Positions 1 through 64,000 of a stretch of 64,000 nucleotides of DNA are shown piece after piece. The stretch comes from Calothrix sp. PCC 7716 (GTDB taxonomy: Bacteria > Cyanobacteriota > Cyanobacteriia > Cyanobacteriales > Nostocaceae). Position 1 is the stretch's first letter; the number at the start of each line of letters is the position of its first letter. Made by a program: the position numbers and the translations under genes. Where the stretch lies: positions 10,978,580-11,042,579 of the forward strand of contig NZ_AP025018.1 of NCBI RefSeq assembly GCF_019977735.1, given 5' to 3'. The notes beneath the pieces are model-generated. The model made no database searches. It worked only from the letters and a program-made list of their open reading frames with translations, and was not told the origin of the DNA.

Positions 1-107
1 ATCTGATGAAGCATGTTACTACACGTTCTTACAAGCTATATTAGAATAAGTAAAAGACATACTACTTAATTAATACAATTAGTAATATTTATTAAACGGG
101 GAAAATC

Positions 108-1304
108 ATGCAAACAAATTGGAAAATAGGGTCTTTGTTCGGAATACCTTTATTTTTAGATCCGTTGTGGTTTGTAGTTTTTGGGTTGGCAACGCTAAAT
201 TTTGGTTTTGCTTACCAGCAATGGGGCGCCAGTTTGGCTTGGGGCGCCGCAGTGGTAATGTCATTACTGTTGTTTGGCTCAGTTGTGCTACACGAGCTAG
301 GTCATAGCTTGGCTGCAAAATCACAAGGCATTAAAGTTAACTCGATAACCTTATTTTTATTTGGTGGAATTGCGGCAATTGAAGAAGAATCAAAAACTCC
401 AGGTAAAGCTTTTCAAGTTGCCATAGCAGGACCACTAGTAAGCATTGGCTTATATATAACACTGCAATTGATATCAAATGTATTTTCTGATACTTCACTT
501 ACACATGCCATACTTGGAGACTTAGCACGTATTAATTTAGTGTTAGCACTATTTAATTTAATTCCAGGTTTACCGTTAGATGGTGGACAAGTATTAAAAG
601 CAGCATTATGGAAAGTGACGGGCAATAGATTTCAAGCAGTGCGAGGCGCCGCTTTATCTGGAAAGATTTTAGGGTATGCTGCGATTGCGATTGGTTTAGC
701 AGTTGATTATTTTACAAGTGACTTAGGAACAGGATTATGGATTGCATTATTAGGGTGGTTTGGAATTCGTAACGCGACAAGCTACGACCGTGTTACAGTT
801 TTGCAAGAAACACTACTAAAAACTAAAGCTAGCGAAGCAATGACGCGCGACTTTCGCGTTATTGATGCAAACCAAACATTGCGTGCGTTTGCCGACTTAT
901 ATTTATTAGATTCCAATTCACAAATTTACTTCGCTGAGTCAGATGGACGCTACCGAGGTATGGTAAACGTTGACAACTTACGTAAAATAGAACGTAGCGA
1001 GTGGGAAACCAAAACCTTAGAAGCAATAGTTAACACCCTTTCAGAACTTCCCACGGTCGAAGAAACAGCCACACTAGTAGAAGTAATCAACAAACTCGAA
1101 GACGAAAAACTTCTGCGAGTAACAGTACTTTCACCAGCAGGCGCCGTTGCTGGTTTAATAGACAGAGGAGATATTATCCAAGCGTTAGCAAAAAAACTAA
1201 AATTAAAAATTAGCGATGCTGACATCAAACAAGTAAAACAAAATGGAACCTACCCACCAGGACTACAGCTAGGAATAATTGCCAAATCTACAACAAATGA
1301 ATAA
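108..1304 (+). CDS. Site-2 protease family membrane metalloprotease (M50) with C-terminal CBS-like region
   Basis: This is a 398-residue intramembrane zinc protease of the S2P/M50 family, which cleaves membrane-anchored substrates within the bilayer. The zinc site is visible as HELGH at residues 62-66 in a hydrophobic segment, and the second motif, NLIPGLPLDGG at about 150-160, supplies the aspartate ligand. Several membrane segments cover residues 10-225. The C-terminal part, about 235-370, contains a CBS-like stretch beginning ASEAMTRDF, as in the CBS-containing cyanobacterial branch. The ATG is preceded by a GGGGAAA ribosome-binding site. The gene stands alone with repeats downstream. The family is clear; the substrate is unknown. 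Confidence 0.9.
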   Translation: MQTNWKIGSLFGIPLFLDPLWFVVFGLATLNFGFAYQQWGASLAWGAAVVMSLLLFGSVVLHELGHSLAAKSQGIKVNSITLFLFGGIAAIEEESKTPGKAFQVAIAGPLVSIGLYITLQLISNVFSDTSLTHAILGDLARINLVLALFNLIPGLPLDGGQVLKAALWKVTGNRFQAVRGAALSGKILGYAAIAIGLAVDYFTSDLGTGLWIALLGWFGIRNATSYDRVTVLQETLLKTKASEAMTRDFRVIDANQTLRAFADLYLLDSNSQIYFAESDGRYRGMVNVDNLRKIERSEWETKTLEAIVNTLSELPTVEETATLVEVINKLEDEKLLRVTVLSPAGAVAGLIDRGDIIQALAKKLKLKISDADIKQVKQNGTYPPGLQLGIIAKSTTNE

Positions 1305-1385
1305 ACTTTGCAACGAACACAACGGATGTAACGGATAATTTATTTTATTGAACAAGTTTTTGTTTGTGCAAAAAGCTAAATCTTG

Positions 1386-1411
1386 TGGAATGGGCATCCT
1401 TGCCCGTTCAA
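1386..1411. repeat. Dispersed GGGCATCCTTGCCCG repeat
   Basis: The short palindromic sequence GTGGAATGGGCATCCTTG recurs at 42804, where a second inverted half (GGGCAAGGATGCCCACC) follows. It is intergenic here, and probably a REP-like dispersed element. Confidence 0.6.
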
Positions 1412-1464
1412 ACATAAAATACTAATACAGAATATTTACTTGAAGAAAGTGCAATAAGATTTAA

Positions 1465-1497
1465 AGCCCCCCTTATTAAGGGGGGTTGGGGGGATTA
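1465..1497. repeat. CCCCCCTTATTAAGGGGGG repeat end
   Basis: This is a near-palindrome followed by TTGGGGGGATT, matching the terminal inverted repeat of the element at 53841-53952. It overlaps the 3' end of the lipoate ligase gene and supplies that gene's last residues and stop codon. Confidence 0.75.
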
Positions 1498-2216
1498 AAA
1501 GAAGGATTTAGAGAGATTAAAATTTGATGCATCTCCGAATCTGATAAAGGCTTAACGTCAAATTGTGTATTAAAACAATTACTTGCAGCATCAACTAAAG
1601 CATTAATAATGGTTTCAACATCAAAATTTAAAGACAACTCCCCAAAGCGTGATTCTTCACCAAAAACCTGAGAAAATAATTCAATATCAGGCTGTAATTG
1701 AATGGCGCCATGTTGCAAAATAGCATTCCCCTTTCGTAACTGTGCGCTACCAATTAATTTATATCCATTATTCGTAACTAAATCTGCACTTGTAGCAGTA
1801 CCAAAACAATTTGGATTATGAATATAACCACGTCCTGCCGTACCATAATGTAAATCTACACCAAGCTGTTTCCAGCCAGCAATTAAAAACTCACATATTT
1901 TTTGATAAGCTTGCATCCGAGTCCCATTTAACCCAGATGTTATCACAGCATAAGTTAAATCCCCTTGATGTAAAACAGCCCTTCCACCTGTAGGACGTTT
2001 AACTAAATCTACTTTTTGCCCTTTACAAATAATATTTTGCCAATGTTCAGGGTACTTATGCTGGTGATAGCCTAAAGAAATAGCGGATGGCGCCCATGTA
2101 TAAAATCTTAAGACAGGCGGACTACCCAATAAATGTTGTTCTAGCAACCATTTATCGATTGCCATTTGGGTAACACCAGATGCTTCAATTAAAGGAATTA
2201 GGCGCCAGTTTTTCAA
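1476..2216 (-). CDS. Lipoate-protein ligase A / biotin-lipoate ligase family protein
   Basis: This 246-residue member of the lipoate/biotin ligase fold family would attach or transfer lipoyl (or octanoyl) groups to lipoyl domains of 2-oxoacid dehydrogenases or the glycine cleavage system. Diagnostic segments are the RRPTGGRAV-like motif, here KRPTGGRAVLHQGDLTYAV near residue 75, and KLIGSAQLRKGNAILQHG near 155, which includes the family's substrate lysine. No ATG lies near the conserved N-terminus (MKNWRLIP); the best start is a TTG. The last residues (NPPNPP) are encoded by the dispersed CCCCCC repeat, so the natural C-terminus has probably been replaced. It could act as an octanoyltransferase rather than a ligase. 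Confidence 0.85.
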   Translation of the reverse strand: MKNWRLIPLIEASGVTQMAIDKWLLEQHLLGSPPVLRFYTWAPSAISLGYHQHKYPEHWQNIICKGQKVDLVKRPTGGRAVLHQGDLTYAVITSGLNGTRMQAYQKICEFLIAGWKQLGVDLHYGTAGRGYIHNPNCFGTATSADLVTNNGYKLIGSAQLRKGNAILQHGAIQLQPDIELFSQVFGEESRFGELSLNFDVETIINALVDAASNCFNTQFDVKPLSDSEMHQILISLNPSFNPPNPP

Positions 2217-2264
2217 AATTTGGTAGGGGGCGGGTTTATGTATATTCTACTAAATAAGGAAAAT

Positions 2265-2756
2265 TTAGGTTAACCCGCCCGTACTGGAATTTGTTCCGAA
2301 TTCTGATTGTAAAGCGTCATCGTTATTATCGGCAATAGTTGCCACAACAGTTATTAACCGCGATACCTCACCAGCAGATAATTCAGCTAAAGTACGTGTA
2401 CTCAATACAACCACTTGATTCTCAATAATCCCAAAGCGCGATTCAAAAGTGCCGGAACAGTTCATTTCTAAAAGCTTCCGCATCAACTTTGGTTCATCTG
2501 AAGCAGGTAACTTAAGAACCTCAGCCCAAACGGTTATAGTATCTTCGTCACTTGTACCTGTTAATTGTACAAACACTTCCACACTACCATACTTAAATTT
2601 CCACAAATGTCCACCTTCAGAAGGTTGACTAACCATTGCACTATCATCTTGTTCGAGAGTGTCAATAACATTCTCAATAACGTCAATATGGTTGATAGAT
2701 GTACTCTCAACTATTGAGTCTTCAACGTTGCTAGGTACAGCTTGGTAACTCGTCAT
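2265..2756 (-). CDS. YbjN domain-containing protein
   Basis: This 163-residue soluble protein has a YbjN-like fold region from about residue 45 to 145, with the pattern GHLWKFKYGSVEVFVQL, then a helix containing MRKLLEMN and a strand with FESRFGIIENQVVVLSTRTL. YbjN proteins resemble type III secretion chaperones in fold; in cyanobacteria their role is not settled. The N-terminal 45 residues are low-complexity and acidic. The ATG has a GAGG ribosome-binding site about nine bases upstream. It lies 48 bp upstream of the lipoate ligase gene on the same strand, so the two may be cotranscribed. Confidence 0.8.
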   Translation of the reverse strand: MTSYQAVPSNVEDSIVESTSINHIDVIENVIDTLEQDDSAMVSQPSEGGHLWKFKYGSVEVFVQLTGTSDEDTITVWAEVLKLPASDEPKLMRKLLEMNCSGTFESRFGIIENQVVVLSTRTLAELSAGEVSRLITVVATIADNNDDALQSEFGTNSSTGGLT

Positions 2757-3194
2757 AAAAAGGCGCCTCGCTTTTATAGTTTAACTACACCTACTTTATA
2801 ACCTGGTTGTAAACACAGCGATGAATTCAGCACCACATTGTTACACTACAAAAGGCTTACAAGTGTCATTCTGAACGAAGTGAAGAATATTTTATATACG
2901 AATATATTACTATATTGAAGTTTACTTTAAAAATATGACCATGCAGCCTACTTTAAATTTCTGCCAGCGCTTTAAAAGCTGATTGTTCTGGTCTACTGTA
3001 AAAATCAATCTGCAACTCATCAATTACTATCAAGGCGCCTGTTCTGCTGCCGAAGGTAATCATAAAACGATTACATCCAAATTGACATAATTGTAGAGAC
3101 GTGATTAATCCCTGCGGGAAAACCTCCGGTTTACACGTCTCTACTGGTACAATGTTACACAAGCAAGCTTTCCATTAAAACGCCCCACATATCT
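2757..3194. other. Repeat-rich intergenic region
   Basis: There is no convincing gene in these 438 bases. The region holds a degenerate GTAGAGACG...CGTCTCTAC inverted repeat at 3093-3144 and a common dispersed sequence (CATTCTGAACGAAGTGAAG) near 2864. A short open frame on the minus strand (2953-3162) is largely read through this repeat and is not believed. Confidence 0.6.
3093..3144. repeat. GTAGAGACG inverted repeat (long-spacer copy)
   Basis: The arms GTAGAGACGTG and CACGTCTCTAC flank a 30-base spacer that includes CCTGCGGGAAAACC. It belongs to the dispersed palindrome family also found at 10348, 10488, 13884, 26112, 39033, 45782, 55470 and 59565. Confidence 0.8.
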
Positions 3195-4241
3195 ATGTTT
3201 GTGCAAGCTGTATCTAGTCGCGATGTTCGTCAGTTGGGTATTAATCCTAATCACTGGTATGTTGTCGCGCGCAGTTCGGAGATAAATACGCAACCTGTAG
3301 GTGTAACTTTATGGAAGCAGGATATTGTTCTTTACCGAGATAGTGAAGGAAAAATCCAGGCATTAGAAGACCGTTGTCCGCATCGCCAAGTTAAATTAAG
3401 TCACGGTAAAGTTATAAATAATTCTATTGAGTGTGCTTATCATGGCTGGCGCCTAAATGAAGATGGTAACTGTGTAGAAGTTCCATACTTAGCCGAAAAT
3501 CAAAAATTACCCAATTGCAAAATTCGTCGTTACCCTGTTATTGAACAAGATGGTTTTATCTGGTTATTCCCAGGTGATGTTGCAACGTTACAACCACAAC
3601 CAATGAGTCTGACTGAATGGGAACATTTGAACTATATTGCAACTGTTTCTGTAATTCATTGCAAAGCGCACTATTCATATTTAATAGAGAACCTGATGGA
3701 TATGTATCATGGACATTTACATGAGGACTATCAAGCGTGGGCAGAAGCGGAACTTCAAGATATACATGAGAATGAGAATCGTGTAGATGCTCATTACACG
3801 GCGCAAAGTTATTATAAAATAGATAAAATCTGGTCGATATCGCAGCTTTTCTTTAAAAAATTACGGCGCCTGCATCCAGAACCTTTAGATGTAAGTTATG
3901 TTTACCCGCATTGGGCTTCAACGTTGGGACAAGATTTTAAGATATATTGTCTACTATGTCCGATTAGCGAGACTGAAACCAAAGCGTATTTAATTCACTT
4001 TACATCGTTAAATGCATTTTGGCGCCTGCATAAATTACCGATATGGTTTCGACGCTTTGTTAAAGATAGCTTATTTGGCGCCGCACAGAAACTGCTTGAT
4101 GGGTTGGTAATGCAAGATGTAAAGATGATAGAAGAAGAACAACTAGCGTATTTACAAAATCCTGAAAGGAAGAACTACGAGTTAAACCGCGCGTTGGTTA
4201 GCGTGCAAAGATTAATGCAAAGTCAACTTGGCAACGGATAG
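3195..4241 (+). CDS. Rieske [2Fe-2S] ring-hydroxylating oxygenase, alpha-subunit type
   Basis: This is a 348-residue non-haem iron oxygenase. The N-terminal Rieske domain has the two cluster-binding pairs, CPHR near residue 62 and CAYHGW near residue 83, which follow the C-x-H...C-x2-H rule. The catalytic domain begins after about residue 130. It carries ENLMDMYHGHLHEDY near 165-180, which fits the mononuclear iron motif (D/E)-x2-D-x-x-H-x4-H. Length and layout resemble single-component cyanobacterial oxygenases related to the pheophorbide/chlorophyll oxygenase and vanillate demethylase groups. The substrate cannot be deduced. It converges with egtD, and the two share an inverted-repeat terminator. 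Confidence 0.87.
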   Translation: MFVQAVSSRDVRQLGINPNHWYVVARSSEINTQPVGVTLWKQDIVLYRDSEGKIQALEDRCPHRQVKLSHGKVINNSIECAYHGWRLNEDGNCVEVPYLAENQKLPNCKIRRYPVIEQDGFIWLFPGDVATLQPQPMSLTEWEHLNYIATVSVIHCKAHYSYLIENLMDMYHGHLHEDYQAWAEAELQDIHENENRVDAHYTAQSYYKIDKIWSISQLFFKKLRRLHPEPLDVSYVYPHWASTLGQDFKIYCLLCPISETETKAYLIHFTSLNAFWRLHKLPIWFRRFVKDSLFGAAQKLLDGLVMQDVKMIEEEQLAYLQNPERKNYELNRALVSVQRLMQSQLGNG

Positions 4242-4245
4242 GAGC

Positions 4246-4283
4246 GGATGTAACGGATAACAAATCAACCATCCGTTACATCC
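4246..4283. terminator. Bidirectional hairpin between Rieske oxygenase and egtD
   Basis: The arms GGATGTAACGGAT (4246-4258) and ATCCGTTACATCC (4271-4283) form a perfect 13-bp stem with a 12-base loop, between two convergent genes. It is built from a CGGATGTAACGGAT unit that also occurs at about 1320 and 55340, so it is both a dispersed repeat and a plausible terminator. Confidence 0.6.
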
Positions 4284-4301
4284 GTTGTATCCGTTGCAAA
4301 T

Positions 4302-5330
4302 TTACTGTAACTGGCAAAGCGATAAGCCAAACCAGTTGTTGGTATCAGTCCAAACCTTTTGAGTTATTAAACCATGTGTGCTTAATTGCTGCTTGATTGT
4401 ATCAATATCAAATTTACGTGAAATCTCAGTCATGATAGTTTCACCTGCTTCAATATCAACACTGAGATTCAGAGCTTGTAGTGTAACTTTCTGCGATTTT
4501 AACGAACGTAAATGCATTTCAATCTGATTTTCTACTTCATTATAAAATGCAAAGTGTTCAAACTCTGCTGTATCAAAGTTACCGTTATACAACCAATTAA
4601 TATGCTCTAACATATTCAAGTTAAAAGCTGCGGTTACACCTTGACTGTCGTTGTAAGCTGCTTCTAAAATATGTTTCGGTTTTTGTAAATCGATACCTAA
4701 TAAGAAGTACTCACCGGAATGCAAAGCTTGAGTAATTTGTGAGAAGAATATTTCTGACTCTTGCTGATTTAAATTACCTAAAGTACTGCCAATAAAAGCA
4801 ATCATTCGTGATGGTAATTTTTTTGCTGGGAGTTCGTGTAAAGCAAGTTCATATGTTCCAGCAAGCGCATTAATTTCCAACGTTGGATAATCAAGTAATA
4901 GTTGTTTAGCACTGTTTTCTAACATTCCAGCACTGACGTCTATGGGTAGATACCGTAACGGCAAACCAAGATTTTGATAAGCATCAAGTAAAATTCGGGT
5001 TTTCGTGGAACTACCACTACCCAACTCGACAAGTTCACATTCTTTTGTAATTTCTGCTATATCACTTGCACATGCTTGTAAAATAGCAGTCTCGGTTCGT
5101 GTAACGTAATACTCTGGTAATTCACAAATTTGCTCGAATAAATCAGAACCTCTATCATCATAGAAATAACGTGGAGGTAACGTTTTTGGTGTTTGCGTTA
5201 ACCCTTTTACCACATCACTTCCAGCAGTCGTTGTTAGACTTGCAGTTACAGAACGTAGATGTTGAATTTTCAGACGTTTTTCAATTTGTTGCTGCATAGC
5301 CTGACTACTGTTAGTATTAGATATTGTCAT
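4302..5330 (-). CDS. egtD: L-histidine N(alpha)-methyltransferase EgtD
   Basis: EgtD trimethylates histidine to hercynine with S-adenosylmethionine, the first step of ergothioneine synthesis. The 342 residues match the family in length. Visible signatures are LPPRYFYDDRGSDLFEQIC and LPEYYVTRTE near residues 50-80, the SAM-binding stretch VELGSGSSTKTRILLDA near 100, and the later segment IAFIGSTLGNLN. The ATG has a strong GGAGG ribosome-binding site four bases upstream. It is the last of three same-strand genes in the order egtC-egtB-egtD, with 133 bp between egtB and egtD. No egtA-like or egtE-like gene is visible in the window. Confidence 0.95.
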   Translation of the reverse strand: MTISNTNSSQAMQQQIEKRLKIQHLRSVTASLTTTAGSDVVKGLTQTPKTLPPRYFYDDRGSDLFEQICELPEYYVTRTETAILQACASDIAEITKECELVELGSGSSTKTRILLDAYQNLGLPLRYLPIDVSAGMLENSAKQLLLDYPTLEINALAGTYELALHELPAKKLPSRMIAFIGSTLGNLNQQESEIFFSQITQALHSGEYFLLGIDLQKPKHILEAAYNDSQGVTAAFNLNMLEHINWLYNGNFDTAEFEHFAFYNEVENQIEMHLRSLKSQKVTLQALNLSVDIEAGETIMTEISRKFDIDTIKQQLSTHGLITQKVWTDTNNWFGLSLCQLQ

Positions 5331-5463
5331 TTACCCTCCGAATACGTTGTAATATTCGCTACTTGTAAGTGGTTTATTCAAGCATTCAAATTAGTGAAAC
5401 ACAAAGCAATGTCTCAAAACATCACGCCTGAGCTAGATTGACAGAGATTGATAAGTATTTTAA

Positions 5464-6699
5464 TTAATCGCTTGCACAGCGAAACCCTGCGAAAATCTGT
5501 CGAACATAAGGATAGTACCAGTTACGGAAACTCGTGCGCATTGAAGCGGGTCGCGTTGCCCAACTAGAACCTTTGAGGACTTTATGTTTGTTATCAAAGT
5601 AAACCTGTGAGTAACCTATATATGGATAATATTCAAACTCTTTATAACCATCAAACCAAGAGTTCGTCCATTCCCACACATTACCTAAAGCATCATACAT
5701 ACCATATGCGCTTTGTCCTTTGGGGTATGCATTAACTGGGGTGATTTGAAAAATATTAGTTGCAGCACAATTACAAAATTCTTGCGTTGGTTGTTCCTCT
5801 CCCCACGGGTAGGTGCGACTACAGTTTGCTTGTTCATCCCAGCGTGCAGCTTTTTCCCATTCTGCCTCTGTTGGTAATCGTTTACCTACGAATTTTGCAT
5901 AAGCTTCTGCTTCGTAATAACTCACACCCATGACAGGATGGTTTTCACAGGCGCCATCATCACACCAATATAAAGGTTGCTTTATTTGCTCAGTTTGTAA
6001 CCATTTCCAACCTGCATCCGACCAATACTGAGCTTTTTGATAACCTCCAGATTCCATAAATTCACGATATTTTCTCGAAGTTATTGGATACCTGTCTATA
6101 AAATAGGTGTCCAAATACACTTTATGCGCCGCACGCTCATTATCTAAAGCATTCGCGGAATTACTTCCCATTTCAAACTCACCTGCTCTTATTTTAATTT
6201 CGGGAGAAAGGGTAAGGGGTGAGGTGGAAACTACAGGAAGGGGGTTTTGATAATTAATTAATTTCAAAACAATGCAAGCAGTCTCACAGTGTTGACTTTC
6301 GTGTTGAAGCAAAAATCTCCAAAGTCTGTCCTGCGGTTCTATATCTACAACCTTTAAATAATCTAGTACTTTTTCACGGACAGCATCAAGATAATAACGA
6401 GTTTCTTCAATACTGGGTAGCTGTACTCGTTCCGATTTTGGCAAACCATCTGCTGCATACAGTTTACGATATTGGGGAAACATTGGCTTATAATTGGCGC
6501 CGCGTTCCAATAGCCAAAGTGACTCAGTGTAAGCAATATGTCCCAGATGCCAACCCACAGGACTAAAATCAGGATGAGCTAAACAGCGAAAAGTTTCCTC
6601 GTCCAAACTATCTAATAGCTCTAAGGTTTGCGCGCGACACTCCTGAAACCCACGTATGAAATAATCTTTTAAACTAGACTTGCTCAATTCTAATATCAC
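5464..6699 (-). CDS. egtB: Ergothioneine biosynthesis sulfoxide synthase EgtB
   Basis: EgtB is a non-haem iron enzyme that joins hercynine to a thiol donor with oxygen. The N-terminal DinB-like domain shows WHLGHIAYTESLW and the iron-ligand pattern HESQHCE. The C-terminal formylglycine-generating-enzyme-like domain has RLPTEAEWEKAAR, YGMYDALGNVWEWTNSWFDG and the ending AGFRCASD. The frame is open further upstream, but I choose the GTG at 6699. It has a GGGAGAGG ribosome-binding site five to six bases before it and gives about 411 residues starting at the conserved region. This start overlaps the end of egtC by 26 bp, suggesting translational coupling. Confidence 0.93.
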   Translation of the reverse strand: MILELSKSSLKDYFIRGFQECRAQTLELLDSLDEETFRCLAHPDFSPVGWHLGHIAYTESLWLLERGANYKPMFPQYRKLYAADGLPKSERVQLPSIEETRYYLDAVREKVLDYLKVVDIEPQDRLWRFLLQHESQHCETACIVLKLINYQNPLPVVSTSPLTLSPEIKIRAGEFEMGSNSANALDNERAAHKVYLDTYFIDRYPITSRKYREFMESGGYQKAQYWSDAGWKWLQTEQIKQPLYWCDDGACENHPVMGVSYYEAEAYAKFVGKRLPTEAEWEKAARWDEQANCSRTYPWGEEQPTQEFCNCAATNIFQITPVNAYPKGQSAYGMYDALGNVWEWTNSWFDGYKEFEYYPYIGYSQVYFDNKHKVLKGSSWATRPASMRTSFRNWYYPYVRQIFAGFRCASD

Positions 6700-7582
6700 A
6701 ATCCTCTCCCACACTGATAATGCTATTCTCTGGAATTGTCTGCCAATTACCAGTAAACAACGGTTCCGAAGCAATAATTACGGAATTAGGAAAATTCGGG
6801 TCATTTTTAATCCAATAAAGCGTAGGTGCTGGTTGTTTGACTGCGTAACGTGAAGCAACTAGTCGCTTACCATCGCTGATGACCAAATTGGCTAAAACAG
6901 AAGTGTCGTAAGAAAACGCCATTTCTTGAAGTTCAAGCAGTGTTGCGTGTAAAGCTTGTTCAATAGTTTTATCAGGATTGGTGGTGAGATGGTTCAATAT
7001 CATTGCAAAAATATGCTCAGAGTCTGTAGTACCACCTATCCAACTATAAATTTCATCAGTTAAGTTTTTACGCATTGGTCGGTATAAAGTTTTTTTGAAC
7101 TTCTCAACGCGACCGTTATGGATAAACGATAAATTCTTATACTTAAATGGCTGTGCATTGCTCATATCAAGCGCTTGACCTGATGTTGCACTACGTACAT
7201 AAGCCAAGATATTGTTCGATTCAACGTAGCGGCTGATACTTTCTAAGTTTGTATCATTCCAAATTGGTATAATACTTTTGTATGTAAAAGGCTCTAAGTC
7301 TTTATCAGTGCTGAGTACTGAGGAGCCACTGCCGTGGGCGGCTGCGCCGACTTGAGGCAAGTGGCGTTGCTGAGTGCTGAGTGTAGAAGAGTTCTCAGCA
7401 CTCAGCACTTTTAACTCAGCACTTTTGCTACCATACCAACCAATACCATAACCGTCGGCATTTACAGTACCTTGGAGCATTTCGCGCGGTTTATAGCTTT
7501 GGACTATCAGTGAATGTTCTGGTTTACACAGAATTAACTCTAGATTTACAGGGGTACCAATATAAGCAAGTAAGCGACACAT
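6674..7582 (-). CDS. egtC: Class II glutamine amidotransferase EgtC with an in-frame repeat insertion
   Basis: EgtC removes the gamma-glutamyl group from the sulfoxide intermediate. Its presence points to the route that uses gamma-glutamylcysteine as thiol donor. The nucleophile is Cys2 (MCRLLAYIG), as in Ntn amidotransferases, and NADGYGIGWY, YVRSATSG and SFIHNGRV are family segments. Between GYGIGWYG (residue 51) and EPFTYKS (97) lies a segment of about 45 residues encoded by heptamer repeats (positions 7295-7429). Homologues normally pass directly between these motifs. The frame is preserved and the rest is intact, so the enzyme may still work with a surface loop. Confidence 0.92.
   Translation of the reverse strand: MCRLLAYIGTPVNLELILCKPEHSLIVQSYKPREMLQGTVNADGYGIGWYGSKSAELKVLSAENSSTLSTQQRHLPQVGAAAHGSGSSVLSTDKDLEPFTYKSIIPIWNDTNLESISRYVESNNILAYVRSATSGQALDMSNAQPFKYKNLSFIHNGRVEKFKKTLYRPMRKNLTDEIYSWIGGTTDSEHIFAMILNHLTTNPDKTIEQALHATLLELQEMAFSYDTSVLANLVISDGKRLVASRYAVKQPAPTLYWIKNDPNFPNSVIIASEPLFTGNWQTIPENSIISVGEDCDIRIEQV
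7295..7429. repeat. Heptamer (CTCAGCA-type) repeat insertion inside egtC
   Basis: Tandem CTCAGCA/TGCTGAG heptamers flank a GCCACTGCCGTGGGCGG core, the arrangement typical of cyanobacterial short tandem repeats. The same heptamers form tracts at 31441, 32847 and 35691. Here the insertion length is a multiple of three (135 bp) and is translated. Confidence 0.8.
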
Positions 7583-7767
7583 AGTTTAAAATAGTTCCTT
7601 ATAGTTTGACATGTTACGCATTATTCCTGAGAAGCCCCTGAATACTAGATAAGTATTTTTCTCAGCATCTTTACACAAGTTAATATAATACAGGCGCCTG
7701 CCTAGCTTGGAACCCATCGTCAGAAAGAAGTCGTCTTAACAATAGTATGGTAATCAGTGAGGATGTT

Positions 7768-8118
7768 ATGAGTAATGCAATTGCAGTAATTTTCCCTTAC
7801 CAACACAATGGAACCTGGGTATTCGACGACGAACGAGTGGGACTTGTGCAAGAACCATTTGTCAGTGGAATTCCTGAAATGATTGACATTTTGGTTAAAG
7901 ATATTCCAAACCTTGACGAAGGATTTAAACTTTTGTTTTCAGGCAACCCTTTTCCAGGGTATCAAGCAGAGTTAATCTGGCTACGCGAAGAATATAACGG
8001 ACACTGGTATTTGTGGGGAGAAAAAAAGTTAGAAGGATGGCTTTGCCCTGCTTTATTTAAATACTTTGAGACCCAACCAAATAGAATTTATTGCAAAGCT
8101 GAAAGCCTTTATAGATAA
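7768..8118 (+). CDS. Small conserved protein, probably DUF6717 family
   Basis: This soluble protein has about 116 residues. Its pattern VIFPYQHNGTWVFDD, VGLVQEPFVSGIPEMID and LLFSGNPFPGYQ is one I associate with the uncharacterised family DUF6717; this assignment is from memory. I choose the second ATG because GTGAGGATGTT supplies a GAGG site just upstream; an ATG seven codons earlier has none. It is transcribed divergently from egtC across about 185 bp. No catalytic motif is evident and no function is proposed. Confidence 0.7.
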   Translation: MSNAIAVIFPYQHNGTWVFDDERVGLVQEPFVSGIPEMIDILVKDIPNLDEGFKLLFSGNPFPGYQAELIWLREEYNGHWYLWGEKKLEGWLCPALFKYFETQPNRIYCKAESLYR

Positions 8119-8225
8119 AGTAAAATAAAACACATTTTACAAAGGTATTTTTTTAGATTGCGTTTCAAATCAAGATACGGCATATTTATTTTCTATGTCA
8201 TATATCTTTGGGTTTGAGGAGATAA

Positions 8226-8789
8226 TTGGAAATGGCGCCAATTAAAATATTAACTGTGTCGCTTATCACAACTACTTTAACTGGACTAGCTATAAGTGCT
8301 TTTCATCCTACCATTGCACAAAAGTCTCCTATACGAAGACAGCATTGTAAAACCTGGCAAGAAGTTAAATCACAAATTCAAATGATATATATGGGGTCAG
8401 TTGGCGCCACAACTATACCTGATATGCCTTCAGGTTTTCAAAACGGTTGCGTATACGGTGACCACGGCGCTTATACAATTTCACTATACGTATTAAAAGA
8501 TAATTTCAAACCTAGAAATATTAAATTTGATAAAGAAAGACTTTTAGATTCTTCTATACCCAGAATAAACGGCGCCGACCCCAATATAGAAAGACAAATC
8601 AAAAGAGGTAATATATTACATTTCTTCAACGTATGCGCGTCAACCGGGACAGCAAATTTCTGCAAAGGTATCCCCAAAAACACATCCTATACAAAAGACG
8701 GCTTAACCTGTTTAAATAACCTTTGTATACAAGCTACAGGTATAACAGAAAGCGAACTAGTAACCATCTGGAATAATGCCAAAAAATAG
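8226..8789 (+). CDS. Secreted hypothetical protein, cysteine-containing
   Basis: I do not recognise this 187-residue product. Residues 1-32 look like a Sec signal peptide (KILTVSLITTTLTGLAISAF, then a likely cut after TIAQ), so the mature protein should be periplasmic or outside. The mature part has six cysteines (HCKTW, NGCVY, VCAST, FCKGI, LTCLN, LCIQA), an even number compatible with disulfides. The start is either TTG at 8226 or ATG at 8232; both follow a GAGGAG site. No domain is evident. Three GGCGCC sites lie within it, so it looks native to this genome. Confidence 0.6.
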   Translation: MEMAPIKILTVSLITTTLTGLAISAFHPTIAQKSPIRRQHCKTWQEVKSQIQMIYMGSVGATTIPDMPSGFQNGCVYGDHGAYTISLYVLKDNFKPRNIKFDKERLLDSSIPRINGADPNIERQIKRGNILHFFNVCASTGTANFCKGIPKNTSYTKDGLTCLNNLCIQATGITESELVTIWNNAKK

Positions 8790-8803
8790 AACACACAAAA
8801 TAT

Positions 8804-8833
8804 GTAGGTTGGGTTCCGCGTCAGCGTAACCCA
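8804..8833. repeat. GTAGGTTGGGT...ACCCAA repeat
   Basis: A short inverted repeat, GTAGGTTGGGT with a TAACCCAA arm. Relatives occur at 14834, 28078 and 43524. It lies downstream of the secreted protein gene and may double as its terminator. Confidence 0.6.
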
Positions 8834-8849
8834 ATATTACAACCATAAA

Positions 8850-9050
8850 CTAAAACGTACCCCTAATTGCAGCATAAGTCAAAGTAATTATAATTGGCAC
8901 AATAATAGGGATAGCAACAACAAGCGCAGTTTTACTAAACTTAATTTCTTGACCATCCATTTTTATAAGTCCAATAACAGCACCGACTCCCATCAACACC
9001 CAAATACACCCAAAGGCAATAAATATAACAAATACAGAATTATCATTCAT
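8850..9050 (-). CDS. Small hypothetical membrane protein
   Basis: This is a product of about 66 residues with two hydrophobic segments (VFVIFIAFGCIWVLMGVGAV and ALVVAIPIIVPIIITLTYAA) separated by a charged hinge, KMDGQEIKF. I choose the internal ATG at 9050 because AGGT lies six bases upstream; an upstream start would add twelve residues. No family is recognised. It converges with the secreted protein gene. Confidence 0.45.
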   Translation of the reverse strand: MNDNSVFVIFIAFGCIWVLMGVGAVIGLIKMDGQEIKFSKTALVVAIPIIVPIIITLTYAAIRGTF

Positions 9051-9117
9051 AATGATACCTACTAAAACTTCAAACAGTAATGCCACTACTTGTAATTATA
9101 TTTTTTTTAATATGTAT

Positions 9118-9134
9118 GGTGGGCAATGCCCACC
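9118..9134. repeat. GGTGGGC-AAT-GCCCACC hairpin
   Basis: A perfect 7-bp stem with a three-base loop. The same hairpin is found at 32828-32844 and (ATT loop) at 37578-37594, always intergenic near gene ends. It is a dispersed REP-like hairpin and possible terminator. Confidence 0.65.
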
Positions 9135-9180
9135 TTACAACTTCCAAACTTATAACATGAACCTAAACTACAATTGAAAC

Positions 9181-9645
9181 TTATTGAGGTGCCGTATTAT
9201 TATTTTGGGGTGCAGTACCAGACGTACCTGTACTTGGAGTGTTAATGTGCTGTATCAACCCAGCAACTCGGTAATTCGTTAAGCTACTAGCAGTATTAAA
9301 GTGGTTACTAATAATTGGCAAACCTTTATTCGCAACTGCTATTAAATCTTGGTTTTGTCCAAATGCAGCTTCACGTTGATATACACTAGCATTCTCTAAG
9401 TGAGCATTAATACCTGCTTCTTGTAAAAACGCTTTATCAAAATTCTCACCTCTTAGTTGAGACATGCGCGCGGAAATAGCTTGGTTTCTAGCATTAGGAG
9501 TAGTTGGAACAGTAACGCCTAATTTTGGCGCAATGCGACTTAAGTTATTTCTGACATCTTGCTGTTCATTAATTTCTGCCTGTGCAAACTGTTTAACAGC
9601 AGCATTGGTTGAACGTTGTAATGCCAATCTACCTAAACTAATACG
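9181..9645 (-). pseudogene. DUF4142 family protein, 5' end lost
   Basis: The frame encodes about 150 residues of the ferritin-like DUF4142 domain, with KQFAQAEINEQQDVRNNL and RGENFDKAFLQEAGINAHLENASVY. DUF4142 proteins normally begin with a signal peptide and a first helix. Here reading upstream in frame gives ISLGRLALQRSTN and then runs into the end of a RAYT transposase gene in another frame, so the signal and first helix are missing. The only starts are a TTG or codons within the transposase region. The C-terminus is a low-complexity Thr/Asn/Gln tail. It is probably a remnant. Confidence 0.7.
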
Positions 9646-10094
9646 TTTTTTCCCAGTCTTCTTGGGATACCTGCTCTGTAATACTGGAGCCTACACCAGC
9701 GAGTAACGGCTGATTTATATGAATGAATAATAGATTGCAATGAATCTCGTTTTAATGGTCCAAATTTATTTGATTCATCGGAATCTGGAGACCTTAAGCT
9801 TACGGTCTCTAAATTATCGGGTTTATCTATTACTACTATTCCATGTACGTGGTTAGGCATTATGACATAGGAGTCTATATATGTATATTTAGAATGTTGA
9901 GGAATTTCTGACCAAAATTTTTCTGCTATTTGCCCAATCGGAGAATATTCTACTTGACCGTCTACTATATTACCAAAAAAGCATTGACGATTATTTGTAC
10001 AAATGGTTACAAAATACCATCCATTAGAAGCGTAATCTCTATTTGGTAGTCTGATTGATTCAACCCTGTATTTGTCTTTAAACTTTTGTTGCAT
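9633..10094 (-). pseudogene. REP-associated tyrosine transposase (RAYT), C-terminally truncated
   Basis: RAYTs are single-copy HUH-type Y1 nucleases linked to dispersed palindromic REP elements. The 153 residues show LPNRDYASNGWYFVTICT near the N-terminus, MPNHVHGIVVI (the HUH-like metal site) and the tyrosine helix IIHSYKSAVTRW. Full-length members continue for some 30-60 residues past this helix. Here the frame ends soon after (RRLGKNVLV), exactly where the DUF4142 remnant starts. Its presence is notable because the window is rich in palindromic repeats that a RAYT could mobilise, but this copy is probably inactive. Confidence 0.82.
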
Positions 10095-10569
10095 AAAGTT
10101 TGTTTTATAAACAGTGTAGAGACTTAATATGGCAGTTGGTTTTGTCTCTTTACACGGTTATAACTAGAGCAAATTGTTAAATCGAATATTTAAACTAAAA
10201 TTTTAAGTTAAGATTATTTTTTTATTAAATCTTCAAGATTAATAATCAGTATCTACACCATCGTCATTTTAATGAAAATTTGGTTTACGGTGCCGTATTG
10301 ACCGATGTTGTAAGCGTTATTGCTCAATTGTCGTTTTGATCGAAAATGTAGAGACGCGTTCACGAAGTGTACCGAAGGTAAATTTCGGGTCTCTACACCA
10401 TCGTTATTTCTGGGAAAATTTGGTTTACGGCGCCGTATTTACCGATGTTGTAGGCGTTATTGCCCAATTTTCGTTTTGATCAAAAATGTAGAGACGCGTT
10501 CACGAAGTGTACCGAAGGTAAATTTCGCGTCTCTACACCACCATCATCATTGTGGTTTACAAACCGGGA
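10095..10569. other. Repeat-filled intergenic region downstream of chlH
   Basis: There are no genes in these 475 bases. The region contains a degenerate GTAGAGAC element near 10114 and two tandem copies of a 140-bp unit (10258-10397 and 10398-10537), each ending in a GTAGAGACGCG...CGTCTCTAC inverted repeat. Short plus-strand open frames here are artefacts of the repeats. Confidence 0.7.
10258..10537. repeat. Tandem duplication of a 140-bp unit carrying GTAGAGACG palindromes
   Basis: TGGTTTACGG occurs at 10281 and at 10421, and the sequence up to TCTCTACACCA is nearly the same in both copies, giving a period of 140 bp. Each copy carries an inverted repeat (10348-10396 and 10488-10536). The copies differ at scattered bases, so the duplication is not brand new. 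Confidence 0.9.
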
Positions 10570-13500
10570 TTATTCTATGCCCTCGATACGGTTTTCAACT
10601 TCTTGGTATAACTCGCGGAGACGTTCTAGGTTTTCTTCGCTGGTTTCCCAATATCCGCGACCGTTGGCTTCTAACAATGTTGTTACCATTTTGCGGAAGG
10701 AGTTGGGGTTCATGTTGAGCAAACGTTCCTGCATTTCTTTGTCTTTCATGAAGGTTTCGTTTGCGTCTTCATATATCCAGTTATCGACGGCGCCTGATGT
10801 TGCACTCCATCCTACTGTGTTTACTAACCGTTTGGATAGTTCGCGTACTCCTTCGTAACCGTGAGCAAGCATTCCTTCGTACCATTTGGGGTTAAGTAAT
10901 TTGGTACGGCTGTCTAATCTTACGGTTTCGGATAAGCTGCGAACTTGGGCGTTTGCGGTGGTTGTATCTGCCATGTATGATGCTGGCTTTTTACCATCCG
11001 CGCGCAAAGAAGCGACAACTTTGGTTGGGTCGGAGTCGTAGTAGTGGGATACGTCGGTAAGAGAAATTTCCGATGAGTCCAGGTTTTGGAATGTTACCGA
11101 AGCAGTTTTGAGGCTTTGCTCAAATATCTTTCTGGAGTTTTCCATCATTCCTGGGTTGTCTGCACTAAAGGCAAACGATTTGCGGTTGAGGTACATTTCT
11201 TGTAACTCAGCTTCGCTATCCCATGAACTATTTTCTACTGCCAAGTTAATATTTGACGAGTAGGAACCAGAAGCATTGGAGAATACGCGCGTTGCTGCTT
11301 GACGCAGGTTAATGCCCATTTCCTCAGCTTGTGCCATTGCGTGTTTGCGAATAAAGTTCATTTCCAAAGGTTCGTCTGCTTCTGCTGCCATTTTTACAGC
11401 TTGGTCAAGCAGGTTCATTTGGTTAATAAACAAGTCGCGGAATACACCCGAACAGTTTATTACTACGTCGATACGTGGGCGCCCTAATTCATATAGAGGT
11501 ATTAATTCCAACTTGTTAACGCGACCAAGTGCATCAGGAACTGGACGTACACCAACCATCCACATGATTTGTGCTAGTGATTCCCCGTAGGTTTTAATGT
11601 TATCTGTTCCCCAGAGTACACAGGCGATGGTTTCAGGATAGTTACCGTCGTTTTCTGCCATGTTGCGCGCGAGCAGTCTATCAACAACAACTTTGGCTGA
11701 TTGTACTGCGGCTTGGGTGGGAATTGACTGCGGGTCGAGAGCGTGGATATTTTTACCTGTGGGTAATACATCTGGGTTGCGGATGGGGTCGCCACCTGGA
11801 CCAGGTAGAATATACTCACCTTCTAAACCGCGTAATAATCCTGCAAGTTCTTTATCTGCACAAACTTGTTCGAGGCAGAATTCCAAGTATTCAAATAACT
11901 TCTTGATGGAATCGGTATCAACGTTGGTGTAACCTGCTTGATGCAGTGCTTCTACCCACGGTTCCTTTTTGCCCATGTTGAAGAAGTTGAGTTTGGAAAT
12001 TAATGATACTCTTCCTTCGGCGTCGGTTTGAGCTTTAACTAATGCAGAAACTGCCGCGCGTACTGCCAAGGTCATATTTTGCAGCAATTCAACATCTTTA
12101 AGAACACCTTTATCGCTATTTCGGTAAATTTCTTCTAAGTCGCGATATATGCTGTTGGCAATGATGCGAGGTAAACCAAGAAGTTCTTCTTCCTGACGGT
12201 CTAAGCTAGCAATATTTACAAGCGTTGCTATTGCTTCTTCTGCACTTGGTGGTTTACCAATTACATGCAAACCGCAAGGTAATAACCTTGATTCAATTTC
12301 CATCAACTTGCGGTAAACGATACCAACTATATTATCCCGTTCATTTTGGGACATATCTTTAGCATCGATTTCTGGCAACTCAATATCTTTATCCAAGTTA
12401 ACCATCCGGCATTTATCCATGATGGTGTTAACAATGGGGATACCGCGACCACTGTCTTTTAAGGTTTGGTACGAAGCGATTAATTCACTGAGTTCTTTTA
12501 ATCCTTTATACAAACCAGCGTTTTCAGCAGGTGGAGTTAGGTAAGAAATTGTTTCAGCGTAACCGCGACGTTTGGCAATTGTCGCTTCGCTAGGATTATT
12601 CGCTGCGTAGTAATACAGGTTGGGAATGTTACCAATTAAATTATCTGGGTAACAGTCACCTGACATACCCATTTGCTTACCAGGCATAAATTCTAACGAA
12701 CCGTGAGTCCCAAAGTGAAGTACTGCATCGGCGCCCCAAACCTGTTCTAAATAGGTGTAATATGCGGCAAAACCGTGGTGTGGACTAGCTGAACGCGAGA
12801 ACAACAACCGCATTGGGTCACCCTCGTAACCAAATGTTGGCTGTACACCAATAAACACGTTACCAAAGTGCTTACCGTAAACGAGTAAATTTTGACCGTC
12901 ACTGTTGAGATGTCCTGGTGGTGGTCCCCAGTTTTCTTCCAAGCGTTGCGAGTAAGGTGTTAATTTCTCGTACTCAGGTACAGACATTCGATACGCGACG
13001 TTTAGTTCAGGGCTACTGTACTGTGCTTGTACGTCGTGAATAACTGCTTCTAACAAAGCTTTCGGGTCTTCGGGTAAGTCTTGCACATCATACCCGTTAT
13101 CACGAAGTGCTTTCATTACCTCATATATAGAACCAAACACATCGAGGTAAGCGGCAGTACCGACGTTACCTTTATCTGGTGGGAAACTAAATACAGTAAT
13201 AGCAACTTTCTTGGTTAACTTCGGCTTTCTACGCAGGTTAGCCCATTTCATTGCCCTTCCAGCAATTGCTTCGATACGGTCTTGCAGTGCAATAGCTTTA
13301 CCTGTTGCACCATCACGTCCCGACATAATTATCGGTTCAATGGCGCCATCAAGTTCAGGAATGGCAATTTGCAGTGCTACTTGAATAGGGTGCAATCCTA
13401 AATCACTATCCAACCACTCATCGGTAGTTTGGAATACCAAAGGTAACGCGACCATATACGGACGATTGAGACGCTTAAGCGAGTCAATTGCTTTTGGATG

Positions 13501-14559
13501 GTCTTGTCTAGCTGGACCACCAACAAGCGCAAATCCTGTCAAAGAAATTATTACGTCTACGTGTACCTGCTTAGATGTTGGTTCGTAGAAATAAGCATCA
13601 ACTGGCTTAGAAAAGTCTAAACCACCAGCAAACACAGGTATAACCCTGGCGCCAAGTGATTCTAACTCCTGTACCATTCCGACATAGTGAGCATCATCAC
13701 CTGTAACAAGGTGAGTACGCTGCAAGACTAAACCGACACAAGGCGCCAGTGGGTCTTTTAAATCTTTGGAAATATCTTTGCGACTGTTATACCAGTTGAG
13801 ATACTCGCGTACATCCTCATACATGTTAGGCGCCAGAGGGTGCCAAACTCCCATATCAGGATATACGACTGGTTGTTCGTACTGTAGAGACGTTACATGT
13901 AACGTCTCTACATCTTTTTTAAATACATATTTATCGACCAGCATCAGCAAGAAGTTTTCGAGGTTCTCAGGAGAACCACCCAACCAATACTGAAAACTGA
14001 GCATGAAGTTGCGCGCGTCTTGTGCTTTCTCTATAGGTAGGTATTTCAGCACATTTGGCAGTGTCCGCAATAGCTTGAGCATCCCATCTTGGAAACCGGC
14101 GCCGGATTTTTCCTTGCGCTTTCTCATAAACTGGGCAATAGCGCTTTTAGATTGTCCCAACTGTGCCAGCGAAAAGCTACCCATCTTGTTAAGACGCATA
14201 ACTTCTGGCATCGATGGGAAAACCACCGCTACATCCAATCTGTCTCGAATGGGTTGTACAGCTTCGACGACCTTCTGCGCCAAATCTTCAATGAAAATTA
14301 ATGAAGCTATAAAAATATTTGCGGTTTCCAACTCCCGCTTAAAGTCCGCGTAATTTTCTGCGTCGCGGAGTTCTTCAATCAAGTATCCGCTTATCTCAAT
14401 CGCTAAATTCGGGTTGTTTGCATTGATTTCCCGAACAGCCTGTGATAAAGCACTTTGATACTGAGACTCTAGCACGACATAGACCACCTTGAGTTTCGGC
14501 CGTCCCCGCAAGTCATCGGGTGCAATATGACGAATGGTGGACTTGACGTGAGTGAACAT
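10570..14559 (-). CDS. chlH: Magnesium chelatase subunit H (ChlH)
   Basis: ChlH binds protoporphyrin IX and, with ChlI and ChlD, inserts Mg2+ at the first committed step of chlorophyll synthesis. The 1,329 residues match the cobN/Mg-chelatase H family in full length. Recognisable blocks are [73 protein letters not shown] and [10 protein letters not shown]. The ATG follows AGGAGC. Residues 217-226 ([10 protein letters not shown]) are encoded exactly by a 28-bp perfect palindrome of the GTAGAGACG family (13884-13911), between the ADKYVF-type segment and PVVYPDMG. The frame is kept and both flanks are conserved, so the enzyme is presumably functional. Confidence 0.97.
13884..13911. repeat. 28-bp perfect palindrome within chlH
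   Basis: Half-site GTAGAGACGTTACA followed by its exact complement. An identical 28-bp copy is intergenic at 26112-26139. It is translated in frame within ChlH. Confidence 0.92.
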
Positions 14560-15315
14560 GCTAATGAAGCTCCTAAGATATGCGTGTTCTCTGCTGGAAT
14601 TCCAATGGCTACAATAAGCAAACCCTTGGCTCTCCTTAATTCGGCTACGTGAGGCACTATATGAATTTTTTATCAGAAAATGCGACTCAAAAGCCGAATT
14701 TGTCGTTTGTTTGACACAAAACGATATAAAAACTGAGACTTTTCGTTACAAAAGTTTATAATACCTAAAAGTAACCACTCATACAAATATTAACTTTTAT
14801 TTACATTCGTAATTATTCATATAGTTATAAATCGTAGGTTGGTGGAGCGACAGCGCAACCCAACATTTTATACCTTGTTTAAAACAGTGCCTCGTAGCAC
14901 AGGCCTTCTTCTGCTGTACAGTAGTCAATATAATTATCTTTACAACAGAGACTCAGAGGGCACAGAGACTCAGAGCAAAGAGAGCGCACGCGCCTAGCCC
15001 AAAGTTAATGAAATATAACGCTAACCTGTCTTTCCTGCACTAATCACATGTATTAATGATGTGCGCGGCGCCGTGACCTATATAAAAAATATTATTCAAT
15101 AAAATAAACATGTGCTATGTTAGGCTAAACTTTTTTAAAAGGTGTAGTATTATTCTCTTTCACTCTGCCGACGAGCGCAATGCAGTAGAAAGATTTTTCA
15201 GCTTGTTTGATGAGTTTATTAATCAGCAAAATAGCCGAAAGCTTGATAAAAGTAAGTTAAACATCTAATATCTAATATTAGAACTATGTGTTTGATCTAA
15301 ATAAAATTTAAGAGT
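14560..15315. other. Long intergenic region upstream of chlH; possible ORF remnant
   Basis: These 756 bases hold no clear gene. They should contain the chlH promoter and leader. A GTAGGTTGG...CAACCCAAC repeat lies at 14834-14864 and an ACAGAGACTCAGAG direct repeat near 14945. On the plus strand, about 15119-15268 reads without stops and ends ADERNAVERFFSLFDEFINQ plus a short basic tail. This could be the C-terminal remnant of an unknown gene, but it lacks a start. GGCGCC occurs at 15067 and then not again until about 20030. Confidence 0.4.
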
Positions 15316-16893
15316 TTACTCTATATATTTAACTCCTATTTTTTTGACGAATTCAGATTCTTTTGATTTTAAATAATCCTCTCTTTGTAAAATAAAATCA
15401 TCAATTTTGCCTTCTTTATATAAAGAAACCATTTCTTGTGTTATGAAATGTTTTTCTAAAACTTCATGTGGAGAAGTTTCGATAAAGTTATTTACTTGCT
15501 TTTTATTTTTATCTTCTTCAAATTCAGATGATAATCTAAGAATAATATTAGCTGGAGTTCTATCTTTCTGTGAAGAAGTAGAAATAAATATTTCTTTTAT
15601 TCCTTCCCTATCTGGAATTTCGTTACTCTGAATAATTGATTTTAAATAAAATAATTGTAATGCCTTTGGTCTAACACCTGTAAAATTTAATTTATTTGGA
15701 TACTTGATTGTATTGAAAGGTATATCGTTATTCACTCTATAAATTCCATCATGATGTTTTCCTTTTGCAAAATCACAAAATACTTCATAAGCGCTTCTTT
15801 GTTGGCTTAAAGAATACAAGGTAAAATAATTTGAATAAGTTGTTAACCAAAACCAATTTTCTAAAGCTTTACATTGTTCACATGTCGGCTCTGGATTTAA
15901 TCTAAAATATTCAGAAATAAAAATTAATTGAGATGGATAAGGTAGCAAACGGATATCTATTATAAATATTTTTTTGTATAAAAACTTTATGGCTTTTTTA
16001 ACATGTATATAAACGTTATTTGTAAACGATTCTAAATCTAGTTTTTTTACTAAGTCTTCAATTTTTACATCAAAATGAATCTTTCCATTTGCATTAGCAA
16101 TACAGTCTAAGATGGTATCTCTTTTTAAATCTTCAAAATTATAAATATTTAAACTATTAAGAAATTCAGTAATTGAATCACTAAGTAAAAACCCTGTTTT
16201 TACATTGTAACTAAGTGCTGAAAGCATAAAATCTTCAGAAATATCTGTTCCAGTTGAGTTTATTCTTGAAAAAATTTCAACAGCACTTTTTATATCTCCT
16301 CCTTTTATTTCTACATAAGGCAATTTATATTTGTGTAAAATATTATGTAAATTTCTTGCATTATCAATATATTCATTTTTATCGATTGGTGAAATATTTT
16401 CTTTATCTAATTCTCTAAGAAAATTAAACAGCTCCCGATTATCATAAATCTGGTAAAGAGGAATTGAAAAAACATTTTTGAGCCTTTGGTTTCTAATATG
16501 GCTAAAGTTATTTTCTCTAAGATCAAAGTAAATTGAAAAATTTTTAAGTTCAGTACTACTTACTGCTTCTTTATGTTCTTTAGGATTTGTCAATACTCCA
16601 AACAATGTAGATATTCTTTGAAATCCATCTAAAACATACCTAACATTACTATTTTCTTTTTTTATAGTGTACGGACCTATTTCATCTTTAGTTTTATAGC
16701 CTTTAGTATTCCAAAATAATAAACTACCTATTGGATAACCTTTTAAAATGCTATCAAATAATTCAAGCATTTGAGAAGTCTTCCAAACAAATTCTCTTTG
16801 AAATATAGGTATTTTATACCCACCATTAGCTATTTCATCTAATAAGTCTTCAAGAAATATAGTATCGGGTTTGACGTTTATTTTTTCATTCAT
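15316..16893 (-). CDS. DUF262 (GmrSD N-terminal-type) protein, third gene of island operon
   Basis: This is a 525-residue protein. The N-terminal DUF262 domain, known from GmrS/GmrD modification-dependent restriction enzymes, is evident in GYKIPIFQREFVWKTSQMLE, DSILKGYPIGSLLFW and YVLDGFQRIST. The last corresponds to the family's DGQQR motif, with Phe for one Gln. The region after about residue 300 has no HNH motif that I can see, so it may be a DUF262-only protein that binds or hydrolyses nucleotides. Its ATG overlaps the TGA of the upstream gene as ATGA, a sign of translational coupling. The gene is AT-rich and lacks GGCGCC, unlike its neighbours. A defence role is inferred from domain and company. 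Confidence 0.8.
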   Translation of the reverse strand: MNEKINVKPDTIFLEDLLDEIANGGYKIPIFQREFVWKTSQMLELFDSILKGYPIGSLLFWNTKGYKTKDEIGPYTIKKENSNVRYVLDGFQRISTLFGVLTNPKEHKEAVSSTELKNFSIYFDLRENNFSHIRNQRLKNVFSIPLYQIYDNRELFNFLRELDKENISPIDKNEYIDNARNLHNILHKYKLPYVEIKGGDIKSAVEIFSRINSTGTDISEDFMLSALSYNVKTGFLLSDSITEFLNSLNIYNFEDLKRDTILDCIANANGKIHFDVKIEDLVKKLDLESFTNNVYIHVKKAIKFLYKKIFIIDIRLLPYPSQLIFISEYFRLNPEPTCEQCKALENWFWLTTYSNYFTLYSLSQQRSAYEVFCDFAKGKHHDGIYRVNNDIPFNTIKYPNKLNFTGVRPKALQLFYLKSIIQSNEIPDREGIKEIFISTSSQKDRTPANIILRLSSEFEEDKNKKQVNNFIETSPHEVLEKHFITQEMVSLYKEGKIDDFILQREDYLKSKESEFVKKIGVKYIE

Positions 16894-17936
16894 ATTATTT
16901 TCGCAATTTTAAGTAAAATTTGCTCCATTTCAGAAACTAGTTCGTTTGTTTCCAGCAGAAAAACTTTGTGGTGTTCACATCTTTTCTCAAAGTCACGGTA
17001 AGAAAAATCCGAAAGAAACATTTCAGGAAATTGCTCTTTTATTCTTGGTTCGCTTATTCCTATGTTATCTTGATTGTATTCTATATAGTCTAATTCATCA
17101 TTAGTTTTATTCTCTAACTCAGTTTGCTGTTGTGGAGTTATTAATGTAACATTTTTAAACAATACATTTAAAGGTACGTAATTTTCAATTTTTCTTTTGT
17201 ATAAAATGTGCCACAATATTAAATCAGTAGGTTCATGTTCATAATCAATAGGTTGAACTGTACTAATTGTTTTTACTTTAAAGTATTCAATTTTGCTTTT
17301 ATGAGGCGTTATAAATTTATTTGAGTCTTGTTTGTCACTATCAAAAATAGCTATTAACTTATATTGATAAATATTTTGATAGCGATTACTGTTTATCCAG
17401 CGTTGCGTGACTTTTGTGATTTCTCCTACCCCACCACAGTTTTCAGATTCTATCAATTCATCTTTTATAGCCCTGTTTAATAGTTCGTAAATAGATCGTC
17501 TCTTTGTACCACTGCTATATTTTTGACAAATCCCTTTTATAAACTTCCAATCATTGATTCCATTTTCTACTATGACTTTTGAGCGTTCTGTAATAATTTT
17601 GTAAGCATGTTTAGGTTCTATCTCTTTTTTATCTCCATTACTGCCAATAACAATATGTTTAAGGTGTTGTTTGTACAAATTAGTAATGGTTACTTGACTC
17701 TTTTTATTTAGAAACTCTTTGAAAGTTTTCTGTTGTTGTAAAGAGAAATGTGTTCTAGAGATTACATTTGAATCGAAAATATACTTGAAATTTTCGTCAT
17801 AAAAAATTGCATTGATGCTTTTGATATCTATAAAGTGAATGTTCGTTTCCATCAAGACTAAAAGTATCTTAGCTAAAATAGATTGTATTTCTGAATCTTG
17901 AGTTTGGAAAATGATTGGATTGAAAGAAATTATCAT
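16890..17936 (-). CDS. Unrecognised protein with TOPRIM/OLD-like features, middle gene of island operon
   Basis: I do not recognise a named family for these 348 residues. Several features resemble TOPRIM nuclease domains of OLD and DUF4435 proteins. SKVIVENGINDWKFIKGIC (about 115-133) looks like the glutamate-containing first motif, YKLIAIFDSDKQD (about 190) like the DxD motif, and LYKRKIENYVPLNVLF (about 245) like the REIENYLL segment common in those proteins. The start directly abuts the stop of the upstream ATPase gene (TAAATG), and the end overlaps the DUF262 gene. I infer a nuclease partner of the ATPase, with moderate confidence. A structure comparison would decide. Confidence 0.55.
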   Translation of the reverse strand: MIISFNPIIFQTQDSEIQSILAKILLVLMETNIHFIDIKSINAIFYDENFKYIFDSNVISRTHFSLQQQKTFKEFLNKKSQVTITNLYKQHLKHIVIGSNGDKKEIEPKHAYKIITERSKVIVENGINDWKFIKGICQKYSSGTKRRSIYELLNRAIKDELIESENCGGVGEITKVTQRWINSNRYQNIYQYKLIAIFDSDKQDSNKFITPHKSKIEYFKVKTISTVQPIDYEHEPTDLILWHILYKRKIENYVPLNVLFKNVTLITPQQQTELENKTNDELDYIEYNQDNIGISEPRIKEQFPEMFLSDFSYRDFEKRCEHHKVFLLETNELVSEMEQILLKIAKII

Positions 17937-19154
17937 TTATTTTTGTTCTTTTTTATTAAGTGCCTTTTGCATTTCTAATATTTCTTTCAAACCCTCATCA
18001 AAAACTCCATCTCGCCAATCGCTCAAAACCCCATCTTCATCAATGGTGATCTCCATTAATTCTTGCCCTTTAAATTCAGCTTCCTCTATCCAATAAATTA
18101 CTATATCATCTTTGGTAAAACCAAAATCATTTTCGACAACTAGCTTACGAAGACGTAAGAGCATATTTTCAGAATGGGTTTCTATAATAAAAGTTTGACT
18201 ATTTTTCTTTGCCGATTTTGCAAATAACTCTGCCAAATCACCATGAGCAGCAGGATGTAAATGTAGTTCAGGCTGTTCTAAAATAATCATAGAATCTGGT
18301 CTATCCGTAATATTAGCTCTAACTACCAAAGGCAAGGCTTGATTCATTCCTTGTCCAACATCCACAATATTTACATCTGTATCATTTTTAGAAAGTAGGA
18401 TTTGAATAAGAGGTTTTTTCTCCCTATCATCTACCTTCAATTCCCAACCGCCAAAGTTTTCTTTATACCACTTTCCTACATTTTTACACAACTCGTCATC
18501 TTTCTTTAATTTACTTATTCCTAGCATCGCGTAGGCATTTTCACCCGTAACACCTGTGTCACGGAATTGTGTCTGCCCTGTCAAATAAAAATATCTTTCA
18601 GGTAAAATTCTAAAAGGTCCAATATAGTCAACATCCATCTTGTTGATTTTAAATTTACTAGATAAATTTTTTATTGTATTTTTTTCTATGAATTTAATAG
18701 GAATAAATCCTTTAAAATCGCACTCATATATTTTCTCACTTACAGCATCTACATATACATTATCATCATTGAGTTCAAGTTTAAACTCCTGCGTATCATC
18801 TTTATATTTCCATTGAAAAACGTCTAATCCATAACCATCATTTTTTTTAAGTAAACCAACTTCTATTTCTACATTATTCTCAAATACAATCTTAAAAATT
18901 AAAGGAATTCCCCCTGGATTATTCTCGAAAAATAAATTATCAAACTCTCCACCCAATTCGACTCCATTATTTTTTAATAACAACGGTTCATCAATATTAC
19001 CTAGAAGTGAGTTTTCAAATAAGGTAAATAGTTTAGCTATAGAACTTTTACCTGAACTATTTTTGCCAATCAAAACTGTAATTGGTTTTAATTGCATTGT
19101 CTGCTTCTCGTAAAATGCTTTATAATTTTCAAATGAAACAGATTTTACTTTCAT
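17937..19154 (-). CDS. AAA/ABC-type ATPase (AAA15-like, DUF3696-type C-terminus), first gene of island operon
   Basis: This 405-residue ATPase is of the RecF/OLD-like ABC group. Residues 1-60 show the opening strand SVSFENYKAFYEKQTMQL and Walker A, LIGKNSSGKSSIAKLF. Near 270-300 VDVGQGMNQALPLVVRA takes the place of the signature region, followed by Walker B (SMIILEQPELHLHP) and the H-loop (TFIIETHSENMLLRLRK). The C-terminal 60 residues, with DIVIYWIEE and SDWRDGVFDEGLKEIL, resemble DUF3696. Such ATPases pair with effector nucleases in phage defence systems. It heads a tightly packed three-gene operon and lies nine bases after a broken HigA-like gene. Confidence 0.83.
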   Translation of the reverse strand: MKVKSVSFENYKAFYEKQTMQLKPITVLIGKNSSGKSSIAKLFTLFENSLLGNIDEPLLLKNNGVELGGEFDNLFFENNPGGIPLIFKIVFENNVEIEVGLLKKNDGYGLDVFQWKYKDDTQEFKLELNDDNVYVDAVSEKIYECDFKGFIPIKFIEKNTIKNLSSKFKINKMDVDYIGPFRILPERYFYLTGQTQFRDTGVTGENAYAMLGISKLKKDDELCKNVGKWYKENFGGWELKVDDREKKPLIQILLSKNDTDVNIVDVGQGMNQALPLVVRANITDRPDSMIILEQPELHLHPAAHGDLAELFAKSAKKNSQTFIIETHSENMLLRLRKLVVENDFGFTKDDIVIYWIEEAEFKGQELMEITIDEDGVLSDWRDGVFDEGLKEILEMQKALNKKEQK

Positions 19155-19163
19155 AATTTTTGA

Positions 19164-19576
19164 TTACCAAATAAATAAAACAGGGTTAACTTTAAAAAAT
19201 TTTCCCAAAGCTTTAGCTTCAGATTTGCTAATTTCGCGTTTATCAATAATAACTTCAGAAACAAGTTCTTCAGAACCAATAACTCCGACTAAATCTGATG
19301 GCTTGATATCTTGTTGCTCCATTAAACCATTAAAAAAAGTAGTATAGAATGAGGTGTAGATGATTGACATAAAGGGTAATGTTCCTATTCAAATTTTTCA
19401 ATTAAAGTAACTAGCAGGTCTAAAAGTTCATCTTCTTCAATAGTCAAATTTTGCCGATGCATAAGTTCTTCGACTATTGCCAAAGCTTTTTCATTATCTT
19501 CTTCATTTCTAATTAGCTTGGGCTGATACTTAATTAATAGTTCTTTATATTTATCTAAATCAAAAGTAAGGGTCAT
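19164..19576 (-). pseudogene. HigA-like antitoxin/transcriptional regulator, broken by a stop and an 8-bp duplication
   Basis: Two neighbouring frames form one gene. The N-terminal part (19385-19576) begins MTLTFDLDKYKELLIKYQPK and ends LIEKFE at an amber codon. The C-terminal part (19164-19370) has LMEQQDIKPSDLVGVIG, KREISKSEAKALGKFFKV and the ending PVLFIW, as in small cyanobacterial HigA-type regulators. Reading across the amber codon stays in frame until CCATTAAA, which is tandemly duplicated at 19319-19326 and 19327-19334. Removing one copy restores the conserved LLFLMEQQD reading. Both lesions are visible directly. No HigB partner lies upstream. Confidence 0.85.
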
Positions 19577-19931
19577 TTTCCCAATCCTATTTATTATATG
19601 AGCGCGCGAGTAATAATATATTTTGTGTATAATTACTATTCATAATTTATACCTACAACTAGTCAAGATTTTACTTGAATATTAAATATTATAAAATTTC
19701 CTAAAGCTGAGGCAGTAGGAAATATATTTTGTACATTAATTACATTATACTCCAAACGAGTTACAACTTTACTTTTAAACTAACATTAAAATCTTTAAGA
19801 TGCTACGTTCGCGACTCATGACACTAGTCCACATTTTACCCGTTTGCAGTATAGACCAATCTGCTTGATTTACAGCCTTATACGAGTGCTTGCTTTTAAC
19901 GGGTAAAATCTAGTTATTTATATTAAAGAAT
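19577..19931. other. AT-rich intergenic region
   Basis: There is no gene or recognised element in these 355 bases. The segment 19839-19912 has two ACGGGTAAAAT-like motifs in opposite orientation (TTTTACCCGTTT and ACGGGTAAAATC), an imperfect inverted repeat about 60 bp apart. Confidence 0.4.
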
Positions 19932-20330
19932 TCAAGCTTTACCTGTACGCTGTTCAATATCTTCCAAAGTTTGTAAAACTAGACGTTTGGCTTCAAGCTT
20001 CCATCCCCACTTTTGTAAAGCAATTGCTGCGGCGCCACCACCAATAGTAGCAATAAAATCTAGCGGTTGCATAAACGAAATACCCAGCAGTAAACCTAAC
20101 CCCGCAATACCCCAAAAAGGTAAAGCCACTGTCTGACGTTGACTTAGTACTATATTACTAATTGGATCTGTTGGCTTTTCTGCAATAAGCGCTTCTTTAA
20201 CTTCTTTTTGTTCTCTCGCGGAAACCGAAAGACCTATTTTTTGGCGAAGTTTCTCAATTTTACGGGCATCAGTGCTGTACTGGGTTAGCTCGTCTTCTGC
20301 CATCATAATCAAACGTTCGTACTGTGACAT
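19932..20330 (-). CDS. Hypothetical membrane protein of the SBP/vWA cluster
   Basis: I do not recognise this 132-residue protein. Residues 1-45 form a charged, helix-prone region (EDELTQYSTDARKIEKLRQK). Two hydrophobic segments follow at about 70-105 (LPFWGIAGLGLLLGISF and FIATIGGGAAAIAL), and the tail is charged (EAKRLVLQTLEDIEQRTG). It lies 43 bp downstream of a substrate-binding protein gene on the same strand, so it probably belongs to that operon. The ATG is clear; RBS evidence is weak. Confidence 0.6.
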   Translation of the reverse strand: MSQYERLIMMAEDELTQYSTDARKIEKLRQKIGLSVSAREQKEVKEALIAEKPTDPISNIVLSQRQTVALPFWGIAGLGLLLGISFMQPLDFIATIGGGAAAIALQKWGWKLEAKRLVLQTLEDIEQRTGKA

Positions 20331-20373
20331 AGCATTGTTATTAATCTTACTTTGTAGATTAACATTTGATGGT

Positions 20374-21486
20374 TTACGCGCGCTCCCAGGTTCTCTGAAT
20401 TTCGGTAATTACTTGGGCATCGGGTGGTTGTAAGGTTTGGACTGATGGGTTAATAAGGGCGCCAGGTATATTTTGATTCCAGGGACTATTGGGAATAGAT
20501 TTTAGATCTATGGTGTTGTTGACTGGACGAAAACCATATTGGACAAATATTGCTTGTTGTTCGGGTTGAGTCAGAAAGTCAAGGAATTTTTTTGCGGCGT
20601 TTGCTTTGAAGGTGTCTACGTCTTTATTTAAGATAGCGGCGGTTGAGACTGTTTCTATTGTGGGGTCTAGATAATATATTTGATATGGTTGACCTTGATT
20701 TGTGACTGCTTGTGATGAACGATGCAAAGCGATACTTTCGTAAACTGTTGCTACATCAGCATCATTGGCGCCTTTGGCAATAAATTCTTGCAGAAGAATA
20801 TCTGTTGAGCGAGGTGGTTGGTAAACAGATTTTTTGATTAAGCTAAATAAAGACTGGATACTTGGATTATTTAGGTTTGTAGTGTTGGTACTGCCAAGTT
20901 TTGATTTTGCCCATAGGTCTAATGTTAGCTGACCACTGTTAGAGCGAGTCGGGTCTGTTGTGACAAAATCAAAGCTACCCCAAGTGGCGCCATTAATTTT
21001 TTCCCAAGTGCCTGCTTGCATTGCTTTTTCTAAAGCTTCCCAGCGAAAACGACCATCCGGGAACAGCACTTTACCTCGTTCTTGCCAAGCAATACCCACA
21101 AGCATTGTTTTTGCGATAGGTCTTGGAGTTTCGTAAAAGGGTTCGTTGTTATTCTGCGCTTTCCAACGATTTGTTAATTCGTTTAAAATAACCCCATTAG
21201 CAGGAATTAAGACAGTTGGAGTAAAATCATTTTTTTGGTCAATAAATTTATTAACCATGTCTTGCGAACCTTGAAAATTTAAGTCTAATTTAATATTTGG
21301 GTGAGATTCTTCAAATTTTACTTTTAGCTGTTTTAAAGATTCTTCAAGTTCTGTACCGCTAACGATGACTAACGTTTGTTGTAGTCCTGGGAGTGGAGCA
21401 TAAGTTAGAAATAAAGTGATAACTATGATTACAATTGAGATAAATGTACGCTGTAGCAATTGAGATTGGCGGTTGTTACTGACCAT
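20374..21486 (-). CDS. Membrane-anchored substrate-binding domain protein
   Basis: The 370 residues have an N-terminal membrane anchor (FISIVIIVITLFLTYAPL). A type 2 periplasmic-binding fold follows, from VIVSGTELEESLKQLKVKFE and LDLNFQGSQDMV onward. WGSFDFVTTDPTRSNSGQLT is the loop that contacts ligand in this group, and AAKKFLDFLTQPEQQAIFVQ plus YGFRPVN closes the domain. It resembles cyanobacterial extracellular binding proteins encoded with vWA proteins rather than with ABC permeases; no permease gene is nearby. It lies 12 bp downstream of the coiled-coil gene, so the two are cotranscribed. The ligand is unknown. Confidence 0.8.
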   Translation of the reverse strand: MVSNNRQSQLLQRTFISIVIIVITLFLTYAPLPGLQQTLVIVSGTELEESLKQLKVKFEESHPNIKLDLNFQGSQDMVNKFIDQKNDFTPTVLIPANGVILNELTNRWKAQNNNEPFYETPRPIAKTMLVGIAWQERGKVLFPDGRFRWEALEKAMQAGTWEKINGATWGSFDFVTTDPTRSNSGQLTLDLWAKSKLGSTNTTNLNNPSIQSLFSLIKKSVYQPPRSTDILLQEFIAKGANDADVATVYESIALHRSSQAVTNQGQPYQIYYLDPTIETVSTAAILNKDVDTFKANAAKKFLDFLTQPEQQAIFVQYGFRPVNNTIDLKSIPNSPWNQNIPGALINPSVQTLQPPDAQVITEIQRTWERA

Positions 21487-21498
21487 AGCTTTGTATTA

Positions 21499-22215
21499 TT
21501 AACGAATAATTAAATCAAGATTTTCTTGAGAATTAGTAAGTTGGTTAGCAAGTGATTGCAATTCCTGATTTTTTTGATAATCACTAGTATTGAAATTTAC
21601 TAACTGGTTTTGTATTTGTTGTAAAATTCCCGTAGAGTTTTGAATTTGTGTAGAGACGCTGTAAACTTGAACTAAACGAGTATCTCGACCTTCTTTAGCT
21701 AATTTAATATTGCGTTTCAAACTTTCTGCTAATTCGCTTAGGTGACGTTTTGTAGAACCTGTAGCGAGTATTTTACGTTCTACTTCTGATAGTTGCTGCT
21801 GCAAGTCTTTAACTGAAAGCAGAGATTTGGAATTTTGCAGGCGCCGTAAAAAGGTATCAATTTTATTTGGCGCCTCAATGACCTGACCACAACTAATTTG
21901 CAGTGCTGCTAATAAGTCAACTTGGAAAGTATCAGTTAAAATTTTTGTTACTTCTAATAATACTTCTTTTGCTTGAGAAGCTAAGATTAAAGCTGAATTA
22001 TTAACTGTTTTTATTTCGCGCTCTAGTTCCCGGTTTTCAACATTTAGAGCTTTCAGTTCTCTTTGCTGGAAATAAATGGTGCCAGCTATAATTATTCCAA
22101 TTGCTACAGGTAGAACAATTGTATTAGGTAATTGAATAAAACGGGCACCGATGAAAAGAACTATGCTACCAATTAATACAGCTACAGGGTAATGAAGAGG
22201 ATTGATAATTTTCAT
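21499..22215 (-). CDS. Membrane-anchored coiled-coil protein of the SBP/vWA cluster
   Basis: The 238 residues start with two hydrophobic segments (PVAVLIGSIVLFIGARFI and TIVLPVAIGIIIAGTIYF, residues 9-50). Long heptad-like helices follow (QRELKALNVENRELEREIK; LQQQLSEVERKIL; LQQIQNQLVNF). No enzyme motif is seen. It lies between the binding protein and the vWA gene with gaps of 12 and 28 bp, so it is part of the same transcription unit. I infer a structural or assembly role at the membrane; the family is not named. Confidence 0.65.
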   Translation of the reverse strand: MKIINPLHYPVAVLIGSIVLFIGARFIQLPNTIVLPVAIGIIIAGTIYFQQRELKALNVENRELEREIKTVNNSALILASQAKEVLLEVTKILTDTFQVDLLAALQISCGQVIEAPNKIDTFLRRLQNSKSLLSVKDLQQQLSEVERKILATGSTKRHLSELAESLKRNIKLAKEGRDTRLVQVYSVSTQIQNSTGILQQIQNQLVNFNTSDYQKNQELQSLANQLTNSQENLDLIIR

Positions 22216-22243
22216 AACTCCTAACTCCTAATTCCTAACTCTT

Positions 22244-23493
22244 TTAAAATTCCACTTGTAAATCTGCCATGAGACGAGAAATTTTTTCTGGGTCGCCTTG
22301 GGAATAATAACCACTGTTTAATTCGGCGATTTTTTTGAGCGCTTCAGCGTTGAACTCACCCTCACTTCCATAACCAACAGTGAAAAACGAAATTCTTTGG
22401 TCGGTGTTAAAATCACTTTTTTTCAATTCTTGTGCTAACTGGTCAAGATTAATTTTGGAACCAGAATCTTCTCCGTCAGTCAAAACCAAAACTGCATTAA
22501 TTGCATTTTGACGATAATTTTTTTGTAACCAGTCGCGCGCGTATAATGTTGCATCGTATAGTGATGTACCACCGTTTGCTGTGAGTCCGCTAATAAATTG
22601 CAAACCTGTTTCTTTTCCTTTTGGTGTTCCATCCACAATTACTGGTGGTTTAATGACGGAATTAAAATCAATTAGAGCAATTTGTTCTTTTGGTCCAAGA
22701 TTATTGATGTAGTTTTGCAAAGTCGCTTGTACCGCAGCTAATTTACTACCAGCCATTGAACCAGATGTATCTACTACGACAACTACTTGCGATGCTTTCT
22801 TGGCGTTTTCTTGCCACGATTTCAACATCGCTTCTACTACTTCTGGTTTTGGTGGACGTAGTGAATTGTATTTAGCTTGGGGGTTTACACCGTTTTCTGA
22901 GCTAAATTTCGCTGATAGTGGAACACCTGGAGTTCCTGGACGTAAACCTAGTTCTGTAGCAATTTTTTGAGTTTCTGGACTCCGAAGAAATTCAATAAAT
23001 TTTTGTGCTGCGGCTTTTTTTTGTGGAGTAACCCAAGGTGCATTTGGCAATATCGCGCGCATGTTTGATGTAAATGTATCTTTCGGATAAACAGCTTCAT
23101 AACGCTGTTGACCTGGTTGTAAATGTGAATTTGCTGAAATTACGCTTGATTCATATACTGAACCGACAGAAGCCCAGTAAGGGCCATTTTTGACCATTGC
23201 TTTCGCTAGAGAATTTGTTGAAACTCCATAACGGGTTATTTTACTTTGAATTTGCTGAATTTGAGGTTGGTACTTACTTACATCAGCTATAGTCAGTTGT
23301 TCTGGACGCTTATCTGAAACACTTGTAAATTGAGCTACCAAAGTCTGTAAACCAGAGTTAGAACGAGTTGGCGCCGTATGAACATAGTGAACTACTAGAG
23401 GAGGTGCGGATGGGTCTATATCGCGGTGAGTTTTTGCTGTAACCAATGCTTTATAAGGGTTTGGCACTTTTCGCAATCCAGTAGCAACATCGT
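22244..23493 (-). pseudogene. Substrate-binding/vWA protein, 3' part downstream of the IS
   Basis: This is the larger part of a gene split by the insertion sequence at 23494-25358. It begins at the interrupted codon region with DVATGLRKVPNPYKAL, continues through the binding-domain loop HTAPTRSNSGLQTLVAQF and the domain end AAAQKFIEFLRSPETQKIAT, then a linker, and a von Willebrand A domain. That domain has a complete MIDAS (VVVVVDTSGSMAGSK; NGGTSLYDAT; VLVLTDGEDSG). The IS terminal repeat supplies an ATG (MRIAD) in frame at 23506, so a truncated vWA protein could be made. No ribosome-binding site is apparent there. Confidence 0.88.
23485..23493. repeat. 9-bp target-site duplication, left copy
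   Basis: CAACATCGT immediately flanks the insertion sequence here and again at 25359-25367. Deleting the IS and one copy restores the reading AQNDVATGLRK of the interrupted gene. Confidence 0.93.
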
Positions 23494-25358
23494 CAGCAAT
23501 TCTCATTTTGAAAAAAAATAGAGAAAATTCTGTTATTTAAATAGAGAACTTGTGCCGAAGCATCATTTTTTGATAGATAATTATCATCCGAAGCTGAAGA
23601 TAGACAAGTTTTAATAAATTTTTCCATGAAAAATAGATTTCAACTGATAATTTTAGATGAAATTATAAACAACTTTTTATTTTTTTGAATAAATAACTTT
23701 TACCTAATCTTTCAATAGATTAATATTTTTCAACTAGAATTTGCCTTTTTAAATGGGACATGCTCTGTGAGGATAAATGAAAATACATGTGACCAATCTT
23801 GAAAAAATAAATATTTTAGTAAGGTACGAATATCTTTAAAGAAAGTAGTTCGAGTTACTAATAGCTCGCGAACTTTTTGATAGGTCAAATTAACTAAATC
23901 TAAAGCAGTATGAAATAAAAAAGCTAATAAATTTAAGGATAATAATAACTCGCACAAATGATTTTTACCATGACCAAAGTTATGCTCTAAATTATAACCG
24001 TGATTTTTGAGAACGTTATTGCCTTCATTCTCAATTTTCCATCTACTGCGCGCTGCATTAACAATGTCCTCAACATTATTTTCGGTGATTTTATGATTCG
24101 TTATCCAATTGTTTTGGTAGATAACTTCTTCTGTTTTTTCATTAATAATAGTTAGTTCGCACCAATTAACTTCTATGCTTGAGTCTTTATCCATTAATGG
24201 AAGTCTAGAAGCATAGCGATAACGATAAATTAGATTCTTTCTCCCATCCCATTTTTTCTTTTCAATGGTTGTAACTTCTCCACTCTTGTCTAAGAAATCT
24301 AGCCATTCATACAAAGTTTTATGTGATGTTTCAAGGCAAACAAAAATAAAATTATAACCTTGTTTTAAAGCTAACTCACAAATCGGCTCGTGAGCATACA
24401 AGTCATCTCCTAAGAGGGTTACAGCCTTACCATACTTATTTTTATGATTCTGATTTAACCATCTTTTAACAGCCGCATTTTCGCAATCTTGTTTTTGATG
24501 CCCATCTTGTTTTTTAATAAATTCTGGTTCTAAGTTTATCACTTGTTTTTGATTGGGAGAAACTATAATAGGCGTAACACAACCATGAAAATAAGTTGTA
24601 GTTCCATTTCGATGATTACGACAGTTACAATGAGGGCAATTAATTTTATTAGATGAGAAATATTCTGTGCCATCTAAAGCTATTAAAAGTTCTTCGCCTA
24701 AGTAGAAAAATTTTTTCAAAATTCCTTGTTCCTCTAACCATTCATAAACTTTTTGAAAAACCATAAAAATATTATTAGCTGGCACCGGGTCTAATAAGTT
24801 TCTTATTTGATTATCACTCGGTATTAATTCAATTGAAAATAAACTTGCTGCGTTATCTTTTCCCTTATTACTTTTCATTAAGCGTTGATGGTCTAAAAAA
24901 GATTCTGATTGAGTAAAAAATACCGAAAAGGCAGCCATCACTGCATTTTCTACCTGATATTTTGTATTATTACCTGGCTTCCTTTCGTCGGGTAAATTAT
25001 GTAATGATGACCGTAAAAATTCGATTAATTCAGGGATTTCTAGAGTCGTTTCTTTTGTAGCCATATTTAAGTAATTTGATACACTGTCATATTTTTTACT
25101 CACTGATTTTACATCATCTGGCAACAATTATAAATTTTTATTTCCATTGAAGTCTCTATCTTAAAACCAAGCTATCCCACCGGATTTCCCCCGTTTGTTC
25201 TCAAGCAGTCCTGTACTCTACTAAGTATTTATACTCAATTATTCGACCCAATTATTTTTTAGTTATCCTCTCGGTATCAAAAAATAGTTACTTAGTACTA
25301 TATCGGCAATTCCAAAATCGGGGTTAATACTCTATTTTTTTTAAAATGAGAATTGCTG
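23494..25358 (-). mobile_element. Complete 1,865-bp insertion sequence with 16-bp terminal inverted repeats
   Basis: The ends are CAGCAATTCTCATTTT (23494-23509) and its exact complement (25343-25358). Nine-base direct repeats flank it. It encodes one DDE-type transposase and has noncoding arms of about 230 bp each. No GGCGCC occurs inside, in contrast to host DNA. Clean ends and perfect duplications indicate a recent insertion. I would place it near the IS4-type families, possibly the ISNCY/ISDol1 group, from the transposase's CPHC insertion; this is from memory. Confidence 0.92.
23730..25127 (-). CDS. IS4-like DDE transposase (possibly ISNCY/ISDol1 group)
   Basis: The 465 residues have a helical N-terminus (PDERKPGNNTKYQVENAVMA), a first acidic motif ALDGTEYFSS followed by a CPHCNCRNHRNG zinc-ribbon-like insertion, and a second acidic motif near LGDDLYAHEPICE. 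The distal SRWKIENEGNNVLKNHGY helix provides the glutamate, in an arrangement close to the Y-R-E-K signature. The frame is intact, so the element may be active. The start is an ATG near LPDD, within the IS. It catalyses cut-and-paste movement of the surrounding element. Confidence 0.85.
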   Translation of the reverse strand: MLPDDVKSVSKKYDSVSNYLNMATKETTLEIPELIEFLRSSLHNLPDERKPGNNTKYQVENAVMAAFSVFFTQSESFLDHQRLMKSNKGKDNAASLFSIELIPSDNQIRNLLDPVPANNIFMVFQKVYEWLEEQGILKKFFYLGEELLIALDGTEYFSSNKINCPHCNCRNHRNGTTTYFHGCVTPIIVSPNQKQVINLEPEFIKKQDGHQKQDCENAAVKRWLNQNHKNKYGKAVTLLGDDLYAHEPICELALKQGYNFIFVCLETSHKTLYEWLDFLDKSGEVTTIEKKKWDGRKNLIYRYRYASRLPLMDKDSSIEVNWCELTIINEKTEEVIYQNNWITNHKITENNVEDIVNAARSRWKIENEGNNVLKNHGYNLEHNFGHGKNHLCELLLSLNLLAFLFHTALDLVNLTYQKVRELLVTRTTFFKDIRTLLKYLFFQDWSHVFSFILTEHVPFKKANSS

Positions 25359-25848
25359 CAACATCGTTTTGTGCCATTAACACCATTGGAGAATATGCGA
25401 GTAACGGTGAATCTGTTATTTCCGGTATATATTTTTGTCCTGGGAATAATTGGTTGACCCGGTAAATGAGTTGACTTTGATAAATTTCACCATCTACTGA
25501 AATTATGGAAGGAAAATCATCAGTATTATTGGCGCCAGAAGAATTATTTTTAAATTGAGTTGCCGCACTAACTATCTTATCAACAACATCTCCACTACCT
25601 GCTGCTTCACACTCCACATGAAAATCACTACCGTCATCAAGCTTTGGTTGTGTAGCATTATAATTTTTCGCTGCTTGATTACAAAAGTCCCCCAAAGCAC
25701 TACCTACAAGTAGCTTAATTTTCAACCCAGGAAGATTAGTTGCTGCATCACTCTTACCATCATTATTACTACTACTACAAGCATATAAAGAGACTAAACT
25801 CAATATCAGTAGCATACTCCGAAGCGCGCGAGTATTATTCATTAACAT
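25359..25848 (-). pseudogene. Substrate-binding/vWA lipoprotein, 5' part upstream of the IS
   Basis: This is the N-terminal piece of the gene split by the insertion sequence. It starts with a lipoprotein signal (LLILSLVSLYACSSS; lipobox ending in Cys) and the first half of a binding domain (LKIKLLVGSALGDFCNQAAK, FHVECEAAGSGDVVDKI, DDFPSIISVDGEIYQSQL). It stops at the insertion after PMVLMAQNDVA. Beyond that the frame continues about ten residues into the IS and terminates. The intact protein would be an outward-facing lipoprotein combining a solute-binding and a vWA domain. Confidence 0.87.
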
Positions 25849-26217
25849 ATAATTCCCTAAGATAATTATTAAAATGCAAGGACACAGGGCGCCAATAATG
25901 CCAATACAATTTTTACAATTAAGGCTTTCATTGTCTCGTCCAATTTCTTACCATTAGCCAAGTAAATTTACTTAATAATACAAAATTAGACAAATCAAAT
26001 TTTTCTGTCTCATAATTGAGCAGATATAAAAGCAGTAACCCTGCGTCTTAAAGTGTTATTCGCGTTTACGTTGATGCTTTATGCAAAAATATATGTCGAA
26101 TTGTAACAAATGTAGAGACGTTACATGTAACGTCTCTACAAGGTTTTGGGTATTACGTATGTAGTACAACTACGATTGTGACATAATATAATGTTGTTAA
26201 TCTTACTTTGTAGATTA
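25849..26217. other. Intergenic region with GTAGAGACG palindrome
   Basis: There is no gene in these 369 bases. The 28-bp palindrome at 26112-26139 is identical to the one inside chlH. The segment TTGTTAATCTTACTTTGTAGATTA near 26192 also occurs, slightly changed, near 20335, so the two gene borders share a repeated motif. Confidence 0.6.
26112..26139. repeat. 28-bp perfect palindrome identical to the chlH copy
   Basis: Half-site GTAGAGACGTTACA and its exact complement. Identity with 13884-13911 over all 28 bases indicates recent spread or strong conservation. Confidence 0.92.
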
Positions 26218-27489
26218 CTATTTACTGGATACTACAGGTTTGTGACTTAAACTATCCATAATTCCATCATGGAACTTGTTGACCGACGACAGAATACCAT
26301 TTTCTGTGTCGTTAAGTAATGAGTCTTTTACTTCATCCAAATATTTTTCGAGGCTTTCTCGCAAAATAGGTCTTTCAACTTTGACGGTATGATAATGATC
26401 CCAAACGTCCCATGCTAAAACACCCAAACCAGCAATAGGATTTAATAGTTCTAAACCTAAAAGTCCAACAGCCATTTCACCTGTTCCTTCGGCAGCAGCT
26501 TTCGTGGCTGTTTTAGTAGCAATTTTAGTTACCACCTTAGAAGTTGCTTTACTCACGGTTTTTGCTGCAATTTTAGGAGCAACAACACTGGCGCCTTTCA
26601 TTATTGCAGTTGCAGTGACATAACGTGTACCACCTAAAAGTGCCCTTCCAGAAATATTCTGCTCTTTACCACCCATATTATATGTTGTGTTACCTAGACC
26701 TTCCAGAAAGTTTTCCCAAGCAGGTTGTGGAATTTCGTACTGACTTTGCACTCCTGCTAAATTTTGATTTGCTTGGGATACATACGTTTCAACAGCTTCT
26801 CTTGTAAAACGTTCCATCTGGAGTTGCATTAATGATGGTTGGAACACCTGCTTTGCAAATTCTTTTTGGAAATCACCAATTAATTTTTCAGCTTTGTCCG
26901 GTTCAGGAGTACTACTAATATTTATCCAAATAGCTTTTACACCCATACCGAACTGGTTAAAATAGTTGTAGTACCAATCTAAAAAAGGATGATCTACACG
27001 CTCCATTACCTCCGTATCCCATTGTTCCAAATTTTTGGATGCAGATGCTCTAGCACTTACTAATGCTTTACCAAGAGCAGCAGCAACATCAGCAGATATT
27101 TGAGAGCGCTTTTGTTCGGAAATTGTTATAGTAACAATATCTGGTTTACGTTTTGATGAATGGCTAATATTATGGAGAGAATAATTTCCCCATAGTTGAA
27201 GAATGATTATGAAAACAACACCAAGCCAAATAAAGCCAGATGCAGATTTTATCAAATCACTAATAGCACGAATACGGTCTGTCTTCTCCGGAAAAGTTCC
27301 ATCATCGACTGCTTTAGATGAGGAGTCAGGTTTAAATAGTTTGGCAACAAGCCAGTTGAACTTTAACAACAAAGGTTGTAGAAATGAGATTTGATTTTTA
27401 CTGAACTCCCATTTTTGTTTTCCAATCGCTTGATTCGTCTCCCCTGATGGCAAAACAGAATTTTGATATTCTTCTTGATTGCTGTTCAT
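26218..27489 (-). CDS. Large hypothetical membrane protein near the SBP/vWA cluster
   Basis: I do not recognise this 423-residue protein. One clear membrane segment lies near residues 85-105 (SGFIWLGVVFIIILQLWGN). A long helical region follows, then an alanine/lysine-rich stretch of about 40 residues (KIAAKTVSKATSKVVTKIAT, repeated KxATK units), and a hydrophobic GLLGLELLNPIAGLGVLAW segment near 350. No catalytic motif was found. It lies on the same strand as the cluster downstream and the small 114-residue membrane protein upstream, separated by about 70 bp from the latter. A joint role is inferred only from position. Confidence 0.6.
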   Translation of the reverse strand: MNSNQEEYQNSVLPSGETNQAIGKQKWEFSKNQISFLQPLLLKFNWLVAKLFKPDSSSKAVDDGTFPEKTDRIRAISDLIKSASGFIWLGVVFIIILQLWGNYSLHNISHSSKRKPDIVTITISEQKRSQISADVAAALGKALVSARASASKNLEQWDTEVMERVDHPFLDWYYNYFNQFGMGVKAIWINISSTPEPDKAEKLIGDFQKEFAKQVFQPSLMQLQMERFTREAVETYVSQANQNLAGVQSQYEIPQPAWENFLEGLGNTTYNMGGKEQNISGRALLGGTRYVTATAIMKGASVVAPKIAAKTVSKATSKVVTKIATKTATKAAAEGTGEMAVGLLGLELLNPIAGLGVLAWDVWDHYHTVKVERPILRESLEKYLDEVKDSLLNDTENGILSSVNKFHDGIMDSLSHKPVVSSK

Positions 27490-27561
27490 AGTAAAGTTTT
27501 TTGCTTGATTTATAAATTAAGGAAACATAGAACAGTGTTTTAGTTATAGCTGATTACACTG

Positions 27562-27906
27562 CTATGTAAGTTTTCTCAAGTAATCCTTTATCTTCAACTT
27601 CAAATCGCCAGAAATCGGATATGATTCAATCTCCCGTTCTATATCTAATTTAGATTTACCTTTGGTTCTAAGTTCCTCTACTGTTGACTTAAAAATTGCT
27701 TCAAAGCCATACTCTGTTAATCCTTGTGATATTAAAGCGAGTAAACCAAGTACAGCAATTCCTCCGAGCATTCCCAATGGTCCACCAAGCATTGCTAAAG
27801 CTGTAGTTATAGCAGCAGCTCCTGCCCATCCCGTAACAGCCATAGCAACTAGAAGCACAAGACCAGGCACACCTAATGCCGCAATTTTATTAACTAACTT
27901 ATCCAT
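27562..27906 (-). CDS. Small glycine/alanine-rich membrane protein
   Basis: The 114 residues comprise a hydrophobic first two thirds (LGVPGLVLLVAMAVTGWAG; ALAMLGGPLGMLGGIAVLGL) and a charged C-terminal helix pair (STVEELRTKGKSKLDIEREI; DLKLKIKDYLRKLT). I have seen similar standalone proteins in cyanobacteria but know no function. It precedes the 423-residue membrane protein by about 70 bp and probably shares its transcript. Confidence 0.6.
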   Translation of the reverse strand: MDKLVNKIAALGVPGLVLLVAMAVTGWAGAAAITTALAMLGGPLGMLGGIAVLGLLALISQGLTEYGFEAIFKSTVEELRTKGKSKLDIEREIESYPISGDLKLKIKDYLRKLT

Positions 27907-28394
27907 AATATCTTACTTAAATCAATGTAATTTTTATTTCCTTAATAACAGTATGTTGATAGTAGAAGCTAATTATCTCCTAGCCAAAGTCAGGAAAAAA
28001 GCTAAGATGACATCAGGAAATTTTACAAGTATATGCCAATACGGTTCAGTTAAGAATAATTGTAGGTAAGAATAATTGTAGGTTGGGTGAAACGAAGTGA
28101 AACCCAACAAGTAACGCTCGAATGTTGGGTTACGCTACCCTACGGGAAATGCTCCGCATTACGCTTCACCCAACCTACATTATTTTATTTTTAATTTTAA
28201 TAGAACCGTATTGAAGTATATGCTAAATACATCAAAGCTAGTGCTAATGAAGACTTCCTAATCCATAGCATCTAAACTTGTAGCCCAGTCGAAAATTCTA
28301 AGTGCTTCGGGCACTCTCTGCGACTAGTCCTTGAAGCTGCTATACCAGTGAACAAGCAATCTATAAAATGACGATGTAAGGTCTTAATAAAAGT
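27907..28394. other. Intergenic region with GTAGGTTGGGT inverted repeat
   Basis: No gene is seen in these 488 bases. An approximately 100-bp element at 28078-28178 is bounded by GTAGGTTGGGTGAA and its inverse TTCACCCAACCTAC, with internal AACCCAACA and TGTTGGGTTAC arms. It is a foldable REP/MITE-like repeat. Confidence 0.7.
28078..28178. repeat. MITE/REP-like element with GTAGGTTGGGTGAA terminal inverted repeats
   Basis: The outer arms are a perfect 14-bp inverted repeat. Single-ended relatives lie at 8804, 14834 and 43524. No target-site duplication is obvious. Confidence 0.75.
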
Positions 28395-28862
28395 TTAATT
28401 TTTTATATCTTCTTCTGGTATGTCTGATGCTTGAGAAGTCGGTATCTTCATACTAATGAAAAATACTATGTGATTCTTATCGATATTTATATTAGTTACA
28501 TTAACCACAGTCTTATCAGGCGATAAATCTAAACCTGGCACTTTAACTGACTGATTCTTATAACCAGCATCATCAAGCCATTCCCCTATATTTCTCCAGT
28601 TTTCTATCTTCTCATCACACTTATCTAATAGGCTTTTCACGTATCTATATATAGTGGCACATAGGTCAGTTTCTACACCCTTACCATTTTTTCCCAACTT
28701 TTCGGCTATTTCCGCAGGACTGAAACCGCACAACAATCCTCGCAAGTGACGTTTCTCTACAGGTGTTAAACGCTTTCCCTTTGCAGAAGCTAAATCTCCA
28801 TACAGCGTTTCTAAGTCCCAATAGTTCGCAGCTTGCAAGAATTGTTCGTCAGTCGATGCCAT
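28395..28862 (-). CDS. Standalone helix-turn-helix protein, vMAP-N-terminus-like
   Basis: These 155 residues contain RLTPVEKRHLRGLLCGFSPA followed by EIAEKLGKNGKGVETDLCAT (about 32-70). This HTH-like unit resembles the N-terminal domain of cyanobacterial vWA-MoxR-associated, NACHT and WD40 proteins, where it precedes an effector module. Here no such module follows. The rest (residues 85-155) is a small domain ending in an acidic tail. It may be a detached regulatory domain or a transcription regulator. The assignment is by pattern only. Confidence 0.55.
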   Translation of the reverse strand: MASTDEQFLQAANYWDLETLYGDLASAKGKRLTPVEKRHLRGLLCGFSPAEIAEKLGKNGKGVETDLCATIYRYVKSLLDKCDEKIENWRNIGEWLDDAGYKNQSVKVPGLDLSPDKTVVNVTNINIDKNHIVFFISMKIPTSQASDIPEEDIKN

Positions 28863-28965
28863 AATTCGGATTTCGTAAAATTTCCTGATGCAATCCTAGT
28901 ATAACATCTGATTGTTGCCAGGGATATTTAAAAGTCTTATTCTTCCCTCGTGCCAAATAAAGTTA

Positions 28966-29181
28966 TCAAACAGGATGCTGGGTTAACCAAGTTTCTAGGT
29001 CTTGTAAAGCAGTAAAATCAAGCAAAGCTTCTGCCAAGTCATCTAACTGCGTTGATGCTAAAGCTTGAATATGAAGTTGTAGCATAGGAGGAATTGTACC
29101 AACTTTACGATTAAGTTGTCGCAGAACGAGCGACAGTGCTTTTTCTTGCTGTATGTCCTGATAAATTACAGACTCGCGCAT
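28966..29181 (-). pseudogene. Detached alternative C-terminal tail of the Rpn-type protein (DUF4351-like)
   Basis: This 71-residue frame starts with MRESVIYQDIQQEKAL, repeating the same residues of the upstream nuclease gene (MRESVIYQDIQEEKAL). It then continues with a DUF4351-like helix set (LVLRQLNRKVGTIPP, LQLHIQALASTQLDDLAEAL, FTALQDLETWL). At the DNA level, about 44 bp at 29138-29182 match 29336-29379. It lacks a nuclease domain, so it is a duplicated tail rather than a complete gene. Confidence 0.7.
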
Positions 29182-29214
29182 AACTACACTTGGTAATAAA
29201 ATAATATATTCAAC

Positions 29215-29967
29215 TTACGGTTTTTTTGACTGTTCAGAGTGTAAGTTCCGAATTTTTTCTACAGTCAAGCCAGTTACACGAGCTATTACTTCATCTGCAA
29301 TGCCCTCATTTATCATTTTGATTGCGATATCTAGAGCTTTTTCTTCTTGTATATCCTGGTAAATTACAGACTCGCGCATCAGATCACTCCGCAATAACCT
29401 TGTAATAAGTTCTTTATCTAATACTAACCCAGCTAACACGGCTGTTGATGCCGCAATGTTGCTTTGTGTAGTGCTGTCGGTTATTTGTTCGATAGCTTCA
29501 GCAACCTGTTGTAAAGTTTGGGTTTTATCTGAGGTTTTACTCAAGGGAGCAAACGGCAATAAACCTGGAGTGTTCAAAAATATATTGCTGTCTTGCTCCC
29601 ATAAGCGAATGACATTATAGTAATGGATAGTATTTTCTAGAACAAAACAGTTTTGTTGAACTAGTTCGGATTTGGTCGGTTGTAGATAAATTACAACTTG
29701 ATACATTCGCTTTTCTGGAAATTTTCGATGATTTCGCAAGCGATAGTCTGTCATGCGGAAGGGGACACGTTTTTTCGGTTCGGTTTGGAACTCGATATGC
29801 ATAACCAGTTCATCCGACTGTAATAAAATTAACGAATCTGCTCGAATTGGTTCGAGCAATAATTCGGATGGAGCTAATTCTGTTAATGTGATTGGTTCAC
29901 CCAATAGCCAGGTAGCAAAATCCGATGAATATGACTCTGCCAAAAACTTACATACGTTATCAAACAT
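29215..29967 (-). CDS. Rpn family PD-(D/E)XK recombination-promoting nuclease / putative transposase
   Basis: The 250 residues begin with the family opening FDNVCKFLAESYSSDFATWL. A PD-(D/E)XK-like core follows, with IRADSLILLQ (Asp) and LVMHIEFQTEPKKRVPFRM (the ExQ form), then RLRNHRKFP. The C-terminal region includes IAASTAVLAGLVLDKELITR and a short tail (EVIARVTGLTVEKIRNLHS). These proteins are multicopy in cyanobacteria and cut DNA in E. coli Rpn relatives. The tail differs from the DUF4351-like tail encoded just downstream, suggesting replacement by recombination. Confidence 0.8.
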   Translation of the reverse strand: MFDNVCKFLAESYSSDFATWLLGEPITLTELAPSELLLEPIRADSLILLQSDELVMHIEFQTEPKKRVPFRMTDYRLRNHRKFPEKRMYQVVIYLQPTKSELVQQNCFVLENTIHYYNVIRLWEQDSNIFLNTPGLLPFAPLSKTSDKTQTLQQVAEAIEQITDSTTQSNIAASTAVLAGLVLDKELITRLLRSDLMRESVIYQDIQEEKALDIAIKMINEGIADEVIARVTGLTVEKIRNLHSEQSKKP

Positions 29968-30183
29968 AACCTGTGATTATATCAAGTCTATTTTTCGCTT
30001 GCTATAAGCTCTGTATAATATGTTGCCCCAAAATTTAACTAAAGTATCAATTCAATAATTCAATATTTATAATTAAGCATGATTATCATGTTCATTGAGA
30101 AACCCGGTTTCTTGGGATGGTAGAAACAAAATGTGTAATATTAAGCTCTTGATTGTTTAGATATTATTCTCGATTATTTAGTA

Positions 30184-31434
30184 ATGACTCCAGTAGATAT
30201 TCTCATTCTCTCGAATGGTCCAGGTGAGGTGACAACTTGGGTGCGTCCTGTGGTAAAGGCATTACGGCGCCTTCTTGGTGATGACCGTGAACAAGCTCGT
30301 ATATCGGTAGTGCTGTCACCTTGCCCGAATGCTAGCGGTAAAGAAGTTGATATCGCGCGCTCCTATCCTGAAGTTGACCGGGTACAAGGCGCCGAGTATT
30401 TCTTTCCATTTTTGCTGCGCGGTAAAACTGCCCAAAATTGGGATTGGAGAAATAAGGGTGTTGTGGTTTTTTTAGGTGGGGATCAATTTTTCCCTGTTGT
30501 AATTGGTAAGAGACTAGGTTACAAAACGGTTGTTTATGCTGAGTGGGACGTGCGCTGGCATAATTTAATCGATGAATTCGGTGTGATGAAACCCGAAGTC
30601 ATGCCAAAATCGTCAAAATATGCGAACAAATTTACTGTAGTTGGCGATTTAATGGCGGAAGCAGGTGCATTAAATAATGATAATCAAATTCAAAAAAATA
30701 CTGATTCTTTAATTATTGGGATTCTTCCTGGTTCTAAAGCTGCGAAGTTGGCACAGGGTGTTCCTTTAACGCTGGCAATTGCTGAATATGTACACGAGCA
30801 AAAGCCAGAGATAAAATTTATTATTCCTGTGGCGCCGACTTTAGATTTACAAACTTTGGCTAGTTTTGCTGACCCAAAACAAAATCCTGTTACTGAATAT
30901 TTTGACTTTAAAGGCGCCTCTCTTGTTACTACTCCATCTGAACGTTCTATTTTAAAAACAGCAAATGGCTTATGTGTTGAACTATACAAGCAAAATCCGG
31001 CTTATGATTTGTTAGCGCAGTGTAGCATCTGTTTAACTACAGTAGGTGCCAACACAGCAGAACTTGGTTCGCTAGCTGTGCCTATGATTGTTTTATTACC
31101 TACTCAGCAACTTGATGCGATGCGTTCGTGGGATGGTTTACTTGGTATACTCGCGAATTTACCAGGTGTTGGTTCTAATTTTGCTAAGTTAATTAATTGG
31201 TGGTTTTTACGGAAAAAGGGTTTACTCGCATGGCCTAATATTTGGGCACAGCAAGAAATTGTCCCCGAATTAGTCGGGAAACTTCAGCCGCAAGAAGTGG
31301 CAAATATGGTTTTAGATTATTTAGACAACCCTGAGAAGTTAGAGGAAGTTAGAAATAAATTACGGAATGCAAGGGGTCAAGCGGGTGCTGCTGACAAATT
31401 AGCAAGTATCGTACAGAAGCAAATAAACTCCTAA
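30184..31434 (+). CDS. Lipid-A-disaccharide synthase-related protein (LpxB-like)
   Basis: The 416 residues resemble the cyanobacterial LpxB paralogue family, predicted GT-B glycosyltransferases distinct from true LpxB. Segments seen are DILILSNGPGEVTTWVRPVV at the N-terminus, VVVFLGGDQFFPVVIGKRLG, the domain linker ending TVVGDLMAEAG, then IIGILPGSKAAKLAQGVP and ICLTTVGANTAELGSLAVP, which form the nucleotide-sugar side. The ATG directly follows TTTAGTA without an evident ribosome-binding site. It is transcribed alone, flanked by heptamer repeats downstream. The acceptor is unknown. Confidence 0.88.
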   Translation: MTPVDILILSNGPGEVTTWVRPVVKALRRLLGDDREQARISVVLSPCPNASGKEVDIARSYPEVDRVQGAEYFFPFLLRGKTAQNWDWRNKGVVVFLGGDQFFPVVIGKRLGYKTVVYAEWDVRWHNLIDEFGVMKPEVMPKSSKYANKFTVVGDLMAEAGALNNDNQIQKNTDSLIIGILPGSKAAKLAQGVPLTLAIAEYVHEQKPEIKFIIPVAPTLDLQTLASFADPKQNPVTEYFDFKGASLVTTPSERSILKTANGLCVELYKQNPAYDLLAQCSICLTTVGANTAELGSLAVPMIVLLPTQQLDAMRSWDGLLGILANLPGVGSNFAKLINWWFLRKKGLLAWPNIWAQQEIVPELVGKLQPQEVANMVLDYLDNPEKLEEVRNKLRNARGQAGAADKLASIVQKQINS

Positions 31435-31440
31435 CTCTTA

Positions 31441-31465
31441 ACTCAGCACTCAGCACTCAGCACTT
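31441..31465. repeat. CTCAGCA heptamer tract
   Basis: Three ACTCAGC units followed by ACTTT; the same class as in egtC and at 32847 and 35691. It lies between two convergent genes. Confidence 0.85.
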
Positions 31466-31469
31466 TCCA

Positions 31470-31853
31470 CTACTCTTCCGACTGTCCGTCTCTTCTACCT
31501 AGTTCGTATACTCCGCATCCCATGCACGCAAGTATTCCAGTACTGATGCCCCAACTTCCTCCTAAACCAAGGTCGAGAAGCCAGTTTGCAATGGCGCCAA
31601 AGATAAGAAATGGCACGATGCTGAAAACTGAAGCGTAAAATGCGTTTTGTGATTCTCTGGCTTTGCGGGTCTTCTCAAATTCATCTTTGCTGGTATAAAG
31701 GAAACCCTCGGCGAAGTTAAACCAGCGGTCAAGTAAATCTGTAACTTTTTCTCTAAGTTTGGAGAAAGCTAGATATAGTGCTAATGACCACAGACTGGCG
31801 CCTGCTATGGCAACTGTATTTATCTCAAAGCTAAAAGGTATTATTTCGAGCAT
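31470..31853 (-). CDS. Hypothetical membrane protein
   Basis: This protein of about 127 residues has hydrophobic segments at the N-terminus (IAGASLWSLALYLAF) and C-terminus (YASVFSIVPFLIFGAIANWL; WGISTGILACMGCGVYEL), separated by a charged helix (KLREKVTDLLDRWFNFAEGF). I take the internal ATG at 31853; a TTG seven codons upstream is also open. No family is recognised. It has GGCGCC sites, so it looks native. Confidence 0.55.
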   Translation of the reverse strand: MLEIIPFSFEINTVAIAGASLWSLALYLAFSKLREKVTDLLDRWFNFAEGFLYTSKDEFEKTRKARESQNAFYASVFSIVPFLIFGAIANWLLDLGLGGSWGISTGILACMGCGVYELGRRDGQSEE

Positions 31854-32135
31854 AAGAAAGCTAGTAGGCGGCAAGGATAACGAGCGTTTATTACAAGTTT
31901 AAGAGTAAAGTTAACATTTTTTGCAGATTGGCAACATTGAAGTTTTTACTACGTCTCAAATTATTGCGATTGATATTTTTAATACTTTGCTTATTGAAGT
32001 TTTTTACTGTTAAGCTATATTTGACAAGAATAGTAATAGTTTAAATTACCGTATAAATAATACATGTTTAAATTTATAAACAGTGTTAATACTGATAAAA
32101 CTCATACTGAACCCCATGCCTTGAGGAAGCAAATA

Positions 32136-32822
32136 ATGAGTAGACGGCTACAAAAAACATTAAAAACTGGAGCCATCTTATTTTTACTAGGATTGAGTCT
32201 GGCAATTTCAATCATTCTATTTCCTAAGCAGGAAGCTGTACTCGCAACAACTTCTAACTGGCAAGCAGCTTCTTTCCCTGTAGAAAATTTTCAAGCTTAT
32301 ACATCTCCTTTCGGTTACCGTCCTTCGGCAACAGGTGGAGGTGGTTGGGAGTTTCACAGTGGTTTAGATATTGCGGCGCCAAGAGGTAGTTATATTCGTA
32401 ATTGGTGGACAGGTGTTGTGACAAAGGTAGAAGACCGTGGCGCCTGTGGTACTCATTTAGTTATTCAATCTGGACAATGGCAACACACTTACTGCCATAT
32501 GGAAGGAAACGTTGAAACTGCAAATGGTGTGCGTTATATGGTTGACCGCGCGGGCGGTATTCAAATAGCCCAAGGTATGCGAATTCCCGCAGGAGCTAGA
32601 ATTGGTCGTGTTGGTATGAGTGGACGTACCACAGGGCCCCATCTACATTGGGGATTAAAATATAACGGTAATCATGTTGACCCAGCATTTGTACTGCGGT
32701 CGATGTTCGCGCAACAACCAGCAAATACAAGACAAGCTAGGCAAGGTTCATCTTTTATTAACCAGCAGCAAACACAAATCAAAATCCAAGAATCTAAGTT
32801 TATTCAAGACTCTGGATACTAA
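32136..32822 (+). CDS. M23 family metallopeptidase (LytM/peptidoglycan endopeptidase-like)
   Basis: About 228 residues. The ATG at 32136 is preferred because GAGGAAG lies seven bases upstream; an ATG 24 codons earlier lacks one. An N-terminal membrane anchor or signal (TGAILFLLGLSLAISIILF) is followed by the M23 domain. Its features are SPFGYRP, HSGLDIAAPRGS (H-x3-D zinc site), VVTKVEDRG, QWQHTYCHME and TTGPHLHWGL (H-x-H). The active-site residues are complete, so it probably trims peptidoglycan outside the membrane. The C-terminus is Gln-rich. Confidence 0.88.
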   Translation: MSRRLQKTLKTGAILFLLGLSLAISIILFPKQEAVLATTSNWQAASFPVENFQAYTSPFGYRPSATGGGGWEFHSGLDIAAPRGSYIRNWWTGVVTKVEDRGACGTHLVIQSGQWQHTYCHMEGNVETANGVRYMVDRAGGIQIAQGMRIPAGARIGRVGMSGRTTGPHLHWGLKYNGNHVDPAFVLRSMFAQQPANTRQARQGSSFINQQQTQIKIQESKFIQDSGY

Positions 32823-32827
32823 CGTAA

Positions 32828-32870
32828 GGTGGGCAATGCCCACCATACTCAGCACTCAGCACTCAGCACT
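32828..32870. repeat. GGTGGGC hairpin plus CTCAGCA heptamer tract
   Basis: The hairpin GGTGGGC-AAT-GCCCACC (32828-32844) and three heptamers (32847-32870) fill the gap between the convergent peptidase and ftsH genes. The hairpin may serve as the terminator for both. Confidence 0.75.
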
Positions 32871-32872
32871 TT

Positions 32873-34786
32873 TTACTGACTGGCTTTTGCTAACTCTTTT
32901 TCAGGAAGCTGTGTATATTCAGCGACAATTTGACGGAATTGTTCACCTTCAATTGTTTCCTGTTCGATTAACAAATCAACTAAACGGTCAACTAACGCGC
33001 GGTTTTCACGGATAATTCGACGCGCTTCTTGGTAACATTCTGTAGCGATTTCTCTGACTTTGTGGTCAATTTTAATTGCCACTTGTTCAGAGTATTCGTT
33101 GCGTGTTGTCCAGTCACGACCTAGGAATACGTCATGATTTTGGTTTTCTAAGGCTACTAAACCTAAATCTGTCATCCCGTACATCGTTACCATTTTACGG
33201 GCAATATTTGTCACCATCTTCAAATCGCCACTGGCGCCTCCAGTAACTTCGGGTTCGCCAAATACTTCGACTTCAGAAGCTTTTCCACCCAAGGTCATGG
33301 TGATGTTGTCTTTCATCCATGCGCGTGTGTAAAGTCCACTGTCGATAACTTCTTCGTTTAAAATTTGCTGCGAGAAACCACCGACACCACCCGAACGGGG
33401 AATAATTGTGACTTTATTGAGAGGGTCAGAGTGTGGTAACAATGTTGCTAACAGTGCGTGCCCTATTTCGTGATAAGCAATTAAACGTTTTTTCTTACTA
33501 TCCATTAATGGGTTTAAAGTTAACCCTATCGTCAAACGGTCGATAGCATCATCTATTTCTAATGGTGTTATCGCTTCTTTACGGCGCCGCGCGGTTAAAA
33601 TTGCAGCTTCATTAAGTAAGTTTGCTAAGTCGGCGCCTGTAAAACCTGGTGTACGACGTGCGATAACTTCCAAAGAAACTGCAGGGTCTACTTTCTTATT
33701 ACGTGCATGTACCTTAAGAACTTCTAAACGTCCTTTACGGTCGGGTGCATCAACAATCACCTGACGGTCAAAGCGCCCTGGACGTAATAATGCTGCATCA
33801 AGGACATCAGGACGGTTCGTAGCAGCAATAATAATGATACCGTTGTTACCTTCAAAACCGTCCATCTCAGTAAGCAACTGGTTAAGGGTTTGTTCGCGTT
33901 CGTCGTTTCCGCCACCAATACCCGCACCACGCTGGCGACCAACGGCATCGATTTCATCTATAAATATTAAACAAGGAGCATTATCTTTAGCTTTTTTAAA
34001 TAAGTCGCGAACACGAGAGGCACCAACACCCACGAACATCTCAACAAATTCTGAGCCAGAAATACTAAAGAAAGGTACAGCAGCTTCTCCAGCGATAGCT
34101 TTAGCAAGTAATGTTTTACCAGTTCCTGGAGGACCAACTAATAATACACCTTTGGGAATACGGGCGCCGACCGCAGTAAATTTCTCTGGCTGTTTAAGAA
34201 AAGTAACAACCTCTTGAAGTTCTTCTTTAGCTTCTTCAATACCAGCAACATCTTCAAACTTAATGCCAGTTTTAGCTTCCATTTGGAAACGCGCACGGGT
34301 TTTACCGAAGTTCATCGCTTGCGAAGAAGCATTCGAGGAACGACGTAAAAACAGTAGCATCAACGCGACTAAAGGCAAAATCCACATTAAATTGATTAAT
34401 AACCCAACAGCAGCACGGCTATTTGCCGAAGAAGCTTGTCCAAACTCAACTTTGTTTTGTCTGAGTTTAGCTATCAACTCCCCGTTTTGATTCAAAAGCT
34501 GCACTCGTAGTGGTGGTGCATCTGGCTTTTGATTCTTTAAAAACACTCTTGCTGTTTGGTCAGTTTCGTCAAGTTCAACCTTCCTTACTTCGCCATTCTG
34601 AGCTTTTTTTATTAGTTCACTATAGCTCAGTTGGTTATCTGACCTCTGCTGTTGCTGCTGTTGTGCCATTACAGGCGCCACACCTACCACAGAAGGCATC
34701 ATAATCATACCTGCTGCTAGCGCCCCTGTTAACGCCTGTTTTACTGATTGCCTCTTGCCTAATACGTTTTTCTCAAATTTTTCCAT
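32873..34786 (-). CDS. ftsH: ATP-dependent zinc metalloprotease FtsH
   Basis: FtsH is a membrane AAA+ protease that degrades damaged or misassembled membrane proteins, including photosystem II subunits. The chosen ATG (34786) gives 637 residues; AAAGG lies about eight bases upstream, and the longer frame would need a TTG. An N-terminal signal/anchor ([19 protein letters not shown]) and a poly-Gln stretch are followed by a second membrane segment ([19 protein letters not shown]). The AAA module has Walker [18 protein letters not shown], Walker [17 protein letters not shown] and the SRH at [20 protein letters not shown]. The protease site is HEIGHALLA with the distal aspartate. It is one of several FtsH paralogues expected in cyanobacteria. 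Confidence 0.96.
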
Positions 34787-35069
34787 AAAAAGAACCTTTG
34801 TTTTGCTGCTAATCAATTACGCTAACCTTGGTAGTGTTTTTTGGCTTCAAAATAAATAACTATATTTCTAATCTAGTTTAACTTCTTAAAATAATGTTCC
34901 CACGGTTTTCGCCGCACCCAAGAATAAATCAAAGGTTTGGAGTCAGAACATAGGTATTGATATATAATTAACATACAAGCAATGTAGGTGCCATGAACCT
35001 ACTGTAATTTAGATTTCATAATATTAATGTATCAATTTGAACTTAGTTTGTGTGGATAACCGACAAAGC

Positions 35070-35687
35070 TTAATCAAAATCGGTTGGCAGATGGGGGTTA
35101 CGATAATACTCGAAGCATTTTGCAATTTGGTGGGGTAAAACTCTTCCTACAGAGAGTTCAGGAATTGAATTCTCAGCAAAAAATCCAACATCATCAGTTT
35201 CAATACTTGTAGCTGCACTTCCACCCACCAATTCGCAGTGAAAAATTAATTTATACATATAATACGGAAAAGGAGTATGTCCTTGTCGGTCACGGTCATA
35301 CACTGCTAATACTTTCACCGCGCGAGTTTGGTAACCTGACTCTTCAAGAATTTCTTTAACTACAGACTCACTGGGAGATTCCCCAACATCCGCATAACCA
35401 CCAGGAAGCGTCCAACGTCCATCAAATTTTTCTTTGACTAACAAAATTTTATCATCGTGAAAAACCGCACCACGCACGTCAATTTTGGGTGTAGCATACC
35501 CGACTTCACGTGCAAATAAATCTAACACATACGGGTGTTCTACCTGTGCATAACTTGCTGCTATTTCTGCTGCAATTTCCCGAACTTGTTTAAATCTTTC
35601 AATATCAAAAGGGTTTTCTGAAAAAGTCAAACCACTTTGAGCAATTGCCTGTAACTTTTGCGTCCATTCCAACCATTTTGATTGCAT
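35070..35687 (-). CDS. NUDIX hydrolase with N-terminal NUDIX_N2-type region
   Basis: These 205 residues would hydrolyse nucleoside diphosphates linked to another group. The N-terminal 60 residues (WLEWTQKLQAIAQSGLTFSE; ERFKQVREIAAEI) match the helical region often found before this type. The Nudix box is GGYADVGESPSESVVKEILEESGY-like from residue 98, with Lys in place of the usual Arg before EILEE; the metal-binding glutamates are kept. It lies downstream of heptamer repeats and upstream of nothing cotranscribed. The substrate is not predictable, although ADP-ribose or NADH-type compounds are common. Confidence 0.85.
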   Translation of the reverse strand: MQSKWLEWTQKLQAIAQSGLTFSENPFDIERFKQVREIAAEIAASYAQVEHPYVLDLFAREVGYATPKIDVRGAVFHDDKILLVKEKFDGRWTLPGGYADVGESPSESVVKEILEESGYQTRAVKVLAVYDRDRQGHTPFPYYMYKLIFHCELVGGSAATSIETDDVGFFAENSIPELSVGRVLPHQIAKCFEYYRNPHLPTDFD

Positions 35688-35690
35688 AAA

Positions 35691-35832
35691 AGTGCTGAGT
35701 GCTGAGTGCTGAGTGCTGAGTGTTGAGTGTTGAGTGTTGAGTGTTGAGTGCTGAGTTTTAATTCCTAACTCCTAACTCCTCACTCCTAACTCTAAAATTA
35801 TACTCAGCACTCAGCACTTTCTACTCAGCACT
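35691..35832. repeat. Large CTCAGCA/TGCTGAG heptamer array
   Basis: At least nine AGTGCTG/AGTGTTG units (35692-35756) are followed by CTAACTCCTA units and then the heptamers in reverse orientation (35802-35831). This is a classic cyanobacterial short-tandem-repeat array and fills the whole gap between pgk and the Nudix gene. Confidence 0.9.
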
Positions 35833-35837
35833 ATTTT

Positions 35838-37040
35838 TTACGCTTCATTCAGCGCAGCAATACCAGGTAGTACTTTACCTTCGAGTAATTCTAAGCTGGC
35901 GCCACCACCAGTAGAAATATGGCTCATTTGGTCAGCTAAACCAACTTTTTCGACGGCAGCTACTGAGTCACCACCACCAATAATGGTAATGGCGCCTTTT
36001 TTGCTGATATCAGCGAGGGTATGGGCAATAGCTTCAGTACCAACAGCGAATTTATCGAATTCAAATACACCCATTGGACCATTCCAAATTACAGTCTTAC
36101 AGTCAGCAAGAGCTTCTTGAAAAACTTTCACAGAGTCAGGGCCAATATCCAAACCCATCCAGCCATCAGGAATATTCTCAACGCTGACGGTTTGCGAGTT
36201 TGCATCTTTATCGAATTTATCGGCAACAACTACGTCGGTAGGTAGTAGGAAAGTTACACCTTTTTCTTTAGCTTTAGCTTCAAGAGAACGCGCAAGTTCG
36301 ATTTTGTCGTCTTCAACCAACGAACTACCTACATTTAAACCACGAGCTTTGTAGAATGTGAAAATCATCCCACCACCAATGATGAGCTTGTCACATTTTT
36401 CTAACAGAGATTCGATAACACCAATTTTACTCGATACTTTGGAACCACCAATAATAGCAGCCAAAGGACGCTGAGGATTTGCAATTGCATTTTCTAAATA
36501 TTGCAATTCCTTTTCAATCAAGTATCCAGCAACCGAGGGGCTAAGATACTTGGTGACACCTTCAGTCGAAGCATGGGCACGGTGCGCTGTTCCAAATGCG
36601 TCGTTTACGTACAAATCAGCGTTTGATGCCAATTTTTGGGCAAATTCAGAATCGTTCTTTTCTTCCTCTTTGTAGAAGCGAACGTTTTCAAGTAGTAATA
36701 CTTGTCCGTTTTGCAGTGACCCAACTTTGGCGCCGACTTCATCACCAATACAATCATCGCACTTAACGACTTCTTGTCCCAGCAACTCAGATAAACGCGC
36801 CGCCACTGGAGTTAGACGCAATTTGTCATCAACACCCTTTGGACGACCAAAGTGACTAGCAAGGATTACCTTAGCACCCTTACTAGCCAAATCTTGAATT
36901 GTCGGTAGTGCCGCACGGATACGTGTATCGTCCGTGATATTGCCCGCATCATCTAGGGGCACATTGAAATCTACCCGTACAAATGCTCGCTTACCAGACA
37001 AGTCAGATGCAGATAAATTTGCTAAAGATTTCTTCGACAC
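35838..37040 (-). CDS. pgk: Phosphoglycerate kinase
   Basis: This 400-residue enzyme of glycolysis and the Calvin cycle transfers phosphate between 1,3-bisphosphoglycerate and ADP. Family motifs are [77 protein letters not shown] and [13 protein letters not shown]. The start codon is GTG, supported by a perfect AGGAGG eight bases upstream. There are no unusual features, and GGCGCC sites lie within it. Confidence 0.97.
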
Positions 37041-37130
37041 GGCACAACCTCCTGATTACCTGAATGCTATGTTTTGAATAAATAGAACCATCCAGATTGT
37101 ACCGAGTCATGGGGGCCGGAAGTGAACACT

Positions 37131-37535
37131 ATGTTCAAAACAGTATTATTTCCTATCGATCAAAGTCGCGAAGCACGTGAAGCGGCTGATGTAGTCGTCA
37201 ATGTAGTTCAAACGTACAAAAGCCGTTTGGTGCTGTTGTCGGTGGTAGAACCAACTACCGACGGTGAGTCTATTGACCCAATGCAGTCACCTTTATCGGT
37301 AGCGAAATTACTCGAAAACGCCAAAGCAGTGTTTGAACAGCAAAGTATTCCAACCGAAGTTATCGAACGTGAAGGTAAACCCGCGTTTACCATTTGCGAC
37401 GTTGCTGATGAAGTTGGAGCAAATCTAATTATCATGGGGTGTCGAGGAATGGGGTTAACCGAAGAGGGGTTGACCGATAGCGTCACCAACCGGGTGATTA
37501 ATCTTTCCCCATGTCCCGTGTTAATTGTGCCGTAA
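37131..37535 (+). CDS. Universal stress protein, UspA family
   Basis: About 134 residues of a single Usp domain. VLFPIDQSREAREAADVVVN starts the fold, and the ATP-binding type motif G-x2-G-x9-G-(S/T) appears near the end as GCRGMGLTEEGLTDSVTNRV, with the final strand CPVLIVP. I choose the ATG because GGAAG lies eight bases upstream; a GTG three codons earlier overlaps that site. It is divergent from pgk across about 90 bp. Confidence 0.88.
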   Translation: MFKTVLFPIDQSREAREAADVVVNVVQTYKSRLVLLSVVEPTTDGESIDPMQSPLSVAKLLENAKAVFEQQSIPTEVIEREGKPAFTICDVADEVGANLIIMGCRGMGLTEEGLTDSVTNRVINLSPCPVLIVP

Positions 37536-37577
37536 GGTCGCCACTGGCAACCATCTCGTACCGTAGTGCCGTAGTAG

Positions 37578-37594
37578 GGTGGGCATTGCCCACC
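37578..37594. repeat. GGTGGGC-ATT-GCCCACC hairpin
   Basis: Third copy of the hairpin seen at 9118 and 32828; it lies downstream of the Usp gene and may terminate it. Confidence 0.65.
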
Positions 37595-37752
37595 ATACAT
37601 TCTCAGTAATTTCTACAGCTTGTTGCTTAAGTTTATGTAGGCTAAAATTCAATAAAATAAATTAATACTTATTTTAATTACTTCGAGCAAAATCAATTAA
37701 TTGCTTGAGCTATTAATAAAACTCAGTATTATTACTGTGAATATATAATGGT

Positions 37753-38946
37753 ATGCAAACACTCAGCAAACATTTGCTTGAAGAACTGCTAGCTTGTACG
37801 CAGTTACGCTATAGCGGTAAATTAATAATTAAATCACCATCTGGTAACGCCTGGAACTTTTACTTCAGGTTTGGTCGAATCATCTGGGCAAATGGAGGAA
37901 TTCATCAATGCCGACGTTGGTATCGGCTAATGACCTCTTATTGCCCAAACATTGATATCAGTAAAATTAAAATTCGTGCTATCGATTTAGCATTAGAACA
38001 TTGGGATTACCAGTCAATTATTGCATTAGATAAAAGAAATCAAATAGACTCAAAGCAAGTTGAGATTATTGCCGAAAGTGTTGTTCAAGAACTATTATTC
38101 GATTTAATTCAATATCAACCCAGCAACGATTTAATTTCTATCCGTAACTCGCAAGTTATTTTAGACTTAGCTGTGACTTTTACAAGTACAGATATATTTA
38201 TTGAACGCGCGCAAAGTCAGTTAAAAACTTGGACTAGCGCTGGTTTAAAAAATTGCTTTCCTGATTTGGCGCCGCAAATTCAAAAGCCAGAGGAATTAAA
38301 GAAAATTGTCAGTCTAGCAGTATACAATAACTTAATAACTTTTGTAAATGGTAAACATACACTGCGTGATTTATCAGTGCTACTAAAACAAGATTTTACT
38401 AAAATAACCGTTTCCTTACTGCCGCATATCTCAAAAGGGTTGATTCAACTTATAACAGTACCAGATTTACCTTTTCCTGGTAACGTCAGTCCTGAAAAAA
38501 TACCTTTACAAGAGTCACAACACAAACAGTCAACCAGCGCATTAATTGCCTGTATCGACGATAGTTCACAAGTTTGCCAAATATTAGAGCAAATAATTGT
38601 TTCAAGCGGGATGAGATTTCTCAAAATTCAAGACGCAGTTCAAGCTTTACCCAAAGTAATTGAGCATAAACCAGATTTAATTTTATTAGATTTAATTATG
38701 CCCGTTGTGAATGGGTACGAAATATGCTCGCAATTACGCCGAATTTCAGGCTTTGCTGAAACACCTATAATTATATTGACTGGTAGCGAAAGACTACTTG
38801 ACCGAATGCGCGCAAAAGTTGTTGGTTCAACCGATTTTATGACTAAACCGATTGTTGCCGATAAGATTTTAGAGACGTTAAAGAAATATCTACCAAGTCA
38901 TTTATCTAATTCGATACCAGAAATTGAGTCCTTACAAGAAACTTAA
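37753..38946 (+). CDS. PatA-like response regulator (DUF4388-type domain plus receiver)
   Basis: These 397 residues have an N-terminal region like PatA/DUF4388 (LRYSGKLIIKSPSGNAWNFY, FGRIIWANGGIHQCRRWYR), a middle helical part with NGKHTLRDLSVLLKQ, and a C-terminal receiver domain from about residue 260. The receiver shows ACIDDSSQVC, the phospho-acceptor aspartate in LILLDLIMPVVNGYE, IILTGS and MTKPI, so all key residues are present. PatA controls heterocyst position in Anabaena, but this subfamily is expanded in cyanobacteria and includes phototaxis regulators. No kinase gene adjoins it. It supports a filamentous or motile cyanobacterial origin. Confidence 0.85.
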   Translation: MQTLSKHLLEELLACTQLRYSGKLIIKSPSGNAWNFYFRFGRIIWANGGIHQCRRWYRLMTSYCPNIDISKIKIRAIDLALEHWDYQSIIALDKRNQIDSKQVEIIAESVVQELLFDLIQYQPSNDLISIRNSQVILDLAVTFTSTDIFIERAQSQLKTWTSAGLKNCFPDLAPQIQKPEELKKIVSLAVYNNLITFVNGKHTLRDLSVLLKQDFTKITVSLLPHISKGLIQLITVPDLPFPGNVSPEKIPLQESQHKQSTSALIACIDDSSQVCQILEQIIVSSGMRFLKIQDAVQALPKVIEHKPDLILLDLIMPVVNGYEICSQLRRISGFAETPIIILTGSERLLDRMRAKVVGSTDFMTKPIVADKILETLKKYLPSHLSNSIPEIESLQET

Positions 38947-39032
38947 CAACAAAAACTCAAATTATGTGATGGGTTGTAGCACAGGCATCCTGCCTGTGCA
39001 ATACATGTAATTATATTTACCACAGAAACACA

Positions 39033-39062
39033 GTAGAGACGCGAGGAACATCGCGTCTTTAC
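39033..39062. repeat. GTAGAGACGCG inverted repeat (degenerate)
   Basis: The arms GTAGAGACGCG and CGCGTCTTTAC flank AGGAACAT. Same family as 45782 and 55470, with one mismatch. Confidence 0.8.
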
Positions 39063-39130
39063 AGAGGTAGGAGCTAATAAAGTTAGAGCTACCGGCGCCT
39101 ACTCCTTGGGATTATTGTCATGGAATGCTA

Positions 39131-39466
39131 TTATATTGCGGGACGATTAACTCGAATCACCTTACCTTCTAAAGTATCTTCTGCACAGATTGCATCATTT
39201 ATACGTGTAGCGAGCCTATATAAGTTTTTATCATCGGTACAGGCAATAATACCTTGGTGAGCAGGATTTTGATTATGCAACCTGAAAAAATCACGTCGAT
39301 TTTGTGTTAATACTATTCTCTTATTTTTGGTTGCAAATGCTAAAACATCAGAATCAGGAAGTCCAGCATTTCCAGCTTCCTGCACAGTCAAAACATCATG
39401 ACCTAGAGAACGTAGTAATTCTACAACTGGTAGTGGAAATTGCTCATCGGCATAGAGATTTGCCAT
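39131..39466 (-). CDS. DUF5615 family PIN-like toxin
   Basis: These 111 residues fit the PIN-like DUF5615/Mut7-C type, with YADEQFPLPVVELLRSLGHD, the acidic residues in GLPDSDVLAFATKNKRIVLT and NRRDFFRLHN. In this arrangement it is the putative ribonuclease toxin of a type II system, paired with the DUF433 antitoxin. Its ATG lies three bases after the antitoxin stop, so the two are translated together. Both look intact. Confidence 0.85.
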   Translation of the reverse strand: MANLYADEQFPLPVVELLRSLGHDVLTVQEAGNAGLPDSDVLAFATKNKRIVLTQNRRDFFRLHNQNPAHQGIIACTDDKNLYRLATRINDAICAEDTLEGKVIRVNRPAI

Positions 39467-39469
39467 ATA

Positions 39470-39811
39470 TCAGATATCTTGTTCCATAGCTTCATCTTGT
39501 TCTTGAAGTGCTGTTTCAATTTCATGAGGGAAAGCTTCAGCATAAGCCCAAACATTTACTAAATCAGCAGCAGTAAGATGAGGGTAAAACTCTAAAATTT
39601 CTGCATCAGTTGCACCCTGGCGCCGTAAACTAACGAATAGCCAAACAGGAAGACGAGTATTGCTAATACACGCATCGCCACCACACACTCCAGCAGTTTT
39701 AGTAATTAAGCGTGAACCATTACTTAGGCTACTGGTTAAAGTTTGTATTGCCTCTGCTTTTTCGCCTGGATTTAATTGTAGTAACTGTATTTTTAATTCT
39801 TCAAGTGTCAT
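39470..39811 (-). CDS. DUF433 family antitoxin
   Basis: These 113 residues have a helical N-terminus (TLEELKIQLLQLNPGEKAEA) and the DUF433 DNA-binding region (GVCGGDACISNTRLPVWLFV; GATDAEILEFYPHLTAADLV). DUF433 proteins neutralise DUF5615/VapC-like PIN toxins and autoregulate, as in VapBC45-type modules. It is encoded directly upstream of the toxin. Confidence 0.85.
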   Translation of the reverse strand: MTLEELKIQLLQLNPGEKAEAIQTLTSSLSNGSRLITKTAGVCGGDACISNTRLPVWLFVSLRRQGATDAEILEFYPHLTAADLVNVWAYAEAFPHEIETALQEQDEAMEQDI

Positions 39812-39838
39812 ATTTAAAACCTTTAATTAATTACTATT

Positions 39839-40030
39839 TTACATTATCTTACTTAGAAGCGCTTCTTTTTCTTCTTTTGATAATGTTTCTATGTATAACT
39901 CGGTAGCCTCTTTAATATTTTCAATTACTTTATCTAAAGTATCTGCTTGAGTTTGACAACCTTTTCAGTCGGGGCAGTAGGCATAATAGCCATATTCATC
40001 TTTTTCTATAACAGTATTAATTTTATACAT
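39839..40030 (-). pseudogene. HicB-like antitoxin with an in-frame TGA
   Basis: Reading from the ATG at 40030 gives YKINTVIEKDEYGYYAYCPD, then TGA (39965-39967), then KGCQTQADTLDKVIENIKEA and TELYIETLSKEEKEALL to a TAA. The pattern, in particular CPDLKGCQT, is that of HicB antitoxins, where a leucine codon normally stands at the stop position. The frame is open on both sides of the single stop. No HicA gene is adjacent, so the module is dead. Confidence 0.8.
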
Positions 40031-40034
40031 TTAT

Positions 40035-41219
40035 TTATTCTCCTATTTTCTCAAATAAGCGCGCCAAGACTACGTTAGAAAATAAAAATCCTTCGGGGTC
40101 AGTTAATCGTAATCTTTCTGCTTCGATTGTAGCCCAGCCTTGATTAATATATGGCTGTAATATCTTTAATATCTTTTCTTGTTTCTCCGAGCCAAATTCT
40201 TGCTTTATTTTGTCTAAACTAACTCCCTCAGCTAACCTCAACCCTAGCATTAATGTATCTAATAGCACTTCTAATGGTGGTGTTACTTCGCAATCGACTA
40301 CTGCACCTGCTTCTACCCAAGCATAATATTCTTTGGTCTTACGGGGACGAGTAAAGCGTTTACCTTCTACATAACTTGCGGCGCCCATTCCAAAGCCATA
40401 ATAAGGACGATTTTCCCAGTAAACTCGATTATGGCGACATTGGTGTCCGGGTTGTGCGTAGTTGGAAATTTCGTAATGTGAAAACCTGGCGCCTGTTAAG
40501 ATTTTTTGCGCCATTCGATACATGTTAACTGTAGCTTCATCCGTAGGTAAGGGTTTATCACCAGGTTGGTAATAACGTCCAAAAGCAGTTCCTGGTTCGA
40601 TGGTAAGGTCATATATAGATATATGGGTAGGTGCCAAAGAAATAGCTTTCTCTAAAGACTCTTGCCACATCTCTAAAGTTTGGTTCGGTAAACCCGATAT
40701 TAAATCAATACTAAATTCAGGAACATTGACTTTGTGTATCAGGTCAGCAGCAGCGTAAATATCCGAGACAGTGTGCGCGCGTCCACACAATTTTAGTAAT
40801 TCTTCTTGAAATGCTTGTACTCCAAAGCTAAAACGGTTAACACCTGCGCTGCGATAACCTTCAATATGTTCTAAATCAAAAGTACCAGGGTCTATTTCCA
40901 TTGAAATTTCTACCTCTGTGGAAATACCAAATGAGCCTTCAAGAATTGCTATGATGCACTTTAACTGCTCAGTAGATAAAAGTGAAGGAGTTCCACCACC
41001 AAAAAAAATTGTCTGCAAAGGTTGACTTTGTACTGATGTAAGGGCAATTTCCTGACACAGTACCTCAACGTAGCGCGAAATAGTACTAGAAGTTTCACCG
41101 CGTTGCTTGTCTCCGACAACCGAAATTGGAAAATCGCAGTAAAAGCATCGGCGCCGACAAAACGGAATATGTACGTAAGCTGCCCGTGGTACGTTGGAAA
41201 TAACTACTTCTGTGTCCAT
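40035..41219 (-). CDS. hemW: Radical SAM haem chaperone HemW
   Basis: The 394 residues match HemW (formerly annotated as HemN-like coproporphyrinogen oxidase), a haem-transfer radical SAM protein. The cluster motif is C-x3-C-x2-C in AYVHIPFCRRRCFYCDF, without the extra N-terminal part and conserved residues of true HemN. TIFFGGGTPSLLS, INRFSFGVQAF-like NRFSFGVQAFQ, FSIDLISGLPNQT and ISIYDLTIEPGT follow. The C-terminal winged-helix region ends in FSNVVLARLFEKIG. Start ATG at 41219. It is next to, but not overlapping, the dead hicB. Confidence 0.93.
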   Translation of the reverse strand: MDTEVVISNVPRAAYVHIPFCRRRCFYCDFPISVVGDKQRGETSSTISRYVEVLCQEIALTSVQSQPLQTIFFGGGTPSLLSTEQLKCIIAILEGSFGISTEVEISMEIDPGTFDLEHIEGYRSAGVNRFSFGVQAFQEELLKLCGRAHTVSDIYAAADLIHKVNVPEFSIDLISGLPNQTLEMWQESLEKAISLAPTHISIYDLTIEPGTAFGRYYQPGDKPLPTDEATVNMYRMAQKILTGARFSHYEISNYAQPGHQCRHNRVYWENRPYYGFGMGAASYVEGKRFTRPRKTKEYYAWVEAGAVVDCEVTPPLEVLLDTLMLGLRLAEGVSLDKIKQEFGSEKQEKILKILQPYINQGWATIEAERLRLTDPEGFLFSNVVLARLFEKIGE

Positions 41220-41518
41220 TAGGGTTTACTCATTCGCTCTATCAAATTTAAATTAAATTGCAAAGATTTATAAATTATGAAATAAATAAGAAATATGAGT
41301 GTAAATTTACATTTATTTATAGCTTAATAACAAAAAGATAAAGAATATAAACAGTATTACTATTCAGTTATAATATATTTACATACTATTATCTTAATTT
41401 TCTAGTAAGTACGTAAGTATAAATTTTATCAGAGGTTCTTTGTTAATATCAGTAACAAGCGACCAATGAGAAATACTCAGTTCGATTGAGTTGTACACCA
41501 GGAAACCAGTGTAACCAC

Positions 41519-42595
41519 ATGCTAGATGCCATTATTATTTTCTCATTCATCCTGGCAGCAGCGGGGGTAGGGTTCTTTAGTATCGACTTACTACCCAACG
41601 GGTCACTAAGTCGAGTCTCAAATATAGAAGCTTTACGCTTTGTTACTGCCGCATTTGCCGCTATTATTGGCGGTGCAATTGGTCTTAGAATTCAAACGGG
41701 TTATCGTCGTCTCGAAGCCCAAGTTCGTGATATGGCTCCAGAAGCAATAGTAACGCGCGCAATCGGCTTGATTGTGGGCTTGCTGCTTGCTAACTTAATG
41801 CTGGCGCCACTATTTTTACTTCCCATACCTCCTGACTTTGGATTTATTAAACCATTAGTAGCAGTAGTCGGTAGTATTGTACTAGCTTATACTGGTATGA
41901 ACTTAGCCGACAGTCACGGACGAGGATTAATTCGATTTATTAACCCCAACAGCGTCGGAGCGTTGGTAGTAGAAGGGACACTAAAACCCGCTGGTACAAA
42001 AGTTTTAGACACAAGCTGCATTATTGATGGTCGTATTGAAGCACTTTTAGAAACAGGGTTTTTAGAAGGCGCCATCATAGTACCACAATTTGTACTACAA
42101 GAATTGCAACAAGTTGCAGACGCAAGCAAAGACCAAAAGCGAGTCAGAGGAAGACGCGGACTAGAAATTCTTAACCGCATTCGAGAAACTTATCCAGAAA
42201 GGATAATTATAAATTCCTCCGACTATGACGACATAGCAACCGTCGATGCTAAGTTAGTCAAGTTCGCGCAAGAAATCAACGGAACTTTGTTAACGAACGA
42301 CTACAATCTATCTAAAGTTGCCAGCGTTCAGAAAGTACCAGTACTCAACGTCAACGACTTAGTTAACGCAGTACGTCCCAGTTACTTGCCTGGAGACAAC
42401 ATCGACATCAAAATTCTCAAAGAAGGCAAAGAACCAAGTCAAGGTATAGGTTATCTCGACGATGGGACAATGGTAGTTGTCGAAGAAGGTAGTCCTTTTG
42501 TAGGTGGTGAGGTTCGCGTCACCGTCACCAGCGCACTACAAACATCGGCAGGAAGAATGATTTTCGCCAAACCTCAAGCATCTGCTTTTGCGTAA
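41519..42595 (+). CDS. PIN and TRAM domain membrane protein (YacL-like)
   Basis: About 358 residues. The N-terminal half has membrane segments (MLDAIIIFSFILAAAGVGFF; FVTAAFAAIIGGAIGL; and two more to residue 145). The PIN domain begins with GTKVLDTSCIIDGRIEALLE and includes IVPQFVLQELQQVAD and GTLLTNDYNLSKVA, with the acidic residues expected of a PIN nuclease. The C-terminal TRAM domain is seen in GQGIGYLDDGTMVVVEEG-like sequence from SQGIGYLDDG. I start at the ATG beginning LDAIII rather than an upstream TTG, because that is where the family's N-terminus begins. Its targets are unknown. Confidence 0.88.
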   Translation: MLDAIIIFSFILAAAGVGFFSIDLLPNGSLSRVSNIEALRFVTAAFAAIIGGAIGLRIQTGYRRLEAQVRDMAPEAIVTRAIGLIVGLLLANLMLAPLFLLPIPPDFGFIKPLVAVVGSIVLAYTGMNLADSHGRGLIRFINPNSVGALVVEGTLKPAGTKVLDTSCIIDGRIEALLETGFLEGAIIVPQFVLQELQQVADASKDQKRVRGRRGLEILNRIRETYPERIIINSSDYDDIATVDAKLVKFAQEINGTLLTNDYNLSKVASVQKVPVLNVNDLVNAVRPSYLPGDNIDIKILKEGKEPSQGIGYLDDGTMVVVEEGSPFVGGEVRVTVTSALQTSAGRMIFAKPQASAFA

Positions 42596-42967
42596 GGGCG
42601 CCTTAACGTACACAGCAAACGGGTAAAATTTGTACTCATGTCATGCTGAGGCACGTAAACGGAGTTTTCCCGAAGGGTAGCATCTCTAAAATCTTTACTC
42701 TCATCATAAGTAAAGTTGTAACCCATTTTAGTCTAATATCAAATCATAAAAGCCGATACAGTTAGACTGTGTCGGTTTATTTTATATTTCAAACTGTCAT
42801 ATTGTGGAATGGGCATCCTTGCCCGTTCCAGTATAAAGGGCGGGCAAGGATGCCCACCCCACAAGAAATGAGTGAAGATTTTTTTATTTGGAAGTCCCTA
42901 ACGAACCGCAAAGAACGCTACATCACACAAAGAAAGACAAAAAAGGTTAACGCGCTCAAATTTAAAA
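42596..42967. other. Intergenic region with a GGGCATCCTTGCCCG inverted pair
   Basis: No believable gene is present. A foldable element at 42804-42862 has arms GTGGAATGGGCATCCTTG and CAAGGATGCCCACCCCAC. A short plus-strand open frame across it is an artefact. Confidence 0.6.
42804..42862. repeat. Foldable GGGCATCCTTGCCCG inverted repeat
   Basis: The two arms pair over about 20 bp with a short loop (AGTATAAA). One arm also occurs alone at 1386-1411. Confidence 0.75.
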
Positions 42968-43391
42968 TTATTGCAAGTCTAAGCAGCTAGCTTGCAAATA
43001 ACACTTCCTATCAATAATCAACTCAACAACGAAAGCAAGGCACCCAGATACAGTATGTTCCCAAAATTTGTTTAGAAGTTCAATATCTAAACGTTCTTGT
43101 ATAGCTTCAAATATTCGAGCTTTAAATTCCCAAAGGTATTCATTTTTCTTATAACTTATAGATAAATTATTATCTTTACACCACTGGTTTAGTTGTTCTT
43201 CATAAAATATCTAATCCTTCATCACCATATGTTGTAGCCTTTACTACAGTATCAAGACGTACTTGTTCATTGCCAATTACAAACCGTTGGCGCAACCCTT
43301 CAATACCATTAACGGCGCCACTAACTGGAGATAGAACTTGCCCACCTTTGACTGCATCAAATTCTCTTGGTTGTTTAAAGTTATTAGCCAT
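42968..43391 (-). pseudogene. HEAT-like REFDAVKGG family gene with internal deletion
   Basis: The N-terminal frame (43200-43391) reads MANNFKQPREFDAVKGG and GIEGLRQRFVIGNEQ, ending YGDEGLDIL at a stop. Immediately after, in a shifted frame, comes EEQLNQWCKDNNLSISYKKN, FKARIFEAIQERLDIELLNK and LIIDRKCYLQASCLDLQ, which match the C-terminal part of the paralogue at 44006-45069. Everything between, which the paralogue encodes in about 500 bp, is missing here. So the locus is a deletion derivative joined out of frame. Confidence 0.8.
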
Positions 43392-43523
43392 CGTGCTTTT
43401 ACTCGCGCTACTCTATCTCTATAATTCCCACCCAATAAGCAAAACCACTCAAAAAGCCAGATGTAAAATCTCTCTTATACGCAATACTGCTCTGTCCCCT
43501 CTGCGTACTCTGTTGTAAAAGTG

Positions 43524-43555
43524 GTAGGTTGGGTGAAGGCTTTGCGTAACCCAAC
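43524..43555. repeat. GTAGGTTGGGT...TAACCCAAC repeat
   Basis: A compact inverted repeat of the same family as 28078 and 8804, lying just upstream of a short unknown gene. Confidence 0.6.
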
Positions 43556-43587
43556 AAAGCATTAAGTAGATATTTATAGAGGTTCAA

Positions 43588-43857
43588 ATGACTACTAAAG
43601 AATTATTAATACAAGAAATAGAAAATTTACAACCTGAGTTGATAACACAAGCACTTCAATTGATTCGTTCTATTAAAGTTGATGCAAAAAGAGAGTTAGA
43701 AGCCAAACCAGCAGAATCAGGGCTATTAAACGATTCTACACAAACTTTTAATGGCAAAGAGAAAATTACATACCGTCCAGCTTCGGGACGTTCTATACTC
43801 AGACATGCTGGAACTTGGCAAGGCGATGATTATAAAGAATGTCTTGAGTCAGTATAG
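43588..43857 (+). CDS. Short hypothetical protein, possible DUF2281-like antitoxin
   Basis: These 89 residues begin MTTKELLIQEIENLQPELIT, then QALQLIRSIKVDAKRELEA. The N-terminal helix pair is typical of small antitoxin-like proteins of cyanobacteria (DUF2281 type). The C-terminal part (ASGRSILRHAGTWQGDDYKE) resembles the tail of such antitoxins. The ATG follows AGAGG. No toxin gene follows within 150 bp on this strand, so it may be an orphan. The assignment is tentative. Confidence 0.5.
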   Translation: MTTKELLIQEIENLQPELITQALQLIRSIKVDAKRELEAKPAESGLLNDSTQTFNGKEKITYRPASGRSILRHAGTWQGDDYKECLESV

Positions 43858-44005
43858 AATTCTCGTGGTAAAGCTTAATTTGATAATCAAAATTTATTTG
43901 CTAAAATACAGGCAGTGTAAAATACAGAATGTATTGATTTTGATATAACGAACCGCAAAGAACGCAAAGGGCGCAAAGGAAGAGAAGAAAAGTTGAAATA
44001 TTTTG

Positions 44006-45069
44006 TTAGGAATACTGTGCATCTAAGAAACTACTCTGTAAATAGCACTTTCTATTAACTATATGCTCGTGGACAAATGCAAGGCGCCCAGGTACCGTAT
44101 ATTCCCAGAATTTATTCAGGTTTTCAATATCTACACGTTTTTGTAAAGTTCTAAAAATTCTACTCTGAAATTCCAAATCACTTTCGTTTTTCTTGCATTT
44201 CAAAGATAAATCGTTATTTATACACCATTGGTTTAGTTGCTCTTCATCAAACGATGACTAGCAATCAATACTTGCTATTTCTTTGTCAAGTTCTAGAAGT
44301 CGGCGACGATGCAAATAGTTCGCTACTTCCTCCGCTTGATTTATATCGACATGAAATGATTCTAATGATGGTCGGTCATAATCATCTACCCAGTGAGATA
44401 TACTTCTAGTCTTGGTGTTATTTTTAATATCAGCAACATAATGTAAATAACCATCTTCATCATCTAATAACGGCTCATAAAAGTCATCTTTTCCTTTTTC
44501 TTCATCCTCCTCATCAAAATAATCTATTGAATTAACTAGGTAATACCAATCATCACCGAAGGCAAGGGATGAAAAATACACGCAGTAAATTTTGTCACCT
44601 ACATTTAAACGTAATCCTTTGGAAGTTTCTGATTCTGCTTGATTTGACTCTAACTTGTAATGATGGGTCTTTAAGAGGATGTTTGAAAAGTCAAGCAAGG
44701 TATAAATTGTCATTCTGAGTGGAGCGTAGCGGAACGTAATGCGGAGCATTTGCCGCAGGCTAGAATCTATGGTTTGAGCGTGTACTGAGATGCTACCCTG
44801 CGGGAAAAGCTTCGCTTTACACTACGTTCAGCATGACACTGAAGGATACTTTTCAAACAACCTCTAAGGGCTTTTACTAAAATATCTAATGCTTCATCTC
44901 CATATGTAGACGCATTTGTTACAGTGTCGAGACGTATTTGTTCATTCCCGGTTGCAAAGCGTTGACGCAACCCTTCTATTCCACCCAAAACGGCGCCACT
45001 AATAGGTGGTGGTACTTGTCCGCCTTTGACTGCATCAAATTTTCCTGGTTCTTGAGAGCTATTAGCCAT
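44006..45069 (-). pseudogene. HEAT-like REFDAVKGG family gene broken by a MITE, a frameshift and a stop
   Basis: Three pieces form one gene. The N-terminal part has FDAVKGGQVPPPISGAVLGG, IEGLRQRFATGNEQIRLDTV and YGDEALDILVKAL. It then runs into the MITE at 44675-44864. Beyond the MITE the frame reads LRLNVGDKIYCVYFSSLAFG, DDWYYLVNSIDYFDEEDEEK and FHVDINQAEEVANYLHRRRL, ending EIASIDC at a TAG (44258-44260). Past that stop the same frame continues with FDEEQLNQWCINND, FQSRIFRTLQKRVDIENLNK and NRKCYLQSSFLDAQYS. Removing the MITE and one TAA copy restores ALKDPSLQVRVKS, a HEAT-like turn, before a one-base shift. No function is known. Confidence 0.82.
44675..44864. mobile_element. 190-bp MITE with 17-bp terminal inverted repeats and TAA duplication
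   Basis: The ends GAGGATGTTTGAAAAGT and ACTTTTCAAACAACCTC pair at 16 of 17 positions. TAA flanks both sides (44672-44674 and 44865-44867). No transposase is inside. A three-base TNA-type duplication fits IS5-group elements (IS1031-like), which I infer as the mobilising family. Confidence 0.85.
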
Positions 45070-45297
45070 TGTAGTTTTACTCACTCTACTTTTCTATAGT
45101 TCCCGCTTTGAGTTTATTTGTTTATCTTTTGGGTTCCGTTCCTCCACCCAACCTACGACAGTCTATAGTTAAAAAGTACTATAAAGTTGGTGTCAAAGAA
45201 AAATAACGAATAATTTTAGATTTATATCCAATGTCGAATGTTCGGCGCCGGATGGTGAGTGTTAGGATGTTGTTGCTGCTCGTTTTTCAAGCTGTGG

Positions 45298-45762
45298 ATG
45301 AGTAAACAATTAGATAAAGCGCTGTCCTTAGAGGTCGCTAAGAATATAAAGAGTAAGTCGAAGAAGCCGTTCGATAATGCTTATAAGGCAGCATTAGTGA
45401 CGGAGGGAGCGATTTATGTACAAGGATTTTTGGTTTTTTCGGGACAACCATATCGCCCTATTGAACATGCGTGGATTGAAGTGGAAGATACTATTATTGA
45501 CCCAAATTTACAGCATCTCAATAAATCTGCTGAGAGTTTACTGTACTTTGCGGCACAGCGAATTACGGTAGAGAACCTAAAGGAAATTATCGAAGAATCG
45601 CAAGAAGATTATCCTGAAGATGACCCTTTACCGATATATGGGAATGCTCCATATGAGTATTATGGTGATGTAATGTTAGGTGATAAGCCTTACCTTGATG
45701 CCTACAAAGCTGCCGAAGATAAATGTAAGGAAGTAAATAAACCTATCGTTGATAGTAATTAA
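45298..45762 (+). CDS. Hypothetical protein with HAWIEV...IDP motif
   Basis: I do not recognise a named family for these 154 residues. The segment AIYVQGFLVFSGQPYRPIEH followed by AWIEVEDTIIDP carries a His and an Asp in the spacing seen in papain/transglutaminase-like folds and in small phage and bacterial proteins of unknown role. A partner cysteine is not evident near the N-terminus of the ATG-initiated form; a GTG 13 codons upstream would add four consecutive cysteines, but I consider that unlikely. The tail is acidic (ESQEDYPEDDPLPIYGNAP). It is monocistronic. Confidence 0.55.
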   Translation: MSKQLDKALSLEVAKNIKSKSKKPFDNAYKAALVTEGAIYVQGFLVFSGQPYRPIEHAWIEVEDTIIDPNLQHLNKSAESLLYFAAQRITVENLKEIIEESQEDYPEDDPLPIYGNAPYEYYGDVMLGDKPYLDAYKAAEDKCKEVNKPIVDSN

Positions 45763-45781
45763 TAATACATTATCAATACAG

Positions 45782-45809
45782 GTAGAGACGCGATTAATCG
45801 CGTCTCTAC
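45782..45809. repeat. 28-bp perfect palindrome, GTAGAGACGCG family
   Basis: Half-site GTAGAGACGCGATT with its exact complement, between two convergent genes; it could function as a terminator. Confidence 0.92.
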
Positions 45810-45829
45810 ATTGTTATCACACAACCCAA

Positions 45830-46255
45830 TCAAAAAGACACCTTCACATTACTAGTTACTCTCAACACAGCTTCTTGCTGGAACGTTTGTTTATAGTTCG
45901 ATATCGTATCTTTAACCATCTTATTTTTAGTTGAATTTTCCTCGTAAATTAAAATAATCAGCTTACTCTTCTCTTTTACCAGTACTCCAGAACTATTTAA
46001 ATACTGACCATTAGCATCCACAACAGTTAATCCATCTTTAAACCGTGGTGTAATAACACGGTTGAGAAACTGCTGCCATTCAACCTCGGAGATTGTTTTT
46101 CCTCCTAGTTTGGATAAGCCAAAGTATAATTCCTCTTTAATAAGGGTTTTTTGAGATGACTCCGCGCGCGTCATTAGGTTAGTGCAGGCAGGAGTAGTAA
46201 GTAATAAACCTGCAAGAGTTAAGCTTTTTATACTGTTTTGGGAATTTAATAACAT
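45830..46255 (-). CDS. DUF3574 domain lipoprotein
   Basis: About 141 residues from the ATG at 46255. The signal peptide ends in a lipobox (AGLLLTTPAC), then the DUF3574 domain: EELYFGLSKLGGKTISEVEW, QQFLNRVITPRFKDGLTVVD, GQYLNSSG and KLIILIYEEN. DUF3574 proteins are secreted and uncharacterised. An upstream in-frame extension to 46315 exists but runs through a repeat (CTGGTTTCT) and is not used. Confidence 0.8.
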   Translation of the reverse strand: MLLNSQNSIKSLTLAGLLLTTPACTNLMTRAESSQKTLIKEELYFGLSKLGGKTISEVEWQQFLNRVITPRFKDGLTVVDANGQYLNSSGVLVKEKSKLIILIYEENSTKNKMVKDTISNYKQTFQQEAVLRVTSNVKVSF

Positions 46256-46296
46256 TGTGTTTACTGTGGGTTGATATAAACAGGACTCACGCAAAG

Positions 46297-46360
46297 AAAC
46301 CTGGTTTCTACGCAAAATAGTCGTTTTATTACAAGTTATCGATAAAGAAACCAGGTTTCT
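46297..46360. repeat. GAAACCTGGTTTCT repeat pair
   Basis: GAAACCTGGTTTCT at 46297 and GAAACCAGGTTTCT near 46346 are each near-palindromic; a related GAAACCCGGTTTCT occurs near 30100. A dispersed repeat lying in the promoter region between divergent genes. Confidence 0.7.
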
Positions 46361-46465
46361 AAGATTTAAGAGGGTTCTTCTCTACTAAACGGTTAATTAT
46401 TCTTGTTTAAGCAATTTGCCCAGTAGGTTATAACAGTAGGTAGTTAACGGTATCAATTAAAACTA

Positions 46466-47752
46466 GTGAAATTAAAATCAATCTTATACACATTGACCAT
46501 ACTGTGCCTCGGGGTCGGTGCCATTCCTATTGAGACAAAGATTGCATACGCAAATAATAATCAGTCTCAAAGCACGCAGCTTAAGTTAAAAGGTATTCCG
46601 CTTGCTTGTTATATAAGCGTTGGTGAACCTGCTACTGGAGAAGGACCAATTATTTTAGGTCAGGAGTATACATCACAGTATTGGGCAGATGTTTCACTAA
46701 AATATGCTTCGGCAGGAAAGTTTGACCAAGCTATTGAATTAGTCAAACGGATGCAACACGATTTAATACCGCAGCAAACCAAAGTAGCAATTGCAACAAA
46801 ATTAGCAGAGAAAAAGCAATATAACCGAGCTATTCAACTTGTTCAAAGCATAAATGAACCGGGGAGTACTGAGAAAGCACGGGGATTAGTAATAATTGGG
46901 CGCCAGTATGCTAAAGCTGGAAATAAACAACAAGCAGACCGCTTATTTTCGCAAGCTTTAAAGTATGCACGTTCGCTCGCACCAGAGCTACAAGTTTATC
47001 CATTAGCGTATATTGCAATTGAGTATGCAGCAGCAAATCGTTTTACAGAAGCATTGCAACTAGCAAACCGTATTAAAGATGAAGATAGCAAAGCAACGGC
47101 ATTATCCGGAATAGCAGCCGAATATGCAAAACTTGGTAACTTTAATAAAGGTATTCAGCTAGCGCAAACAATTACAGGGGAATATGAACGAAGCAAAGCA
47201 CTAGAGTCTATAGCATCACAGGCAACTATAAGCCAACTTGCTCAACTGCAAAAACTTGCTCTAGCAATAAAAGACGATGCTTACAAGGCGCCTGCTTTAG
47301 CTGCTATTGCCAAAAGATATATTAACGATAGACAAATAGAACCAGCGCTCAACCTAGAAAAAACCATCGTCGCTATTGACCCAGGTGGCTCTGCTTATTA
47401 TGAATTACCAGGCGCCTATGCCAGCAAACAAAGATTTGACGACGCAATTAAACTCGTTAATCAAATGCAAGGTAATGAGTGGCAAGATACAGCACGAGCA
47501 AACGTAATTTTAGAATACGCACGTAATAAGCAGTACGATAAAGCACAAAGCCTAATTAATACCATCACATCCCAATCCGGGAAAAACAAAGCCATTCAAG
47601 CACTCGCTCAAGGATACACAGAAGCAGAACAGTATCAACGTGCATCTGAAATACTCAAAACAGTTCAACCAGGAAATGAAATACAGGCGCCTTACAATCG
47701 CCAACATGACATATCCTTAGTTGAATGTGCCGCAAAAACAACAAGAAAATAA
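46466..47752 (+). CDS. Secreted TPR-like repeat protein
   Basis: These 428 residues have a signal peptide (SILYTLTILCLGVGAIPI, then a likely cut before NNNQSQS). About nine degenerate helix-turn-helix repeats follow. Recurring units are YASAGKFDQAIELVKRMQ, LAEKKQYNRAIQLVQSIN, YAAANRFTEALQLANRI, YAKLGNFNKGIQLAQTI, YASKQRFDDAIKLVNQM and YARNKQYDKAQSLINTI, each of about 33-34 residues. This is a TPR-type scaffold probably located in the periplasm. The start is a GTG; no ATG is near. The partner is unknown. Confidence 0.75.
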   Translation: MKLKSILYTLTILCLGVGAIPIETKIAYANNNQSQSTQLKLKGIPLACYISVGEPATGEGPIILGQEYTSQYWADVSLKYASAGKFDQAIELVKRMQHDLIPQQTKVAIATKLAEKKQYNRAIQLVQSINEPGSTEKARGLVIIGRQYAKAGNKQQADRLFSQALKYARSLAPELQVYPLAYIAIEYAAANRFTEALQLANRIKDEDSKATALSGIAAEYAKLGNFNKGIQLAQTITGEYERSKALESIASQATISQLAQLQKLALAIKDDAYKAPALAAIAKRYINDRQIEPALNLEKTIVAIDPGGSAYYELPGAYASKQRFDDAIKLVNQMQGNEWQDTARANVILEYARNKQYDKAQSLINTITSQSGKNKAIQALAQGYTEAEQYQRASEILKTVQPGNEIQAPYNRQHDISLVECAAKTTRK

Positions 47753-47803
47753 TCTCTTGTGAAGCAGGCATCCCTGCCTGCCTCTTAACATATCACATAA
47801 CCA

Positions 47804-48442
47804 TTATGTTCCCGGACGAGAGCGAAGATTATCGGGTATATGATAGCGGTCGCCTAGTATTTCTAACAACGGACCATTTACATCAAATTTAATCATACTT
47901 ACCGATGCCACTAAAATATTCACCCGATAGCGATAGCGTCCTAAATCAATTCCCAGTAAACTGCAAAGCATAATCCGAATCGTGGCTTTATGGGAAACTA
48001 CTAAAACATTACCTTGGGAATGTTTTTCTTGAATTTCAGCAATTACAGGCATAGAACGGTTAGCAATATCTACCGCAGTTTCTCCACCTATGGGAGCATT
48101 CCAAGCGGGTTCTGTCAACCAGTTTACATAATTATCTGGGTAATTCTCTTGGACAAAGGATTTACTTTTAGTCTCCCAAGAGCCGTAACTACCTTCTCTA
48201 AGCCCGTCACGCAACTGCATATCCATACCGATAGCATCACAAAATGGCTTGGCAGTCGCAATTGTACGCTTCATTGGGCTAACATAAACAGCCTCCCACT
48301 TCAATTTTTGATACACGTCAGCAAAACTAAGAGCCATCTGCATCCCTTCAGATGTCAACTCCGCATCAGTTTCACCACAGAAATTACCACTTTGACTAAA
48401 AGTAGTTTCTCCGTGTCGCAGTAAATATAAATTGAGTTTCAT
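47804..48442 (-). CDS. Histidine phosphatase family protein
   Basis: About 212 residues of the phosphoglycerate-mutase-like superfamily. The phospho-acceptor motif LYLLRHGETTFSQSGNF is at the N-terminus and the second histidine in VLVVSHKATIRIMLC is near residue 160. AELTSEGMQMA and YVSPMKRTIATAKPF complete the pattern. I start at the ATG before KLNLYLL; the frame is open for 73 codons upstream, but that extension is unrelated and has repeat character. The substrate could be a sugar phosphate or a cobalamin intermediate. Confidence 0.87.
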   Translation of the reverse strand: MKLNLYLLRHGETTFSQSGNFCGETDAELTSEGMQMALSFADVYQKLKWEAVYVSPMKRTIATAKPFCDAIGMDMQLRDGLREGSYGSWETKSKSFVQENYPDNYVNWLTEPAWNAPIGGETAVDIANRSMPVIAEIQEKHSQGNVLVVSHKATIRIMLCSLLGIDLGRYRYRVNILVASVSMIKFDVNGPLLEILGDRYHIPDNLRSRPGT

Positions 48443-48650
48443 AAGCTTATTACAATTAGGATAAAGGAGTTTGTACCTAAATAAAATACCATCAACCTTG
48501 TAATCGAATATGTGACACGTAAACAAGATGAAAACTGTTAGCCCAAGCGCATTCTTAGTCAATGAAGAACGCGAACGCCTGTGAAGTATTTTTACCACAG
48601 AGACACTCAAGGGCGCAGAGAGGAAAGAAATTACAGATTGGCGCCAACTT

Positions 48651-49265
48651 TTAATTAGCAAGAGTATCTGTCATAAGTGTCGTTACTAGAATACCTAAAA
48701 TTTTATCTATTTCCTTAATAAAATAATCGCTTTTATCTATAGTAACTGTATTTCCAAGGAGTTTAAGAAATTTCCAATCAGTTCCAGTTGTAACTACACC
48801 ATAAACTTCCTCAATAGGGTTTCCCTGTTGCTGATTAAATATTTGTGCTGCAATCATTGTAGCAATACATTGCCCTAAACCCGATTTAATACTTTCATTT
48901 TTTGCCTCAACAATTGTTACAACAGGACTAGTGATATCATATTGCTCTTGAGAACGACTCAATATAAAATCACATCGTCCTTCTAAACCTTTTTCTGCAT
49001 CAACGTTAAACTCCGTACCAGAAAAAAGACTAATCTGATATTTAAAATAACGCCTTACTTCTATCATGACTGGCATAATAACAAGCTCGGAGCGCGCTTT
49101 TTCCGTATTAATAGCGGTTACTAAAGGCAAATGCTCTGTCAGGATAATGTTAAGATAGTCAGTAGGTGAAACTACCTCTACATTCTGAAATAAATCTTGG
49201 TTCTCAATAACGGTGAGATTAAAGTCCTTTTTGGCTTTATTAAAACTAAAAGCACTGTATGGCAT
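48651..49265 (-). CDS. PD-(D/E)XK-like nuclease family protein, cyanobacterial
   Basis: These 204 residues include GLEGRCDFILSRSQEQ and VVTIVEAKNESIKSGLGQCI at about 92-135, which place an Asp and an E-x-K on adjacent strands, as in PD-(D/E)XK enzymes. QCIATMIAAQIFNQQQG and YGVVTTGTDWKFLKL follow. The family is multicopy in cyanobacteria and resembles predicted restriction-type or transposon-associated nucleases; its function is unknown. The start region overlaps, on the opposite strand, an open frame that leads into the first LRR copy. Confidence 0.65.
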   Translation of the reverse strand: MPYSAFSFNKAKKDFNLTVIENQDLFQNVEVVSPTDYLNIILTEHLPLVTAINTEKARSELVIMPVMIEVRRYFKYQISLFSGTEFNVDAEKGLEGRCDFILSRSQEQYDITSPVVTIVEAKNESIKSGLGQCIATMIAAQIFNQQQGNPIEEVYGVVTTGTDWKFLKLLGNTVTIDKSDYFIKEIDKILGILVTTLMTDTLAN

Positions 49266-49292
49266 ATCGGTTGTTTACAATCTTCTGACTTT

Positions 49293-49769
49293 TTGTGCAT
49301 CTTAATTATAGAGCTTAATTATAGAATAGTTCAGCAGATTTCAAAACTTGAGCTATCAAATTTAGAATATCTTGAAATATGGAGAATACCGCTTAAACAC
49401 TATAATCAGCAATCTATTACTTCTATCATTACTGATAAGTCATTTCCAACACTGAAATATTTGGGTTTACCAAGCAGTGATTGCACTAACGAGCTAGTTA
49501 AAATAATAATCAGTTCTGGAATACCAGAACAATTGAAAGTACTAAATTTATCTATGGGTACTTTAACTGACGAAGGTGCAAATCTTTTATTAAATAGCCC
49601 TTTAATAAATAAGCTACATACTCTAAATGTTTCTGGAAATGTTTTATCTACAGAAATGACTCAACGCTTATCTAAGTTAAATTGCCGAGTCATAGCGGAA
49701 CCACAGTTTGAAATAAACTATAGGGATAGTGCTTTGGAACCTGAGTACTATGACACTCTGTACGAATAA
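49293..49769 (+). CDS. STM4015-like leucine-rich-repeat protein, copy A (C-terminal part)
   Basis: The product of about 158 residues contains LEYLEIWRIPLKHYNQQ, FPTLKYLGLPSSDCTNELVK, LKVLNLSMGTLTDEGANLLL and LHTLNVSGNVLSTEMTQRL, which are leucine-rich repeats of the STM4015 type. It ends YYDTLYE. Full STM4015 proteins are about twice as long; here the first half is missing and no good start exists (TTG at 49293 is the nearest). It is the first of three tandem copies ahead of STM4014-, STM4013- and STM4012-like genes. It may be a shortened but used gene, or a remnant. Confidence 0.65.
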   Translation: MCILIIELNYRIVQQISKLELSNLEYLEIWRIPLKHYNQQSITSIITDKSFPTLKYLGLPSSDCTNELVKIIISSGIPEQLKVLNLSMGTLTDEGANLLLNSPLINKLHTLNVSGNVLSTEMTQRLSKLNCRVIAEPQFEINYRDSALEPEYYDTLYE

Positions 49770-49808
49770 CCAAGGTTATTTATTAAATATTATGTGGAGG
49801 TTGTAACT

Positions 49809-50243
49809 ATGACCTACTTACCCAAACTTCTTCTGACTTTCGTGACGCTTTGACTTGGCGGTTGCCATCATAAATCGACTGAAGACATCAGTACTAAATA
49901 TTTACTTCCTATTTTTGCTGGTCAGGTCTTTCCTAATCTGAGTTACTTGGGTTTGCGTAGTAGTGACTACTCAGACAATATTGCCCAGTGTTTAGCAGAG
50001 TTGCCAACAGTTATTAGCCGTCTTGCAGTACTTGATTTATCTATGGGAACTTTAACAGATAATGGTGCAGAAGCTTTGTTGAATTTTGCTCCCATCAATC
50101 AACTTCATACGCTGGATGTTTCTATGAACAATCTATCCCTAAATATGATTGAAAAATTATCTCAGCTTAATTGTAAAGTAATTGCACCGCAGCAGAATGA
50201 AGAAGCAGAGTTTGGCTCTCGTTGCTGCGCCCTTTATGAATAA
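49809..50243 (+). pseudogene. STM4015-like leucine-rich-repeat protein, copy B, with in-frame TGA
   Basis: A strong GGAGG ribosome-binding site precedes the ATG (49809). The frame reads MTYLPKLLLTFVTL, then TGA (49851-49853), then, still in frame, GGCHHKSTEDISTKYLLPIF and the repeats FPNLSYLGLRSSDYSDNIAQ, LAVLDLSMGTLTDNGAEALL and LHTLDVSMNNLSLNMIEKL, ending RCCALYE. The single stop within an otherwise open 145-codon frame marks decay or an accidental join. The C-terminal LYE is shared with copies A and C. Confidence 0.7.
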
Positions 50244-50351
50244 ATTCTAAAATTTTTTGTTCTTTTTATAATCTTCCAGTTTATGAGCATCTCAATTATA
50301 AAGTGGTGTAGTGGTAAGTAACAATGGCAGACAATCAACCTAGAGATATGG

Positions 50352-50774
50352 ATGGGTGGTAGGAAATATAAACTTAATTTAAATAAAGTTATTAAAAATA
50401 TAAGACCAGTTCTTTTTAGTGAATCATTTCCGAATCTCAGCTATTTAGGAATACGTAGCAGTGAATATGCTAATGAAATAGCTGCTGCTATCGCTCAATC
50501 TTCTTTTATAGCAGAATCTCCTATTGTTGATAATCTAAGAGTACTAGATTTATCAATGGGAAATTTAACAGATGAGGGTTTAGAGGTTTTACTTGATTGT
50601 CCAGCAATCCAAAATTTACATACTCTTAATGTTTCCAACAATTGTGTATCTGAAGAATTTTTTGAGCAAATGGAACAGCTAGCACCACCTGATTGCTTGT
50701 TGATTAAAGATTTTCAAGAGCCAATTGTTGATAGAAATGTTGGTATATCACGTTACTATGCATTATATGAGTAA
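50352..50774 (+). CDS. STM4015-like leucine-rich-repeat protein, copy C
   Basis: The 140 residues contain SFPNLSYLGIRSSEYANEIA, LRVLDLSMGNLTDEGLEVLL and LHTLNVSNNCVSEEFFEQ, and end ISRYYALYE. It lacks the N-terminal half of full STM4015 proteins. The ATG is preceded by a second ATG in another frame; no clear ribosome-binding site is seen. It lies 21 bp upstream of the STM4014-like gene, so the two are probably cotranscribed. LRR solenoids bind proteins or peptides; this could be the partner or substrate of the downstream enzymes. Confidence 0.7.
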   Translation: MGGRKYKLNLNKVIKNIRPVLFSESFPNLSYLGIRSSEYANEIAAAIAQSSFIAESPIVDNLRVLDLSMGNLTDEGLEVLLDCPAIQNLHTLNVSNNCVSEEFFEQMEQLAPPDCLLIKDFQEPIVDRNVGISRYYALYE

Positions 50775-50795
50775 GGCAGGAAGGATTTATAAATA

Positions 50796-51953
50796 ATGCT
50801 AAACTTTATCGCTATTGCAAATCCTGAAAACAGGCGCCTTGGTTTCCTAAAACAAGCACTCTCCCATTTCAATTTACCACCTGCTACCGTTATTCCTTAC
50901 GCGGACTTAATCGCAGGCAAACAAACCCTAGAACAATTCAAGGTGCCTAATACTATTATCCGCTTTGACTCTCCTGAGAGAGACTTTGAAATTGATAAAG
51001 CAATTATTGCCGCAGGTTTTGCCGTACCTGATGACGGACAGCACCAGCGTATAAGTCCTGCCGAAGTTGCTTTCTTAGAGTTTGATAAAGGACGTATTTG
51101 TTATCCTCGTCAATGGTATCTAGGTTGGCGCCATCTTTTACAACAATGGTTGCAGCAACTTCTAGTCCCCTGTGTAGACGGGGTGGGGTTCATGAACCAC
51201 CCCGAAGACATAGCCGTAATGTTCGACAAACCAGCATGTCACGAAAAATTCCGGCGCCATAATATTCCCGTTCCCCGTTCGCTTGGTAAAATTCACAGCT
51301 ACGACCATTTACGCGAACAAATGCAACAACAGGAGATAGACCGAGTATTCGTCAAACTATCTCACGGTTCTGCTGCTTCTGGAGTTGTTGCTTATCAGGC
51401 AAATTCAAAGTTTGAGTCAGCGATAACTACTGTTGAACGAGTGCGAGAAAACGGGGAAACTTTACTATATAACTCTCGTAAAATTCGTAATTATACCCGT
51501 AGAGAAGAAATTGCCGATATCATCAATATTTTAACTGCGGAAGGTGTGCAGGTCGAAGAATGGCTACCCAAAGCGCGCTTACAGGGATGTGGTTTTGATG
51601 TGCGTGTAGTAGTTATCAACGGTGAAGCGCAGCATATAGTTGTCAGGTTGGGCAAAAGTCCAATGACGAATTTGCACCTCGGTAACGAAAGAGGTAATAG
51701 TGAGGAATTACTAGAAAAAGTCGGCGCCGAAAACTGGGAAGCGATGAAATACACTTGTGAACAAGCAGCAAAGTTATTTCCTAGGAGTTTATACTGTGGC
51801 GTTGATTTATTGATTTTACCTGATTGGAAACAACACGCAATTTTAGAAATTAACGCTTTCGGTGATTTGCTACCAGGTATATTATGGAATGGTATGGATA
51901 CTTATACAAGTGAGGTTAAGGCAATATTGCAAAGGAATATAAAAGAGGGTTGA
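50796..51953 (+). CDS. STM4014 family protein (ATP-grasp-like)
   Basis: These 385 residues match the STM4014 family by segments and context. The N-terminal part (FIAIANPENRRLGFLKQALS; PYADLIAGKQTLEQFKVP) is followed by an ATP-grasp-like core, with MFDKPACHEKFRRHNIPVPR, RVFVKLSHGSAASGV, VEEWLPKARLQGCGFDVRVV and HAILEINAFGDLLPG. The last carries the metal-binding E-x-N. ATP-grasp enzymes form amide or ester bonds through acyl phosphates, so this one may modify a peptide or protein. AGGAAGG provides the ribosome-binding site. It follows copy C closely, and STM4013- and STM4012-like genes follow after about 1 kb. Confidence 0.85.
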   Translation: MLNFIAIANPENRRLGFLKQALSHFNLPPATVIPYADLIAGKQTLEQFKVPNTIIRFDSPERDFEIDKAIIAAGFAVPDDGQHQRISPAEVAFLEFDKGRICYPRQWYLGWRHLLQQWLQQLLVPCVDGVGFMNHPEDIAVMFDKPACHEKFRRHNIPVPRSLGKIHSYDHLREQMQQQEIDRVFVKLSHGSAASGVVAYQANSKFESAITTVERVRENGETLLYNSRKIRNYTRREEIADIINILTAEGVQVEEWLPKARLQGCGFDVRVVVINGEAQHIVVRLGKSPMTNLHLGNERGNSEELLEKVGAENWEAMKYTCEQAAKLFPRSLYCGVDLLILPDWKQHAILEINAFGDLLPGILWNGMDTYTSEVKAILQRNIKEG

Positions 51954-51979
51954 TTAGCGCACGTTATCTTTTCTTGGAT

Positions 51980-52344
51980 TCATTCACTTTGTTGTTGCAT
52001 TAAAAACTTTGCTCTTTTAGCTGTTGCGTTTAATTCAGCCTCCACCAAGCTATCTAATTCTGCTTGTAGTTCTTTTGGAAACAACTTTTCTTCATCGCGC
52101 GCTTTACGCCATAATTCCATTAATTCAGATAAGCGTTTTTGCTGTTCGGCGCCAAAAAATTGGTCAGGACGGAAACTTTGCAGTACAAGTACCCCGTTAA
52201 ACTCGGCTTCGCCCAATTGAGTTGTTAAAGCAGCTACATAGCTTGACCAGCAGTTTTACCTATTGACTGCTTGTCACCAGCTACCGCACGATAACACCTC
52301 TGCCCTGAAGCATCCTGTATGGATTGTATAGCTACTGTAGTCAT
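51980..52344 (-). pseudogene. Conserved cyanobacterial small protein, frameshifted
   Basis: From the ATG at 52344 the frame reads MTTVAIQSIQDASGQRCYRA, VAGDKQSIGKTAGQAM and then TAG near 52240. In the neighbouring frame the sequence continues AALTTQLGEAEFNGVLVLQS, FRPDQFFGAEQQKRLSELM and VEAELNATAKRAKFLMQQ. The two parts join naturally at GQA..ALTTQLGEAEFNG, which I recall from a family of about 120-residue cyanobacterial proteins of unknown function. A one-base loss explains the break. Confidence 0.72.
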
Positions 52345-52410
52345 GTTTTTGCCTCAAGCTATTTCAATTATATATTTTACGCAAAACCATAACCAAGCTT
52401 TTGGCTACTT

Positions 52411-52704
52411 TTATACTGGCTTAAGAGCAATCTCTACTTTCTGATTGAGAGCGCAAGCAATTTTTTGAAGCATGGACAATGAGTGTCCCTCGTAATCAGC
52501 ATCCTCAAGTCGTGCAATGACTGGTTGCTTTGTGCCTATTAAATCGGCAAGTTCCTTTTGTGTTAAACCTGCTTTTGTCCTAGCTTCATAAATAAGCTGC
52601 GCTACTGTTGCATTAATTGATGCGACAGCTATCATCTCTTGAATCTCAGAATCGCCATCATTCATCTTTTCGATTATCTTGATAGCATCGCTATTCTTGG
52701 TCAT
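52411..52704 (-). CDS. XRE-type antitoxin (HigA-like)
   Basis: The 97 residues form a helix-turn-helix regulator: IYEARTKAGLTQKELADLIG, TKQPVIARLEDADYEGHSLS and MLQKIACALNQKVEIAL. In small loci of this kind it represses its own operon and binds a RelE/HigB toxin encoded upstream. The toxin gene here (52709-52955) is broken, so this antitoxin is an orphan. Its ATG lies five bases after the old toxin stop. Confidence 0.88.
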   Translation of the reverse strand: MTKNSDAIKIIEKMNDGDSEIQEMIAVASINATVAQLIYEARTKAGLTQKELADLIGTKQPVIARLEDADYEGHSLSMLQKIACALNQKVEIALKPV

Positions 52705-52708
52705 TGTT

Positions 52709-52955
52709 TTACACCTCTATATAAGTATGAATATCAGGATTACTTTCAAACAAAGTTTTGCGTTGTATCGCGCGTTCAATCTCAATATCTGGGACAGGTC
52801 GTCTGAGTTCGTACAAGTAATGCAGCAAGTAGATTGATACGACCTATACAGTTAGCATAACCTTTCCGGTTTTCTTTCAACAGATGTATCAACCATTCAA
52901 GAACAGGAACTTCTCCATCTTCTTCCTTATAGAAAACAACACGTATTTCAGGCAC
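52709..52955 (-). pseudogene. RelE/HigB-family toxin with internal deletion and frameshift
   Basis: A GTG start gives PEIRVVFYKEEDGEVPVLEW, LIHLLKENRKGYANCIGRIN and LLAALLVRTQTT, then a stop. In another frame the sequence reads YELRRPVPDIEIERAIQRKT and LFESNPDIHTYIEV up to the antitoxin. Family members have about 30 more residues in between (the GIYELRV...YRILYFF core). That catalytic core is deleted, so the toxin is dead. Confidence 0.82.
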
Positions 52956-52968
52956 TGCACCATCCTAT

Positions 52969-52986
52969 TATAACAATATTGTTATA
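52969..52986. promoter_or_regulatory. 18-bp perfect palindrome, putative operator
   Basis: TATAACAATATTGTTATA is a perfect palindrome 13 bp upstream of the toxin start and in the spacer before the divergent sulfatase-like gene. Position and symmetry suit a binding site for the XRE antitoxin dimer. If so, the orphan antitoxin may now regulate the STM4013-like gene. Confidence 0.6.
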
Positions 52987-53039
52987 TTAAGTGGTAATCC
53001 CGTGTGCTTTCGATAGCTATAAATTTCTTAATAATTCAT

Positions 53040-53873
53040 ATGTTTAACATGAATCAAATTGTCGGAACTCACGACATATTATTTATAACTCTGGATACTT
53101 TGCGCTATGACGTAGCCAAGGATTTATTTACCAAAGGGCGCCTTCCTAATTTAGCCGCAGTGCTTCCAGAAACAGGTTGGGAGCAACGCCATTCTCCCGG
53201 TAATTTTACTTATGCTGCTCATCATGCTTTTTTCGCGGGTTTTCTCCCTACTCCCATAACTCCAGGTATTCACCCACGTCCTTTTGCTTTGGGGTTTGAG
53301 GGTAGCACTACTACTACAGAAAATACTTGTGTTTTGGAAGGCGCCAATATTGTCGAAGGGTTAGCAGTTAGGGGCTACCATACAGTTTGTATCGGTGGTG
53401 TGGGATTTTTTAATAAACTCAATCCTTTGGGTAACGTCTTGCCGTCGATGTTCACAGAGAGTCACTGGAGTCGAGAGTTAGGAGTAACAAACCCTGACTC
53501 AACAGAGAAGCAGGTAGAACTCGTGCGGCGAATTTTAGAACAAACGCCAAAAAATCAGCGCCTGTTCTTATTTATAAACATTTCTGCCCTACATCAGCCA
53601 AATTATTTTTATCTGCCTAGTGCTAAAACAGATACTATTCAATCACACGGCGCCGCTTTGGAATATGTAGATAGTCAGCTTGGTCAACTTTGGGATGCTT
53701 TACGACAAAGGAGTTCAACATTTTGTATTCTTTGCTCCGACCACGGGACAACTTATGGTGATGACGGATACACTGGACATAGGTTAAGCCATCCTACAGT
53801 GTGGACTGTTCCCTATATAGAGTTTATTTTAGAAGAATTGATCCCCCCAACCCCCCTTAATAAGGGGGGCTAA
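53040..53873 (+). CDS. STM4013/SEN3800 family sulfatase-like hydrolase
   Basis: About 278 residues of the alkaline-phosphatase/sulfatase superfamily. The metal-site aspartate is in DILFITLDTLRYDVA, the nucleophile region in RHSPGNFTYAAHHAFFAG, and the second metal site in CILCSDHGTTYGDDGYTGHR. SHPTVWTVPYIEFIL is a family ending. After it, the last residues (IPPTPLNKGG) are read from a CCCCCC repeat and are foreign. The ATG at 53040 or 53049 is used; the frame is open to a GTG upstream. It sits between STM4014- and STM4012-like genes; the substrate is unknown. Confidence 0.85.
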   Translation: MFNMNQIVGTHDILFITLDTLRYDVAKDLFTKGRLPNLAAVLPETGWEQRHSPGNFTYAAHHAFFAGFLPTPITPGIHPRPFALGFEGSTTTTENTCVLEGANIVEGLAVRGYHTVCIGGVGFFNKLNPLGNVLPSMFTESHWSRELGVTNPDSTEKQVELVRRILEQTPKNQRLFLFINISALHQPNYFYLPSAKTDTIQSHGAALEYVDSQLGQLWDALRQRSSTFCILCSDHGTTYGDDGYTGHRLSHPTVWTVPYIEFILEELIPPTPLNKGG

Positions 53874-53952
53874 GAATGGGGTTATTTCTCTTCTTTTTCA
53901 AGAGAAAACTTAACTCTTGCTCCCCCCTTATTAAGGGGGGCTGGGGGGGATT
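53841..53952. mobile_element. 112-bp MITE-like element with CCCCCC inverted-repeat ends
   Basis: The terminal arms of about 30 bp begin ATCCCCCCAACCCCCCTTAA and are inverted at the other end (TTAAGGGGGGCTGGGGGGAT). Each arm is itself palindromic around TTAATAA. The core (TTATTTCTCTTCTTTTTC) has no gene. One end also occurs at 1465. It lies at the 3' end of the STM4013-like gene and supplies its stop. Confidence 0.82.
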
Positions 53953-53996
53953 ATCATATAATCAAAAACCATATAAATTAACATATTTAAAGCCAA

Positions 53997-55322
53997 ATGA
54001 TTACAACTCAAATCCCAAGCTTAAAATCTAAAATCTCCCAATCACCTTACCAAGCTTACGTTTACTCCTACCCCCACAAAACCGCATACCGTCCCCTAAC
54101 TCCACCCGTAAACCTTGCACAACTATGGTCAGACCAAGATAAAAGCGCATTATTCCTCTACATACATATTCCCTTTTGCGAAATGCGCTGTGGGTTTTGC
54201 AACTTATTTACCACGGTCACCCACAATGAAGACTTTGTAACTCAATACGTGAAAACGCTACAGCGACAAGCGCAACGAGTAAAATCAGCTTTAGGAAAAT
54301 CATCATTCGCGCGCTTTGCCATTGGTGGAGGAACACCCACACAGCTACCCATCCAGCACCTTGAAACAATCTTTAACATTGCTGAAACGATGGGCGCCAA
54401 CCTTAACATTCCTATTTCTGTAGAAGTTTCCCCAGAGACAGCAACCCAAGATAAATTAAAGCTTTTACGAGAACGAGGCGCCGATAGAATAAGCATAGGT
54501 GTTCAAAGTTTCATTGAGTCAGAAGTTTTAGCAACCCAACGGCGCCAAACCACTCCTCAAGTAGAAGCAGCTTTAGGAAGAATTAAAGAAGCAGGTTTTC
54601 CGACATTAAACATTGATTTAATCTACGGTCTTCCCGGGCAAACTGTAGAGACTTGGTTGCAATCTATACGTGCTGCATTGCGCTTTCAACCAGAAGAAAT
54701 TTATCTATATCCTTTGTACGTGCGACCACTTACAGGTTTAGGACGTACTGATAAAGAATGGGATGATATTCGTCTCGCTTGCTACCGTGCAGGGCGCCAG
54801 TTGTTGCTATCTAAAGGATATTCTCAGGTTTCAATGCGAATGTTTCAACGATGGGAAAATAATCCTGCATCACCTGTTTACTGTTGCCAAGCTGATGGTA
54901 TGGTTGGTTTAGGATGCGGCGCCCGTTCTTACACAGACACTTTGCACTATTCCAATGACTACGCGGTTGGTGTTAAAGAAATTAAGGGTATTTTACAAGC
55001 GTATATACAGAACAGTGATGAAGCTTTTGATTTTGCAAACTATGGGTTTAAGTTAGATGGCAATGAACAACGGCGCCGTTATATTTTGCTGTCTCTACTT
55101 TCTGATGAAGGGTTGAATTTTGCTAGCTATCAGCAAAGGTTTAATAGCAGTGTTTATATAGATTTTCCTGAACTTCGTGAACTAAAACAGCTAAATTTGG
55201 GAATGGAAGATGGGGAAATATTGCGGTTGACTGAAGCTGGTGTTGAACTTTCTGATGTAATTGGCGCCTGGTTATTTTCGGAGAGGGTGCTGGAGTTGAT
55301 GTATGGTTATGAGTTGAAATAA
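53997..55322 (+). CDS. STM4012 family radical SAM protein
   Basis: These 441 residues resemble HemN/HemW in layout. The cluster motif C-x3-C-x2-C is in YIHIPFCEMRCGFCNLF. RFAIGGGTPTQLPIQHLETI, ISVEVSPETATQ, RISIGVQSFIESEVLA and NIDLIYGLPGQTVETW follow. A C-terminal winged-helix-like part contains NEQRRRYILLSLLSDEGLNF. It is not hemW, which is present separately at 40.0-41.2 kb. The order STM4015-4014-4013-4012 matches the known cluster order; the second radical SAM member (STM4011) is not seen. The reaction is unknown. Confidence 0.88.
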   Translation: MITTQIPSLKSKISQSPYQAYVYSYPHKTAYRPLTPPVNLAQLWSDQDKSALFLYIHIPFCEMRCGFCNLFTTVTHNEDFVTQYVKTLQRQAQRVKSALGKSSFARFAIGGGTPTQLPIQHLETIFNIAETMGANLNIPISVEVSPETATQDKLKLLRERGADRISIGVQSFIESEVLATQRRQTTPQVEAALGRIKEAGFPTLNIDLIYGLPGQTVETWLQSIRAALRFQPEEIYLYPLYVRPLTGLGRTDKEWDDIRLACYRAGRQLLLSKGYSQVSMRMFQRWENNPASPVYCCQADGMVGLGCGARSYTDTLHYSNDYAVGVKEIKGILQAYIQNSDEAFDFANYGFKLDGNEQRRRYILLSLLSDEGLNFASYQQRFNSSVYIDFPELRELKQLNLGMEDGEILRLTEAGVELSDVIGAWLFSERVLELMYGYELK

Positions 55323-55634
55323 ATTGGCAACGGATACAACGGATGTAACGGATGAGTTTTAAGAACCTCTCCCCGACCCTCTCCTACAAGGACACAGAAG
55401 AGCGAATGGTAGGTCTGACCCCCAGTGTAGCGATTTGTCTGCGACAATGAATGCGTTATTTGCCCGAATGTAGAGACGCGACATGTCGCGTCTCTACACG
55501 CCTGTTTTTATTAAATGATGGGTGTTACCCCTGAATAGCCAGCTGTATCTTACAAGGAGAGGGAGGTAAGTTTTTTAACTGGAACTCAATTTAATTATTT
55601 GCAATTTTACGAAATATTTTTTGACTAATAATAT
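55323..55634. other. Intergenic region with repeats
   Basis: No gene is present. The region contains the CAACGGATGTAACGGAT unit at about 55335, a perfect palindrome at 55470-55497 and CTCTCC-rich stretches. Confidence 0.6.
55470..55497. repeat. 28-bp perfect palindrome, GTAGAGACGCG family
   Basis: Half-site GTAGAGACGCGACA and its exact complement. The outer arms are the same as at 45782; only the centre differs. Confidence 0.92.
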
Positions 55635-56153
55635 ATGACTAATAATCAAAACTACCCTAGAGAATTTGATGCTGTTCGTGGAGGAGAAACACCCCCACCT
55701 GTACAAGGCGCCGTGTTAGGTGGCATTGAAGGAGTTAAACAGCGTTTAGCTAGTTCTGTTTTTGAAACGCGCGTTGCTGCGCTAAGTGAAGCACTAAATT
55801 ATGGTGAGGCAGGTTTGGATTTAGTAATCAAGGCTTTAGAAGATAAATCTAGAAAAGTACAGAAAACTGCGACAAGTTTATTAAGGATAAGAGAAGAAAA
55901 TCAGGCTAAAATTGCTCTACATAACTTTAAATTCTGGACTGATTTTGAAAAATTAAACGGACTTGCAAACGGATATGCAAAGAAATTTGTAAACAGAAAA
56001 GTTATCGAATTTGATGGTAAAAATAGCGTTAACGACACCGTTAATGCTGCATATGCATTGAGAACAGTCTCCAAATGGAGTTCTACATATACAATGCGAG
56101 AAGCCCAGATGAATAATACACAAAAAAAGCTTAAAAAGGTATCCGCTCAATAA
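55635..56153 (+). CDS. HEAT-like REFDAVRGG family protein, intact third paralogue
   Basis: These 172 residues begin YPREFDAVRGGETPPPVQGA and GGIEGVKQRLASSVFETRVA, then a HEAT-like helix pair (YGEAGLDLVIKALEDKSRKV; QKTATSLLRIREENQAKIAL). The C-terminal 80 residues (FKFWTDFEKLNGLANGYAKK; VNDTVNAAYALRTVSKWSST) are unrelated to those of the broken paralogues at 43.0 and 44.0 kb. So the family combines a fixed N-terminal module with different tails. The ATG is clear; no function is known. Confidence 0.65.
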   Translation: MTNNQNYPREFDAVRGGETPPPVQGAVLGGIEGVKQRLASSVFETRVAALSEALNYGEAGLDLVIKALEDKSRKVQKTATSLLRIREENQAKIALHNFKFWTDFEKLNGLANGYAKKFVNRKVIEFDGKNSVNDTVNAAYALRTVSKWSSTYTMREAQMNNTQKKLKKVSAQ

Positions 56154-56394
56154 GTAGGGGTAGCCTCCTAGCACAACAGCATGGCGCCATTAGGAGCGTA
56201 AAGTAAACGTATCGCACGCTTATAAAAGCCAATGATATTGCCCTATTGCCTCAAAGTCTTAAAAAAGAGGCGCCTTATGCTATTCATGTATTTGAACTGA
56301 TACGTCATGCATTAATGGTGGTGCCTCAAAGCGTATATGTAGCACGAAAAAATAAAATATTGTTTTGGTAACATGGTGCCGTAGAATATGATAC
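56154..56394. other. Region upstream of the IS66-type gene; possible ORF remnant
   Basis: An open stretch at 56207-56371 on the plus strand reads IKANDIALLPQSLKKEAPYA then IHVFELIRHALMVVPQSVYV and ends at TAA. It lacks a start and I do not recognise it. It may be debris of another gene interrupted by the transposase unit. Confidence 0.35.
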
Positions 56395-58101
56395 ATGACG
56401 CAAAATCCAGAAAGTAAAAAGTTAGTACCTGACTTGCTGCAAAGCATTGACCCAAGAGGAATTGCAGACGCTTCATTGCGGCAAAGTATAGAAGTACTTC
56501 TGAACTTAATAGAGGAACAAAATTTAAAGATAAAAAGTTTAGAAGAAGAAATTCAAAAACTTCGGGATGAAAACAATCGTCTTAAAGGAGAGAAGGGTAA
56601 GCCAGACATCAAAGCCAATAAAACGAGCGGATTTAAGAAAGACCATTCGTCAGAGAAAGAACGTAAAACTCATAAAGGGCATACTAAGAGCAGTAAAAAC
56701 GCCAGTATTAAGATAGATCGAGAATGGATTTTGGAGTATCCAGAATCTGAGCTACCAGCGGATGCGGAGTTTAAGGGTTACGAAAAAGTAATTATACAAG
56801 ATATCTCACTTGAAACCGATAATGTACTATTCCTGAAACCAAAATTCTACTCAGCTTCTGAAGGTAAAACATACTTGGCGCCATTACCAACAGGTTACGA
56901 CGGAGAGTTTGGTCCAGGAATTAAAGCTTTAGTCATAAGCCTGTACTATGGAGGCAATATGACTCAAGGTAAATTATTAGAATTTTTAGAAGATATTGGT
57001 ATTTCAATGTCAGCAGGCTATTTGTCAAATCTGCTAATTAAAAATGATTCTGGATTTGAATCTGAATATAACGAAGTATATATATCTGGGCTAGAAAGTA
57101 CTACTTGGCAGCACTTAGACCAAACGTCCGCGCGTGTTAAGGGCATAAATCAGACTACGAATGTTGTTTGTAACCCATTGTATACAGTTTATTCAACGAC
57201 TCTAAAAAAAGATAGATTAAGTGTACTAGGGGTATTACAGAATAAACAAAAGCTTGAGTTTGTTCTCAATGAGCTTACCTATGAGCTATTGAATACTTTG
57301 AATGTACCCGTAAAGTGGAGTAATCAACTTAAATTATTGCCTCAAGAAACAGTTTTTACAGAGTCAGAATTTAATTCTCTGCTTGATACGTATTTGAAGA
57401 AACTAGGTTCTCAACATCGTACTCGCGTATTAGAAGCGGCAGCGATTGCTTTTTCTCATCAGCAAACCAACATTCCAATAGTACAAACTCTCGTATGTGA
57501 TGATGCTCCTCAATTTAAACTATTGACGAATAATTTAGCTCTATGTTGGGTACATGAAGGGCGCCATTATAAAAAACTGACTCCGTTTGTTGCCTGCCAT
57601 CAAAAAATTTTAGACGACTTTCTTTCTGAGTTTTGGGATTACTACCGGGAACTGCTTGCTTATAGCGATTCTCCTTCTGTAAAGAGCAAACTTTGGCTTC
57701 AGTCAAGATTTTGGGAAATCTTTGGTACTGAAAGTGGTTATAAGCAGTTAGACGAGCGAAAAAAGTTAACAGCAGCAAAAGTTTCCGAGTTACTTTTAGT
57801 TCTAGAGTATCCTGAACTGCCGTTACATAATAACCCTGCTGAACTAGCTGCCAGAACAATGGTGCAGCGACGCAACATTAGTTATGCGACTCAGACGAGT
57901 GAGGGTACTAGAGCTTGGGATATATTTATGTCTCTTGTTGCCACTACTCGAAAATTAGGAATAAGCTTTTTCAAGTACATACAAGACCGTATTTCTAAGA
58001 ATTATGATATCCCATCTTTGGGAGATGTTATTAGAGATAAATGTGTTCAAAACCATCAGCCCTTGTTTTGGCAAGATGAATTATTTTGTATGTCAGGGTA
58101 A
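56395..58101 (+). CDS. IS66-type transposase
   Basis: The 568 residues have an N-terminal coiled coil (LIEEQNLKIKSLEEEIQKLR) and a Lys-rich linker (SGFKKDHSSEKERKTHKGH) characteristic of IS66 TnpC. The DDE_Tnp_IS66 core has acidic residues in TTWQHLDQTSARV, TLVCDDAPQF and LPLHNNPAELAARTMVQRR. No TnpA/TnpB accessory genes are adjacent, and I could not find matching inverted repeats at both ends. It is probably an orphan or derivative copy. The frame is intact. Confidence 0.83.
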   Translation: MTQNPESKKLVPDLLQSIDPRGIADASLRQSIEVLLNLIEEQNLKIKSLEEEIQKLRDENNRLKGEKGKPDIKANKTSGFKKDHSSEKERKTHKGHTKSSKNASIKIDREWILEYPESELPADAEFKGYEKVIIQDISLETDNVLFLKPKFYSASEGKTYLAPLPTGYDGEFGPGIKALVISLYYGGNMTQGKLLEFLEDIGISMSAGYLSNLLIKNDSGFESEYNEVYISGLESTTWQHLDQTSARVKGINQTTNVVCNPLYTVYSTTLKKDRLSVLGVLQNKQKLEFVLNELTYELLNTLNVPVKWSNQLKLLPQETVFTESEFNSLLDTYLKKLGSQHRTRVLEAAAIAFSHQQTNIPIVQTLVCDDAPQFKLLTNNLALCWVHEGRHYKKLTPFVACHQKILDDFLSEFWDYYRELLAYSDSPSVKSKLWLQSRFWEIFGTESGYKQLDERKKLTAAKVSELLLVLEYPELPLHNNPAELAARTMVQRRNISYATQTSEGTRAWDIFMSLVATTRKLGISFFKYIQDRISKNYDIPSLGDVIRDKCVQNHQPLFWQDELFCMSG

Positions 58102-58276
58102 ACACTCTTAGATTAACTTGTTGGTTAAATTAAAAACTCACTGCATTTAAGGATTGGTGTGCATGTATTTGTGCTGGATAAAAATTTCCGTGTTTGCCAA
58201 TGCAGGTAATCCACGCTGTTGTTGGTACGTTTGAAAGTGCGTTATTAAAGAAGTGCTATTGTAGTTTGTATCTTTT

Positions 58277-58376
58277 GGGAGCATCCAATGAAGGCAGATA
58301 GGCTTTTTTAGACCAACCATATAGTAAGGTTTCTGGCGCCGAATAATTATGTTTCTTCCGTTCATTGGATGCTCCC
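58277..58376. mobile_element. 100-bp MITE-like hairpin element
   Basis: The ends are GGGAGCATCCAATGAA (58277-58292) and its exact inverse TTCATTGGATGCTCCC (58361-58376). The interior has no gene. A minus-strand open frame across it is an artefact. Confidence 0.75.
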
Positions 58377-58465
58377 GTATCTTTTATTGTTATGTAGTTA
58401 GCTCTTCCACTTCGTAATTAATATTATCTTGATATAAATTACTGTTAGCAACGTTCTGTGGCGCA

Positions 58466-58484
58466 GCGGGCGCTCTGCGCCCGC
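58466..58484. repeat. GCGGGCGC-TCT-GCGCCCGC hairpin
   Basis: A very GC-rich perfect 8-bp stem with a three-base loop in an AT-rich intergenic stretch; a strong local secondary structure and perhaps a REP element. Confidence 0.7.
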
Positions 58485-58569
58485 ATGGCTTAAGTTATTT
58501 GTATAAATAATAAATATATCCAACAACAAAGAGAATCACTATTTACCCCAACTTATTGAGCCGATACGT

Positions 58570-59196
58570 TTGTCATCAGAACCAAAACATTTGGTTTCTG
58601 TTCCTTCTTTCTACTTAGGGAAATATGAAATTACTCAAGCACAATGGCGAACTGTTGCAAGATATGGAAAAGTTAAACACGACTTGAACCCAGATTTACC
58701 TCATTATGGTAGAGATTATGTTAGGGCAAGTGAACCAGCGGAAGGAGTCTCTTGGGTTGAAGCTGTTGAATTTTGTGAAAGGTTATCTAGAAAAACAAAA
58801 CGTTTATATAGATTACCCAGCGAGGCTGAATGGGAATATACATGTCGTGCTGGTACTACTACATACTACCATTTTGGAGAGGAGCTAACTCCTGAAAATG
58901 CTGCTTTAGTTGCACAATATAATCAAGAACTTCAAGATGTAGGTAGTTTTCCCCCTAATGATTTTGGCATTTATGATATGCATGGTAATGTTCTGGAATG
59001 GTGTGCTGATAAATGGCATACTAATTATGAACAGGCGCCTGCCGATGGTAGTATGTGGGAAACACCGTTAGATTTTAGTGAGTTCAAACACTACCGAGTT
59101 ATTCGAGGTTGGAAATCAGCACGTCGTAGTGCAGGTGAAGCAAATGCTCGTGTACAGTCACCAATTGGATTTAGAGTTGCTTGTTTTATACCTTAA
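58570..59196 (+). pseudogene. Formylglycine-generating-enzyme-like domain protein, N-terminally truncated
   Basis: The 208 residues form most of an FGE-sulfatase (SUMF1-like) domain: VPSFYLGKYEITQAQWRTVA, VSWVEAVEFCERLSRKT, YRLPSEAEWEYTCRAGTTTY, DFGIYDMHGNVLEWCADKWH and VQSPIGFRVACF. The usual beginning (the GGTFxMGS segment) is missing, and no ATG is found; TTG at 58570 is the nearest. In cyanobacteria such domains commonly end caspase- or NACHT-containing proteins, so this is likely the tail of a lost larger gene. The conserved core is otherwise unbroken. Confidence 0.72.
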
Positions 59197-59215
59197 AAAT
59201 ATAAACATAAATTTT

Positions 59216-59500
59216 TTAAGTTCTCTCTTGTTTAATAGGGATACGAATTATAAAACAAGTGCCATCTTCGGTGTTTGAAGTAAATTCTAATGTACCTTGA
59301 TGCTTTTTAGTGATATTTCATAGCTTATTGACATTCCTAAACCTATCCCTTTCCCAACTTGTTTAGTTGTAAAAAATGGGACAAAGATGCTATGTTGAAT
59401 ATGATTTGGTATACCAATACTATTGTCTTATATTTTGATAATTACTATTTGTTATGATTCGATAAATTCAGTATAAATATGGATTTGAGTGTTTTACACG
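59216..59500 (-). pseudogene. Histidine kinase HATPase domain fragment
   Basis: Minus-strand reading gives QIHIYTEFIES, a stop, QIVIIKI, a stop, then DNSIGIPNHIQHSIFVPFFT and TKQVGKGIGLGMSISYEI. In a shifted frame KKHQGTLEFTSNTEDGTCFI and IRIPIKQERT follow. These are the N, G1, F and G2 boxes of a sensor kinase ATP-binding domain. Two in-frame stops and one frameshift show that it is dead; nothing upstream survives. Confidence 0.8.
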
Positions 59501-59564
59501 CGATACGGTAGAAGTGGTAAATTAATGATTCCCAAAAGTCAATGCCAAATATTATCCAATACAT

Positions 59565-59624
59565 GTAGAGACGCGAAATTTTGCGTCTTTACAATTTCGC
59601 GTCTTTACAATTTCGCGTCTTTAC
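59565..59624. repeat. GTAGAGACGCG element with reiterated arm
   Basis: GTAGAGACGCGAAAT is followed by three tandem copies of TTCGCGTCTTTACAAT-like arm, so one arm of the palindrome has been repeated. Confidence 0.8.
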
Positions 59625-59656
59625 ACGCCGAAATATAATTTACAACTAGACACAGC

Positions 59657-61042
59657 TTAATTCTTGCTTGAAGCTTTAGCGCTCTTGAGCCAAAACTCTA
59701 CAAAAGAGAGCAGCGCAGGACTAATAGGACTTATCAACCAATTAAACAAAAAGTCAGCAATAGCAGTTTTGCGCGGACGGTTCAGGAAAAAGGTTGACAT
59801 GACAATTCCCACACAAGCTAAAGTTGCTGTGACAAAGAAAAACGGTGCAAAACTACCAGAAATTCCTCGTATGGCGCCAATAGTAAAAATCCCACCTAAA
59901 CCACCAAACCCAAAGGCTGTAAACATTAAACCGTAGTTACTAGGGTAATTACTCAAACCAAAAAAGCTCAATGTTGCAGCAGGCGCCACTGCTAACCATG
60001 CTCCTAAACAAAACCAAAATACACAGTACGCTATCAAGAAATTCGCTATTTGTCCTTGTGATGTATTCCACATTACTATGGATGCCGTCAGAATTAAAAC
60101 GTTGATAACGATTATTGTTAACTTAGGTTTGAGTCGGTCGTTTAACCAACCAAATAAAGGACGACCAATACCGTTAAATACAGCAAATAATGGAATTGCA
60201 AATGCTAATTGCTCTTGTTGTAACCCAACTATTTCTTTTCCTACTTGTGCAGTTGTGGCAATTGCTGTTAATCCAACAAATGTACCAATAATATAGCAAA
60301 TCCACAGCCCATAAAAAGTCTGTGTTTGTGCCATTGGTATGTCTAAACTATCGCTAGTTTCTGTATTTGATATAGCTGGGCGCCAATTTGCAGGTTGCCA
60401 ACGTAGCGGCGGCATTTTTAATAGACTTGCAATTGATAAAATGATTACCGTGAAGGCAATACCTAATATTACGAAAGTACCGCGTACACCAAAAGCAGGA
60501 AGACCAATTGCACTGTTACCATTCATTAACGTAATCGCTAACGGCGCCGTTACCAAGGGTGACAATCCAAAACCAACAACCGTCATCCCCACCGCTAAAC
60601 CCTTACGGTCAGGAAACCAACGCGCGGCAACTGCAAGTGGTACACCATAGGCAATACCAACACCAATTCCTGCTATTAAACCATAACTAACTATCAAAAA
60701 TGGTAAATTCGGGGCAATACTTGAGAGTAAATAACCGATTCCAACAATTATTCCACCAATAGTGGTAAGTATACGAGGACTAAATCTATATATGTATAAC
60801 CCAGAAATTGGCATGACAAGGGTAAAAATCACACCTAGTACCATAAATGGTAGTAAAATTGTTCCCGGTTTAGCTTGTAGTGCTGCCTCAAATGGACTAC
60901 TAAAGATACTCCAAGAATAAACTGTTCCCAAGCATAGTAGTACAATTAACCCTAAAGGAATAAACAACCATCTTCCAGCTTCGGGTCGCAGTCCAAAAAG
61001 TTTCTCTTCGCGCGGAAAATCAAAGAATTTTGTACTATCCAT
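59657..61042 (-). CDS. OFA-type MFS transporter (oxalate/formate antiporter family-like)
   Basis: About 461 residues with twelve predicted membrane helices. The major-facilitator pattern is seen in GTVYSWSIFSSPFEAALQ, RFSPRILTTIGGIIVGIGYL, ISYGL-like YGLIAGIGVGIAYGVPLAVA, ARWFPDRKGLAVGMTVVGFG and FNGIGRPLFGWLNDRLKPKL. These match the OFA subgroup, which includes oxalate:formate exchangers and other monocarboxylate carriers. The ATG at 61042 is preferred over a TTG five codons upstream. The substrate is unknown. It lies about 230 bp downstream of the peroxidase gene on the same strand. Confidence 0.85.
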   Translation of the reverse strand: MDSTKFFDFPREEKLFGLRPEAGRWLFIPLGLIVLLCLGTVYSWSIFSSPFEAALQAKPGTILLPFMVLGVIFTLVMPISGLYIYRFSPRILTTIGGIIVGIGYLLSSIAPNLPFLIVSYGLIAGIGVGIAYGVPLAVAARWFPDRKGLAVGMTVVGFGLSPLVTAPLAITLMNGNSAIGLPAFGVRGTFVILGIAFTVIILSIASLLKMPPLRWQPANWRPAISNTETSDSLDIPMAQTQTFYGLWICYIIGTFVGLTAIATTAQVGKEIVGLQQEQLAFAIPLFAVFNGIGRPLFGWLNDRLKPKLTIIVINVLILTASIVMWNTSQGQIANFLIAYCVFWFCLGAWLAVAPAATLSFFGLSNYPSNYGLMFTAFGFGGLGGIFTIGAIRGISGSFAPFFFVTATLACVGIVMSTFFLNRPRKTAIADFLFNWLISPISPALLSFVEFWLKSAKASSKN

Positions 61043-61287
61043 ATTTAAACTATTCAATTGGCGCCATAACCAAATCTGTAATATTCAACTGTAGAGCATA
61101 AATAATTTATTTAATCACAAATAAGCAGCCTGTTTATAACGATTTGTTTATAGTTACTATAGAATTTATTAAAACTGATTTTTTTCATTCAACTAAAATT
61201 AGGAGTAGGTGCGTGGCGCTATTAGCCTTAATTATTACATTGGGGTTGTTTAATGGCGCCACACACCCTACGATGGCGCCACACACC

Positions 61288-63228
61288 TTATGGAATTCGG
61301 AGTCTTGTCCCAGGCACAAGTACCTTAGGATCAGGTCCAATTACATCTCGATTAGCATTGTAAATTTCCAGATACCTATTGCCGTCTTTGTAAGCTTTCT
61401 CGGCTATCAAAAATAGATAGTCACCTGATAGCACAATATATTCTTGGCCAGGTTTGGGTTCAGTGTTCAAGATTGGAATGTAAAGTATTTGTCCGGGAAA
61501 GATTGAGCCAGGGTTAGGACCAATCACATTTTTGTTTGCTTCATAAATTACTCCGTTGTTACCGCCATCTCCGTAAGCTTTCTCGGCTATCAAAAATAGA
61601 TAGTCACCTTGTTGCACAATGTATGTTTTGCTAGGTACAGGTTCTTCAATTGGCGGCGCCGAAAAATTTTGAGGTAGGTTGGGCAAACTCTTCAGAAAAC
61701 TGATACTCGGTGAGAAAAAGTATTCACCACCCTTGAGTTTCACGAAGTTTGCAAATTGAACATCGGCTTTTTCGGTCTTTTTATCCCGCTCTTTTAACCA
61801 GTTGGTTGGTGGTTGGGGTTCTTCTTGAATTACTGGGTCCCTTTGACCAGGTAGACTTTGACCACTGACTGCATCTAATCCAGTTCTGTCGTAATTATTA
61901 TTTGTTACGTTAACGAACTGCCACATATCACGTTCAAGAAATCGAGGATGGTTCGACCAAAACCGCTGAATAAATTCAAATTGTTCCCAGATATCGGACT
62001 GGTAGCACATGAATAGCAACCCTACACCACCTGTAGGTAAGTTATCGAGATTGCTGAAGTCGCTGAGTGGTCCACCATAGGTAACTGCGCGTCGTGTGAT
62101 GCGATGTCCAAGCTCCTGTTTTTCGCTTCGAGCAAAAGGTCCAATTTCTCTAACTGATTCCAATCGAGGATTTGTCTTGCGAAGATGGGCTTGGAATGGG
62201 CATTTTAGCCCCTCACGGTCGTTAGAATAATCAAAGTCATTTAAGTTTTCACTGCCGTCATTGCCTTGCAGCACAAGTGGAGTACCATCTTCAAAACGTC
62301 CTACTGCCATTGCTCCAGCCAATTCGCGGGAAACTCCCAATTTTTTGCTCAATTCAAGTTCTGCTTTCTTAAATCCTTGAACATTTTGCTCAAGTTTACG
62401 AAAGATAAGAAAACTACCAAAGCTCACATTAGGAGTACCTAAAGGGTCTGGAACTAGAACAAGGTTGAGACGCGCGCTGAAAAGTCTTTTAGCAGTGTCA
62501 CCTTGTTCACGCTCTAAATCTTGTTTGAGAAAAAGCGGATTCCCCACACCATCTGTAAAACCAAAATGCTCAACTACAGGCTTTTCCTTCTGATTGTTAA
62601 ATTGGCGACGTATTTTTGTACCTCGTTCAATAGTGGCAACCGTAGCAACGCCATTCAGCTTGTCTGTAATTTCTAATTGTGTATTCTTGACATTTGTCCA
62701 ATTATTATCTGCTATAATTACCAATGCATCAATATCGTTTCGATATGGTTGCTCCCAAGAACTGAATGGTGGGTCGATAAGTGCATACTGGCGCCGCTTC
62801 ATACCCAGTTGAAAGACTTGAGCATAATCATCATTAAGTTGTTGAGGGGTAGCTTCTCGTCGATTTTGAAGATTGGCGCCTTTAGGCTGATTATTGTCAG
62901 GGAAACCTAGTTTTTCATACCCTGAAGAAGATAAAGCAATATGTACTAATACACCACCATCAATTTTGTTCCCTCTCCAAGCAACTGCGTCATCTAACTG
63001 TTTCTTCGCTGATGTAATATATTGAGTAGCAATTTCAGAAATCAATCGTCTGAGTGTAGTTGTTTTTTGTGGTTCCTTTCTAGGGTCTGGGAAAGTTAAG
63101 AAAATGTGTACAGATTCATCTCTTCCATGTGCTTTGAGAATGTTGGCTTGCAAATCTTGCAGAACATCTTGATACTGTCTATCGTTCCCGTCGATTGGTC
63201 CATTATTTGAATCCAGGTTTAGTGGCAT
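61288..63228 (-). CDS. Dyp-type peroxidase fused to two C-terminal LysM domains
   Basis: These 646 residues start with LQDLQANILKAHGRDESVHI. The haem peroxidase signature GFTDGVGNP (G-x2-D-G) lies near residue 225, then VPDPLGTPNVSFGSFLIFRK, RRAVTYGGPL and GLLFMCYQSDIWEQFEFIQR. After about residue 520 come two LysM units (KTYIVQQGDYLFLIAEKAYG; EYIVLSGDYLFLIAEKAYKD), each ending in a PG..LYIP or PGTRLRIP strand. LysM binds peptidoglycan or chitin, so the enzyme may be held at the cell wall although no signal peptide is seen. The two LysM copies share a 37-nt identical DNA segment. Confidence 0.88.
   Translation of the reverse strand: MPLNLDSNNGPIDGNDRQYQDVLQDLQANILKAHGRDESVHIFLTFPDPRKEPQKTTTLRRLISEIATQYITSAKKQLDDAVAWRGNKIDGGVLVHIALSSSGYEKLGFPDNNQPKGANLQNRREATPQQLNDDYAQVFQLGMKRRQYALIDPPFSSWEQPYRNDIDALVIIADNNWTNVKNTQLEITDKLNGVATVATIERGTKIRRQFNNQKEKPVVEHFGFTDGVGNPLFLKQDLEREQGDTAKRLFSARLNLVLVPDPLGTPNVSFGSFLIFRKLEQNVQGFKKAELELSKKLGVSRELAGAMAVGRFEDGTPLVLQGNDGSENLNDFDYSNDREGLKCPFQAHLRKTNPRLESVREIGPFARSEKQELGHRITRRAVTYGGPLSDFSNLDNLPTGGVGLLFMCYQSDIWEQFEFIQRFWSNHPRFLERDMWQFVNVTNNNYDRTGLDAVSGQSLPGQRDPVIQEEPQPPTNWLKERDKKTEKADVQFANFVKLKGGEYFFSPSISFLKSLPNLPQNFSAPPIEEPVPSKTYIVQQGDYLFLIAEKAYGDGGNNGVIYEANKNVIGPNPGSIFPGQILYIPILNTEPKPGQEYIVLSGDYLFLIAEKAYKDGNRYLEIYNANRDVIGPDPKVLVPGTRLRIP
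61390..61609. repeat. 37-nt identical direct repeat within the two LysM coding units
   Basis: A 37-base sequence beginning GTAAGCTTTCTCGGCTATCA is present at 61390-61426 and again at 61573-61609, 183 bp apart. It encodes the GDYLFLIAEKAY part of each LysM domain. Identity at silent positions indicates recent duplication or gene conversion. Confidence 0.9.
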
Positions 63229-63322
63229 TACTTACTCCATAAATAAATCTAGAGTTTTGCTAGTGTTTTGAAAACTTTTTAGATTTTTAATTTTGATTTA
63301 TTAAATCTAAAATCAAAAATCT

Positions 63323-64000
63323 TTACAGTTCCTTAATGCGAATATTTCGGAACTGAACGACCTCAGTATGGCACTGCAAGCCAATGAAACCTTCGGAACG
63401 CTTAGTATTATCCTGACTGGGGTCATTAAATCCCAATAGTTTCGAGAAGGTTCCAGCACTGACCAATTGATTATTAAGTTTGACCTCAATTACATTACCT
63501 TCCACTTTGATTTCATAACTATTCCAGTAACCAGGATTACCATTGCGTTGCAATATCTTGGCAGCCCATTGTTGAGCGGGGAAAACCTCGTATACTGCAC
63601 CCGTCTTGTGTAATGGGCTACCATAAACCTTATTGGGATAGTGGTGACCACGCTCATCAATTTGGATTTCGATGGTGGATTTATAGAAGTTATTATCAAC
63701 AACCTTGGGTTCTGGCATTCTTAGAAAAATACCGGAGTTAGCTTCAATGTCAAAAGCTTGCCAATCCAACTTTAGAATGAAATTTTTAAATTTTTTGTGA
63801 GTAAACCAGAGTATGCCAAGCCCAACGTTCTTATTGTCAACACCTGCACCTAGTACTGGGAAACCCTGATTTTGGACATCGAAGAAGTTTTGGCTACCAT
63901 TAGCTGCTATTTCCCAACCATCTGCTTTGAAGTTGCCGCGATAAAGGATTTCAAAACCTTGCTCATTGCTTACATTATCAACCGAAGTGTAGCGCTCGAT
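63323..64000 (-). CDS. 3-keto-disaccharide hydrolase-like (DUF1080) protein, cut by the window edge
   Basis: The frame is open without stops from the TAA at 63323 to the window end, 226 codons; the 5' end lies outside. The visible part includes GFEILYRGNFKADGWEIAAN, FPVLGAGVDNKNVGLGILWF, FILKLDWQAFDIEANSGIFL and KTGAVYEVFPAQQWAAKILQ, ending VVQFRNIRIKEL. This is the concanavalin-like beta-sandwich of the DUF1080/3-keto-disaccharide hydrolase family, found in secreted glycan-processing proteins. It lies about 95 bp upstream of the peroxidase gene on the same strand, so the two may form an operon. Confidence 0.8.
   Translation of the reverse strand: MERYTSVDNVSNEQGFEILYRGNFKADGWEIAANGSQNFFDVQNQGFPVLGAGVDNKNVGLGILWFTHKKFKNFILKLDWQAFDIEANSGIFLRMPEPKVVDNNFYKSTIEIQIDERGHHYPNKVYGSPLHKTGAVYEVFPAQQWAAKILQRNGNPGYWNSYEIKVEGNVIEVKLNNQLVSAGTFSKLLGFNDPSQDNTKRSEGFIGLQCHTEVVQFRNIRIKEL

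Follow-up and report, generated by a model that had tools for sequence, protein, structure and literature searches.

What does a gene cassette that sets LRR proteins of the STM4015 family beside an ATP-grasp ligase, an alkaline-phosphatase-superfamily enzyme and radical SAM enzymes accomplish, and what part do the C-terminal ends of the LRR proteins play in it? This question is raised by a locus of Calothrix sp. PCC 7716 within the 64,000-nucleotide stretch analyzed here, hereafter the window (contig NZ_AP025018.1, positions 10,978,580 to 11,042,579 of the forward strand). The cassette is widespread and reaches a small share of Escherichia coli (154 of 5426 genomes), yet literature text searches found no stated function for it, in agreement with the original prediction. 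Its five families, STM4011 to STM4015, are already named in NCBIfam, and the window and its relatives match them, but the names carry no function. In the excerpts available, STM4013 and STM4015 appear only in table rows of PMC3844500 and PMC2784778, PRK08208 is named once in PMC11964587, and PMC9062424 treats HemN-like enzymes in RiPPs; PMC10434189 and PMC2879425, considered as candidates, concern other genes in the parts seen, and none of five terms sought was found in PMC4431377. New here are the Glu-ended tail shared by STM4015 proteins and the pairing of STM4014 with STM4015. The features of the window are the following.

49197-49769, + strand: copy A, C-terminal STM4015 remnant (NF038076 positions 132-259 of 290, 91 bits)
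49854-50243, + strand: copy B, C-terminal STM4015 remnant (NF038076 positions 163-267 of 290)
50322-50774, + strand: copy C, STM4015 remnant with an internal deletion (NF038076 positions 150-259 of 290)
50796-51953, + strand: STM4014 family ATP-grasp ligase (NF038074, 435 bits), frame open, full length
53004-53873, + strand: STM4013 family alkaline-phosphatase-superfamily enzyme (NF038075, 430 bits), frame open
53997-55322, + strand: STM4012 family HemN-like radical SAM enzyme (PRK08208, 624 bits), frame open, full length
55635-56153, + strand: copy D, N-terminal remnant of another STM4015 paralogue, truncated downstream (alignment to relatives)
56395-58101, + strand: IS66-type transposase (PF03050), where sister genomes have LRR copies and STM4011
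58570-59196: FGE-type protein

The order LRR, STM4014, STM4013, STM4012 that had been proposed was borne out, with all genes on the + strand, and the three enzymes had been named correctly, as their scores lie far above the NCBIfam cutoffs of 175 bits for STM4014, 250 bits for STM4013 and 380 bits for STM4012. Sister genomes carry intact LRR copies at the same place, and the far flank of their cassettes picks up again at window positions 59668-59673. STM4011 was not found in the Calothrix genome at an E value of 1e-5 or below; it was found in the other 14 of the 15 genomes or records searched, this genome being the only one to lack it among 12 from cyanobacteria.

The LRR genes were predicted to encode three whole tandem proteins ending in DTLYE, CALYE and YALYE. 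These ends were confirmed, whereas the proteins proved to be C-terminal fragments: copies A, B and C score 91 to 92 bits against the STM4015 cutoff of 275 bits, which marks them as pieces of the family rather than full members, and each retains only the last 130 to 160 or so residues of a protein of about 400. The start codon of copy A is uncertain, and its homology sets in at about ORF residue 31. Relatives match it at 48 to 50% identity over residues 139-285 of 295 or 253-401 of 410; it ends in EYYDTLYE, with Y replacing the conserved R at position -7. Copy B corresponds to residues 271-400 of an intact 400-residue orthologue in relative L040 (91.5% identical) and has no ATG ahead of the conserved part, the first start-like codon being a TTG at 49947; it ends in SRCCALYE, with C for the conserved Y at -6, and the intact orthologue in SRYCALYE. 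Only copy C of the three has a canonical tail, SRYYALYE. Its ATG at 50324, equivalent to the start of the intact gene, runs into a stop after 12 codons, and a 140-residue frame follows from 50352. Copy C has its counterpart in a 409-residue frame, to whose residues 272-409 it is 90.6% identical. Compared with the intact gene of relative L037 it lacks about 770 bases, and the two matches share the 5 bases 50343-50347. Copy D keeps no more than roughly the first 146 residues, with the N-terminal domain and the beginning of the LRR region; several relatives align to its first 145-164 residues, among them one of 419 residues through positions 2-146 (64%).

It is probable, as a matter of this window and apart from the function of the family, that copies A to D are what decay has left of recombining tandem LRR genes, and that the cassette here is dying and has no present function. 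Three N-terminal truncations and one C-terminal truncation, the loss of STM4011, the IS66-type transposase and the changed tail positions in two of the three local copies all favor this explanation, as do in-frame stops in 6 of 66 STM4015 matches from this and related genomes, copy B among them. On the other side, all three enzyme frames are open, and Ka/Ks is low for STM4014 (0.09-0.10) and STM4012 (0.15) as well as for fragments B (0.16) and C (0.10), after 3 of 11 rows (STM4013 and two of copy C against L049) were dropped as out of frame. The low values for B and C suggest that their decay is recent or that they may still serve. Elsewhere in the genome, three other STM4015 copies score 295 to 303 bits, above the cutoff, and four distant full copies have kept canonical tails. 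With only remnants of the scaffolds left at the locus, STM4011 lost and canonical tails kept by the distant copies, the pathway in this genome is probably incomplete. Decay accounts for the window but not for the family, to which we turn.

We compared the C-termini of 100 distinct STM4015 proteins from loci recruited by way of STM4013 and not by the tail, a comparison that the original prediction had proposed as a check. The tails do not vary freely: the final residue is Glu in 97 of 100, R stands at -7 in 91, Y or F at -6 in 94, and 85 end in R-[Y/F]-x-x-x-x-E, the terminal Glu being the most constant residue. Information reaches 3.4 bits at -7 and drops to 0.9 at -8, where conservation ends, and the consensus R-[Y/F]-x-[A/S]-[V/L]-x-Glu is carried on a variable, mostly acidic linker. 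By comparison, Glu ends only 7 of 276 enzymes of the same cassettes, and STM4014 C-termini carry at most 1.2 bits at the positions printed. STM4012 likewise has conserved C-terminal positions, reaching 3.2 bits at -14 in 20 groups, so STM4015 is not alone in this respect; STM4013, with 10 groups, was too small a set to serve as a control. The conservation of the STM4015 tail is far beyond chance. The match between STM4015 and a solved relative, PDB 2ra8 (Q64V53 of Bacteroides fragilis, E value 1e-81), reaches its tail, YSYPMITE; the entry is listed only as an uncharacterised protein, and a literature text search found no paper naming PDB 2ra8 or Q64V53.

The shared element is not the LYE that had been proposed. 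L and Y vary, only the final Glu is near-constant, and LYE is a subgroup form; a fragment in another genome that matches copy A ends in DALHE. A degenerate nine-base LYE pattern was uninformative in the genome (the reversed control matched 1986 times, the pattern itself 1467), and an RY-x-[SA]-V-x-E-stop pattern gave 3 matches, all of them STM4015 ends, with 3 also for its reversed control. Exceptions to the tail occur. Six genomes of the genus retain paralogues without it, which end in ERQQALN or similar, and Gly is the last residue of some copies (RYYSSYG). Ser replaces Tyr at -6 in copies from Methylobacterium (one), Prescottella (one) and Rhodococcus (two), where a Tyr stands at -8; this argues against a chemistry that depends on a fixed Tyr. 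The only acidic residue of the canonical tail is the terminal one, and no Ser, Thr or Lys has a fixed place in it.

A brief conserved motif at the C-terminus, set off by a variable linker as here, is typical of docking peptides, and the N-terminal domains of STM4015 differ (WGR in three myxobacterial copies; matches to HEAT, weak and below the cutoff, in two cyanobacterial ones), as might suit an adaptor. The tail could accordingly be a docking or sorting tag that merely binds the enzymes or another partner, and what is modified or recognized would be the LRR body or some third molecule. We consider this unlikely. No residue is more constant than the strictly terminal Glu, and a mere tag is less economical given that the ATP-grasp ligase of the cassette has its best relatives among enzymes that work on partner proteins or peptides.

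That ligase is tied closely to STM4015. In 60 of the 62 loci having STM4013, STM4014 and STM4015, the genes for STM4015 and STM4014 lie on the same strand less than 300 bases apart, and in the 7 of 62 where STM4014 is opposite to STM4013 the pair still stays together. The two are also co-inherited: the same 5 of 386 genomes of the phylum hold both, and among 120 relatives STM4015 occurs in 13, STM4014 in 12 of those 13 and in none of the others. The one genome with STM4015 and without STM4014 has the tail RHCSVTE, in which Tyr is changed. More than one STM4015 match is present in 25 of 80 loci. Some myxobacterial loci lack STM4015 in the stretch covered; in the one annotated, L097, the two upstream genes are weakly SLOG-like and HAD-like and make no evident substitute substrate.

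By its predicted structure (AlphaFold pLDDT 94.0, pTM 0.92), STM4014 has the ATP-grasp fold of the RimK/LysX branch. Its best Foldseek match is ArgX-LysW (PDB 3vpb, E value 7.7e-13; TM-score of 0.58 normalized by STM4014), followed by the graspetide ligase PsnB, nearly level with ArgX, and RimK (3.5e-11); MdnC is also among the best matches, and D-Ala-D-Ala ligases and DcsG match at 1e-10 to 1e-9. In view of the rank of PsnB and the matches to D-Ala-D-Ala ligases and DcsG, a crosslink to a side chain, or some other ligase reaction, also fits. At the sequence level the best PDB profile matches are LysX and RimK, weak at E values of about 1e-3, and the NCBIfam RimK-family score of 31.8 bits against a cutoff of 143.4 makes STM4014 a relative, not a member, of the RimK model. 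K187, D268, R270, R284, T291, N292, E351 and N353, which we take to be catalytic residues, are present in 60 of 60 aligned sequences, and the D-x-R and T/S-N segments line up with LysX and RimK in the profile alignment.

The STM4013 model (pLDDT 90.9) best matches EptC (PDB 4tn0), then LtaP, YejM and sulfatases, and its C-terminal end continues into a short C/G-rich repeat. Thr 69, presumably the nucleophile position, is invariant in 50 of 50 sequences, as are D31, D246, H247 and H259. Sulfatases have Cys or Ser at that position, and the FGE-type protein of the window was set aside as an activator of STM4013 on account of the invariant Thr. STM4012 matches HemN (PDB 1olt, E value 3e-58) and the methyltransferase NocN (4e-37), for which we assume a RiPP role; the only PDB profile match of STM4011 is the SPASM maturase SkfB (0.003). 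An anti-phage defense system was rejected for want of a good PADLOC match: four of six cassette proteins had none at 0.01, and STM4012 and STM4011 gave only partial radical-SAM matches (PDC-M51A, 8.7e-11; pVip, 0.0017 and 0.0048).

As to the resemblance to RiPP systems that the original prediction saw, a conserved terminal heptapeptide exists, and PsnB and MdnC among the best STM4014 fold matches, together with SkfB, NocN and the loci with more than one STM4015 match, would fit a RiPP or a peptide-derived cofactor. The heptapeptide would then be a core on an unusually large LRR leader, with a graspetide-like crosslink made by STM4014, carbon-carbon or similar bonds made by the radical SAM enzymes, and the tail cut off as a small product. 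In the eight cassette regions read, however, no protease is annotated and no transporter recurs across lineages, although transporters lie near some cassettes; the tail offers one acidic residue, and no Ser, Thr or Lys is fixed in it from which a lactone or lactam could form; its Tyr is replaceable; and the ATP-grasp enzyme is as like the C-terminal ligases (ArgX/LysX, RimK) as the graspetide ligases. We regard this role of the tail as rather improbable. STM4014 shares the ATP-grasp fold of the microviridin- and plesiocin-type graspetide enzymes, whose genes are often near SPASM radical SAM enzymes according to the excerpt of PMC8939145 available; unlike in graspetides, the gene it is paired with codes for an LRR protein. 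Among annotated genes, no short precursor carrying a repeated acidic core turned up, and none qualifies as a graspetide precursor.

Tail conservation, the STM4014-STM4015 pairing, co-inheritance and the fold relationships of STM4014 instead lead us to a carrier-type reading, to which we give about even credence: STM4014 would load the C-terminal Glu of the STM4015 tail, the radical SAM enzymes and STM4013 would act on the tail, and the LRR body would select a partner. STM4015 would be a protein scaffold whose last seven residues form the working end, held out on the linker. STM4014, from the LysX/ArgX-RimK-graspetide-ligase group, would activate a tail carboxylate, most likely that of the C-terminal Glu, and join an amine to it; HemN-like STM4012, SPASM-like STM4011 and STM4013 may modify the tail or the attached group, or release it, and the LRR body may pick the partner. 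We infer the tail as substrate and its Glu as site, and likewise the step order, the group attached and the product. The earlier suggestion that the tails are a recognition site or substrate of peptide-modifying enzymes stands as far as tail conservation goes and falls for the local copies as whole proteins and for LYE as the signal.

Known systems offer partial parallels. In the LysX/ArgX-LysW system, an amino-group carrier protein system of lysine and arginine biosynthesis, the partners are lysine-pathway enzymes. STM4014 and STM4015 likewise form a Glu-ended protein paired with an ATP-grasp ligase, but are accompanied by two radical SAM enzymes and a phosphatase-superfamily enzyme. In the part of PMC4490483 seen, ArgX attaches glutamate to the gamma-carboxyl of the terminal Glu of LysW, a small protein, whereas STM4015 is an LRR protein of about 280 to 420 residues. 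RimK, which adds Glu to the C-terminus of ribosomal protein S6 (RpsF) according to the excerpt of PMC10092738 available, is likewise an ATP-grasp enzyme adding to a protein C-terminus and has D-x-R and (T/S)-N-L-H segments in common with STM4014; STM4014 is longer, has STM4015 as its likely partner by pairing, and comes with extra tailoring enzymes. Tentatively, and as a less likely extension of the loading of the tail, STM4015 may be a new protein-bound assembly platform of LysW-like carrier logic in about eleven phyla of bacteria, whose genomes often have several scaffold copies; the ATP-grasp enzyme would load a block on the terminal Glu, and the two radical SAM enzymes and the phosphatase-superfamily enzyme would turn it into a cofactor, signal or metabolite.

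If the tail is loaded, this would be a new carrier-protein chemistry, possibly with a new cofactor or signal, and the conserved tail with its inseparable ATP-grasp partner makes the open annotation cheaply testable. In reading genomes, the tails of STM4015 LRR proteins should be inspected and not the repeats alone. A loose scan for the end motif in stop-to-stop frames of at least 80 residues, covering relatives L036 to L155 and the window, returned seven frames outside STM4015. Six belong to a small DUF6745-partner family and end in Asp; the seventh, an unassigned frame in relative L084, ends in RILAVQE.

The cassette in the window carries genes for the ATP-grasp ligase STM4014, the alkaline-phosphatase-superfamily enzyme STM4013 and the HemN-like radical SAM enzyme STM4012, in line with the identities given in the original prediction, each scoring above its NCBIfam cut-off, together with four partial genes (copies A to D) for the LRR protein STM4015.

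Cassette genes and downstream neighbors in the window
49197-49769, + strand, copy A, part of STM4015 (model positions 132-259 of 290)
49854-50243, + strand, copy B, part of STM4015 (model positions 163-267 of 290)
50322-50774, + strand, copy C, part of STM4015 (model positions 150-259 of 290)
50796-51953, + strand, STM4014 (435 bits, cut-off 175)
53004-53873, + strand, STM4013 (430 bits, cut-off 250)
53997-55322, + strand, STM4012 (624 bits, cut-off 380)
55635-56153, + strand, copy D, part of STM4015, last in order of the seven genes
56395-58101, IS66-type transposase, before the sister-cassette outer flank resumes
58570-59196, FGE-type protein with an FGE-sulfatase domain (PF03781, 1e-37), just downstream of the transposase

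An HTH_3 (Pfam) protein and a short adjoining ORF, looking like an inserted toxin-antitoxin-type pair, lie between STM4014 and STM4013 on the − strand (52411-52955), and a C/G-rich, palindromic-looking repeat pair at 53838-53952 extends the STM4013 reading frame; a 37-base perfect match to 53841-53877 was found in L044, a locus from another genome.

The three tandem LRR proteins originally described turned out to be fragments, as copies A, B and C reach 91-92 bits on the STM4015 model against a cut-off of 275 and cover its C-terminal half only. Judged by alignment, copies A to D are remnants of STM4015 genes: copy B covers residues 271-400 of an orthologue 400 residues long (91.5% identity), copy C residues 272-409 of 409 (90.6%) and copy D approximately residues 2-146 of 419 in a relative (64%), while copy A aligns with the C-terminal region of relatives at 48-50%. 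Intact LRR genes adjoin the same enzymes in related genomes, and one such region is also present in Calothrix sp. NIES-4105 (loci L037 and L076). Where the two DNA matches of copy C to L037 overlap by 5 bases, the L037 coordinate skips from 3886 to 4658, so about 770 bases are missing from this copy. Decay is common among STM4015 LRR genes, with in-frame stops in 6 of 66 matches from this and related genomes, copy B among them. Plain decay of B and C is nevertheless at odds with their pairwise Ka/Ks: the values (0.16 and 0.10, respectively) resemble those of STM4014 (0.09-0.10) and STM4012 (0.15) and fall below those of two intact LRR pairs (0.20 and 0.25); therefore, either the genes were truncated recently or their fragments remain of importance.

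STM4011, the SPASM-like radical SAM enzyme, was not found in this genome, while it was found in all 11 of the further cyanobacterial genomes and all 3 of the plasmid records searched. By DNA comparison, the outer flank of the sister cassettes restarts at 59668-59673; the FGE-type protein and the transposase occupy the stretch where sister genomes carry STM4011. With STM4011 lost and every local scaffold damaged, the pathway in this genome is probably incomplete. Against this, the 12.37-Mb genome (10 contigs) yielded eight STM4015 matches, namely A, B, C and five almost full-length copies at other sites, of which four retain canonical tails (RYCSVAE or RYCSIAE) and one lacks a tail.

An invariant STM4015 tail across genomes, which the original prediction had proposed looking for, was largely borne out in 80 loci recruited by STM4013 rather than STM4015 (the best 80 out of 573 relatives). 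Profile scanning of these detected STM4013 in 79, STM4012 in 68, STM4011 in 66, STM4014 in 65 and STM4015 in 63, with all five genes in 57; several of the 23 incomplete loci are short or ended by contig ends, and others hold STM4013 alone or STM4013-4012-4011 within the stretch examined. We counted 100 distinct STM4015 proteins whose match to the 307-position profile reached at least position 270; the profile seeds were mostly tail-bearing, yet the scan retained tail-less copies. In this best-80 set, Glu is the final residue of 97 of 100, Arg occupies −7 (−1 being the last residue) in 91, Tyr or Phe occupies −6 in 94, and R[YF]x4E forms the end of 85, compared with 7 Glu-ended proteins among 276 cassette enzymes. 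When cyanobacterial and plasmid loci were added and the proteins grouped at 60% identity (164 proteins in 83 groups, the window's own fragments excluded), Glu ended 76 groups, Arg stood at −7 in 72 and Tyr/Phe at −6 in 73. Information reached 3.7 bits at −1, 3.1 at −6, 3.4 at −7 and 0.9 at −8, making the very last residue the most constant of the tail. STM4014 C-termini (29 groups) gave at most 1.2 bits at the positions shown; conservation toward the C-terminus does occur in STM4012 (20 groups), reaching 3.2 bits at −14 but 1.5 at −1; STM4013 was represented by 10 groups only. The seven groups without terminal Glu comprise one tail-less paralogue group, one Gly-ended, one with an extended tail, one Asp-ended and three shortened or odd. 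By record titles and our own phylum assignment, the tail spans about eleven phyla. Ser takes the place of Tyr at −6 in single Methylobacterium and Prescottella copies and in two from Rhodococcus, so that Glu is a likelier reacting residue than Tyr.

Within the window, only copy C has a canonical tail (SRYYALYE); copy A has Tyr in place of Arg at −7, and copy B has Cys at −6, a position held by Tyr in its intact orthologue (RYCALYE). The LYE end noted initially is indeed present in A, B and C, but it is the less informative part of the tail. In L036, L038, L043, L045, L048 and L060, which represent six genomes of this genus and do not include the enzymes, the tail is lost from a paralogue that adjoins a tail-bearing STM4015 and ends ERQQALN or similar. 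In L084 (Myxococcus vastator, 6335-6766), an unassigned frame directly after STM4011 ends RILAVQE, a sequence similar to the STM4015 tail, which could be chance or a non-LRR tail bearer.

Measured on stop-to-stop frames, STM4015 and STM4014 lie on the same strand less than 300 bases apart in 60 of 62 loci holding STM4013, STM4014 and STM4015; in 7 of these 62 loci STM4014 and STM4013 are encoded on opposite strands, and STM4015 remains with STM4014 in all 7. Only L090 and L126 have STM4014 without STM4015, and both end within STM4014 at the locus edge. Among 120 relatives, STM4015 occurs in 13 and STM4014 in 12 of those and none of the others; among 386 cyanobacterial genomes drawn, the identical 5 carry both. 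The sole orphan STM4015, in a related genome (G001), ends RHCSVTE, with His for Tyr, a single case that is suggestive only. Given this pairing and co-inheritance, STM4015 and STM4014 behave as one unit, and STM4013, STM4012 and STM4011 look like a second.

The predicted STM4014 structure (60 sequences; pLDDT 94.0, pTM 0.92) best matched ArgX-LysW in a Foldseek search of the PDB (3vpb, E 7.7e-13, TM 0.77 target/0.58 query), followed by PsnB, a graspetide ligase, together with its precursor (7dro, 4.8e-12), RimK (4iwx, 3.5e-11; 5zct, 4.9e-11), and DcsG and D-Ala-D-Ala ligases (1e-10 to 1e-9). Its sequence profile best matched LysX (1uc8, E 6e-4) and RimK (5zct, 2e-3), and a D-x-R ... T/S-N segment is common to the three. 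In passages of the respective reports, ArgX joins glutamate onto the gamma-carboxyl of the terminal Glu of LysW (PMC4490483), and the C-terminus of RpsF receives glutamates from RimK (PMC10092738). Mainly because these two enzymes act on a partner protein's C-terminus and STM4014's inseparable partner ends in Glu in 97 of 100 cases, the best-supported reading is that STM4015 would serve as a scaffold with a C-terminal Glu tail that STM4014 would load or activate and that STM4013, STM4012 and STM4011 would also work on. The main rivals are that the tail is RiPP-like and excised, or a pure docking tag; the modeled fold matches of STM4014 would fit a C-terminal ligase and a side-chain macrocyclase alike.

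The STM4013 model (pLDDT 90.9) matched pEtN transferases, lipoteichoic-acid synthase and sulfatases (best 4tn0, E 2.4e-9), with D31, T69, D246, H247 and H259 invariant. STM4012 matched HemN (E 3e-58) and the methyltransferase NocN (4e-37), and STM4011 (29 sequences; invariant C15, C19, C22 and later Cys residues) weakly matched the C-terminal part of SkfB (0.003). A solved STM4015 relative from Bacteroides fragilis (2ra8, E 1e-81) has the matched end YSYPMITE. The STM4015 N-terminal domain is lineage-dependent, being WGR in three myxobacterial proteins, with weak HEAT matches under the Pfam cut-off in two cyanobacterial ones. WD40-looking proteins near cyanobacterial cassettes (L054, L057) share BLAST matches of 70-130 residues with LRR proteins, apparently the N-terminal domain of the latter.

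All five families are already named in NCBIfam, by names without function, and no paper on the cassette was found in the part of the open literature that was searched, in agreement with the earlier statement that the cluster's function is unknown. A chromosomal version occurs in 154 of 5426 complete E. coli genomes; in the genome examined, it is flanked by ompL on one side and by a HAD gene next to typA on the other, and STM4015 carries a frameshift annotation. In 31 of the 80 loci L076-L155 (the best 80 out of 573 relatives), each with all five STM genes, the cassette is accompanied by a DUF6745 protein and a partner of ~100 residues, which also occur at L064, L065, L067, L070, L071 and L073; weak NCBIfam cross-matches mark the N-terminal portion of the DUF6745 protein from Methylobacterium as LRR-like. 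On a Streptomyces albidoflavus plasmid (L068, 4759-6922), a diverged STM4013-family gene accompanies a small ORF, a NUDIX hydrolase and a lasso-peptide B2 protein, and a profile scan found no other STM gene in the 10.8-kb stretch. In L147 (566-2284), a bifunctional sulfate adenylyltransferase/APS kinase gene directly precedes STM4013, and a similar-looking gene in L105 (1371-3035) is a candidate only.
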